Shown here piece after piece: positions 1 through 34,676 of a stretch of 34,676 nucleotides of DNA; within the stretch, counting starts at the first letter, position 1, and every line of letters starts with the position of its first letter. Source of the DNA: a virus. The stretch is from IMG/VR virus record IMGVR_UViG_3300006332_000635, positions 1 through 34,676 of that record; one strand, given 5' to 3'. The position numbers were made by a program, and so were the translations under genes. The notes under the pieces were generated by a model that was given only the letters and a program-made list of their open reading frames with translations, was not told the origin of the DNA and made no database searches.

Positions 1-944
1 AAGATGTTTACGCCAGTGTTTTGTGACACTTCTTCAACTGGTTGATATTCACCCACTCTCTTCTGAATTAGATTACCATAGTCTTCATGCAACTCACATC
101 CAATGTAGTCTCTACCTAACGATTTTGCCACCGCAGCAGTAGTTCCTGATCCCATGAATGGATCTAATACAATGTCACCTTTCTCACTCCCTGCCTTGAT
201 ACAGGGTTCAATGAGATCGGGTGGATATGTTGCAAAGTGAGCACCCCTGTATGGTTTCTTAGTTACACTCCATACTGATCTCTTATTCTTCTTCTCATAG
301 CTCTTGGTTAAACCTGAGTGTGGAGTTTGACCATAATCATTTACTTTATACTTACCTTTACTTCTATCTCTTGTACCCCAATCAGTAGCAGGTTCCTTGA
401 TTGCTTCATTATCATAGAAGTAATTCTTTTGCTTACTAAACAAAAAGATATACTCATGTGCCTTGGTACATCTATCCCTCACACTCTCAGGCATTGGATT
501 AGGTTTATGCCATATAATATCCTGTCTCAAATGCCACCCATCTGCCCTCATAGCAAATGCAAACATCCAAGGAATACCAATGAGATCCTTCTCTTTCAAT
601 CCCTTTAACTTATTAGATCTTCTGGGTGTTGTTTCAGGTAGATCTTGTCTATTCTTTGCGAATGTTTGTTTAGGAATACACCCATCCTTCCTGTAGTTGT
701 AATAACTATCACCTAAGTTTACCCAACAAGTACCATCATCAGTAAGCACATTCCTTACTTCTCTGAATACTTTGACCAACTCATCAATAAACTCTTCAGG
801 ACTTTGCTCTTGTCCTATCTGTGAATCTTCTCCACCATAGTCTCTCAATCCATAGTAAGGTGGGGATGTAACACACATCCTTGCCTTCTCATCAAACTCT
901 TTGAGTGTATCTCTACAATCTCCAAATAGAATAGTGTCTCTCAT
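1..944 (-). CDS. DNA methyltransferase, beta class, probably N4-cytosine (3' end cut by window edge)
   Basis: The reading frame opens at ATG 944 and stays open to base 1, so the C-terminus lies outside the window; about 314 residues are visible. Motif IV near residue 28 reads TSPPYYGLRDYG, and the SAM-binding motif I near residue 267 reads LDPFMGSGTT. This order, catalytic motif before SAM motif, is the beta class. TSPPY is the form usual in N4-cytosine methyltransferases, although some N6-adenine enzymes share it. The family transfers a methyl group from S-adenosylmethionine to bases in duplex DNA. The start overlaps the stop of the upstream gene by ATGA, so it is the last gene seen in the early operon. 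No restriction endonuclease is next to it, so it looks like an orphan phage enzyme for self-protection or regulation. Target sequence cannot be read from the protein. Confidence 0.9.
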   Translation of the reverse strand, partial: MRDTILFGDCRDTLKEFDEKARMCVTSPPYYGLRDYGGEDSQIGQEQSPEEFIDELVKVFREVRNVLTDDGTCWVNLGDSYYNYRKDGCIPKQTFAKNRQDLPETTPRRSNKLKGLKEKDLIGIPWMFAFAMRADGWHLRQDIIWHKPNPMPESVRDRCTKAHEYIFLFSKQKNYFYDNEAIKEPATDWGTRDRSKGKYKVNDYGQTPHSGLTKSYEKKNKRSVWSVTKKPYRGAHFATYPPDLIEPCIKAGSEKGDIVLDPFMGSGTTAAVAKSLGRDYIGCELHEDYGNLIQKRVGEYQPVEEVSQNTGVNI

Positions 945-1477
945 TGAATCCAGTTAGGTTTACGATCAGGTTTGCGTAGGTAGTTATCCTTTACCCAAGG
1001 TTTAGAATTGATATACTTCTGATAAGCAGTAAAGGTGTCGATAGTTCTATCCTTCTTAAACTCATCAGGCATTGCCCTTGTGAAACATTCTACCATACAA
1101 TAGCAAGTAATAACCTCACCTGCCATCTTATGAAATGTTTTCTTTGCTTCAAATAATGCTTTATGGCATCCATGTAATTTACCATAACGATAACTGTATT
1201 CATCGGATAAAGCACATCCATGTTGAATCAACCAAGCAGTATTGAATATACTATCTGCTGCCCATTGAGTACAAGGATGATTCCTAAATGCTCCCTTAGC
1301 AACTGAGTAAGGTGTGCCATCTTTCTTCTTAACTAAATCATCACCCCAATCATAATACCAATGAGAGAATACAATAGAAAGCATCTGGCAAGTTTCTAAT
1401 GGCATCTTAACTACATGTTTATCAGGTAGTTCAGTAGCAGACTTATGTGGATCAGGATTAGTAACAAAGATGTTCAT
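941..1477 (-). CDS. conserved phage protein of unknown function (178 aa)
   Basis: I place the start at ATG 1477, giving MNIFVTNPDPHKSATELPDK at the N-terminus, because this ATG forms an exact ATGA overlap with the stop of the small gene before it. A longer frame from 1546 exists but would run through that small gene. The protein resembles a family common in T4-like marine phages: an N-terminal DKHVVKM segment, then NHPCTQWA near residue 68, DEYSYRYGKLHG near 93 and MPDEF near 138. It is rich in His, Cys, Trp and Tyr, which could suit a metal or nucleic-acid binding enzyme, but I know no assigned function. Its stop overlaps the start of the methyltransferase (ATGA), so the two are probably translationally coupled. 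Confidence 0.75.
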   Translation of the reverse strand: MNIFVTNPDPHKSATELPDKHVVKMPLETCQMLSIVFSHWYYDWGDDLVKKKDGTPYSVAKGAFRNHPCTQWAADSIFNTAWLIQHGCALSDEYSYRYGKLHGCHKALFEAKKTFHKMAGEVITCYCMVECFTRAMPDEFKKDRTIDTFTAYQKYINSKPWVKDNYLRKPDRKPNWIQ

Positions 1478-1650
1478 GTGTTCAATACCCAGACTAATCT
1501 TACTATCATCATAGCAACAATGATATAATAAGTCCACATAACCCACATACCAAATTGATTATAGGTACTTCCTCTTTTGAAATTAGTGACTGGTGGAATA
1601 TTTCTTTTCCACACATCACTAGACATATACTCGTCTTCTTTAATGTTCAT
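1474..1650 (-). CDS. small single-span membrane protein (58 aa)
   Basis: A 58-codon frame opens at ATG 1650, which overlaps the helicase stop by ATGA, and closes with TGA at 1474-1476, which overlaps the next start at 1477 by ATGA. This double junction is strong evidence for a real gene. The N-terminal half is polar (VWKRNIPPVTNFKRG). Residues about 35-56 form one hydrophobic span (MWVMWTYYIIVAMMIVRLVW), so it is probably an inner-membrane protein with a cytoplasmic or periplasmic N-tail of about 34 residues. There is no signal-peptidase site. No function is recognised. Its place between a helicase and DNA methylation genes is typical of the small early phage membrane proteins that act on the host, but this is inference. 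Confidence 0.7.
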   Translation of the reverse strand: MNIKEDEYMSSDVWKRNIPPVTNFKRGSTYNQFGMWVMWTYYIIVAMMIVRLVWVLNT

Positions 1651-2834
1651 CGTGTAATAACAGAAATTGCTGGTTGACCCTGATTGAATACAGTATCAAC
1701 AACTGCCTCAACCTTTCTGGCAGTAGAGATCCCAACATTATTATACACAGGAACACATACTTTGCCATGAGTTTTCTTAGCATTACCTAAACGAATTACT
1801 CTACCAATCGTTTGAGAGATAGTAATGTAATCCATATTACGCATAAACAACGCTGCCTCTAATCCCTTTACATTAATACCTTCTGCCAATATACTGTGAT
1901 GTAATACTACAAACTTCTTATTCTCATCCTTACCCCAAGCATTAAGAACCTCAAAGAACTCATCTCTACCTACCTTCTCACCATCAATGATAGCACCTGT
2001 CTTTGATGTGATAGTCATCCAAGAATAACCACGCCAAGCAAGTTCATTCTGAAACTTAGAAGCATACAAAAGATTAGTAATCTGTTTGGTAGACTTAGCA
2101 CAGATAAGAACCTTATCTACTTCTAATCTATCAATAGCACTAATCATATGCTCACACTCTACTTCAGAATAGATCTCATCTTTTCTAAGTAAACGACTCT
2201 TGTACACCTCAACTTTAGGTGGTAGTATATAACCTTCATCAACTAATTTAGGTGCTGGTACATTAACAATTACTTGACCATACACCTTACTGTTATTCAT
2301 TCCAGCTTTTTTAACAGTAGTGCTATGCTTAGGAGTAGCAGTAAAGAAAAAGCTCCTGTTAGCCCTATAAGTTGCAAAGAACTTAACAGCAGGGAAGAAG
2401 TTTCGTTGTACACTATTGTGTGCCTCATCAAAATAAATTGTATCTACATCAATAGTAGAACTCTTAACCTTACTAAGTGAATGGTAGGTAGTAAATATAA
2501 TTCTGGGAGCATACCATCTTTTCTTATGCCAAAAATAAATATCCGCACAATCAGTTGAAGAATAATGATGTGTCTCACCACTATGAACATGCATGACTTG
2601 AATATGCTCCATGTCATTCTTAACAAATTCTTCCATGAACTCAGAAGATAATTGCTCTGCTAATAGAATACGAGGAGCAACTACAACAACAGTCTTTGAA
2701 CTACCCTTAAGAAGTGCTATCGCATCTTTAATCATACACATGGTCTTACCACCACCTGTAGGAACTATAATCTGCCCCTTGTCATGGATTGCCATAGCTC
2801 TCAAAGCATCAAGTTGGTGAGGACGTAATGGCAT
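1647..2834 (-). CDS. superfamily 2 DEAH-box helicase
   Basis: This 395-aa protein has the full SF2 motif set: an N-terminal LRPHQLDAL segment, Walker A PTGGGKT near residue 26, a DEAH box in IYFDEAH near 136, motif III FFFTATP near 162, and a C-terminal QTIGRVIRLG near 340 that carries the motif VI arginines. It should use ATP to move on or unwind nucleic acid. Comparable phage helicases (the UvsW type of T4) act on branched DNA at forks and in recombination. It is a single two-domain core with no extra nuclease domain, shorter than T4 UvsW (about 500 aa), so I do not assign the uvsW name. A probable promoter lies just upstream, and its stop overlaps the next start by ATGA. Confidence 0.88.
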   Translation of the reverse strand: MPLRPHQLDALRAMAIHDKGQIIVPTGGGKTMCMIKDAIALLKGSSKTVVVVAPRILLAEQLSSEFMEEFVKNDMEHIQVMHVHSGETHHYSSTDCADIYFWHKKRWYAPRIIFTTYHSLSKVKSSTIDVDTIYFDEAHNSVQRNFFPAVKFFATYRANRSFFFTATPKHSTTVKKAGMNNSKVYGQVIVNVPAPKLVDEGYILPPKVEVYKSRLLRKDEIYSEVECEHMISAIDRLEVDKVLICAKSTKQITNLLYASKFQNELAWRGYSWMTITSKTGAIIDGEKVGRDEFFEVLNAWGKDENKKFVVLHHSILAEGINVKGLEAALFMRNMDYITISQTIGRVIRLGNAKKTHGKVCVPVYNNVGISTARKVEAVVDTVFNQGQPAISVITR

Positions 2835-2855
2835 CTATGTTTCTCAGTTGAATAT

Positions 2856-2883
2856 ATTATAGCACAAACAACCTACCTTTCAG
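2856..2883 (-). promoter_or_regulatory. probable sigma70-type promoter of the helicase gene
   Basis: On the minus strand a perfect TATAAT lies at 2861-2856, with CTGAAA at 2883-2878 sixteen bases upstream as a partial -35 match. Transcription would start near 2849, leaving a leader of about 15 bases before ATG 2834 with GAGAAA as a weak ribosome site. The 67-base gap between the helicase and the upstream methyltransferase gene holds nothing else. The -35 is imperfect, so the gene may also be read from the promoter at 3574-3601. Confidence 0.5.
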
Positions 2884-2901
2884 CAGTTGTATGACAGTTA
2901 C

Positions 2902-3567
2902 TTAACTGGATAAGAAGTTCAACACACTCTCAGATACATTGTTTATCCTATCCTCAGTTCTTGTATAATATTCTTTATTCATTTCAACTCCAATAAAATC
3001 CCTTCCACATTGTTTAGCAGCAACACCAACAGCACCCGATCCCATACAAGGATCTAATACAGTATCTCCTACATTAGAACTCGCCTCTATCAATCTTGCC
3101 ATTAACTTAACTGGTTTGGGTGTTGGGTGATACTTATATCGTTCAACTGAGTTTCTCCATACAGCAGATTGACAATGCTCATTGAATGTAGCACCAGACT
3201 TCTTTCCATATACACAGTTCTCAATACTTGATAACCATATATGTTGACCGTTCATAGGTGATGGGTTTGTCTTCTCCCATATACAATGCCGTACTGACAT
3301 TCCATGTTCTATTAGTCTGTTGCGTATGTGTGATACCTGAACTGATCCACAGAATATATAAATGCTCCCTGAAGTAACTCTAACTATCTCGTCTATAAAC
3401 TCGTCTAATGGAAAGGTAATTATATCTGCATGACTCTTATCTAGATTTCTTAATCCACCACTCTTACGATTTACCTCGTCATAAGGTATATCGGTCAACG
3501 TCAAGGTAACACTCCCATTTTCTAGTGTGGGAAGTACCTTCATACAATTTTCGTTATGAAGTTTCAT
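2902..3567 (-). CDS. DNA methyltransferase, beta class (221 aa)
   Basis: The N-terminus MKLHNENCMKVLPTLENGSV is the typical opening of DpnA/CcrM-like methyltransferases. Motif IV near residue 26 reads TDIPYDEV, where Ile replaces the usual first Pro of DPPY; the catalytic Asp, Pro and Tyr are kept. Motif I near residue 167 reads LDPCMGSGAVG and binds S-adenosylmethionine. The HPTPKPV segment before it is also usual for the class. Most likely it is an N6-adenine enzyme, with an unknown site. At 221 aa it is small and has no visible target-recognition insert beyond the core. It is the first gene after the 3574-3601 promoter, whose predicted start site falls on the A of this ATG, so the message may be leaderless. 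It is unrelated in sequence to the second methyltransferase at 1-944 beyond the class motifs. Confidence 0.88.
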   Translation of the reverse strand: MKLHNENCMKVLPTLENGSVTLTLTDIPYDEVNRKSGGLRNLDKSHADIITFPLDEFIDEIVRVTSGSIYIFCGSVQVSHIRNRLIEHGMSVRHCIWEKTNPSPMNGQHIWLSSIENCVYGKKSGATFNEHCQSAVWRNSVERYKYHPTPKPVKLMARLIEASSNVGDTVLDPCMGSGAVGVAAKQCGRDFIGVEMNKEYYTRTEDRINNVSESVLNFLSS

Positions 3568-3573
3568 AAAATC

Positions 3574-3601
3574 ATTATAACATAAAAAAACAGGGTGTCA
3601 A
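3574..3601 (-). promoter_or_regulatory. consensus sigma70 promoter inside a terminator
   Basis: On the minus strand, TTGACA at 3601-3596 and TATAAT at 3579-3574 are both perfect consensus hexamers, 16 bases apart. The predicted +1 is base 3567, the A of the methyltransferase ATG. The -35 hexamer lies in the loop and 3' arm of the terminator hairpin that ends the late operon, so one short element both ends one operon and starts the next. Use of the host sigma factor fits early expression of the DNA-modification operon. Confidence 0.8.
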
Positions 3602-3611
3602 TCGCACCCTG
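3584..3611 (-). terminator. rho-independent terminator of the fibre operon
   Basis: Read on the minus strand, CAGGGTG and CACCCTG form a perfect 7-bp stem around a 7-base loop (3611-3591), followed directly by seven T residues (3590-3584). It lies 68 bases past the stop of the giant subtilase gene and would end transcription of the late fibre operon. Confidence 0.85.
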
Positions 3612-3613
3612 GT

Positions 3614-3672
3614 CTTAAGAAAATATAAAGTTTTGCCTACAATCCATACAAAGGTATGTATAATTTCTTAAG
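3614..3672. repeat. long AT-rich inverted repeat with nested hairpin
   Basis: CTTAAGAAAATATA at 3614-3627 pairs with TATAATTTCTTAAG at 3659-3672 with one mismatch in 14. Between the arms, CATAC (3645-3649) and GTATG (3654-3658) form a small inner hairpin with an AAAG loop. It sits between the subtilase stop and the terminator and has no T-tract of its own. It could be an mRNA 3'-end stabiliser or a protein-binding site; nothing in the sequence decides between these. Confidence 0.6.
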
Positions 3673-3678
3673 ATTTGA

Positions 3679-6600
3679 CTACCTAATCTCAAATGTTTTT
3701 ACATCAGTACGATCAACACCTTCACCTTGAGCTGTTAGTTTATATTCAACAGGTGATATAGCAACATTTGGAGCTAGTTCTATTAGACCAGTATCTTCAT
3801 TAACCTCTCTTGTTTTAGGACCAATCTGACTAGCCCAATCGAGATCAGCAGAATTTCCAAAGACTGTAGAGAATCTTCCATCAATTTTATATCCCACTTG
3901 AGCAGGTCTAAACTTCTCAGTTCCAGGAAGATCTAGAGAGGAGAATATTCTCGTACCAGTTGTATCTAGAACCTCAAATCCAACTACTAGAGGGTTTCTA
4001 GTACCATCAAAAGGAGCACCCATAGGAACACCATCTTGATCATTAGGATTATTCCGAAGTCTTACTGTTAGAGTTATCTCCATTGTTGTTGAACCTGGTC
4101 CTGCTGAAGGAAAAGAAACTGGTATATCAGCAACTTGATTTTCTACTACCTCTTCATCAACTACATGATTAGCAAATCCATCATGTCCTCTATAATCACT
4201 GGTATAAACTGCATTAGTTTTATTATAAGTAGCAGAATTCCAATCTATTTGTGCTACGTTATCAGCCATGACTTTGAGTTTAAAGGTTCCTGGAGTAACC
4301 TTTATAGCACCTTTTTTAGCCCTATTATCTGTTGTTAAAGTAAATTTATATACTTGAGTTTGCCAAACAGTAGATGGAACAGCATCTCCAGTTTGCCAAC
4401 CAGCTGGGAAATTATTAATATAGATCTCAGTAAGACTTGGAGTAACACCAACTTCTCTCAAAAATGTATGCCAGAATTCATTATGAGCTCTATACATTTT
4501 TCCTTCATCAGTTACTAAATCTTGAGCCCAACCATTTTCTACTGACGCAGTACCATGAATACCTGTTTGATAAGCTTTTGCCCAATTTGAATCTGCTAAA
4601 CCTGCTTGTGCGTTAGCACTATTCAATAAAGTAATCTCAGCATCATCATCAGGACTTGTTCCATCCCTTAACTTAATTTCCAAGAGATCGGCACTAACTC
4701 TTCCAAGCTCAAGAGTTGTACCATCTGATCCATCTCCATTATAAGCTTGATTTTGACCAGACTGAGCATGACCCTCAGTATTTGTATGTCTAAGATTATT
4801 CCAATCTAAAGTATAATCACCATTTTCTAGAGAACAATCTATTATTTCAGGTCCTCTATCTAATGTATACCTCACTGCTCCTGTACTGTCCTTAATTTCA
4901 ACACTACTAAATGGAACATTATCAATCTTACTACTATCTCTCTTCACAGAACGAAGTCTGAAGTTACATTTTGCTTCTGGAGTCTGTCCTGTAGGAGCAG
5001 TAACATGTAAAACCATACCTCTATTTGCACCATCATCAAATCTTACATAAGTTGGTAATGGAGTAATTTCTATAATAGGAGGATCTTCTCTTGGGTCTGG
5101 TTCAACTACTTGTTCTCTTCCATCACATTCTCCATCTCTATCCCCTTTTATATTTTCAGTAGTAATATCACCACTAACAACAAATGGCGATCCACAAACT
5201 GCTGGTCCACCATTACCACCAGTACCATCACTAGACTGACTACCTTCACCTTTTCCATCAGTATTCGCACCTGCTGCTCCCCATTCACCACCATTTCCAC
5301 CTTTTGATCCATCACTACCACATGCTCCACCACTTAAGGAACCTGATGAGCAACTTGGACATCCACCAGGAGATCCACCTTGTCCATCAGTAGTTGCTTG
5401 ATATAATCCTTTACCGTTTCCACCTCTACCACCTATACCCTGAGAAGCACCACTACCTGGTCCAATAGTATAAGAATAATCCTGATAACATCTCCACCAT
5501 TGTGAACTATGAGCTCTTGTTGTCTCTCCAGTTACAGGATCAGTTTCTGAATAGCATATACCACCTGATCCAGAAGATTCCGTAGACCAACCAGAAGGAC
5601 AACCCCATCCACTAAGATTAAATCCTCCACCTGGAGCAACAGGGCATATTGATACAGTAGTATAATTCCTACCAGATTCTACACAACTTCCATTAGAACC
5701 TGGTGCACCCATGGCTCCACTTTCACCACCACCTCCTCCACCATAAAGCTGTCCGTCTTTATGAACATAGATGAAAGTTGTAGAACCTGTATGTTTTACT
5801 TTTAAACCAGTTCCACCATGCTTACCTGGATCACTTGATCCTTTAGGTCCACTAGTTCTATATCCACCAACTCCACCAGATCCAAGAACCCTACCATTAA
5901 CAAAAATAACAGAGTTACGAATAGATAGTGTAGGTTCTTCTAATCTAGCACCAGGTGTTTTATCAAAAGAACCACTAGTTAATGATCCTTGAGTTCCACC
6001 AGTTCCTGTAGCATCAGAATAGCATGTAGCATTTATGAATATTCTTTTGTCAACATTTCGTATTAAATTACCATCAGATCTACTAGTAGTATCTCTATGA
6101 TTTCTATTATCCCAGTCAATACCTTCTGATCCATTCCACCTATTCATACTATAGTTTTTAATTATAGTTCCACCAACATTACTAATACTACCAACAGTAG
6201 CATAATATCTCTTAACTGATCCTCTAAAGTCACTCAATTTAAGATTGGTTCCACTACCAGAGAAAACTTCATTAGGATATGAATCAGGAGATATTTTAGT
6301 TGTTGTCTTATCACTTTCAAACTCATTTTCAGTAGCATTTGGAACATTAGCACTAGTTGTAGTAGGATTAGTATTTCTAAAATATTCAGATGCCTTTACT
6401 TGATTACCAACAGAATACCCATTTTTAAAATATCTTCCAATATCACTAAACTTAATTGGTACACTACCAGAAAAATATGGTCCAGCAGTCTCAACTGTAG
6501 TATTACCATTAGTATGGGTTCTCTTTATATTATCAGGAAAATTCTTACTATCATATCCACTAGTACCTGGTGTAAATGGATCTGTAACTGGTCCAGTTCC

Positions 6601-9600
6601 TCCAGCATTAGAAGTATCTTTTAATGTTAATGTTATTTTCTTTAATAAATTATTTCTAGCAGAATCTGAATGTATTTTTATCTCAAATGTTTCATCACCC
6701 TCAGTTAGATTATCCTCAGTAAATGTATGAGTTAAAGTTCCAATACTTCCATCAGCAGCAACAGTAAAAGTACCTTGAAGATCACCAGAACTTAAATCAC
6801 TAGAACTTAATCCAACTAATGACCAATATACAGTAGTTCCTTGTGCTACATTAGTAGAAGCAACTGTAGTTGTGAGAGTAGATCCTTCATTAACAGTAAA
6901 ATTACTAGGTACTAAAGTATAACTAGGATCACTAGAAGATGATCCAGGTAATCCTAGATTATCATCATTTAAATTTAAACGATAGAAAGCTCTTTGTTCA
7001 TCAATTATAAAATATCCATTTACAACAGTAATTTTAAAGTCGCCCCATGTTACTCCATCATCATCACTAATTTCTAGAATCTGATTGTCTGTAGAATCAA
7101 CTCTAAATCTATAATCACTTAAATTTGCAGGAACTAATTCACTAGTAGAAACTCTAATTGGATAATATCCATCTGCTAATGTTAATTCAACTGGTGTGCT
7201 TGAATCAGATTCTTGAAATTCTCTTATACCATGAATATCTACTTTATGAACAATTGATGGACTATTATGAGCAATTGTAAATCTCTCATTTATTGGTCTG
7301 ACAGCACTTATTCCACCACTAGAAGTTAAAGATTTATTTGGTGTGTTTGAGTATCCAGTATATTCTTTAATTACTCTTATGTCAGTTCCATATGCACTAT
7401 ATGATGCCATCCATTTTGGATCATTAGGATCTGTATCACTAGGAGTATATCCTTTATAAAAGGTATCTCCTTCAGCACTAATAGCACCATTACCTGCCTT
7501 CATATTTAATTTTAGTGTGGCAGCATCCCATTTTCTATTTTGCTGTAGAGCACAAGCAATTAATCCAGCAGATACAGGAGCAGCAGCAGAAGTTCCGCTA
7601 AATGACTTATCATGATAAGATTCTCCTGATGTTGGATTATTCTCTAATCTTTTATATCCACTAAATCCAACATTTCCTTGAGAACTATCATCTACATCTG
7701 TTGATGCTGCTAAAGTTTCATCCGCAGGAGCATAAAAGTCAACAAATGTTCCAGTATTAGTATAATCTCCTGATTTAGACCAAGCATCATCCCAATTACC
7801 AATAGGATTTGAACCTCTAACTACTTGACCACCCTGTGCTAGTGTTTCAGCATTTATATCAAAATCACTAGTTGATCCTTCTTTAAGTGACATATCATTT
7901 CCACTATCCCAACGATTGGTTCTGAATGCATCATCCATAGCACCAATCACAAATATTTGAGTATCTGGATCATATCCTACTTGTTGTGGGAAAGCAGCCC
8001 TATTAACAAAGTAATCATTGATCTTATTATCATAATCAGGATGACCTTCAGCAGCAAAATATTCACCATCATTACTAGCAGACCATACATATACAATTCC
8101 CTCTGATATAGCTTCTCTTATAGCAGCATTTTCAGTTGCTTTTCCAGAAGCCCATGCTGGAAGTTTTAATGAGTCGTACCTATACTTTGTAGGATCATCA
8201 GGATCTGTATTTGGTTCATAATATCTACTTAAATAATGTACCCATCCTGTGTTTTGAACATATTGCTTACGGGCATTGCCCTGCGAAGTTTGTCCAGTAT
8301 TAACTCCTCTATGACTAAAAGCAGGTTCTTTCATTGGTTGCCCATCTACTTGAGCATCAAAAGTACCAGATGTTCCTCTATAAACGTAAGTTCCTGCTTG
8401 AGGAACATAAACCCCTACACCACCATAAAGACCAATTGGAGAATTTATATCTATCCAATCACTCCAACTATTATTGACTATGGTTGGGTCTTTTCTCTCT
8501 TTAGGATCAGTTGATGATGAGAATTTTATATTATCTGGTTTAAATCTATGAAATAATTTTTCTAAATTAAAGAAAGTTGATCTCTCCATAAGTGGATTAC
8601 TTACAGACCACTTATTAGCATTAAAAGCCCATCCAAAATTCTTTCCATATGCTAATGAAGCAACAGGAGTTCCATGACTACCTAACCAGTCAACTGAAGT
8701 ATTAGCTCCTGGTATTGAAAATTCACTACCAGAAGCAAATGCTCTAGTATATAATTGATTAATAGCAGATTGAGATAATGAAACTTCTCCTTTCTCAGGA
8801 TTATTTGTACCACCAATCCTTTCTTTAAATGTTGTTGATCTATGGGTAATACCATTACACCACCAATTACGTGCCTCAGACTCAACAGGAACTGGAGTTC
8901 CATCCCATCTGTAAGTTAATCTATTTGTAGGATCAGCATCAAACCAATCTGGATCAAGATAATATGGAGAATCTAAAAATAGATCCAAAACACCAGATCT
9001 ACCATGTCTAGCTAAAACATTACCTGGAATGTAATGTGGAGGATCATCATCATGAGTAACAAATTCTGGATGACCAGTCCATACACCATCATCACAAATA
9101 ATTACGTCTGTATCATATCCATCATTAGTATAATCAACATTTGACGTTTTTATTTCATCAGAACTAGTAGTCCACGTATTACTAGTACCTCTTTGACATC
9201 TTAATAATTGATATCCAGTTCTATTTTTCTCTGCGTTTGTTGGATTTGATCTGGGTATATTAAAGGTAACATTACTGTCAACAGAATTTATGATCTGACC
9301 TTGACCAGTACCTCCATTATTGCTTGTGTCATACCTCATCAATCTCCATGCTATAGCACCTGGATTATGGTCCCATTGCTCTTTATCTGGATGAGGAGTT
9401 CCATCATTAGTTAAAAAATTACCATTTCTAACTGAATATGTTATTGTATGATTACCAGCAGTAAGATATCCCAAATTGATAACCTGAGCTCTTGTGAGAA
9501 GCGTAGTATCTAATGGTATTTCATTATCATTAGCATCGGTAAAGTTAGTAAAGTTACCAGTAGGATAAGCCTTTGTTATTCCATCTTGCTTAGTCCAGTC

Positions 9601-10212
9601 AATAGTTCCATACTCACCATCAATAACAATTTCCAACTGATATACAGCAGAAGAAGATAGAGTTATAATATTCGTAGCAGTTTGAGTAGAACCTCTAAGT
9701 GGATCTCCAGTAGTAGAAGGATTCGCAGGAATTGATGGGTAAACACCATAATCTGTTAGAAGTGGTAAAGTTGCCCAATAAGTCATAGCTGGACTAGATC
9801 CTGAACCAGCACTAACATGAACCCAATTAGTAGTTCCCTGATTAAGTTGACCAGTAGTTGCCATTAAAGAGTTAGCAACTTCGGTAGGAGGAGTGAGTGT
9901 ATGTAAAGACCTATAATTCTTTACAGCAGAAGTAAATCTATCAGTATTATAATTTATTTCAGATCTAACTTCTTCATGATATATTGGATTTAATTCAACA
10001 TAGTCAACATCTGGATGATTTCTTAATTCCTCAACTTCAGACAAAGATAATTGATATGTTCCTCTAGTCTCACTATGATCTGTTAAATCCTTACATGAAC
10101 ACACTCTTGTTGGTATATTAGATTCTTGAGTTCCATCACTAAGTAATTCTTGATGTATTTTCTGCCATGCTTCGGCAGATCTAGCCTTTACTTCCCAGTT
10201 TTTTCTTGCCAT
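3679..10212 (-). CDS. giant subtilisin-like protease / tail fibre protein (2177 aa)
   Basis: I use ATG 10212, with AGGA nine bases upstream; a TTG three bases earlier is possible. Residues 1-90 resemble a short I9-type propeptide (YQLSLSEVEELRNHPDVDYV). A subtilase (S8) domain spans about 360-900 with its catalytic set intact: Asp374 in IICDDGVWTGHPEF, His513 in GSHGTPVASLAYG, oxyanion Asn714 in WSASNDG and Ser875 in SGTSAAAPVSAG. Large insertions separate His from Asn. A Calx-beta-like segment follows (about 1085-1190, VNEGSTL and EGDETFEI), then a Gly-rich, Cys-containing stretch (about 1440-1700), then beta-rich C-terminal domains. There is no signal peptide, so it is probably delivered on the virion, last in the fibre operon. 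Likely role: a fibre or tip that cuts host surface protein or matures fibres. The protease call is firm; the virion location is inferred from context. Confidence 0.88.
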   Translation of the reverse strand: MARKNWEVKARSAEAWQKIHQELLSDGTQESNIPTRVCSCKDLTDHSETRGTYQLSLSEVEELRNHPDVDYVELNPIYHEEVRSEINYNTDRFTSAVKNYRSLHTLTPPTEVANSLMATTGQLNQGTTNWVHVSAGSGSSPAMTYWATLPLLTDYGVYPSIPANPSTTGDPLRGSTQTATNIITLSSSAVYQLEIVIDGEYGTIDWTKQDGITKAYPTGNFTNFTDANDNEIPLDTTLLTRAQVINLGYLTAGNHTITYSVRNGNFLTNDGTPHPDKEQWDHNPGAIAWRLMRYDTSNNGGTGQGQIINSVDSNVTFNIPRSNPTNAEKNRTGYQLLRCQRGTSNTWTTSSDEIKTSNVDYTNDGYDTDVIICDDGVWTGHPEFVTHDDDPPHYIPGNVLARHGRSGVLDLFLDSPYYLDPDWFDADPTNRLTYRWDGTPVPVESEARNWWCNGITHRSTTFKERIGGTNNPEKGEVSLSQSAINQLYTRAFASGSEFSIPGANTSVDWLGSHGTPVASLAYGKNFGWAFNANKWSVSNPLMERSTFFNLEKLFHRFKPDNIKFSSSTDPKERKDPTIVNNSWSDWIDINSPIGLYGGVGVYVPQAGTYVYRGTSGTFDAQVDGQPMKEPAFSHRGVNTGQTSQGNARKQYVQNTGWVHYLSRYYEPNTDPDDPTKYRYDSLKLPAWASGKATENAAIREAISEGIVYVWSASNDGEYFAAEGHPDYDNKINDYFVNRAAFPQQVGYDPDTQIFVIGAMDDAFRTNRWDSGNDMSLKEGSTSDFDINAETLAQGGQVVRGSNPIGNWDDAWSKSGDYTNTGTFVDFYAPADETLAASTDVDDSSQGNVGFSGYKRLENNPTSGESYHDKSFSGTSAAAPVSAGLIACALQQNRKWDAATLKLNMKAGNGAISAEGDTFYKGYTPSDTDPNDPKWMASYSAYGTDIRVIKEYTGYSNTPNKSLTSSGGISAVRPINERFTIAHNSPSIVHKVDIHGIREFQESDSSTPVELTLADGYYPIRVSTSELVPANLSDYRFRVDSTDNQILEISDDDGVTWGDFKITVVNGYFIIDEQRAFYRLNLNDDNLGLPGSSSSDPSYTLVPSNFTVNEGSTLTTTVASTNVAQGTTVYWSLVGLSSSDLSSGDLQGTFTVAADGSIGTLTHTFTEDNLTEGDETFEIKIHSDSARNNLLKKITLTLKDTSNAGGTGPVTDPFTPGTSGYDSKNFPDNIKRTHTNGNTTVETAGPYFSGSVPIKFSDIGRYFKNGYSVGNQVKASEYFRNTNPTTTSANVPNATENEFESDKTTTKISPDSYPNEVFSGSGTNLKLSDFRGSVKRYYATVGSISNVGGTIIKNYSMNRWNGSEGIDWDNRNHRDTTSRSDGNLIRNVDKRIFINATCYSDATGTGGTQGSLTSGSFDKTPGARLEEPTLSIRNSVIFVNGRVLGSGGVGGYRTSGPKGSSDPGKHGGTGLKVKHTGSTTFIYVHKDGQLYGGGGGGESGAMGAPGSNGSCVESGRNYTTVSICPVAPGGGFNLSGWGCPSGWSTESSGSGGICYSETDPVTGETTRAHSSQWWRCYQDYSYTIGPGSGASQGIGGRGGNGKGLYQATTDGQGGSPGGCPSCSSGSLSGGACGSDGSKGGNGGEWGAAGANTDGKGEGSQSSDGTGGNGGPAVCGSPFVVSGDITTENIKGDRDGECDGREQVVEPDPREDPPIIEITPLPTYVRFDDGANRGMVLHVTAPTGQTPEAKCNFRLRSVKRDSSKIDNVPFSSVEIKDSTGAVRYTLDRGPEIIDCSLENGDYTLDWNNLRHTNTEGHAQSGQNQAYNGDGSDGTTLELGRVSADLLEIKLRDGTSPDDDAEITLLNSANAQAGLADSNWAKAYQTGIHGTASVENGWAQDLVTDEGKMYRAHNEFWHTFLREVGVTPSLTEIYINNFPAGWQTGDAVPSTVWQTQVYKFTLTTDNRAKKGAIKVTPGTFKLKVMADNVAQIDWNSATYNKTNAVYTSDYRGHDGFANHVVDEEVVENQVADIPVSFPSAGPGSTTMEITLTVRLRNNPNDQDGVPMGAPFDGTRNPLVVGFEVLDTTGTRIFSSLDLPGTEKFRPAQVGYKIDGRFSTVFGNSADLDWASQIGPKTREVNEDTGLIELAPNVAISPVEYKLTAQGEGVDRTDVKTFEIR

Positions 10213-10224
10213 CAATAATTATCC

Positions 10225-12420
10225 TTAAGTTAGAGAGTTCCAAGACGATCCATCATAATATTGTATTTGAGATGTCGAACTATTCCATATTATGGATCCT
10301 GGTTCTAGATTCACTAAATTACCTCGTTCAGTAGTAGTAATTTGTGGTAATTTCAAGAATCTAGTTATATTTACACCTGCTCTTGCGAAATCAGCACCAC
10401 AAGTTGCTACTGTAGTTCCTATACCAACTGATCCTGTACCAGCAATGGAACCAGCAACAGTTAAAGTAGAAGAGGTAACAGAAGTTCCTATACCAACAGC
10501 AGAAAATAATGCTCTACTAAATTGAGCATCTATTGCTCCATTACCAGCATCAATAATATTCTCACGTGCAGTTCCAATCGCAATAGCACCAACTTCTACA
10601 GTATTGAAAACATCAATATTAGCAAAAGTAGATATACCAGCAGAGGGTCGATATATATCAGAATTAGTTAAAAGTGCTGGTGGTTGTACATTACCTCCAA
10701 TGAGTTGCCCTTGATCTATTTCTAAATTACCAATAACCCTAACACTTCCTGTAAATGTAGATACACCAACTACATCCAATTGAACTTCAGGATCTGTTTT
10801 ATTAATTCCCAAATGACCTTTATAAGAAAGAGTCATTAATTTAGAATTAGTTTGTCCATATAACCAGTTGAATCCACCAGTACCAATACCATTAAAGTTA
10901 CCAGCATGGATATATGAATTAATATCACCAAGATCACCATTTATTATATCAAGTGTCTTATCCTCATTTCCAAATCTTATCTGTGCTGTACTTTCACCAA
11001 TACCAGCTAATGAACTTTGATTTTGTCCTATACTTATTGTTGCGTGTTCCTTTCCAACAATATGGACTGTTGAGATTCCAGTAGAATAAACTTCAAGTGA
11101 TCTTGTAGGATTATTAACACCTATTCCTAATGAATTGGTAACATGTCCTGTGGTTACTGTAGTAATACCAAGTACAGCTCTACTCGATTCTAATTCAGTA
11201 ATAGTTCCTACACCACTTGTAACCTCTACATTTTCAGATGTTACTTGTGCGAATGTAGATGTACCAGAAGTAACATCACCAGTAATATCACCAACAAATT
11301 TAGTAGCAGTTATAACACCAACAGAATGTAAATTATTAATTTTAGCAGTAGCATTTGTAATAATAGCATTACCAACTAAAGTAGCTCCAGAAGCTGATAA
11401 GTAATATAACTCTTGAGGTGAGTCTTCTTGTATTGTTATTTCAACATATGCTCCAGCAGTTCCTTGAGCACCAACAACATTTACACCACCACCATAAATC
11501 TTAGTACCTGCTTCATCATAATAAAATCTAAGTGGATAAGCAGTATTAGTACTATCACTTTGATCAAATCTATATGTTCTGCCAGGAGTAAAACTTAATA
11601 CAGGTGATTCTCTTCCATCTATGTAATATCCATTAGCATTACCCTGACCAGAATATCTATGATTAGTTGTCTTAGCAACAACAGTAGTAACTAAATTAGT
11701 AACTGCTCCATGAGGATAACTAGCAAGAGTTACTCCCTCAATTGCAGGTGTTGTTACTATTCCTGTTACATGAAGATCTGATGTGGTAACAATACCTGTA
11801 TTATGGACATAGCTTGATTCTACTTGTGTAATAGTAGACTCAGAACTTGTAATATCACCAGTAACATTTCCTTTAAATGTCGTAGCAGTAACAACACCAG
11901 TTGCTACAATACCACCTTCAGAATTAATCCCTACCCCCTTATCGAAAGCATTTGAATTATTATTACCACCGATCTGCAGAGTATGTCTAGGATCATCAGT
12001 TCCAACACCCACATTACCAGCAGCATATATGCTAATAAATCCCAATCCAACATCTTTATCAACCCACTGAGATGTTGGAATATTTTCTAAATATTGACCA
12101 TCTCCATAATAAGTAACTGTTTCTCCAACATTCTCAGCAGTTACAACACCAACAGGTTCTCCTATTTTAACACCAGATCCACTAGTTGAACCAGTCATAC
12201 TGGTATTCTCAACAGTCAGACTAGTCGCTGTAATTGATTCAAAATTAGCATTTGTACCAGTTATATTTCCAGATGTTTTTATATTACCACCATAAACTTC
12301 CAATAGTTCAGTAGGAATAGTAGTTCCTATACCAACTGCTCCTAATTGATTAACGACTAAATTATCATCGTCAACTTGAACACCACTACGGAAATTAAAT
12401 GATTTCTTGATATTCGCCAT
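10225..12420 (-). CDS. tail fibre protein with GIGT-type repeats (731 aa)
   Basis: The protein opens with MANIKKSFNFRSGVQVDDDN and is built from short beta-rich repeats of the form GIGTxxPxxxLxV, for example AVGIGTTIPTELLEVYGG near residue 28, NVGVGTDDPRHTLQIGG near 136, and variants near 425 and 550. Longer units with TATxFxGxxTGD recur at about 175-215 and 370-410. It ends with a small domain (IQYYDGSSWNSLT) common at phage fibre ends. Such proteins form trimeric fibres in T4-like marine phages. It has its own late promoter at 12439-12446, and only 12 bases separate its stop from the subtilase ATG. Which fibre (long, short or accessory) cannot be told from sequence. Confidence 0.78.
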   Translation of the reverse strand: MANIKKSFNFRSGVQVDDDNLVVNQLGAVGIGTTIPTELLEVYGGNIKTSGNITGTNANFESITATSLTVENTSMTGSTSGSGVKIGEPVGVVTAENVGETVTYYGDGQYLENIPTSQWVDKDVGLGFISIYAAGNVGVGTDDPRHTLQIGGNNNSNAFDKGVGINSEGGIVATGVVTATTFKGNVTGDITSSESTITQVESSYVHNTGIVTTSDLHVTGIVTTPAIEGVTLASYPHGAVTNLVTTVVAKTTNHRYSGQGNANGYYIDGRESPVLSFTPGRTYRFDQSDSTNTAYPLRFYYDEAGTKIYGGGVNVVGAQGTAGAYVEITIQEDSPQELYYLSASGATLVGNAIITNATAKINNLHSVGVITATKFVGDITGDVTSGTSTFAQVTSENVEVTSGVGTITELESSRAVLGITTVTTGHVTNSLGIGVNNPTRSLEVYSTGISTVHIVGKEHATISIGQNQSSLAGIGESTAQIRFGNEDKTLDIINGDLGDINSYIHAGNFNGIGTGGFNWLYGQTNSKLMTLSYKGHLGINKTDPEVQLDVVGVSTFTGSVRVIGNLEIDQGQLIGGNVQPPALLTNSDIYRPSAGISTFANIDVFNTVEVGAIAIGTARENIIDAGNGAIDAQFSRALFSAVGIGTSVTSSTLTVAGSIAGTGSVGIGTTVATCGADFARAGVNITRFLKLPQITTTERGNLVNLEPGSIIWNSSTSQIQYYDGSSWNSLT

Positions 12421-12438
12421 CTGAGATATGTTTTTTAC

Positions 12439-12446
12439 TATTTATG
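12439..12446 (-). promoter_or_regulatory. T4-type late promoter before the 731-aa fibre gene
   Basis: CATAAATA on the minus strand (12446-12439) differs from the T4 late consensus TATAAATA only at the first base. It lies in the 40-base gap between two fibre genes. Transcription would start near 12433, thirteen bases before ATG 12420. T4-type late promoters have no -35 box and need gp55, gp33 and the sliding clamp, none of which is in this window. Confidence 0.6.
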
Positions 12447-12460
12447 AGTTAGTTTTGTCT

Positions 12461-15400
12461 TTATTTTTTGAACCTCAGATCATGCTCTAAACCTTCAAGT
12501 CTCTTAGTTAATTCTTTAACAGATTCAACTAGAAGAGGAATAACTTTTTCATAATCAACAGCGTGAGTACCATCTTCTCTGATAGTATGTAAACCAGGAA
12601 GTCCAAGTCCTTGAATCTCCTGTGCTATCAAACCAGTATCTGCCTTTCCTTCCCAGTTAGATGCTTGATTCCAATTAAATGTATTACCACTAATTGTAAG
12701 AATTTTCTCTAATGGATTTTCAATAGGTGTAATATTATCCTTTAATCTATGATCTGAAGCACTATACGCAATAATATCACCAGTAACATCTAACTGTCCA
12801 GTTACTTTAGCACCACCAGTAACAGTTTCAAATACATGTGCTCCACTTCCACCATAGTACAATTTAACAGCACCATCAGACTTAGTATAGACTAACCCTT
12901 GTTCTGTATTATCTTTATTACCAATAACAACTCTATTATTACTTTGTAGATAAAGATGTGTGTTATCATCGGTAGCAGTAATTCTAAGATTATTATTAGA
13001 TGATTCAGAATCATGATAAATTGCTCCCTTTTTATTCGCAACAGTAGCACCACCAAAGCTCACTAACTTATTACTTGGGAAATGAGATCCACCATTAAAT
13101 ATTACATTACCAGCAAAGGATCCACTACCACCAACATTTAAAGCACCACCAATACCAACTCCACCAGCAGTAACAATAGCACCACTATTAGTGTTTGTTG
13201 AAGCAGCATTATTCTTAACACCTAATTTTCCACAAATATTAAGGTTCTTACCAATACTTGCCCCACCCTTAACTTGAAGAGCACCTTGTAAGGTTGATCC
13301 GCATACTATTTCATCATAATTTGATTCTGATTCTTCATCATCATTGTTTATATAAACAGTATGACTGGTTCCAACCTTTATTGTTTGAGATTGGAATAGA
13401 TTATTAACCCTAGTAATACCATTAAAGGTTACAGGACCATTGAACTGAGACAGAATCTGTTTAGAACTACCACCTTCAACAAGTAATCTCTCTTTAATGA
13501 TTACTTCATCAAATACAACACTTAACTTACTTGGATCTTCACCTGTTACAGTTGGAATTGGAATATCAAATGTAGTCTGCTGTCCACTATCTGCTGAAAT
13601 CTTAGTGTTTCCAATATAGAAATCACCCTTATCATTCATACCTGTGTAAACAACAGTACCACAAGAAGTTTCTTGTGATTGTGCTAAGAACTCTTCTCTT
13701 TCTGTTAGAGTTCTATCAGATATTTGTGGTAAACCAGTTGAATAGTTACCTGGTCCAAAACCAACATATTCAAACGTATGGTTTCCTGATCTTAGGATTG
13801 ACGGACGACGTAGTTCTGTCTGTGTACCACCTGTATTATTAACAGGTATCATTCTTTCATTCTTATCTACTTCATTACTCTCTCCATCTCTTGCTTCAAG
13901 TGTGATGTAGTTAGCAACAGCTGGATCATTTGTAGATGAGTTTACATAAGCATTTCTATTCTCAAGAATGAAATCAGCAATAACTTCCTTAGTGATTGAA
14001 AGTGACTTATCTTCTAGTCCTGTACCAATATCAGTTGTAGTAACTAAACCAACTACAGTATTACTTGCAACAGAGGTTGCTTCGTTTGGATCTTCAGTTG
14101 GGTTGTCCTTATCCAATACTGGATAGAGGTTGTTAATATTTTGTGAGAATGAGAACTGATCTACATTAGCGTTAGAGGGAGATATACTACCTTTAATAAC
14201 TGTCATGTAGTAGATACCATTTTGAACTGACTTGATTAGTTCTTGCTCAGTCTTAATATCGTAGATATAATATACATCCCCGTAAGACTGTCCCGTAGGT
14301 ACGTTCCTTGGTTGGATAACATAACCATTGATAGGTTCTCTTGATAGAGCTGAAGGTGAGCTGTCTACTTCATATCTGACTCTATAAGTTCTGTCTCTTG
14401 ATGATCTATTGTCAGGTACACGTTGCATATATGATGCACCAGTGAATAGTGCGTTAGCATAGAACGTATCATTACCAAGATGATAATGAATACCTCTATA
14501 ACCTGTGGCCGCTTGGACTGTTGCTGCACCAGATGTAGCAGCAGTAACCTTTACATACCATGTGTTTAACTGACTATCAAACTGCAGTGGATGATTAGGG
14601 TCACCAGGTGTGAAATTCTGTGTAGTAATATTAGTGAATGCACTATCAGCAGGTGATGAAGTACCATCAGGTGTAATCAAGGCCGCGAATGTGACTGTAG
14701 CAGATGATTCAATCAACGATACGTACAATACATCTTGCTTACGTGCACCAATATTGAAACCTTGTAGTTTGTATGGAGGTTTTGTAGCAGCAGAATTATA
14801 TCCATAGAGATATAATCTAGTATCAACAGGTCCGATGTATGACCATGTGATTGCACCATCACTGACTGTACCAGATGTATGTGTAGGAGCAGTTGAACCT
14901 GCTGTGACTGTACCAGATGCAGCAGCTAACTGAGCTGAATAATATGCATTACCATTGTATATACATGAATATCTACCAAGATCTGTGTTAAATGATGCAC
15001 CACTTGTCCATGTAGAGTTACCTGCGTTAGCGTTATACTGTACTTTTTGTACGTCTACAGCAACATATCCAACAGGAATTTCATTAATTGTACTCTTAAA
15101 TGCAGATTCAGATGCAGCAGTACTACCTCTATAACCTCTATTAAGTGTCAAAACACCAGTACCACTGTTGACTGCATCAACTTTATATGTCTCTACATTA
15201 TCAATAGTATTGAATCTAACGTAAGATCCCAGTGTTATACCATGATTATCATTGGCTGGCGTTGGAGTTGCCGTTTTGTTATCTTGTGTAACAGCAAATG
15301 TATAACCAGATGCAGCAGTATATGTACGTGCTAATTTCTGTGGAGGTATAATGTGTGTTATAGTACCAGCTTTATCCTGAGTGAATGGTGCTGACTTAAA

Positions 15401-16909
15401 TCCTTTTGCTCTTAACGCACAGGATCCGAAGTTTGAGTTGGAGTTAGTAATTGACTGGTCACCACCGCTAAGGGAGACAAAGTGATCAGCGAAACCAACA
15501 GCGAAAACAGAAACTGCCTGTATAACTGCGTCATTGGATACTTTAACATGGAAATTTCGATATGCAGTTTTGTATATACTGTCTCCATCAGTGTGTGAGC
15601 CAGCAATATATGATGAACCATCCCACTTAATGAAGGCATTATCATCTTTCTGAAGTGATACACCAGTAAACTGGGCAACAACCATGGATTTGAATCCAGT
15701 TGACTTGCTACCATCAGCGTGCATACCTTGCATACCCCATGTACTACGGAGTGAGCAGTTGAATATGTATGGTGATGAACTATCTACGTTATCAACTTCT
15801 ACTTCAACAGTGGATCCAGTTGCAGTTGGGTTACCAGATGGTGCTCCTGTGGTAGGATCTTTAATAATATATCTGAATGTTGTGGTAGTTGGTATCTCAC
15901 TGATATAATATGATCCATTAAATCTGGATGCATCAGTACCAGTCACACCACTGACAAGAACGGGAGTATTAACAGAGAACCCGTGAGGTGTTGTGGTTGT
16001 TACCTCAGCAGTTGTTGTGAATACGTTTGTGTTAACATAGTCAGTAACTACGCTAGAAATTTGTTTAGGACCTGAAGTATTAGGACCCACAATTCTATTT
16101 TCTTCTACCCTTGACTGTAATTCATCAGCAGTCAATACACTGGTAGAGTCAGGAATATCAGAGAATGCCTTAGCAACTTTCTGATAATATAAGTCTAAGT
16201 CTGTGACTGCAAGAGCAGCAGATGAAGTATCATTTACACCAGACTGAATGTTTGTACCATCAGCATACTCAAAACATGTTAGTTTATGGTGAGAATATGT
16301 TGGGGGTGATGATGCACTTGGTTGTGCAGGGTCTTTGTATACACCTGTACTAGGACCATCAAAGAATGAGAACTGCCAGAAATAACATCCACCAGTTACA
16401 CGGAAGATAGCACTACCTTCAATAGCACCAGCAGCTGGATCAGGAACATATAATGGTCTTAACTTAGTCTTTCTTAGATCCATACCCACGATGGATGTAC
16501 CTCTAGGTACTACGACTCCACCTTCTACTGAGTTAAATCTGTATAAAATATTGTTTGGATTAGGATTACCACTGCCATCAATGAGATCCATGTCGCTAGC
16601 TGACGATAGCTCAGAGATATCAGCAGACACATATGCCTGTCCAGATGCATTTTTACCTGGTCTGTTGTCAATAAAGTAGTCACCAGGATATAATACAATA
16701 CTAAATGACTCGAATGCATCATTATACTGTCCGCTACGATATGAGAAACGTGCAGCTTCTAGTAACGCCCTTTGTATACTCTTGAAAGGACGGTTAGGAG
16801 AGTTACCTCTATTGTCGAATGCGTCAGATGCATCAAAATCATCTGAGTTGACATATAGGCAACGTCCAGTTTTTGATGTAAAGACGTTCTTTAGTCTAGT
16901 AAGTGCCAT
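12461..16909 (-). CDS. large tail fibre / baseplate fibre protein with C-terminal S74 chaperone domain (1482 aa)
   Basis: The N-terminus (MALTRLKNVFTSKTGRCLYV, then NRPFKSIQRALLEAARFSY and LYPGDYFIDNRPG) belongs to a large structural protein family of T4-like cyanophages and looks like the start of a beta-helix. The middle is long, beta-rich and threonine/glycine-rich. The last 100 residues are an intramolecular chaperone of the endosialidase type (S74): SDHRLKDNI at 1385-1393, GLIAQEIQGLGLP, VDYEKVIPLLVESVKEL and a terminal coiled coil. In this family a Ser-Lys dyad (here Ser1385 and Lys1390) cuts off the chaperone after trimerisation. The gene starts 16 bases after the preceding stop, without its own promoter. 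It is probably a trimeric receptor-binding or baseplate-attached fibre; the exact position in the virion is unknown. Confidence 0.82.
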   Translation of the reverse strand: MALTRLKNVFTSKTGRCLYVNSDDFDASDAFDNRGNSPNRPFKSIQRALLEAARFSYRSGQYNDAFESFSIVLYPGDYFIDNRPGKNASGQAYVSADISELSSASDMDLIDGSGNPNPNNILYRFNSVEGGVVVPRGTSIVGMDLRKTKLRPLYVPDPAAGAIEGSAIFRVTGGCYFWQFSFFDGPSTGVYKDPAQPSASSPPTYSHHKLTCFEYADGTNIQSGVNDTSSAALAVTDLDLYYQKVAKAFSDIPDSTSVLTADELQSRVEENRIVGPNTSGPKQISSVVTDYVNTNVFTTTAEVTTTTPHGFSVNTPVLVSGVTGTDASRFNGSYYISEIPTTTTFRYIIKDPTTGAPSGNPTATGSTVEVEVDNVDSSSPYIFNCSLRSTWGMQGMHADGSKSTGFKSMVVAQFTGVSLQKDDNAFIKWDGSSYIAGSHTDGDSIYKTAYRNFHVKVSNDAVIQAVSVFAVGFADHFVSLSGGDQSITNSNSNFGSCALRAKGFKSAPFTQDKAGTITHIIPPQKLARTYTAASGYTFAVTQDNKTATPTPANDNHGITLGSYVRFNTIDNVETYKVDAVNSGTGVLTLNRGYRGSTAASESAFKSTINEIPVGYVAVDVQKVQYNANAGNSTWTSGASFNTDLGRYSCIYNGNAYYSAQLAAASGTVTAGSTAPTHTSGTVSDGAITWSYIGPVDTRLYLYGYNSAATKPPYKLQGFNIGARKQDVLYVSLIESSATVTFAALITPDGTSSPADSAFTNITTQNFTPGDPNHPLQFDSQLNTWYVKVTAATSGAATVQAATGYRGIHYHLGNDTFYANALFTGASYMQRVPDNRSSRDRTYRVRYEVDSSPSALSREPINGYVIQPRNVPTGQSYGDVYYIYDIKTEQELIKSVQNGIYYMTVIKGSISPSNANVDQFSFSQNINNLYPVLDKDNPTEDPNEATSVASNTVVGLVTTTDIGTGLEDKSLSITKEVIADFILENRNAYVNSSTNDPAVANYITLEARDGESNEVDKNERMIPVNNTGGTQTELRRPSILRSGNHTFEYVGFGPGNYSTGLPQISDRTLTEREEFLAQSQETSCGTVVYTGMNDKGDFYIGNTKISADSGQQTTFDIPIPTVTGEDPSKLSVVFDEVIIKERLLVEGGSSKQILSQFNGPVTFNGITRVNNLFQSQTIKVGTSHTVYINNDDEESESNYDEIVCGSTLQGALQVKGGASIGKNLNICGKLGVKNNAASTNTNSGAIVTAGGVGIGGALNVGGSGSFAGNVIFNGGSHFPSNKLVSFGGATVANKKGAIYHDSESSNNNLRITATDDNTHLYLQSNNRVVIGNKDNTEQGLVYTKSDGAVKLYYGGSGAHVFETVTGGAKVTGQLDVTGDIIAYSASDHRLKDNITPIENPLEKILTISGNTFNWNQASNWEGKADTGLIAQEIQGLGLPGLHTIREDGTHAVDYEKVIPLLVESVKELTKRLEGLEHDLRFKK

Positions 16910-16924
16910 CTGATAATACTCTGG

Positions 16925-17932
16925 TTATGAAGCTACCTCAGCAGTTTCCTCGAAACCAAGCAAGGTTGCGGTTACAGCTGCGGTTGATTTAACATAGATT
17001 GACTGATAAGCACCAAGTACTATTCCACCCAGTTCAAATATAGAAGCGTCATTGATTGACTTTTGTTTAACAAGATATTGATGCTCTTGTATCATTGATA
17101 CTCCAGACACCAATAATTCAACACCATTTGCATCAATAAACTCAGTTGTAGGTGTTGTGTTCGATGCAGCAATTCTGTTAACAGTAGTTGCTACGGGTCT
17201 ATGACGGTTTTGATGTGCTCTAGTGAGGTTATTGTTACCCAATTCCCTTACTTCTTGGTTGATATCACGGAACTTTAATAGACTATAATCTAAATTGTTC
17301 CTAAATTCATGGTTATCAAAGTAAATGATACCTCTGAGGTTATCAAAGAATTTGATTCTACCAGAGTTTCCAAGAGTTGTACCACTACCTGCAAATGATG
17401 TACCTGCAGATGCAGTTGCACCACCAGCACCAGTATACTGGATATCTCCAGACTGAGGATATAGAGCATCAGCTCTTGATAGTCCTCTTACCCATAATCT
17501 ATTGTTACTTGAATCCCAGTACTGTACAAATGCACTCTGTGATGTTGGAGTCATGGCAGGATTTGTCCATGTTAACTGCTCACCTGCAACAAACGAACCA
17601 GTTACACCACCAACATCTATAACAATTGATGATGTATATCCTCCCTCAGGGAATGAAAAACCAAGATAATTTGATGGTGCACCAGGTTGTGATGCAGCAG
17701 CGTCTAATTGTATTACATCTGTCTGTTCAATTATCCCTACGTCAACTGCAGCAGCACCACCAGTATTATTTGATATTACTAATTTCGCACTCACCATTGT
17801 ACCACCAGGACAGGTGTAAAAAGGATATTCGTTAGCAGCAACAGCAAGAGAGTTTGCAGGTTGTGTATCGTTTGTGTAAGGTGTTACTGTTGGGGTGAAT
17901 GAACCAAGAACACCATTTTGCTTAGTAGCCAT
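16925..17932 (-). CDS. virion structural protein, probably fibre-associated (335 aa)
   Basis: The protein starts MATKQNGVLGSFTPTVTPYT and is rich in Ala, Thr, Gly and Val with alternating hydrophobic residues, as in beta-sandwich virion proteins. Residues 210-280 (IIYFDNHEFRNNLDYSLLKF and TRAHQNRHRPVATTVNRI) are more charged. No enzyme motif is present. It resembles hypothetical structural proteins found in the fibre clusters of T4-like cyanophages. The start is two bases past the stop of the 526-aa protein and has little Shine-Dalgarno sequence, suggesting translational coupling. A role as an adaptor or a decoration of the fibre is inferred from position only. Confidence 0.68.
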   Translation of the reverse strand: MATKQNGVLGSFTPTVTPYTNDTQPANSLAVAANEYPFYTCPGGTMVSAKLVISNNTGGAAAVDVGIIEQTDVIQLDAAASQPGAPSNYLGFSFPEGGYTSSIVIDVGGVTGSFVAGEQLTWTNPAMTPTSQSAFVQYWDSSNNRLWVRGLSRADALYPQSGDIQYTGAGGATASAGTSFAGSGTTLGNSGRIKFFDNLRGIIYFDNHEFRNNLDYSLLKFRDINQEVRELGNNNLTRAHQNRHRPVATTVNRIAASNTTPTTEFIDANGVELLVSGVSMIQEHQYLVKQKSINDASIFELGGIVLGAYQSIYVKSTAAVTATLLGFEETAEVAS

Positions 17933-17934
17933 GG

Positions 17935-19515
17935 TTAATTAAAGGAATGGAAGTAGACTTTTGCTCTGGACGTACCTCCAGATGTATTTGCATTTAATGT
18001 AGACTGATTACCAGTTTGAGGATCAGTAAGTAAGATCTCTCTGGCTAATATCTTACCACCTGTGCTTGTGACAGGGTTGGTAGTGGTAACATAAAAGTCA
18101 CCGTCAATGTTTGAATCACCAGATACATCTAATCTCTTTGTGGGAGACTTGGCAATACCTAGATTACCATTAGTATCTAGCACCATTTGGTCGGTGCCTG
18201 TGTTGTCAGTAAAGTGTAAACCAATACCAACTACACCTTTTTGTAAGATCAACTTACCTGCAGATGCATTACCTGCTATGATAGTAGAACCTGTAGAATA
18301 TATAGAACCTTCAACTTCAAGGTTGTAGGTAGTAGGTAATCTACCTATACCAACTTTGGCAGAACCTGTACCTCCTAGTTGAAAATTGCCTGAGCCATTG
18401 GCTGTGATGTTACCGCCAAATACTGCGTCACCACTAGCAGAAGCCAGAGTGAACTTATCTGTAGCGATAGCAATGTCACCGCTACCAGTGATGGATGTGA
18501 CCGCATCTATTGCTCCTCCTATGTTTATGCCTGTTGCGGATGTTGTAATACGTGGTGAATCGTTATGATAAACGATAGATTCAGTGCTACTTGCCTTGAA
18601 ATACTTAGTAGTATGATTTGAAGCATTTAATTCAACAGCATCACTTGACACAAATAACTGAGACGCAGTGCTAGTAATATATGATGTATCAGTTCCATTT
18701 GCATAATTAAACGTAAAGTCATCGTCAGTTCCCATCTTGATTGACTTGTCATCAACCATTTCAATATGGTTGTTAGCAATTAAGTCACCTGTTAAAGTAA
18801 TTGTTTGCTGTGCAACAACTGTATTAGCAAAGGTTGCTGACGCACTGAACGTGGCAGCAGCATTAACAGTAACACTATCGGATGCTCCATCTCCTAGAGT
18901 TGTATCACCATTGATCTGAATCGTCTCAACGGTTAACGTTCCACTAAATGCAGCATTATTGAGAGTTTTATTGTTTAATGTCTGTGTAGCAGCTAAGGTA
19001 ACTATAGTGTCAGCTGTGGCAACTGCACCATTAGAAGGTAAAACGTAAGTGTGCTGTACACCTGTTGGTATATCAGCTGAACTAAACCTTGCAACTTTAG
19101 TATTATCCGAAGAGTTAGGTATAATGAATGAAGTATCATCAATCGCTAAAACAGAACCTAGACGTATCTTACCAGTACCTTGTGCAGATATAGTAAAATC
19201 TAAGTTTGTGTCGGCACTGTCCCTTGCCTGTATATTGAGTGTGCTTCCTACTTTCTGTAGATTTAATCTAGCGTCACCCATTGCTAGTCCGATTTGTCCC
19301 TGTTCTTCAGAGAATAGACCTGTTTTTGTTTTCAACTCAAACTGAACACCTGGCACAGTATATGTACCAGAAGGTATTGCACGGAATATACTTCCGACTG
19401 CAGATCTTTTATTCTGATCAGTTGGGTCTGAGTTATCAAGTAATAGCAGTGTATCGGAACTCGATACGGTTCCTGCTTCTAATAATGTAAGGTCAGATAT
19501 CTTACGTGTTGCCAC
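17935..19515 (-). CDS. tail fibre protein, first gene of the late fibre operon (526 aa, GTG start)
   Basis: The start codon is GTG at 19515, with GGGATT eight bases before it. The N-terminus (ATRKISDLTLLEAGTVSSSD) is the KISDLT type seen at the attachment end of many marine phage fibres. The rest is beta-repeat: TLNNKTLNNAAFSGT near 180, then GIGRLPTTYNLEVEGS near 400 and LGIAKSPTKRLDVSGD near 458, the same GI-x-P-x-L-V unit as in the 731-aa fibre. There are no catalytic motifs and no chaperone domain. A perfect TATAAATA late promoter lies 29 bases upstream. It is likely a trimeric fibre; which one is unknown. Confidence 0.75.
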   Translation of the reverse strand: MATRKISDLTLLEAGTVSSSDTLLLLDNSDPTDQNKRSAVGSIFRAIPSGTYTVPGVQFELKTKTGLFSEEQGQIGLAMGDARLNLQKVGSTLNIQARDSADTNLDFTISAQGTGKIRLGSVLAIDDTSFIIPNSSDNTKVARFSSADIPTGVQHTYVLPSNGAVATADTIVTLAATQTLNNKTLNNAAFSGTLTVETIQINGDTTLGDGASDSVTVNAAATFSASATFANTVVAQQTITLTGDLIANNHIEMVDDKSIKMGTDDDFTFNYANGTDTSYITSTASQLFVSSDAVELNASNHTTKYFKASSTESIVYHNDSPRITTSATGINIGGAIDAVTSITGSGDIAIATDKFTLASASGDAVFGGNITANGSGNFQLGGTGSAKVGIGRLPTTYNLEVEGSIYSTGSTIIAGNASAGKLILQKGVVGIGLHFTDNTGTDQMVLDTNGNLGIAKSPTKRLDVSGDSNIDGDFYVTTTNPVTSTGGKILAREILLTDPQTGNQSTLNANTSGGTSRAKVYFHSFN

Positions 19516-19543
19516 ACTAATCCCACAATAAAACGTTCATGTA

Positions 19544-19551
19544 TATTTATA
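19544..19551 (-). promoter_or_regulatory. T4-type late promoter of the fibre operon
   Basis: The minus strand reads TATAAATA at 19551-19544, a perfect match to the T4 late -10 consensus. Transcription would start near 19538, giving a 23-base leader before GTG 19515. The element includes the TAA stop codon of the CpeT-like gene (19549-19547), so coding sequence and promoter overlap. Confidence 0.78.
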
Positions 19552-19987
19552 CATTCTTTTTGAATGTAAAAAATCCATCAGAACCTTCCCAATACCCTTT
19601 ATCCCATGTATGGTACTCACCATTGAATAGTTTTGCCTTACTATCGAGTGGTTTGTCTTTCCATGTACATCCTTCAGAGGAGTGTCCTAGAAAAAACTTC
19701 CCATTTTCAATGTAAGAGAAGATCATATCACATGCAGGATTCTTTACTATTATAATAGGTACATGAGCACCAATAACATGAGGTTGTGTTACCTCAACTA
19801 CCTGTTCTCTGTATGGTTTGTCCATATAATTGTATCTTGAACTTGTCCGAAACTTTCTTTCTTCAATACGTTCATGTACTACAAATATATGTGCCCACTT
19901 TGTAGGATTAGATGATGCCTGTCCCCAGTTATCAAACTTACCTTCAAACCAATCGCAGAATAAATCTAGTTCCATTTTATCGGACAT
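19547..19987 (-). CDS. cpeT: CpeT/CpcT-like phycobiliprotein lyase family protein (146 aa)
   Basis: The protein follows the CpeT/CpcT pattern in order: DWFEGKFDNWGQ near residue 12 (family: WMxGEFDNREQ), a P-x-x-x-H-I segment, YMDKPYREQVVEV near 54 (family: PYRQRV), a GC segment near 105 and FNGEYHTWDKGYW near 120. T-type lyases are small beta-barrels that bind and attach bilin chromophores to phycobiliproteins; a cyanophage CpeT is known to bind bilin. The sequence is divergent, so bilin binding should not be assumed. It overlaps the preceding gene by 22 bases and starts at ATG 19987. Its stop lies inside the late promoter of the fibre operon. If it is functional it supports a phycobilisome-bearing or phycoerythrin-containing cyanobacterial host. 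Confidence 0.68.
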   Translation of the reverse strand: MSDKMELDLFCDWFEGKFDNWGQASSNPTKWAHIFVVHERIEERKFRTSSRYNYMDKPYREQVVEVTQPHVIGAHVPIIIVKNPACDMIFSYIENGKFFLGHSSEGCTWKDKPLDSKAKLFNGEYHTWDKGYWEGSDGFFTFKKNV

Positions 19988-20649
19988 TTACCACTACTCA
20001 CTCTTTGTTTTATTACATCCCATGATTTAAAAGGTGCAAACTTACGCAATAGATTAGTCTGTTGATTCGATCTATACCATGCGTCTGGAGGTTCCTTTTG
20101 CTCTATTATGAAATCAGGATCACTCTTTTTAGAATATAATCTGAAATAATATAATGGAGTATTCTTCTTAAGCATTAGGTTGATATCAGTATCTAGTACC
20201 TTAAGACCAACCACTAGTGGTCTATGCCACTCTGATATAGGAAAAGTACCTGGTACCAATTCAAATCCATGTCTAGACAATAAAGGATGTGGTATCTGTT
20301 CCACCCATACATCTTTCTCGTTTGTCCAGAACATATAATTCAACCTCAATTGTATCTCAGGATATTCTCCCCCAAGCCAATTCTCTGGTACATGAAAATA
20401 CTGATCGTATGCATCCTGAGAGAGATCTGTGGTTATTCTTTTTTCTTTTGTATCTACCTTGATTCCAACATCAAATGGTTGTTTAACCACCCAACAGTTC
20501 TCTGTCCATTTTTTCCATGCAGGACATTTTGTGTGATCGTACCCTGTGCCATAACCACCCCGAAATTTTTTCGGAGTTGCATGGAATTCATCAGGGAATT
20601 TCGTATCACGTTCAGTGCCAATATTATAGTCCCAAAAGACTTTCTTCAC
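19966..20649 (-). CDS. conserved phage protein of unknown function (227 aa, GTG start)
   Basis: The start is GTG 20649, overlapping the acyl carrier protein stop by GTGA; the purine-rich GGAAGAGGAAGA just before it is a strong ribosome site. The protein is rich in Trp, Tyr, Pro and charged residues and has no signal peptide or membrane span. Notable segments are [20 protein letters not shown] near 43, [19 protein letters not shown] near 118, then [11 protein letters not shown] and TPLYYFRLY. The E-x-x-P, PG-x-F and W-x-RP spacing reminds me of a DUF6065-like group found in bacteria and marine phages. No reaction is known. Its tight coupling to the acyl carrier protein gene suggests it might act on, or with, a carrier-bound substrate; that is inference. 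Confidence 0.72.
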
Positions 20650-21116
20650 TCTTCCTCTTCCAGTGCTTCATCTAATGCTTCTGCTATTTTATCGTTTGAT
20701 GGCAAATTAGATAAAGGTTTCTTTGTCATGAAAGGACTATCAGGATGTGGAACTTCAGTTTGTTTACTCTTATACTTAGCCACATTGATCTTCTTCCTCT
20801 TACCCTTGTTTGCCTTGCATTTCTTAATTACTTCAATGGCATCGCCAACGGTAACGATATTACCTGCTTCCTCGTCAGGTATTTCTATATTGAAACACTC
20901 CTCTAAGAACATGACAAGTTCTACCATCGCTAGACTGTCTAGCATCAGGTCATCAGCAAGTTTACTATCCCAAGTAACTTCTGCTTCAAGTTCTTGTGTT
21001 TCTCCCAAAGTCTCAACGATTGCTAACTTAGCAACTTTGAGCATGGTCGCTTTAGAAATCCTCTTACTGTCCTTAAGGATTTGCTTAATTTCTGAATATG
21101 TTGAGTTATAAGACAT
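20646..21116 (-). CDS. acpP: acyl carrier protein with N- and C-terminal extensions (156 aa)
   Basis: Residues about 25-100 are a canonical acyl carrier protein. [15 protein letters not shown] carries Ser61, the usual phosphopantetheine site in the DSL motif, and helices II-III ([18 protein letters not shown]) are close to E. coli AcpP, including IPDEEA and a following TVGDAIEVI helix. A carrier protein of this kind holds acyl chains as thioesters for fatty-acid or related synthesis. The phage protein differs by a 24-residue N-terminal addition and a 55-residue tail, first basic ([18 protein letters not shown]) and then acidic ([11 protein letters not shown]). It starts with a TAATG overlap on the small gene before it and ends with GTGA on the next gene, so it is embedded in the late operon. 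Whether it enters the virion or alters host lipids is unknown. Confidence 0.88.
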
Positions 21117-21316
21117 TAAATGTAAACCACATCATTAATTGTACACGTATCTCGAACAAAGTCGAGTATTCTCATGAATTCATCGCCATTGTCACAATCA
21201 ATGTTCTTGACGGATCCTTCACTACTTAGTAGTGTAAACCTTCTACGTGGTATGTCAACCGTTACCTTATCAAGGTATTCGTTATCTTCGATCATGAATA
21301 AAGACGCATGGTACAT
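21116..21316 (-). CDS. small conserved phage protein (66 aa)
   Basis: It starts at ATG 21316; an in-frame ATG at 21295 ([20 protein letters not shown]) may be the real start and gives 59 residues. The pattern, an acidic N-terminus then a [20 protein letters not shown] beta-hairpin and a C-terminal helix, is one I associate with small hypothetical proteins of T4-like cyanophages. No function is known. Its stop overlaps the acyl carrier protein start by TAATG, so the two are probably coupled. Confidence 0.65.
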
Positions 21317-21331
21317 TTCTATACTAGCACA

Positions 21332-21568
21332 CTATTTTAGATTTGTAAAGTAAGGTTGTTCACTTGCTCGACTGGCACGTCTGTTGACCTCACCTGCCTT
21401 TTCCAACAGGCTAAGACCTGCAGCACGTGTAGCCTGTAGCGTGTCAATGGCTTTTGTATTATCTGTATCTCTCTTTACAATTTCTTCGACGTAATCGTCT
21501 AAATGGTCAGCAAGAATGTTCTTTAAAAACTTTGCTTCTTGCTTTGTAATTGACATGTGAAAAGTCAT
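21332..21568 (-). CDS. small helical phage protein (78 aa)
   Basis: I choose ATG 21568 (MTFHMSITKQEAKFLKNILA), which has AAGAAA five to ten bases upstream. A longer version from TTG 21592 would overlap the previous stop, and an ATG at 21556 is also possible. The sequence is nearly all helical and charged (LADHLDDYVEEIVKRDTDNT, then ATRAAGLSLLEKAGEVNRRA), with no membrane span or cysteine, so it may form a small helical bundle. It has no recognised family. It lies directly after the needle protein, in the same transcript as the baseplate genes. Confidence 0.6.
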   Translation of the reverse strand: MTFHMSITKQEAKFLKNILADHLDDYVEEIVKRDTDNTKAIDTLQATRAAGLSLLEKAGEVNRRASRASEQPYFTNLK

Positions 21569-21588
21569 TTGTTTCTTGAATGCGACAT

Positions 21589-22458
21589 TCAATTCAAATA
21601 GATAGCAGATGCATCCATATCTATGTTGCCACCTGCTTCTACTACATAGTTGCCACTGGTTGCTGTTTTCATTACACCAGAGACAGAAATATCATAACTA
21701 TTGCCTGAAAGACTGGTTGCCATTCCATCGAATGCACCACCACTAACGCAAGATATAGAACCACCACGTATGGTAGTCTTAATCTTACCTTCAACTTGTT
21801 GGATTACATTACCATCTGTCTTCTCATACCTACACTTCTCAGCTTCAGTACGTATATCTCCAGCACTACGGACGGAGAATGTTGACGTTTCCTTCAGTAC
21901 TTTAACTTCATAATTACCTTTGACGTTCTCCTTAATGGAGCCACCTTCGCTCAAGTCATTTAGTAGGAAGGTTGTTTTGTTCTCATAAGAATTAGACTTT
22001 AGTTTCATCTGATTCTTACTGATGATAGCCATGTTCTCATCAGCGAGAACACTATAGACACCTTTGCACTCTTGTTGCCAGTTGCCATTCACCATATCAT
22101 AGCGATTGCCTTCAACTTCAGTATGCATGTCACCTTCGACATACAAATTAACGTCACCTATCACCTGTAAACATAATTTATCTGTTTTAGGATCTTCACC
22201 ACACCTAATTACAACATTTTTGTCAGCTAATACTATCAAATCATTGTAAGAAATGATGTTTGTATTCTGTTTTTCATCCATGTCAATGGTATTACCCAGT
22301 GCATGAATCAAACGAAAACGTTCACCTTCTTTAGTATTATTCCTCTCCAATACATGACCAGCAGAACTGATCTCTACAAAGTTAAAGGGATATCTGATTT
22401 TGATTCTAGGTAGTAGATTATTTAAAATCGAACCACCTGTAAATAAATTAACTGACAT
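21589..22458 (-). CDS. baseplate central spike beta-helix (needle) protein, gp5 C-terminus-like (289 aa)
   Basis: Residues 1-90 form a small lead domain. Residues about 95-285 are a repetitive beta-structure with V-x-G-(N/D/G) turns about every eight residues: GDVNLYVEGDMHTEVEGNRY, then VNGNW, VKGNYEVKV, GDIRTEAE, DGNVIQQVEGKIKTTIRGG, SGNYVVEAGGNIDM. This is the pattern of the triple-stranded beta-helix of the T4 gp5 C-terminal domain, the needle that pierces the outer membrane. In T4 the needle belongs to gp5; here it is a separate gene starting with a TAATG overlap at the end of the OB-fold protein, which implies matched production. No PAAR tip is seen. Confidence 0.75.
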   Translation of the reverse strand: MSVNLFTGGSILNNLLPRIKIRYPFNFVEISSAGHVLERNNTKEGERFRLIHALGNTIDMDEKQNTNIISYNDLIVLADKNVVIRCGEDPKTDKLCLQVIGDVNLYVEGDMHTEVEGNRYDMVNGNWQQECKGVYSVLADENMAIISKNQMKLKSNSYENKTTFLLNDLSEGGSIKENVKGNYEVKVLKETSTFSVRSAGDIRTEAEKCRYEKTDGNVIQQVEGKIKTTIRGGSISCVSGGAFDGMATSLSGNSYDISVSGVMKTATSGNYVVEAGGNIDMDASAIYLN

Positions 22459-25241
22459 TAGTATCCACCTCCTTGATTCTGCTGCTGATTATTATTGTTT
22501 TGTTGCGTATTCTGTTGTGTAGTTTGTTGTGTCGTATCTGTTGGGAGTGTTGGAGTTCCAGATCCTGGTGTGAATGATGTGTCCTCACTTATAGTAGTAG
22601 TATTAGTAGTCAATGTAGTATCTGTAAGTGTTTCAGTTGCGGTTATCATAGGATGACCTACACAATCTACGTATGTTTGTAGTTGTAGTATACCAGTCTC
22701 CTTGACTTGTCTAGGTCCACTGAAACTGTATATTGGTGATAATAAACCACCAGTTCCTGTAGCACGTTGATCTGCTGTTCCAAGATCTCTAATCTTAGGT
22801 TTAACAAATCCAAGGACTTTAGTAGTTATATTAGGTTCAACTAACTTACCATCCTTATCGGTAGTATATGTACCGATAACTTGCTCTTTATCACCATTAC
22901 CTATTGTAATCACAGGATTGATATATTTGTTACCAACATTATCAGTAATAACACTATCAATTATAGGTATCAAGTCACCACACTTAGCATATACTGCTTT
23001 AGCAATGCCTGGTACTACAAGTTCTGGAGTTTTACTTGAGAAGTTCAATATAAATTGATGTCCCTTTTTAGTCTTGACTGTCATACCAATCTCGAACTTA
23101 GAGTTATCCTTAGGATCAATGGTAGCAATCTGTATGTGTGTGGGAGTATGGTCAACATCAATTACCTGTAAAATATCAGGAGAAGTTTCATCTACAACAC
23201 CATTTGCATCAGATACTAACATTAATACATCACCATCGCTTAAATGTTGTACTAAACCTTGTTTTGATATGAGAGCAGTATACTGTTCTTTAGGGCAGAA
23301 TGTATCAGCAGGATCAAATCCATATCCAATACCACCTTTCTTAACTGTAACAGATTCTACTCTACCTTCTTTTATGTTAGGTTTCAATACTGCACCACCA
23401 CCCTCAGGTTCATTACATGTAAATTGAGCTCTGACTCTTGCTTCAGCATTAACACCAGATCCTTTATTCTTCATCCATACACCAACTATAGCACCTATAT
23501 CATCAACGATAGGTAGTGCTTTAACTGGTGTAGTTGACTGTAAGTTATCCCATACCAGTTCAGGGAAACATGGTTTCTTATTCAGGATACTATTATTACA
23601 GTTGACTGCTGATGACTGTATATTACCATCACTATCATAAAAATTCAAGCTTTCAAACTTCTGTAGAGGTCCTCTTGTATCAAAATTCTTCTCTGTTATG
23701 CCAGTTGCAATACCTTGAGGAGAATCAAGTGGTATTAATGCACCACTCTTAGTGTCAAATATTTGTTTGATACCATCTTTAGCAAACGGTACAAAACCAT
23801 TGATAGGTTTACCATCACCAATAACCTCACCACCTGCAGGTGGTTTAACTGGGTACTGATCAACGTTTTTCTGCTTGGCATCATTACCCTTGGCTTTAGG
23901 ACCATGACATGTCTCATATACTGATGCACCAATAGCACATGATACTGCACCATCACAAAATAGATCTATAAACTCAAGAACCTTACTCAAAATTCCTTGA
24001 ATCTTATCAGCAGCACCCTTGATAGATGCTGTCACTCCCTTCAGCATATTGAGTGCACTCTCTATCTTGTCCATAACTTTACCCATGATGTCACCAATCA
24101 TGTTCTCAACAAGACATAATGCAGTATCAAGTACATTCTCTAATAGATCACTGAGCATACCTTTGATGAAGTCCTTTAGATCATCAACCATATCTTTAAA
24201 CAGACAGGATACAAGATCACCAACACCTTTGAGTTCTTTCTTAACCTCATCATCTAGGTCTGGGTTGGGTACGTTATTGCCATCAAGTTGTTCCTTTACC
24301 ATCTTGTTGACATCTTCCATGACAACACCCTTGATGTTACCTAGTAACCCGTTAAGTTTTTGTTGAATTCTATTGGTAGTCTTGTCAATCTTCTGTTCAA
24401 GATCAACAACATCACCTGATTTTTTATCAATAAATTCACCTATCTCATTCTTTTCTATACCACGAGCAAACTTCATGAACTCAGCAAGAGGTCCTTCTAG
24501 TTTTGTAGAAGTCTCACTACCACACTTACCATTACCTATCTGTACAGTAACACATTTCCTTTCTTCTGCTTCAACTTGTGCTTGTGTTTGTGGTTCTGCA
24601 GGACCACGAGGGTTCTTAGTACTCTCTTCACCTTCTGTTTCTTCTATACCATCATTATTTTTTGGTTCTTCCTCTACTCCTGTTTCTGGATTATCTTCTA
24701 CTGTACTACCAGTACCACCAACACTACTACCTTCACTACCATGTACCTTCTCATCATAGGTAGGTGCAGATAATTGATCGAAACCTACTTGTGTACCACC
24801 CTCAGAACCATAACCTGACTGTGGGTTTTCATCTCCAAGTGCACCTATGACTATAGGTACTTGTGCATTAGCACCATCCATGAAGAAACCAATCACCCAA
24901 CTGTTAATTTGTAATTGATGTAATGAACCAATACCAGATCTCTGTGGATGAGTTACGGGCATCATAACTAACGCCCATGGTAGTTCCTCGGTAGGTAGTT
25001 CTGCTTTACTTGGACTATGATAGCCCATGATTCTGACCTTGACCTTATTTGTCCAGTCCCAATCAATGTTTGTTCTACCAAATAACCCTAGTGCTGTAAA
25101 GTTAGTGAGAGTATTTGCAGCAGACGCAGCAAGATTCTTGGCAAGGTCAGATGCAAAATGACCAGCACCATCGTTCTCAACCTGTCCAACGAACCAGTTG
25201 AAACCATCTTTACCTATAAAATTAGCGTTACCTTCGCTCAT
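22458..25241 (-). CDS. 5: baseplate hub spike protein, gp5-like with OB-fold (927 aa)
   Basis: The N-terminal 160 residues form the gp5/VgrG OB-fold: KDGFNWFVGQVEND at 11-24, VKVRIMGYHS near 67, LPWALVMMPVTHP, then SWVIGFFMDGANAQVPIVIG near 120. A linker rich in Gly, Glu and Thr follows (160-225). A long helical section (about 245-450) is rich in Leu, Ile, Val and Lys with several cysteines. Beta-rich domains follow to about 870, and a low-complexity Thr/Gln/Asn tail closes the protein. I see no T4-lysozyme domain, which gp5 of T4 has after its OB-fold, and the needle is in the next gene. The start overlaps the gp27-like gene by ATGA. It should sit at the centre of the baseplate, on the gp27-like ring. 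Confidence 0.8.
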   Translation of the reverse strand: MSEGNANFIGKDGFNWFVGQVENDGAGHFASDLAKNLAASAANTLTNFTALGLFGRTNIDWDWTNKVKVRIMGYHSPSKAELPTEELPWALVMMPVTHPQRSGIGSLHQLQINSWVIGFFMDGANAQVPIVIGALGDENPQSGYGSEGGTQVGFDQLSAPTYDEKVHGSEGSSVGGTGSTVEDNPETGVEEEPKNNDGIEETEGEESTKNPRGPAEPQTQAQVEAEERKCVTVQIGNGKCGSETSTKLEGPLAEFMKFARGIEKNEIGEFIDKKSGDVVDLEQKIDKTTNRIQQKLNGLLGNIKGVVMEDVNKMVKEQLDGNNVPNPDLDDEVKKELKGVGDLVSCLFKDMVDDLKDFIKGMLSDLLENVLDTALCLVENMIGDIMGKVMDKIESALNMLKGVTASIKGAADKIQGILSKVLEFIDLFCDGAVSCAIGASVYETCHGPKAKGNDAKQKNVDQYPVKPPAGGEVIGDGKPINGFVPFAKDGIKQIFDTKSGALIPLDSPQGIATGITEKNFDTRGPLQKFESLNFYDSDGNIQSSAVNCNNSILNKKPCFPELVWDNLQSTTPVKALPIVDDIGAIVGVWMKNKGSGVNAEARVRAQFTCNEPEGGGAVLKPNIKEGRVESVTVKKGGIGYGFDPADTFCPKEQYTALISKQGLVQHLSDGDVLMLVSDANGVVDETSPDILQVIDVDHTPTHIQIATIDPKDNSKFEIGMTVKTKKGHQFILNFSSKTPELVVPGIAKAVYAKCGDLIPIIDSVITDNVGNKYINPVITIGNGDKEQVIGTYTTDKDGKLVEPNITTKVLGFVKPKIRDLGTADQRATGTGGLLSPIYSFSGPRQVKETGILQLQTYVDCVGHPMITATETLTDTTLTTNTTTISEDTSFTPGSGTPTLPTDTTQQTTQQNTQQNNNNQQQNQGGGY

Positions 25242-26521
25242 GTTGCACCATCCATTTCTGGGAATGAACCAGGACTATCTGTATATAATATTAATCTAGT
25301 ACTCATCTTGTCATCTTGTGATAAGAATTGTTTTTCGACTCGACCAATAACATATTTACCACTATTATCATAATCTGTCTCTCTATCCTTACCTTTAAAT
25401 GCTAACACCTCCACAACATCACCGACTGTGAGTTCGTTAGTACCAATATATTCTACTTCTGCTGATTTTGCATAAAATAATTTTTCTCTAAGTGATGACT
25501 GCGATAACTGTTTTGTCATTCCCTTAGTATATGTACCTTCAGTAAACAATGCAGTATCCATAATCTTAGACATAATGCGAGTATGTGCATTGTCCCTATC
25601 AAACTTCTTATAATATTCTGGTGCCTTGAAATTAGGGTTCATCAAAGGTACTTCTTGGTAATATTTAGTTATGTTAAAAGGATGTTCTACGTAATGCATG
25701 TCTTTTACATCTAAAGTCATGACCATACTATTGAATGATCCTACATTAAGACCTTTTAATACATCAAAACTTGTTGTAACCGCAAACTTATCAATTGGTA
25801 TAATTCCTTTATCTTTATCTGGATCTTCACCTTCTTCTGGTTCATGTCCTACTACTAATTTTTTGATAGGTTTTGTACGAGAGAATGAATCATATGATAG
25901 GAAATTATATCCTCTCTTGTTCTGGAAGAAACAATAACCTGCCGAAGCATTCTTTCCACTACTCTTCTGCTCTGGAATACTCTTTGCACATAACCATTTG
26001 ATTATAGTATATGGTGACCAGTATGGTGATATGAATGAGAATTTATTTGATGTCCTTTCTATATTAATGTCATAGGTTGTGAAGAGAACCTCTTTCAATA
26101 TTTCAGTCTTTACAATCTCATGGATCTTTTTACCACCACCTTTACCAAATCTTCTGGATAATTTAGTAGCAGCATTGTTTATGAGATCGTATGTACATAT
26201 TAATAAGGTAGCTTTAGATTTACCATCCTTAGATGATCTATCTTGTATATCATATATGACTCCATTAATCTGATAGTAGTTAGTTGTAGGTTCTTCTGTA
26301 TCTTCCCAACCAACAAATACAGGTTCCATACCCTGTAATGTTGATACTACACCAGCATCACTATCAGTTATCTGTGCTTCCAATCTTATTGACGCACTAC
26401 GAATGTCCTCTGTATACTTCATATACAGTACATGATTCATAGTCAAAGAAACTGGTTCATCCAGTGAAGGTGAACTGATGACAAAATGCCTTAAAGAAAA
26501 ATTTGATTTAGTATCAACCAT
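25238..26521 (-). CDS. 27: baseplate hub protein, gp27-like (427 aa)
   Basis: The protein combines beta-rich N-terminal domains (FSLRHFVISSPSLDEPVSLT, then SIRLEAQITDSDAGVVSTLQ) with a middle domain marked by FISPYWSPYTIIKWLCAKSI near 160, and a C-terminal barrel with VEYIGTNELTVGDVVEVLAF near 365. This layout, the length (T4 gp27 is 391 aa) and its place directly before the gp5-like gene all fit the T4 gp27 hub, which forms the trimeric ring linking the spike to the tail tube. Direct similarity to T4 gp27 is weak, so the name rests partly on context. It starts with a TAATG overlap. Confidence 0.7.
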   Translation of the reverse strand: MVDTKSNFSLRHFVISSPSLDEPVSLTMNHVLYMKYTEDIRSASIRLEAQITDSDAGVVSTLQGMEPVFVGWEDTEEPTTNYYQINGVIYDIQDRSSKDGKSKATLLICTYDLINNAATKLSRRFGKGGGKKIHEIVKTEILKEVLFTTYDINIERTSNKFSFISPYWSPYTIIKWLCAKSIPEQKSSGKNASAGYCFFQNKRGYNFLSYDSFSRTKPIKKLVVGHEPEEGEDPDKDKGIIPIDKFAVTTSFDVLKGLNVGSFNSMVMTLDVKDMHYVEHPFNITKYYQEVPLMNPNFKAPEYYKKFDRDNAHTRIMSKIMDTALFTEGTYTKGMTKQLSQSSLREKLFYAKSAEVEYIGTNELTVGDVVEVLAFKGKDRETDYDNSGKYVIGRVEKQFLSQDDKMSTRLILYTDSPGSFPEMDGAT

Positions 26522-27897
26522 TAGAACTGACTCGTTACTGTATATTCATCAAAGTATGGACTATACTTGATTTTGGGGATAGCTTCAGCACCACCTTGCT
26601 CCATAGAGTTAGATTTACTAGGAGATGGACGTGAAGGTCTACGGGCTTCTTGTCTAATTGGATTAAAAGCAAGATCTTTTTCTGCCTGTACCTTTGCATC
26701 CTGTTCTAGTATCACATTCTCCGTTAGTTCATTTAGGTTAGTTTGATCACCACCTCTAATCCTATTGATAATTGAACTACCAGCACTAGCTGCCAAACCT
26801 AGAGGTGTATACTTCAATGCGTTCTTGGCAAAGTTACCAACACCACCTAAGAATCCTTTCACCTTATCATTCTGCATGACATTTTGGAACTTATCCTTAG
26901 CAGCACCTAGCATCTTCACACCCATACCCATAGGTGTCATGTCAAATGCTTTCTTAGCACCACTCTTGAGTCTGCTCCAGAAACCTCCTTTATTACCTGT
27001 TTTACCATCACCAACCATGGATCCACTATATCCCATCATAGGGAATGGTTCTGGTATCAATGGATCACCCGTAGCAACTGATGGAGCTATTGCACCGCCA
27101 GCTTTCGCATTAGCTCTTGCCGAGAATGCTTTGGTCAGCAATATCTTGAAACCTAACTCAAATGCATTTTTACCCTTGTCTTTCTCTTTCTCTTCCTTCT
27201 CAAACTCAGCCCAATCTTCACGTTTCTTCTTTAGTTTTTCTGGATCAAGTTGTTCTGACTCTGATTTAGTCTCATCTTCTGTTGGTTCAGGGGTAGGAAG
27301 TTTGAATGCTGACTGTAGTACAGATAAGTTCTTCTTGATTATGGTAGTACCATCACCCTGTGATGGAGTCTTAGACATAGTATCCATCAAACTTGCAGCA
27401 GCTGCCTTGGATGGCAACATCATTGCTGATTGAAATGCTTTCTTAAATTTCTTATCTACCTCAAAGTCTTGAACTATTGCCTTTGATGCCTTATCTAATG
27501 GTACGATGGCACTACTATCTTCCAATGATTGATGTGATTCACCCATTGGTTCAGATCCTAAGCTTATTGCAGAAATGTCAATAACAGGATTGATACCAAC
27601 AGCACCACCCTCTTTAAATGGTACTTCACCCTCATCATCATCTTCTACTTGACCAATGTTTAACGGGGGCATCATTTCGTTAACGGGACTAAGATCCACG
27701 TTACGATTCATTGCCTTTACATCATATCCACCTACCTCATCTAATGACTGTAATCTTTCAGATAGTAAGAAATCCTCACGCATTTCTTTACCCATGAGTA
27801 CCTTAAGAAGTAAGTTACGATTCTCAAGTAACTCAGATAAACCTTCAAACTTAAGGTTTAAAGCCTCAATGGTCTTTCGCAGTTTATTGTTATACAT
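26521..27897 (-). CDS. tail protein, possible tape-measure or hub component (458 aa)
   Basis: The N-terminus is a coiled-coil-like helix (LRKTIEALNLKFEGLSELLE, residues 5-45). An acidic, low-complexity middle follows, then a strongly charged helix (EKLKKKREDWAEFEKEEKEK near 218). The C-terminal half is rich in Gly, Ala and Lys with short amphipathic helices (FLGGVGNFAKNALKYTPLGL near 345), as in the tape-measure and hub proteins that fill the tail tube. It ends in a small Tyr-rich segment (KIKYSPYFDEYTVTSQF). No enzymatic motif is visible. Its start overlaps the previous gene by eight bases and both share this composition, so the two may act together. In T4 gp29 holds this place; I cannot show homology. 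Confidence 0.6.
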   Translation of the reverse strand: MYNNKLRKTIEALNLKFEGLSELLENRNLLLKVLMGKEMREDFLLSERLQSLDEVGGYDVKAMNRNVDLSPVNEMMPPLNIGQVEDDDEGEVPFKEGGAVGINPVIDISAISLGSEPMGESHQSLEDSSAIVPLDKASKAIVQDFEVDKKFKKAFQSAMMLPSKAAAASLMDTMSKTPSQGDGTTIIKKNLSVLQSAFKLPTPEPTEDETKSESEQLDPEKLKKKREDWAEFEKEEKEKDKGKNAFELGFKILLTKAFSARANAKAGGAIAPSVATGDPLIPEPFPMMGYSGSMVGDGKTGNKGGFWSRLKSGAKKAFDMTPMGMGVKMLGAAKDKFQNVMQNDKVKGFLGGVGNFAKNALKYTPLGLAASAGSSIINRIRGGDQTNLNELTENVILEQDAKVQAEKDLAFNPIRQEARRPSRPSPSKSNSMEQGGAEAIPKIKYSPYFDEYTVTSQF

Positions 27898-29734
27898 ATG
27901 CCATCTCTACTCTCGTAGCCTTAGAGAATTGATCCACAACATAATAACGTCTTATTTCAGGATCCAATTTTTGCACATCCTGTGGAGGAAGTGGTACAAC
28001 TTGTGTCTGGTGTATTACCACTGGATAAGGTATTGGAGATACTTCACCATTCTTAGTAGTCTGTTGAACTGGTGTTTCATTAATCATAGTCTGTTCAGGA
28101 GAAGGTTCGGGAGAAGTGATTCCTTCTGTTGGGTCTATTCTATTTCTATTTCCTCTCGCTCCACTACCTCTTCTGTTCTTTGGATCTCCTTTAAGTGCAT
28201 TAGCAGCAAGCTTTAGTAACTTACCACTCATACTACTAGGAGCATCCTTTTCTTCATCTTCTTTCCAGTCAGCTTTTTCCCCTTCCATATATTTTTGTCT
28301 CTTTTCATCAGTCTTATAATCGAAATGAACTGGATCCTTAGGACCTTCCCAATTAAATCCGAATTTATTACCATTATCTTGCATCCATTGGTTAGCTGGT
28401 GTATTATCTGCTATATCAATAGACCATCCTTGTTGATGTGGAGACATCCCCACAGGAGCTGGTGTGATGATACTAGGATCATCTTCATTTTCTATCAGTG
28501 ATGCCTGTTCTGCATTAGTTCTAAATGCAGAAGTAACTGCACCAGGTAAATCAATACCATCTCTTGCTGCAGCTGCAACTGCTTTTCTCCATGCTGATCC
28601 TGTTGATGGGTTTAAATCAATCTTCTGGCCAAACATATCTCTACCATTGCCACGTGGTACAGGTATTGCTTTCCTAATTTTATCTAAACCTGATTTGAAT
28701 TTCTCACCGAGACTACCAATAGCACCAGCAGCACTCTTACCAAGATTCATCATACCTCTAACAGGTCTTTCAAATGCTTGTCTAACTGCAGGTGTTGGAC
28801 CTGATCCTGGTCCTCCCTTCTCTGCAGGTCGGAATGGATTAAAGGCATGATCTGGTCTACCTAATAATGGAGGTGCTTCACCTTTCTCAAATCCTTCATC
28901 ACTCTGACCTCTCTGAGCCATATCATCTTCAAGAAGTTCAGACCATGATGCATTGTTCTCATCTATTACACGTTCGTTTCTACCTTTATTCCACCACTTT
29001 ATCGGTGCTCGTAATCCAAACTTCCCACCTTTAATTTTGAGTGCACCTAACCCAAACATAGCCTTTAACTTACTAACCTCTCCTAATAACTTTCCTTTTG
29101 ATGTGTTGTTAGGTTGTGAAGCCAAGAATCCAGCCGTTGCTTCTAACAATGCCTTTGCTGATTGCTTGTATATGTCATTAATAGTCTCACCAAATTTATG
29201 CATAGGAACGACTATTTCTGGACCTGCTTCACCTATGAGTGCTCTAGTTGGTTTAGTAACTAATCCACCTTTCGCTAAACCAACAGGAGCTAATACTCTT
29301 ATAAGGGGCACAATTTTATTAGCCCCTTGTATTACCATAGGTAAACCAATAGCATCAGCAGGACCAGGTTGAGGACCATCTGATAGTGCAATTGCTACTC
29401 CAGCCACAATTAAACCAACTCCAGCAACAATTCCAAGTTTTTGAGCTGTTGTTAATCCTTCTTTCTCACTAGTTTTAACACGTTTAGGTTTGGGACACTT
29501 ACGTCGTCGTGTTGGTGTTTGTTGTTGAGGTGCTTCTTGTGCTACTGGTGCTGGTGGTACTTCAGTAGAACCAGTTTGAGAAGTTTGTTTTGTACCAACA
29601 TACCATCTCTGTCTACCTCTGAGGAAAGATGTTAACTGATCCTCAATCTCCATAGTGTTCTGAAAAGACGCAACAAACTTATCACTCACTGCAGTGAGCT
29701 GATCAGCTAAGTCTTCTATGGTTGCTTGTGCCAT
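27890..29734 (-). CDS. tape-measure-like tail protein with M15 peptidoglycan peptidase domain (614 aa)
   Basis: A helical N-terminus and a basic linker lead to a hydrophobic span (LGIVAGVGLIVAGVAIAL, about 99-116). Next comes LAKGGLVTKPTRALIGEAGP near 153, a motif widespread in phage tape-measure proteins. Residues about 375-475 are an M15-type D,D- or L,D-peptidase: TSAFRTNAEQ, then zinc ligands His433 and Asp440 in SPHQQGWSID and His470 in DPVHFDY, with Asp467 as the probable catalytic acid. The spacing matches the listeria phage endolysin Ply500. A Pro-rich tail follows. Tape-measure proteins set tail length and pass into the cell first, so the peptidase would cut peptide cross-links in the host wall during injection. 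It starts with a TAATG overlap on the 55-aa gene. The peptidase call is firm, the tape-measure role likely. Confidence 0.8.
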   Translation of the reverse strand: MAQATIEDLADQLTAVSDKFVASFQNTMEIEDQLTSFLRGRQRWYVGTKQTSQTGSTEVPPAPVAQEAPQQQTPTRRRKCPKPKRVKTSEKEGLTTAQKLGIVAGVGLIVAGVAIALSDGPQPGPADAIGLPMVIQGANKIVPLIRVLAPVGLAKGGLVTKPTRALIGEAGPEIVVPMHKFGETINDIYKQSAKALLEATAGFLASQPNNTSKGKLLGEVSKLKAMFGLGALKIKGGKFGLRAPIKWWNKGRNERVIDENNASWSELLEDDMAQRGQSDEGFEKGEAPPLLGRPDHAFNPFRPAEKGGPGSGPTPAVRQAFERPVRGMMNLGKSAAGAIGSLGEKFKSGLDKIRKAIPVPRGNGRDMFGQKIDLNPSTGSAWRKAVAAAARDGIDLPGAVTSAFRTNAEQASLIENEDDPSIITPAPVGMSPHQQGWSIDIADNTPANQWMQDNGNKFGFNWEGPKDPVHFDYKTDEKRQKYMEGEKADWKEDEEKDAPSSMSGKLLKLAANALKGDPKNRRGSGARGNRNRIDPTEGITSPEPSPEQTMINETPVQQTTKNGEVSPIPYPVVIHQTQVVPLPPQDVQKLDPEIRRYYVVDQFSKATRVEMAYV

Positions 29735-29901
29735 TAGCGTTTTCTACGTTGCTCTTCTATTCGATCTCTTTCTTTCTGTAAGTGAGAAGATAAAAGGTTT
29801 ACATATACATCCCGTTCCCACGGAATCATATTTTCAATATCAGTCAAGCTATATTTATGGTGCTGAACTAACGAAAAATTAGTTTGATAAAAGCTCATCA
29901 T
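29734..29901 (-). CDS. small conserved tail-cluster protein (55 aa)
   Basis: A 55-codon frame runs from ATG 29901 (or the next codon, ATG 29898, better spaced from GAGGG) to a TAA that overlaps the following ATG. The sequence includes FSLVQHHKYSLTDIENMIPW and ERDVYVNLLSSHLQKERDRI and ends in a basic EEQRRKR tail. The YSLT-x-x-E-x-M-x-PWERD-x-Y pattern recurs in short proteins placed directly after gp26 in T4-like phages; a link to tape-measure or hub assembly is plausible but not shown. In many phages a small product before the tape measure is a tail chaperone, which fits the position. It is easily missed by gene callers because of its length. Confidence 0.75.
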   Translation of the reverse strand: MMSFYQTNFSLVQHHKYSLTDIENMIPWERDVYVNLLSSHLQKERDRIEEQRRKR

Positions 29902-29919
29902 GCCCTCGTGGAAGAGGGC
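29902..29919 (-). promoter_or_regulatory. hairpin covering the ribosome site of the 55-aa gene
   Basis: On the minus strand GCCCTC and GAGGGC pair perfectly around the six-base loop TTCCAC. The 3' arm is the Shine-Dalgarno sequence of the 55-aa gene, and the first base of the 5' arm is the G of the gp26 stop codon TAG. Ribosomes ending gp26 would melt the hairpin, so it looks like a translational coupling device. No T-tract follows, so it is not a terminator. Confidence 0.6.
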
Positions 29920-30620
29920 TATGCGAAAAAATCAGCAAGACCTTCAATTACCACCTCATTTTGTACCTGTGTCTTAGGGTTCTTGAACTTAAGTACATGA
30001 CGAAGTGAAGGCATAGTATTAAAAAAGTCTTGTATCATTCCAAATTGTGCATTGGTTAGAGTCTCTACCCAATCTTTTGCTTCATTTGCAGAAAATGATC
30101 CTGTTGGTTCTTCACCAACATACACTCTCTTAATACACTTACCAACTAACTCATAAGGATCAACCTTATCTTGGTTAAATGTGATAGCAGCAAAGTATTC
30201 CATATCTGGATACTTCATCTCTACAGTAATATCATCACTGATCTTGAATACGTTTGTATGTCCCTTAGGAAAATGTACCTTAACATCATCAACTAAGAAT
30301 GATACGTTGATCTCTGTCTCCCCATCATCGGGACAAGTGACTTTCATTTCAATCTCTTCACTGATTGATTTAGCACGCACTTGTAAAAAAATATATTCTA
30401 TATCAAACAGAGCCATATCATCAAGAACTATGTTCTTAGTGATGATGCAGTTGTTCAGTACAGTTTTTATCGCTTCTAGCGTCTGCTCGGAGTCTTGTTG
30501 CTCCATAGCAATAATTAATGTTTTTTGTTCCTTAACAAGAAAAGGTCTATATTTAAGTTTCTTTTTTGTAGAAGGCACCGTCAACGTATACGTTGGCGTA
30601 ACAATTTCAGGTAATGGCAT
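29919..30620 (-). CDS. 26: baseplate hub subunit gp26-like (233 aa)
   Basis: The N-terminus (LPEIVTPTYTLTVPSTKKKL, then KYRPFLVKEQKTLIIAMEQQ) and the segment LFDIEYIFLQVRAKSISEEI near residue 67 are the hallmarks of the T4 gp26 baseplate protein family; T4 gp26 has 208 residues. A beta-rich part (KVTCPDDGETEINVSFLVDD) follows, and the C-terminal half is helical. The CPDDGE turn with a single Cys resembles, but does not complete, a zinc ribbon. In T4, gp26 takes part in assembly of the central hub with gp27, gp28, gp29 and gp51. The gene begins two bases after the tube-fold gene and ends in the hairpin that overlaps the next ribosome site. Confidence 0.85.
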   Translation of the reverse strand: MPLPEIVTPTYTLTVPSTKKKLKYRPFLVKEQKTLIIAMEQQDSEQTLEAIKTVLNNCIITKNIVLDDMALFDIEYIFLQVRAKSISEEIEMKVTCPDDGETEINVSFLVDDVKVHFPKGHTNVFKISDDITVEMKYPDMEYFAAITFNQDKVDPYELVGKCIKRVYVGEEPTGSFSANEAKDWVETLTNAQFGMIQDFFNTMPSLRHVLKFKNPKTQVQNEVVIEGLADFFA

Positions 30621-30622
30621 GA

Positions 30623-31339
30623 TTAATCGTTAAGTAAATGACTATACTCATAGTAAAATCCAACAGTAACCTTTACGAGGTTGGCAGGACCTGCAGAGTA
30701 TGGTATTGATGATACAGTGTATGGATATGCTTTGATAAGATTGACTGCGAAAGCGACTCTATAGTCATCTCTCTCTTCATCTTTATCCAAATCCCCTACG
30801 CCATATTTTTCCAGTTTTCTAATCTGGATGTCACAAGTATAGTGATCATAATACCTCTGTGCGTATGCTGTTTGACGTTTAGTCGTTAACTGGTGAGACC
30901 TTGAATACATTTCTCTTGGTGTCTCTAAAGCACCAATAATGTAATCTTGCCAACATCTAAAATATTTAAAGGGCAAAGAATCAGCATCACAGTAAAAACT
31001 AACATCTAGTTCATTGAACACTTTGGCAGATGCAACTTTCTGTATCATACCTTTTTGGGGCATCTTGACATCAGAAGCTGACATAGTAACACCAGGTATC
31101 TGTATTTCATTGCATAGCATGTTTAACTGATAGTTAACCATGTCAGATGCCTTTAAACCTTCACCAGATTCACCAGTGTTTAGGTTATCATTAAAATGAG
31201 TTGCTAGAGAATAACCTTGACCTGGTCCAGGTTTTTCTGGATTTGCAATCAGAAATTGATATAGGTTAGACGTAGAAATTCCACCCGAACGTTTAATCAC
31301 GTCCGTCTTGAATTGTTCTATCGTTAATGCCTTAGACAT
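30623..31339 (-). CDS. tail-tube-fold baseplate protein, gp54/gp19-like (238 aa)
   Basis: I start at ATG 31339 (MSKALTIEQFKTDVIKRSGG). An ATG at 31363 would add eight residues but lies upstream of the predicted late transcript start. The fold pattern is that of tube proteins: LYQFLIANPEKPGPG, IQIPGVTMSASDVKMP, ELDVSFYCDADSLPFKYFRC with WQDYIIG, a Tyr-rich YAQRYYDHYTCDIQIRKLEK strand, then NLIKAYPYTVSSIPYSAGPA and a final strand (LVKVTVGFYYEYSHLL). T4 gp19, gp54 and gp48 share this fold. As gp48 is encoded nearby on the other strand and this protein heads the hub operon, a gp54-like role in starting the tail tube is likely, though a hub-ring role is possible. Confidence 0.68.
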   Translation of the reverse strand: MSKALTIEQFKTDVIKRSGGISTSNLYQFLIANPEKPGPGQGYSLATHFNDNLNTGESGEGLKASDMVNYQLNMLCNEIQIPGVTMSASDVKMPQKGMIQKVASAKVFNELDVSFYCDADSLPFKYFRCWQDYIIGALETPREMYSRSHQLTTKRQTAYAQRYYDHYTCDIQIRKLEKYGVGDLDKDEERDDYRVAFAVNLIKAYPYTVSSIPYSAGPANLVKVTVGFYYEYSHLLND

Positions 31340-31344
31340 AAATA
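31337..31344 (+). promoter_or_regulatory. T4-type late promoter for gene 4 operon
   Basis: CATAAATA on the plus strand, one base from the TATAAATA consensus. Transcription would start near 31350 and give a 25-base leader before the gp4 ATG at 31375. It overlaps the start codon of the minus-strand gene (31339-31337) and faces the minus-strand late promoter at 31374-31367. Confidence 0.65.
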
Positions 31345-31366
31345 TAGGATATGGTGTGACCATCTT

Positions 31367-31374
31367 TATTTATC
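31367..31374 (-). promoter_or_regulatory. T4-type late promoter for the hub operon
   Basis: GATAAATA on the minus strand (31374-31367), one base from consensus. Transcription would start near 31361, twenty-two bases before ATG 31339. This makes the alternative start at 31363 unlikely, because it would precede the transcript. The leader has no clear Shine-Dalgarno sequence. Confidence 0.6.
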
Positions 31375-31812
31375 ATGGCATACAAAGGAAAATACAAAGT
31401 AAGAAATTACCGCAAGTATAAGGGTGATCCCACAGGGGTCATATACCGTTCTTTGTGGGAAAAAAAGTTCATGGATTGGTGCGATAAGAACCGCAATGTC
31501 CTTGAATGGTCAAGTGAAGAACATATAATACCATACAAAGATCCAGTCGCAAAGAAGTGGCGACGATACTTCCCAGACTTCTACATGAAGGTCAAGGAAG
31601 CAAACGGTAAAATACAATCATATCTCGTTGAGGTAAAACCACTCAAACAAACTGAGTGTCCCAAACCTCGACGTGTCAAAACCAAAGCGTATCTTTCGGA
31701 GGTAATGACATATGCTACAAACTCAGCAAAATGGGAATCAGCAATCGAATACTGCGACGACAGAGGATGGAAGTTCAAGCTCATCACAGAACGGGAGCTC
31801 GAAATTAAGTAG
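31375..31812 (+). CDS. 4: head completion protein gp4 (PD-(D/E)XK nuclease-like)
   Basis: The opening KGKYKVRNYRKYKGDP, then VIYRSLWEKKFMDWCDKN, SSEEHIIPY, RYFPDFYMK and LVEVKP, is the T4 gp4 family; length 145 aa is near T4's 150. The residues fit a PD-(D/E)XK nuclease core: Glu29 and Glu48/49, Asp68 in FPDFY, then Glu86 and Lys88 in EVK. In T4, gp4 (also called 50 or 65) joins the filled head before tail attachment and is thought to trim or seal packaged DNA. It is first in a plus-strand late operon, 25 bases from the predicted transcript start, with a weak ribosome site. Confidence 0.9.
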   Translation: MAYKGKYKVRNYRKYKGDPTGVIYRSLWEKKFMDWCDKNRNVLEWSSEEHIIPYKDPVAKKWRRYFPDFYMKVKEANGKIQSYLVEVKPLKQTECPKPRRVKTKAYLSEVMTYATNSAKWESAIEYCDDRGWKFKLITERELEIK

Positions 31813-31846
31813 TTACTTTGCGTCTATAGAAGGTAAGAAAATTTCT

Positions 31847-32206
31847 ATGTCAACAATGCGTAATGAGATATTCAATGCATTGTTTGATGGTGCTACTGAT
31901 AATCCATCTGTAGGTAAGTATTATATCTTTGAATATGATCCTAAATTCAAAGATCAATTAAAAACATGGGATCAATTCCCGTTAATTCATGTGATGGAAT
32001 TTAAGAAAGGGAACGTGTTAGGAGCAAACCTACATCACGTAAATACAAAATCTCGATTAACTGCTATAAATAACAACAGATTTCCTGAATCAACTTTACG
32101 TTATTACATACCAAAGAATGCAGATAGTATTTTCTTTGAAGTAAATGACCTAGATGTACCCAAATTGAGTCAATTTCCATTGGAAAAATTTCACCGCAAT
32201 AGATAA
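31847..32206 (+). CDS. conserved phage protein of unknown function (119 aa)
   Basis: The frame is open from 31712 inside gp4, but the likely start is ATG 31847, with AGGTAAG ten bases upstream; the product begins MSTMRNEIFNALFDGATDNP. The earlier stretch is Ser/Gln-rich and looks like gp4 read in another frame. The core YYIFEYDPKFKDQLKTWDQF, then PLIHVMEF, GNVLGANLHHVN and LRYYIPKNADSIFFEV, matches a small protein family very common in T4-like phages, usually near gp53 or baseplate genes (YFxYxPK, YDxFPL, LGxNLHY). A virion or assembly role is likely from position only. Its stop overlaps the gp48 start by TAATG. Confidence 0.75.
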   Translation: MSTMRNEIFNALFDGATDNPSVGKYYIFEYDPKFKDQLKTWDQFPLIHVMEFKKGNVLGANLHHVNTKSRLTAINNNRFPESTLRYYIPKNADSIFFEVNDLDVPKLSQFPLEKFHRNR

Positions 32207-33537
32207 TGGCAGAGAATACTGACCAACTAGAAAATGGACAAGCCGTATTAGAATACCCTCGTGGTATTTCAGATGTTCCCTATGCTTCATTTTTAAAAGT
32301 AATGAAGTATGAGTATCAAGAAGCTTTAGAAAAAGTTGCTGCGAACCAAAACGATGCATTAGGTTCGTTTGCAAGAAGTGGTGTTATGTCAACTACAGTT
32401 AATACTGTAACAGGACTAGTGGCAGGTGTTTATAATGGTGTTGACGGTGGTGATTCTGATGCAAGTATGAATCAGATAAATGAAAGTATCCAAGAAGAAA
32501 AAACAAATTCTTGGTGGGATTTCATGGATGTCTTTTCATTTGATGGGACAAATAAAACCGAAGTTCCTGGTGGGGATAATGAGATAACCCTCCCTAATGG
32601 AGAAACTACCACATGGAACGCATTAAAGAATGAGAAGGACGAAGTTTTAAATAGAAGAAGGCAAGGATTAGCAGCATCAGAACTAAACGTAGCGTTACCA
32701 GAAGAATTTCAATATGGTTATCGTGCCGACTGGGGTAACGAATTTAAAATGGGTACAATGGCAATGGCAGCAGATAACTTTGCTAAATTTGCTACATTGG
32801 GAGTAGCAGGTGCAGGACTTGGTGCAGCGTATACAAACTCATTAGGTAAGTTGCAAGACTTAGCAGGTAATGCAGGTAATATACCTGGCGTTAATCTGGA
32901 TGAATATGCACAGAACATGTCTGCAGGTGCACAGATGGCAACCAACCCATTTGGTGTTAACGGGGAACTAAACATGACTAACATCGTTGGTCTTGGTGGT
33001 ATGGCACCTAACGAAAATGCTATACAGATGTTCTCAAAAATGGGAATGAGAGAATTTAGTTTCAGTTTTACTTTTGCTGCTCGCAATCCAGATGAATCAC
33101 AAGAAATACAAACTATTATAGAATGGTTCAAACGTGGTATGCATCCTGGTTCAGCAAATGGTAAAGGTTCTGCAACCCTATTGACATTTCCAGATGTATT
33201 TGTTTTACAACCTATGTTTGTTAGAACTGATGAGACAGTAAATAATGATGGAAAAATAGAAATTAAAGTTGCTGACGAACCCATACAGCATCCCATGATG
33301 CCAAAAACAAAAATCTGTGCATTAACAGATTTGAGAGTTAACACTACACCATTAGGTCAAGTTAATACTGTATTTGATGGTTCAATTCCACTTGTTACTG
33401 TTGAACTTAAATTTAATGAGACTACTGCTCTTACCAGAGTGGACTTTGAAGGTGCAAGAACTAGAGTTAATAATCAACTTGATAAAGGATTTGTTAGAGC
33501 ATCGAACATGGCGAATCATCCAGAGATAGGTTACTAA
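32206..33537 (+). CDS. 48: baseplate tail-tube cap protein gp48
   Basis: The C-terminal 180 residues carry the gp48 tube-initiator pattern: MGMREFSFSFTFAARNPDES near residue 279, IQTIIEWFKRGMHPG, LTFPDVFVLQPMF, TKICALTDLRVNTTPLGQVN near 367 and LVTVELKFNETTALTRVDFE near 398. The N-terminal part (ENGQAVLEYPRGISDVPYAS) is usual for the cyanophage version, and a Gly/Ala-rich stretch (about 180-250) joins the two. At 443 aa it is longer than T4 gp48 (364). In T4, gp48 and gp54 sit on the baseplate and start the tail tube. Both junctions, with the unknown gene before and gp53 after, are TAATG overlaps. Confidence 0.85.
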   Translation: MAENTDQLENGQAVLEYPRGISDVPYASFLKVMKYEYQEALEKVAANQNDALGSFARSGVMSTTVNTVTGLVAGVYNGVDGGDSDASMNQINESIQEEKTNSWWDFMDVFSFDGTNKTEVPGGDNEITLPNGETTTWNALKNEKDEVLNRRRQGLAASELNVALPEEFQYGYRADWGNEFKMGTMAMAADNFAKFATLGVAGAGLGAAYTNSLGKLQDLAGNAGNIPGVNLDEYAQNMSAGAQMATNPFGVNGELNMTNIVGLGGMAPNENAIQMFSKMGMREFSFSFTFAARNPDESQEIQTIIEWFKRGMHPGSANGKGSATLLTFPDVFVLQPMFVRTDETVNNDGKIEIKVADEPIQHPMMPKTKICALTDLRVNTTPLGQVNTVFDGSIPLVTVELKFNETTALTRVDFEGARTRVNNQLDKGFVRASNMANHPEIGY

Positions 33538-34151
33538 TGCTAAAAAGACTACCCAACTTATTATATAACTTTGGACCATCATCATTGGATCCAAAGTTTT
33601 TAGTAGCTAAAAATATATGGAGACGTGCTGAACTACTACCTGAGTATAAAGGATCAGTCTCGATGTTTAATGAGTATGTTGTACAGGATGGTGAAACTCC
33701 AGAAGATATTGCTTTGAGACTATACAAAAACCCATTTTATAACTGGGTACTGTTGGTAATAAATGATATCACTAATTATCACGAGCAATGGCCAAGATCA
33801 TCTCAACAATTACAAGAATATTGCAACTCTAAGTATGATAATCCACAAGCAACTAAAGACTACGTTACTACTGAGGTTAAAAAAGGTCTTGATATAATAG
33901 TACCTGCAGGTAAGGTAGTACCATCTACATTTCAAATCGTATATTGGGATGGAACTAATACTGTTACTGCAAATCCAGTAGCATCAAGAACATTCTTCCA
34001 ATTTGAAGAGGAACTTAATTCGCAAAAAGAACGTATACAGTTAGTAAAACCAAGATTTGTTGAAGATTTTGTAGAAAATTATTATATGCGACTGGCATAT
34101 AAAGGTAAGTTGGAACTTGGTATTACAACATCAGAAATTAATATGTCATAA
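33537..34151 (+). CDS. 53: baseplate wedge protein gp53
   Basis: The segment QDGETPEDIALRLYKNPFYN near residue 51, continuing WVLLVINDI, is the LysM-like signature of T4 gp53, and 204 aa is close to the T4 length (196). In T4, gp53 clamps neighbouring wedges together as the baseplate closes round the hub. The N-terminus here (LPNLLYNFGPSSLDPKFLVA) and the last part, FVEDFVENYYMRLAYKG, are as in cyanophage homologues. It starts with TAATG on gp48 and ends at the bidirectional terminator shared with gp32. Confidence 0.9.
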   Translation: MLKRLPNLLYNFGPSSLDPKFLVAKNIWRRAELLPEYKGSVSMFNEYVVQDGETPEDIALRLYKNPFYNWVLLVINDITNYHEQWPRSSQQLQEYCNSKYDNPQATKDYVTTEVKKGLDIIVPAGKVVPSTFQIVYWDGTNTVTANPVASRTFFQFEEELNSQKERIQLVKPRFVEDFVENYYMRLAYKGKLELGITTSEINMS

Positions 34152-34181
34152 AAAAAGACCCCCGAAGGGGTCTTATTTTTT
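34151..34181. terminator. bidirectional terminator between gp53 and gp32
   Basis: GACCCC (34157-34162) and GGGGTC (34167-34172) form a 6-bp GC-rich stem with a CGAA tetraloop. Six A precede it and a T-tract (TTATTTTTTT) follows, so it works in both directions. It lies between the convergent stops of gp53 (34149-34151) and gp32 (34181-34183). Confidence 0.9.
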
Positions 34182-34676
34182 TAGTCTTCACTCGCTAGTT
34201 TAGCGAAGTAAGATAAGGTATCATCTTCTCCGTTTGAGGGTGCGGTAGGAGTTCTACTGACCACAGGTTCGGGAGTTGCTTCCTCATCAACCGTCTCTGG
34301 ATCGGGACGGTAAGTTGACTTAAGAGTTCTGTCAAGACGTTCCTTGAGTTCTTCATAAGATTTGAATTGATCATCAGCAGTATATGCAGATAATGAGTGT
34401 TCTTGTTGCCAAATACCCTCTAGTTCCTTATCACTAAGATCTCCTAATACAGCAGGAGCATCGAACTCAGACTTGTCGTAGTTCCAGAAACCTGCTACCT
34501 TAGTGATCTTGAGTTTGAAGTCAGCACCCTTCCATAGATCGAATGGGTTTACTGGTGTTTCATCCTCAAATGCGGGTTGCATTGATTCCATGACCTTATC
34601 AAAGATCTTCTTACCATAGCGGTAGAGGAATACTTTGCCCTCGTTCTCAGGGTTTGCACTATCCTTGACAACGTAG
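34181..34676 (-). CDS. 32: single-stranded DNA binding protein gp32, C-terminal part (5' end cut by window edge)
   Basis: The frame is open to the right edge without a start, so only the last 164 residues are present. The first visible residues, VVKDSANPENEGKVFLYRYG followed by KKIFDKVMESMQP, are a hallmark of T4 gp32 and its cyanophage relatives, as is the later NPFDLWKGADFKLKI with GFWNYDKSEF. The end is the acidic tail (EDDTLSYFAKLASED) that in T4 contacts the polymerase, helicase loader and recombination proteins. gp32 coats single-stranded DNA in replication, recombination and repair. The N-terminal LAST motif and the zinc site would lie outside the window. It is transcribed towards gp53. 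Confidence 0.93.
   Translation of the reverse strand, partial: YVVKDSANPENEGKVFLYRYGKKIFDKVMESMQPAFEDETPVNPFDLWKGADFKLKITKVAGFWNYDKSEFDAPAVLGDLSDKELEGIWQQEHSLSAYTADDQFKSYEELKERLDRTLKSTYRPDPETVDEEATPEPVVSRTPTAPSNGEDDTLSYFAKLASED

Follow-up and report, generated by a model that had tools for sequence, protein, structure and literature searches.

Subtilases of marine T4-like phages

It is well established that phages have enzymes for opening polysaccharide layers. To our knowledge, there is hardly any documentation of virion-borne proteases directed at host surface proteins, and we know of identified receptors for few marine cyanophages. A literature search on phage virion subtilases retrieved no directly relevant paper, and for no member of the family described below did it retrieve a protease activity, a cleavage event or a substrate on record.

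S8 proteases of cyanophages S-SSM7, P-SSM2 and S-WAM2 are already annotated, and the protease family itself is thus not new. The stand-alone forms include T4-GC 292 (P-SSM2_297 and S-SSM7_232), the “subtilisin-like serine protease” of S-WAM2 and the “peptidase S8 family domain” protein of S-SCSM2R. Like the 2177-aa protein studied here, which is encoded in a 34,676-nt stretch of viral DNA (hereafter, the window), they belong to the same subtilase family, have an I9-like start and are located in fibre clusters by gp9 or the proximal fibre gene. Unlike it, they are 552-760 aa long and carry no Calx-like domain, no adhesin tip and no insert between prodomain and protease.

Two other cyanophage proteins with subtilase motifs are longer. 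S-SCSM1 gp144 shares with the window protein the profile family (phrog_9158), the triad motifs and the fusion to C-terminal binding domains. However, its C-terminal half is laminin-G/concanavalin-like, in contrast to the Calx-like domain and Gly/Cys-rich tip of the window protein, and the two fusions are independent on the tree. PHM2_106 of phage P-HM2 (T4-GC 519, 1827 aa), encoded between baseplate-region genes and gp13, is likewise long and fibre-like, with a prodomain-like start followed by a cupredoxin-like insert and then by subtilase motifs. These motifs are complete (IIDSGV, GHGT, SAGNG and GTSFSGP), and phrog_9158 matches this protein too; it differs from the window protein in being a remote family match, in belonging to another operon and in its different, Ig-like C-terminal domains. 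The “S8 peptidase (T4-GC518)” listed for P-HM1/P-HM2 (Sullivan et al. 2010) was rejected as a candidate, since GC518 of P-HM2 is a 111-aa ORF without a subtilase motif; the subtilase of P-HM2 resides in the neighbouring GC519 gene. P-SSM2_035 (T4-GC 32) has the same operon position as the window gene and a homologous adhesin region but no protease. With gp38-type tip adhesins and with tailspike depolymerases that attack polysaccharide, the analogy is functional only, in that an enzyme or a receptor binder sits at the end of the fibre (leads: PMC12892980, PMC6957217); the enzyme is a glycosidase or lyase in the depolymerases and a proteolytic one in the window protein.

The subtilase domain and its prodomain

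Judging by its DNA, the source phage is a marine T4-like phage related to Prochlorococcus phages P-HM1, P-HM2 and MED4-213. The ORF of 2177 codons occupies positions 3679-10212, exactly as given in a preliminary description of this DNA, from which the strand was absent. It is encoded on the minus strand (10212→3679), which also carries all features listed below, with an ATG at 10212 preceded by an AAGGA ribosome-binding-like site at 10226-10222. The layout obtained from the ORF, Pfam searches, alignment and a structural model is, from the N-terminus, an I9-like prodomain, a beta insert, the S8 subtilase, a linker domain, a Calx-beta-like domain, a Gly/Cys-rich adhesin-like tip and C-terminal beta domains.

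The catalytic domain with its family-specific insertions (residues 316-945, positions 7378-9267) was delimited using Pfam, Foldseek and the family profile. Pfam Peptidase_S8 matches residues 372-901 (E=4.9e-11, score 42.9 at a cut-off of 21.8), and a Foldseek search with the AlphaFold2 model found subtilases of the proteinase K type (best E=4.2e-9, prob 1.00, TM 0.68 on target); the two results together indicate that the S8 identity is not due to chance. The family profile matches PDB subtilases at 4.6e-9, and the phage profile phrog_9158 (PHROG 9158, the cyanophage S8 family) matches the 2177-aa protein at 7.4e-53. Thus, the D/HGT/GTS triad motifs with the oxyanion Asn, the profile match and the subtilase fold that define the S8 family are all present.

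The four active-site residues named in the preliminary description were found at their positions in proper S8 motifs, i.e., Asp374 in VIICDDGV (9091-9093), His513 in GSHGTPVAS (8674-8676), the oxyanion-hole Asn714 in WSASNDG (8071-8073) and the nucleophile Ser875 in FSGTSAAAP (7588-7590). More than 500 relatives are present in IMG/VR; in an alignment of 109 sequences (the window protein and 108 relatives), Asp and His are conserved in 109/109, Asn in 106/106 and Ser in 105/105 covered sequences. Loss of the triad in close relatives, which had been named as evidence against the preliminary description, was therefore not seen. No catalytically dead member was detected among the relatives sampled, tandem paralogues included, while the remainder of the S8 domain drifts to ~35% identity. 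From this pattern, we infer that an active subtilase of the proteinase K type makes up the N-terminal half.

An I9-type N-terminal prodomain is common, though not universal, in S8 proteases. Residues 1-84 (9961-10212) were assigned as an inhibitor-I9-like prodomain from the model, a Pfam I9 match below the cut-off and the alignment of relatives. As can be seen in the AlphaFold2 model, residues 1-75 fold as b-a-b-b-a-b with a pLDDT of ~90; the order of the fold elements and the position fit I9, the Pfam I9 match is weak (0.058), and nearly all relatives align with the segment at their N-termini. Structure prediction thus recovered both a subtilase fold and a fold for what had been described as a propeptide-like start. 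We propose that the protease is made as a zymogen, whose prodomain would then be processed. The maximal 15-residue hydropathy over the first 65 aa is -0.38, in agreement with the reported absence of a signal peptide.

A beta-rich insert occupies the prodomain/protease junction (residues 106-315, 9268-9897), as defined by the model and comparison with relatives. It is confined to the large-protein clade, although sister phages have a related segment in their adhesin, which is a separate ORF. A PA14-type fold of the insert is suggested by the names of Foldseek hits, which come with no query range; identification as PA14 was rejected, as there is no Pfam match and the tblastn match to a P-SSM7 gene is weak (1e-3).

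The fibre operon, the adhesin-like region and the probable virion location

The 2177-aa gene is located among tail genes, in a late fibre operon. A T4-late-promoter-like TATAAATA box at 19544-19551, the sole exact copy on the minus strand, is found ~30 nt ahead of the first fibre gene; since ~3 copies per strand are expected by chance, the box by itself is weak evidence. It is followed by two genes (335 aa and 526 aa, 16925-19515) in the positions of P-HM2 GC459 and GC458, by a 1482-aa tail fibre with a C-terminal S74 chaperone domain (12461-16909; PHROG 529 tail fibre, Pfam S74 1.1e-10) and by a 731-aa tail protein (10225-12420; PHROG 3269 tail protein, 2.7e-90), which ends 12 nt upstream of the 2177-aa gene. 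The gaps back to the box are 2-40 nt. Directly behind the gene there is an intrinsic terminator (CAGGGTGCGATTGACACCCTG then T7, 3591-3611; 0.1 expected in shuffles), and a perfect sigma-70-type promoter, TTGACA-16-TATAAT (3574-3601), ahead of the following methylase/helicase genes marks the operon boundary. The gene is thus the last one of the operon, as had been proposed.

The post-catalytic domain (residues 946-1088, 6949-7377) is conserved across the large-protein clade, as judged by comparison with relatives. Next to it, comparison of repeats reveals a single Calx-beta-like domain (residues 1089-1205, 6598-6948), while relatives with split genes contain 7-9 tandem copies. Pfam Calx-beta (PF03160) is matched at E<=1 by 3 of 13 repeat copies, at best with 1.3e-3, and the window copy is not among them. 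The Calx-beta-like segment of the preliminary description is therefore a real repeat unit, but its copy in the window has no Pfam Calx-beta match, and both “Calx-beta” and “PA14” remain resemblances.

The adhesin base region (residues 1206-1440, 5893-6597) is common to the separate adhesin ORF of the relatives and P-SSM2_035. The Gly-/Cys-rich tip (residues 1441-1740, 4993-5892; ~27% Gly), defined by composition and comparison, is probably a receptor-binding adhesin module, given its Gly/Cys composition and the gene order. Neither its sequence nor its structure could be matched to solved gp38 adhesins, the likeness to gp38-type polyglycine adhesins being one of Gly-rich composition only. The C-terminal beta-rich domains (residues 1741-2177, 3682-4992) were outlined by comparison and a low-confidence model; the search of the C-terminal half against solved structures gave no usable match, and its model (pLDDT 51) is too poor for use. 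We propose that the C-terminal half serves as a receptor-binding adhesin, which a Calx-beta-like stalk connects to the protease.

S-SCSM1 gp144 is a homologue of the window protein by profile (E 2.7e-76), contains a Pfam S8 domain (2.9e-26) and is the top viral structural match. Its record describes a 1411-aa “baseplate wedge subunit (virion protein)”. According to PMC9602691, 45 proteins were detected by mass spectrometry in CsCl-purified S-SCSM1 virions. The “(virion protein)” tag is attached to ~47 features of the record, including the three non-structural proteins named in that paper, while other predicted structural proteins of S-SCSM1 do not have it. Because the tags fit the mass-spectrometry set in this way, gp144 was presumably detected. 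The homologue is distant, and the tag concerns gp144, not the phage from the window.

Virion location of the 2177-aa protein is thus supported indirectly. Its absence from virions, combined with purely intracellular expression, would have argued against the preliminary description; so far, the homologue appears associated with virions. The operon position, the neighbours, the fusions and the mass-spectrometry tag of the homologue lend good support to the original suggestion of a virion-borne protein of fibre type that has a competent protease. The data also suggest that the published virion proteome of S-SCSM1 already includes a protease of this kind, listed there as “baseplate wedge subunit”.

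Possible roles of the protease

The reading that we favour, with a confidence slightly better than even, is that of a virion-borne, receptor-tethered subtilase that cuts a host-surface protein during adsorption. The 2177-aa protein would be made late, fold with the help of its prodomain and be assembled into the fibre/baseplate region. The adhesin would bind the cell first, and the tethered protease would then cut a surface protein, with a receptor-covering layer, a porin or a pilus protein being candidate substrates. Cleavage, comparable to that of polysaccharide by tailspike depolymerases, might aid irreversible attachment or penetration. In favour of this reading are the invariant active site, the subtilase and prodomain folds, the final place in the fibre operon, the tagged homologue and the location of the relatives, next to which there is a gene for the baseplate wedge-fibre connector (phrog_677; downstream in 34/64, upstream in 16/62); in S-SSM7, Sf-FS3 and P-SSM2, the protease gene lies between fibre genes and gp9 or the proximal fibre. 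Removal of the N-terminal prodomain would call the anchoring of the protease end into question, which counts against this reading.

Protease and adhesin are fused in one protein in the window and in relatives L001, L002 and L052. In the split form (L003, L004, L054-L056, L058, L060 and L084), a separate gene for the adhesin comes directly after the protease with its 7-9 Calx-like repeats. The tip of the window protein is 94–99% identical to that of relatives whose protease is 51% identical; therefore, the modules have been swapped. In three close pairs, dN/dS is 1.03, 0.83 and 0.88, compared to 0.02-0.6 for most neighbours; the stand-alone pair L021/L027 has an ordinary value (0.34), which counts against the favoured reading. 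The protein may evolve fast around fixed catalytic residues, recombination or relaxed constraint being other possible causes of high dN/dS.

Out of 98 complete ORFs of relatives, 78 encode a stand-alone protease without an adhesin. This majority was counted against cleavage at the host surface and also fits a fibre-maturation enzyme.

Such an enzyme would act inside the infected cell at assembly, trimming itself and neighbouring fibres, and would remain in the virion only as a spent structural part. The gene belongs to a fibre operon, its product has no signal peptide, and the relatives, mostly stand-alone, adjoin the connector gene. A fibre of the same operon ends in an S74 chaperone domain, whose family is known for self-cleavage, and the two tandem subtilase paralogues found at several loci would suit the processing of several fibres. 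However, independently swapped adhesin fusions and dN/dS near 1 fit host interaction better, and many related phages (P-HM1 and P-HM2) make fibres without this protease family. We regard fibre maturation as unlikely, though a serious alternative.

Self-processing only, whereby the enzyme cuts its own prodomain or the adhesin junction, so that the tip is released or activated, and acts on nothing else, agrees with the I9-like prodomain of nearly all relatives and with protease and adhesin being separate polypeptides in split-gene relatives. An enzyme of 600 residues that is highly diversified and occurs in hundreds of phages would hardly be needed for this, however, and stand-alone forms offer no fused target besides the prodomain; we consider it improbable. 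An intracellular host-takeover or lysis factor outside the virion would account for cytoplasmic synthesis and the missing signal peptide, but is hard to reconcile with the late fibre operon, the fibre-type C-terminus, the adhesin fusion and the tagged homologue, and has very little to recommend it. A catalytically dead S8 domain serving as a structural scaffold, for which there is no direct support beyond a core stretched by long insertions to ~630 residues vs. ~280, is highly implausible given the invariant active site.

Returning to the receptor-tethered subtilase, the window protein suggests that some marine phages arrive at the cell surface with a protein-cutting enzyme of their own. More tentatively, and with somewhat less than even confidence, marine T4-like phages may broadly carry a phage-specific subtilase branch as “proteolytic tailspikes”, in which a modular, fast-diversifying protease with an exchangeable receptor-binding tip opens protein surface layers as depolymerase spikes open capsules, protease-fibre fusion having arisen several times independently. 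Should the protease act at the receptor, its substrate would give a lead to the protein barrier, or the receptor, on cells of abundant ocean bacteria, and the swaps of protease and tip modules would be natural experiments on determinants of host range.

A scan of genomes of 84,980 species matched only four contigs, all from marine SAGs or MAGs, and a cellular origin of the protease gene was rejected. One of the four (L130), from Pelagibacteraceae SAG AG-345-F21, is plainly phage DNA with the same three-gene fibre cassette; rather than showing a cellular gene, its presence in this SAG hints at a host.

Catalytic domain and its conservation

The 2177-codon ORF occupies positions 3679-10212 of the window on the minus strand (ATG at 10212, stop 3681-3679), and the catalytic residues named in the preliminary description, D374, H513, N714 and S875, are all four exactly placed. 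Residues 372-901 match Pfam Peptidase_S8 (4.9e-11), a family profile searched against PDB sequences retrieved Mirolase and subtilisins, and the protein is assigned to phrog_9158 (7.4e-53), whose function is unannotated in PHROGs. An AlphaFold2 model of residues 1-960, built from 31 input sequences (mean pLDDT 66.9), had pLDDT values of ~90 in the prodomain (residues 1-75) and mostly 80-95 in core strands and helices near the triad. In line with the earlier assignment, the top Foldseek matches of the predicted N-terminal part were proteinase-K-type subtilases (4.2e-9, probability 1.00). The S8 core is extended by insertions (~630 residues vs ~280) that bear the family-specific motifs DAPYYIDP..F.ADP..RL..RWDGT and GWAFNANKW.

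IMG/VR was scanned twice, yielding 40 loci and then 522 stretches encoding relatives, the best 80 of which were used. The 109 aligned non-redundant sequences were examined for loss of the triad, and no case was seen: wherever covered, none of the four residues (D, H, N, S) is replaced. Since these residues are strictly kept despite protease-region identities to the window protein of 33-49%, the alignment indicates selection for enzymatic function of the domain. Cyanophage fibre clusters with annotated S8 proteases were known before; the invariance of the catalytic residues in more than 100 sequences is new. Some fibre clusters (L010, L080, L083, L088, L092, L094, L113, L128 and L017) carry two distinct subtilase genes, with triads intact where covered.

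Fusion, fission and module exchange

From the N-terminus, the window protein consists of the prodomain, an insert (106-315), the protease (316-945), a conserved linker domain, one Calx-beta-like domain (1089-1205), an adhesin base (1206-1440), a Gly/Cys-rich tip (1441-1740) and C-terminal beta domains. This order is common to the related loci L001, L052 and the 5'-truncated L002. At split loci (L003, L004, L054-L056, L058, L060 and L084), the protease protein stops after 7-9 Calx-like repeats and the adhesin is the next ORF (~1050-1180 aa; L003:14453-17608 and equivalents), with two plastocyanin-like domains (Pfam Copper-bind, 4.8e-7) where the window protein has the protease. His and Cys-x2-His-x3-Met copper-site motifs are seen in these domains at the start of the adhesin, which are possible copper-binding domains on phage fibres. 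In cyanophage P-SSM2, an adhesin without protease lies at the equivalent place, 3' of two fibre genes.

Complete ORFs numbered 98: in 78 of them the protease essentially stands alone, and in 14 the C-terminus is extended by at least 300 aa. The large-protein clade has a support of 1.0, and other fusions (L042, L037, L040, L120 and S-SCSM1) occupy separate positions on the tree; thus, protease fusion arose repeatedly.

From residue 1441 on, the window protein is 94-99% identical to L001 and L002 (dS <=0.05), whereas its protease is only 51% identical to theirs (dS 0.75-0.78). Compared with L052, the tip (33-55% identity) is conserved no better than the protease (47%). These contrasts point to separate histories of tip and protease. 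The protease-stalk-tip fusion, its split counterpart and the module exchange are new. Pairwise estimates of dN/dS for the gene in three close pairs were 1.03, 0.83 and 0.88; on the same contigs, most other genes had values of 0.02-0.6 (with the exception of a 134-aa ORF, 0.92), and a stand-alone protease pair had 0.34. As an informal indication, values near 1 would fit diversifying contact with hosts.

Fibre operon and virion

The protease gene is, as had been proposed, the last of a late fibre operon: four fibre/tail genes precede it, separated by only 2-40 nt, position 19551 carries a TATAAATA box, and directly behind the gene lies an intrinsic terminator. Among the neighbours scanned, phrog_677 (baseplate wedge-fibre connector) adjoins relatives downstream in 34 of 64 cases and upstream in 16 of 62.

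Cyanophage S-SCSM1 gp144 is a homologue of the window protein (2.7e-76) whose record note reads "(virion protein)". According to the virion paper, 45 proteins were detected in S-SCSM1 virions by mass spectrometry (PMC9602691); ~47 features of the whole record carry the tag. The tagged set includes the non-structural proteins named in the paper, and several predicted structural proteins are untagged. We read the tag as a mass-spectrometry mark, the counts differing slightly, and a homologue is likely present, under a different name, in a published virion proteome, which would be new. An S-SCSM1 protein with D-Ala-D-Ala carboxypeptidase function is also tagged; the baseplate region of the window encodes a VanY/M15 D-Ala-D-Ala carboxypeptidase-domain protein (27890-29734, minus strand, 3.3e-8).

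That the gene encodes a catalytically competent subtilase belonging to the fibre gene set is, in our view, highly probable. The gene would be transcribed late, as the TATAAATA box suggests, and the product would fold in the cytoplasm with its prodomain, judging from the fold, and be assembled into the fibre or baseplate, for which gene context and the S-SCSM1 homologue argue; the tip would then bind and a surface protein would be cleaved. We lean slightly towards this chain as a whole. A role as a maturation protease appears rather unlikely.

Host and neighbouring genes

The best DNA-level matches of the fibre genes are to P-HM1, P-HM2 and MED4-213. Within the baseplate/fibre gene run, the window, likewise P-HM1 and P-HM2, carries an acyl-carrier-protein-like gene (20646-21116, minus strand; PP-binding, 8.6e-7) and a CpeT gene (19547-19987, minus strand). 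Given these matches and genes, the host is likely picocyanobacterial. A Pelagibacteraceae single-cell genome includes a contig that carries one relative, which leaves room for other hosts. In P-HM1, the two genes are adjacent, whereas in the window, a 227-aa ORF with a GTG start (19966-20649, minus strand), which has no match in Pfam, lies between them. 

P-HM2 also encodes PHM2_106, an 1827-aa fibre-like protein (L129:26808-32291) with a complete subtilase motif set. Its similarity to the window protein is only remote, and a cupredoxin-like insert separates its prodomain from the protease. The existing record lists PF07686 only, and the cluster number in the published "S8 peptidase T4-GC518" is apparently off by one. 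A gene at 31375-31812 of the window (plus strand) encodes a 145-aa product whose N-terminal domain is of the TnsA-like endonuclease type (9.8e-24); by synteny, this gene may correspond to the P-HM2 gene annotated as gp4 head completion.
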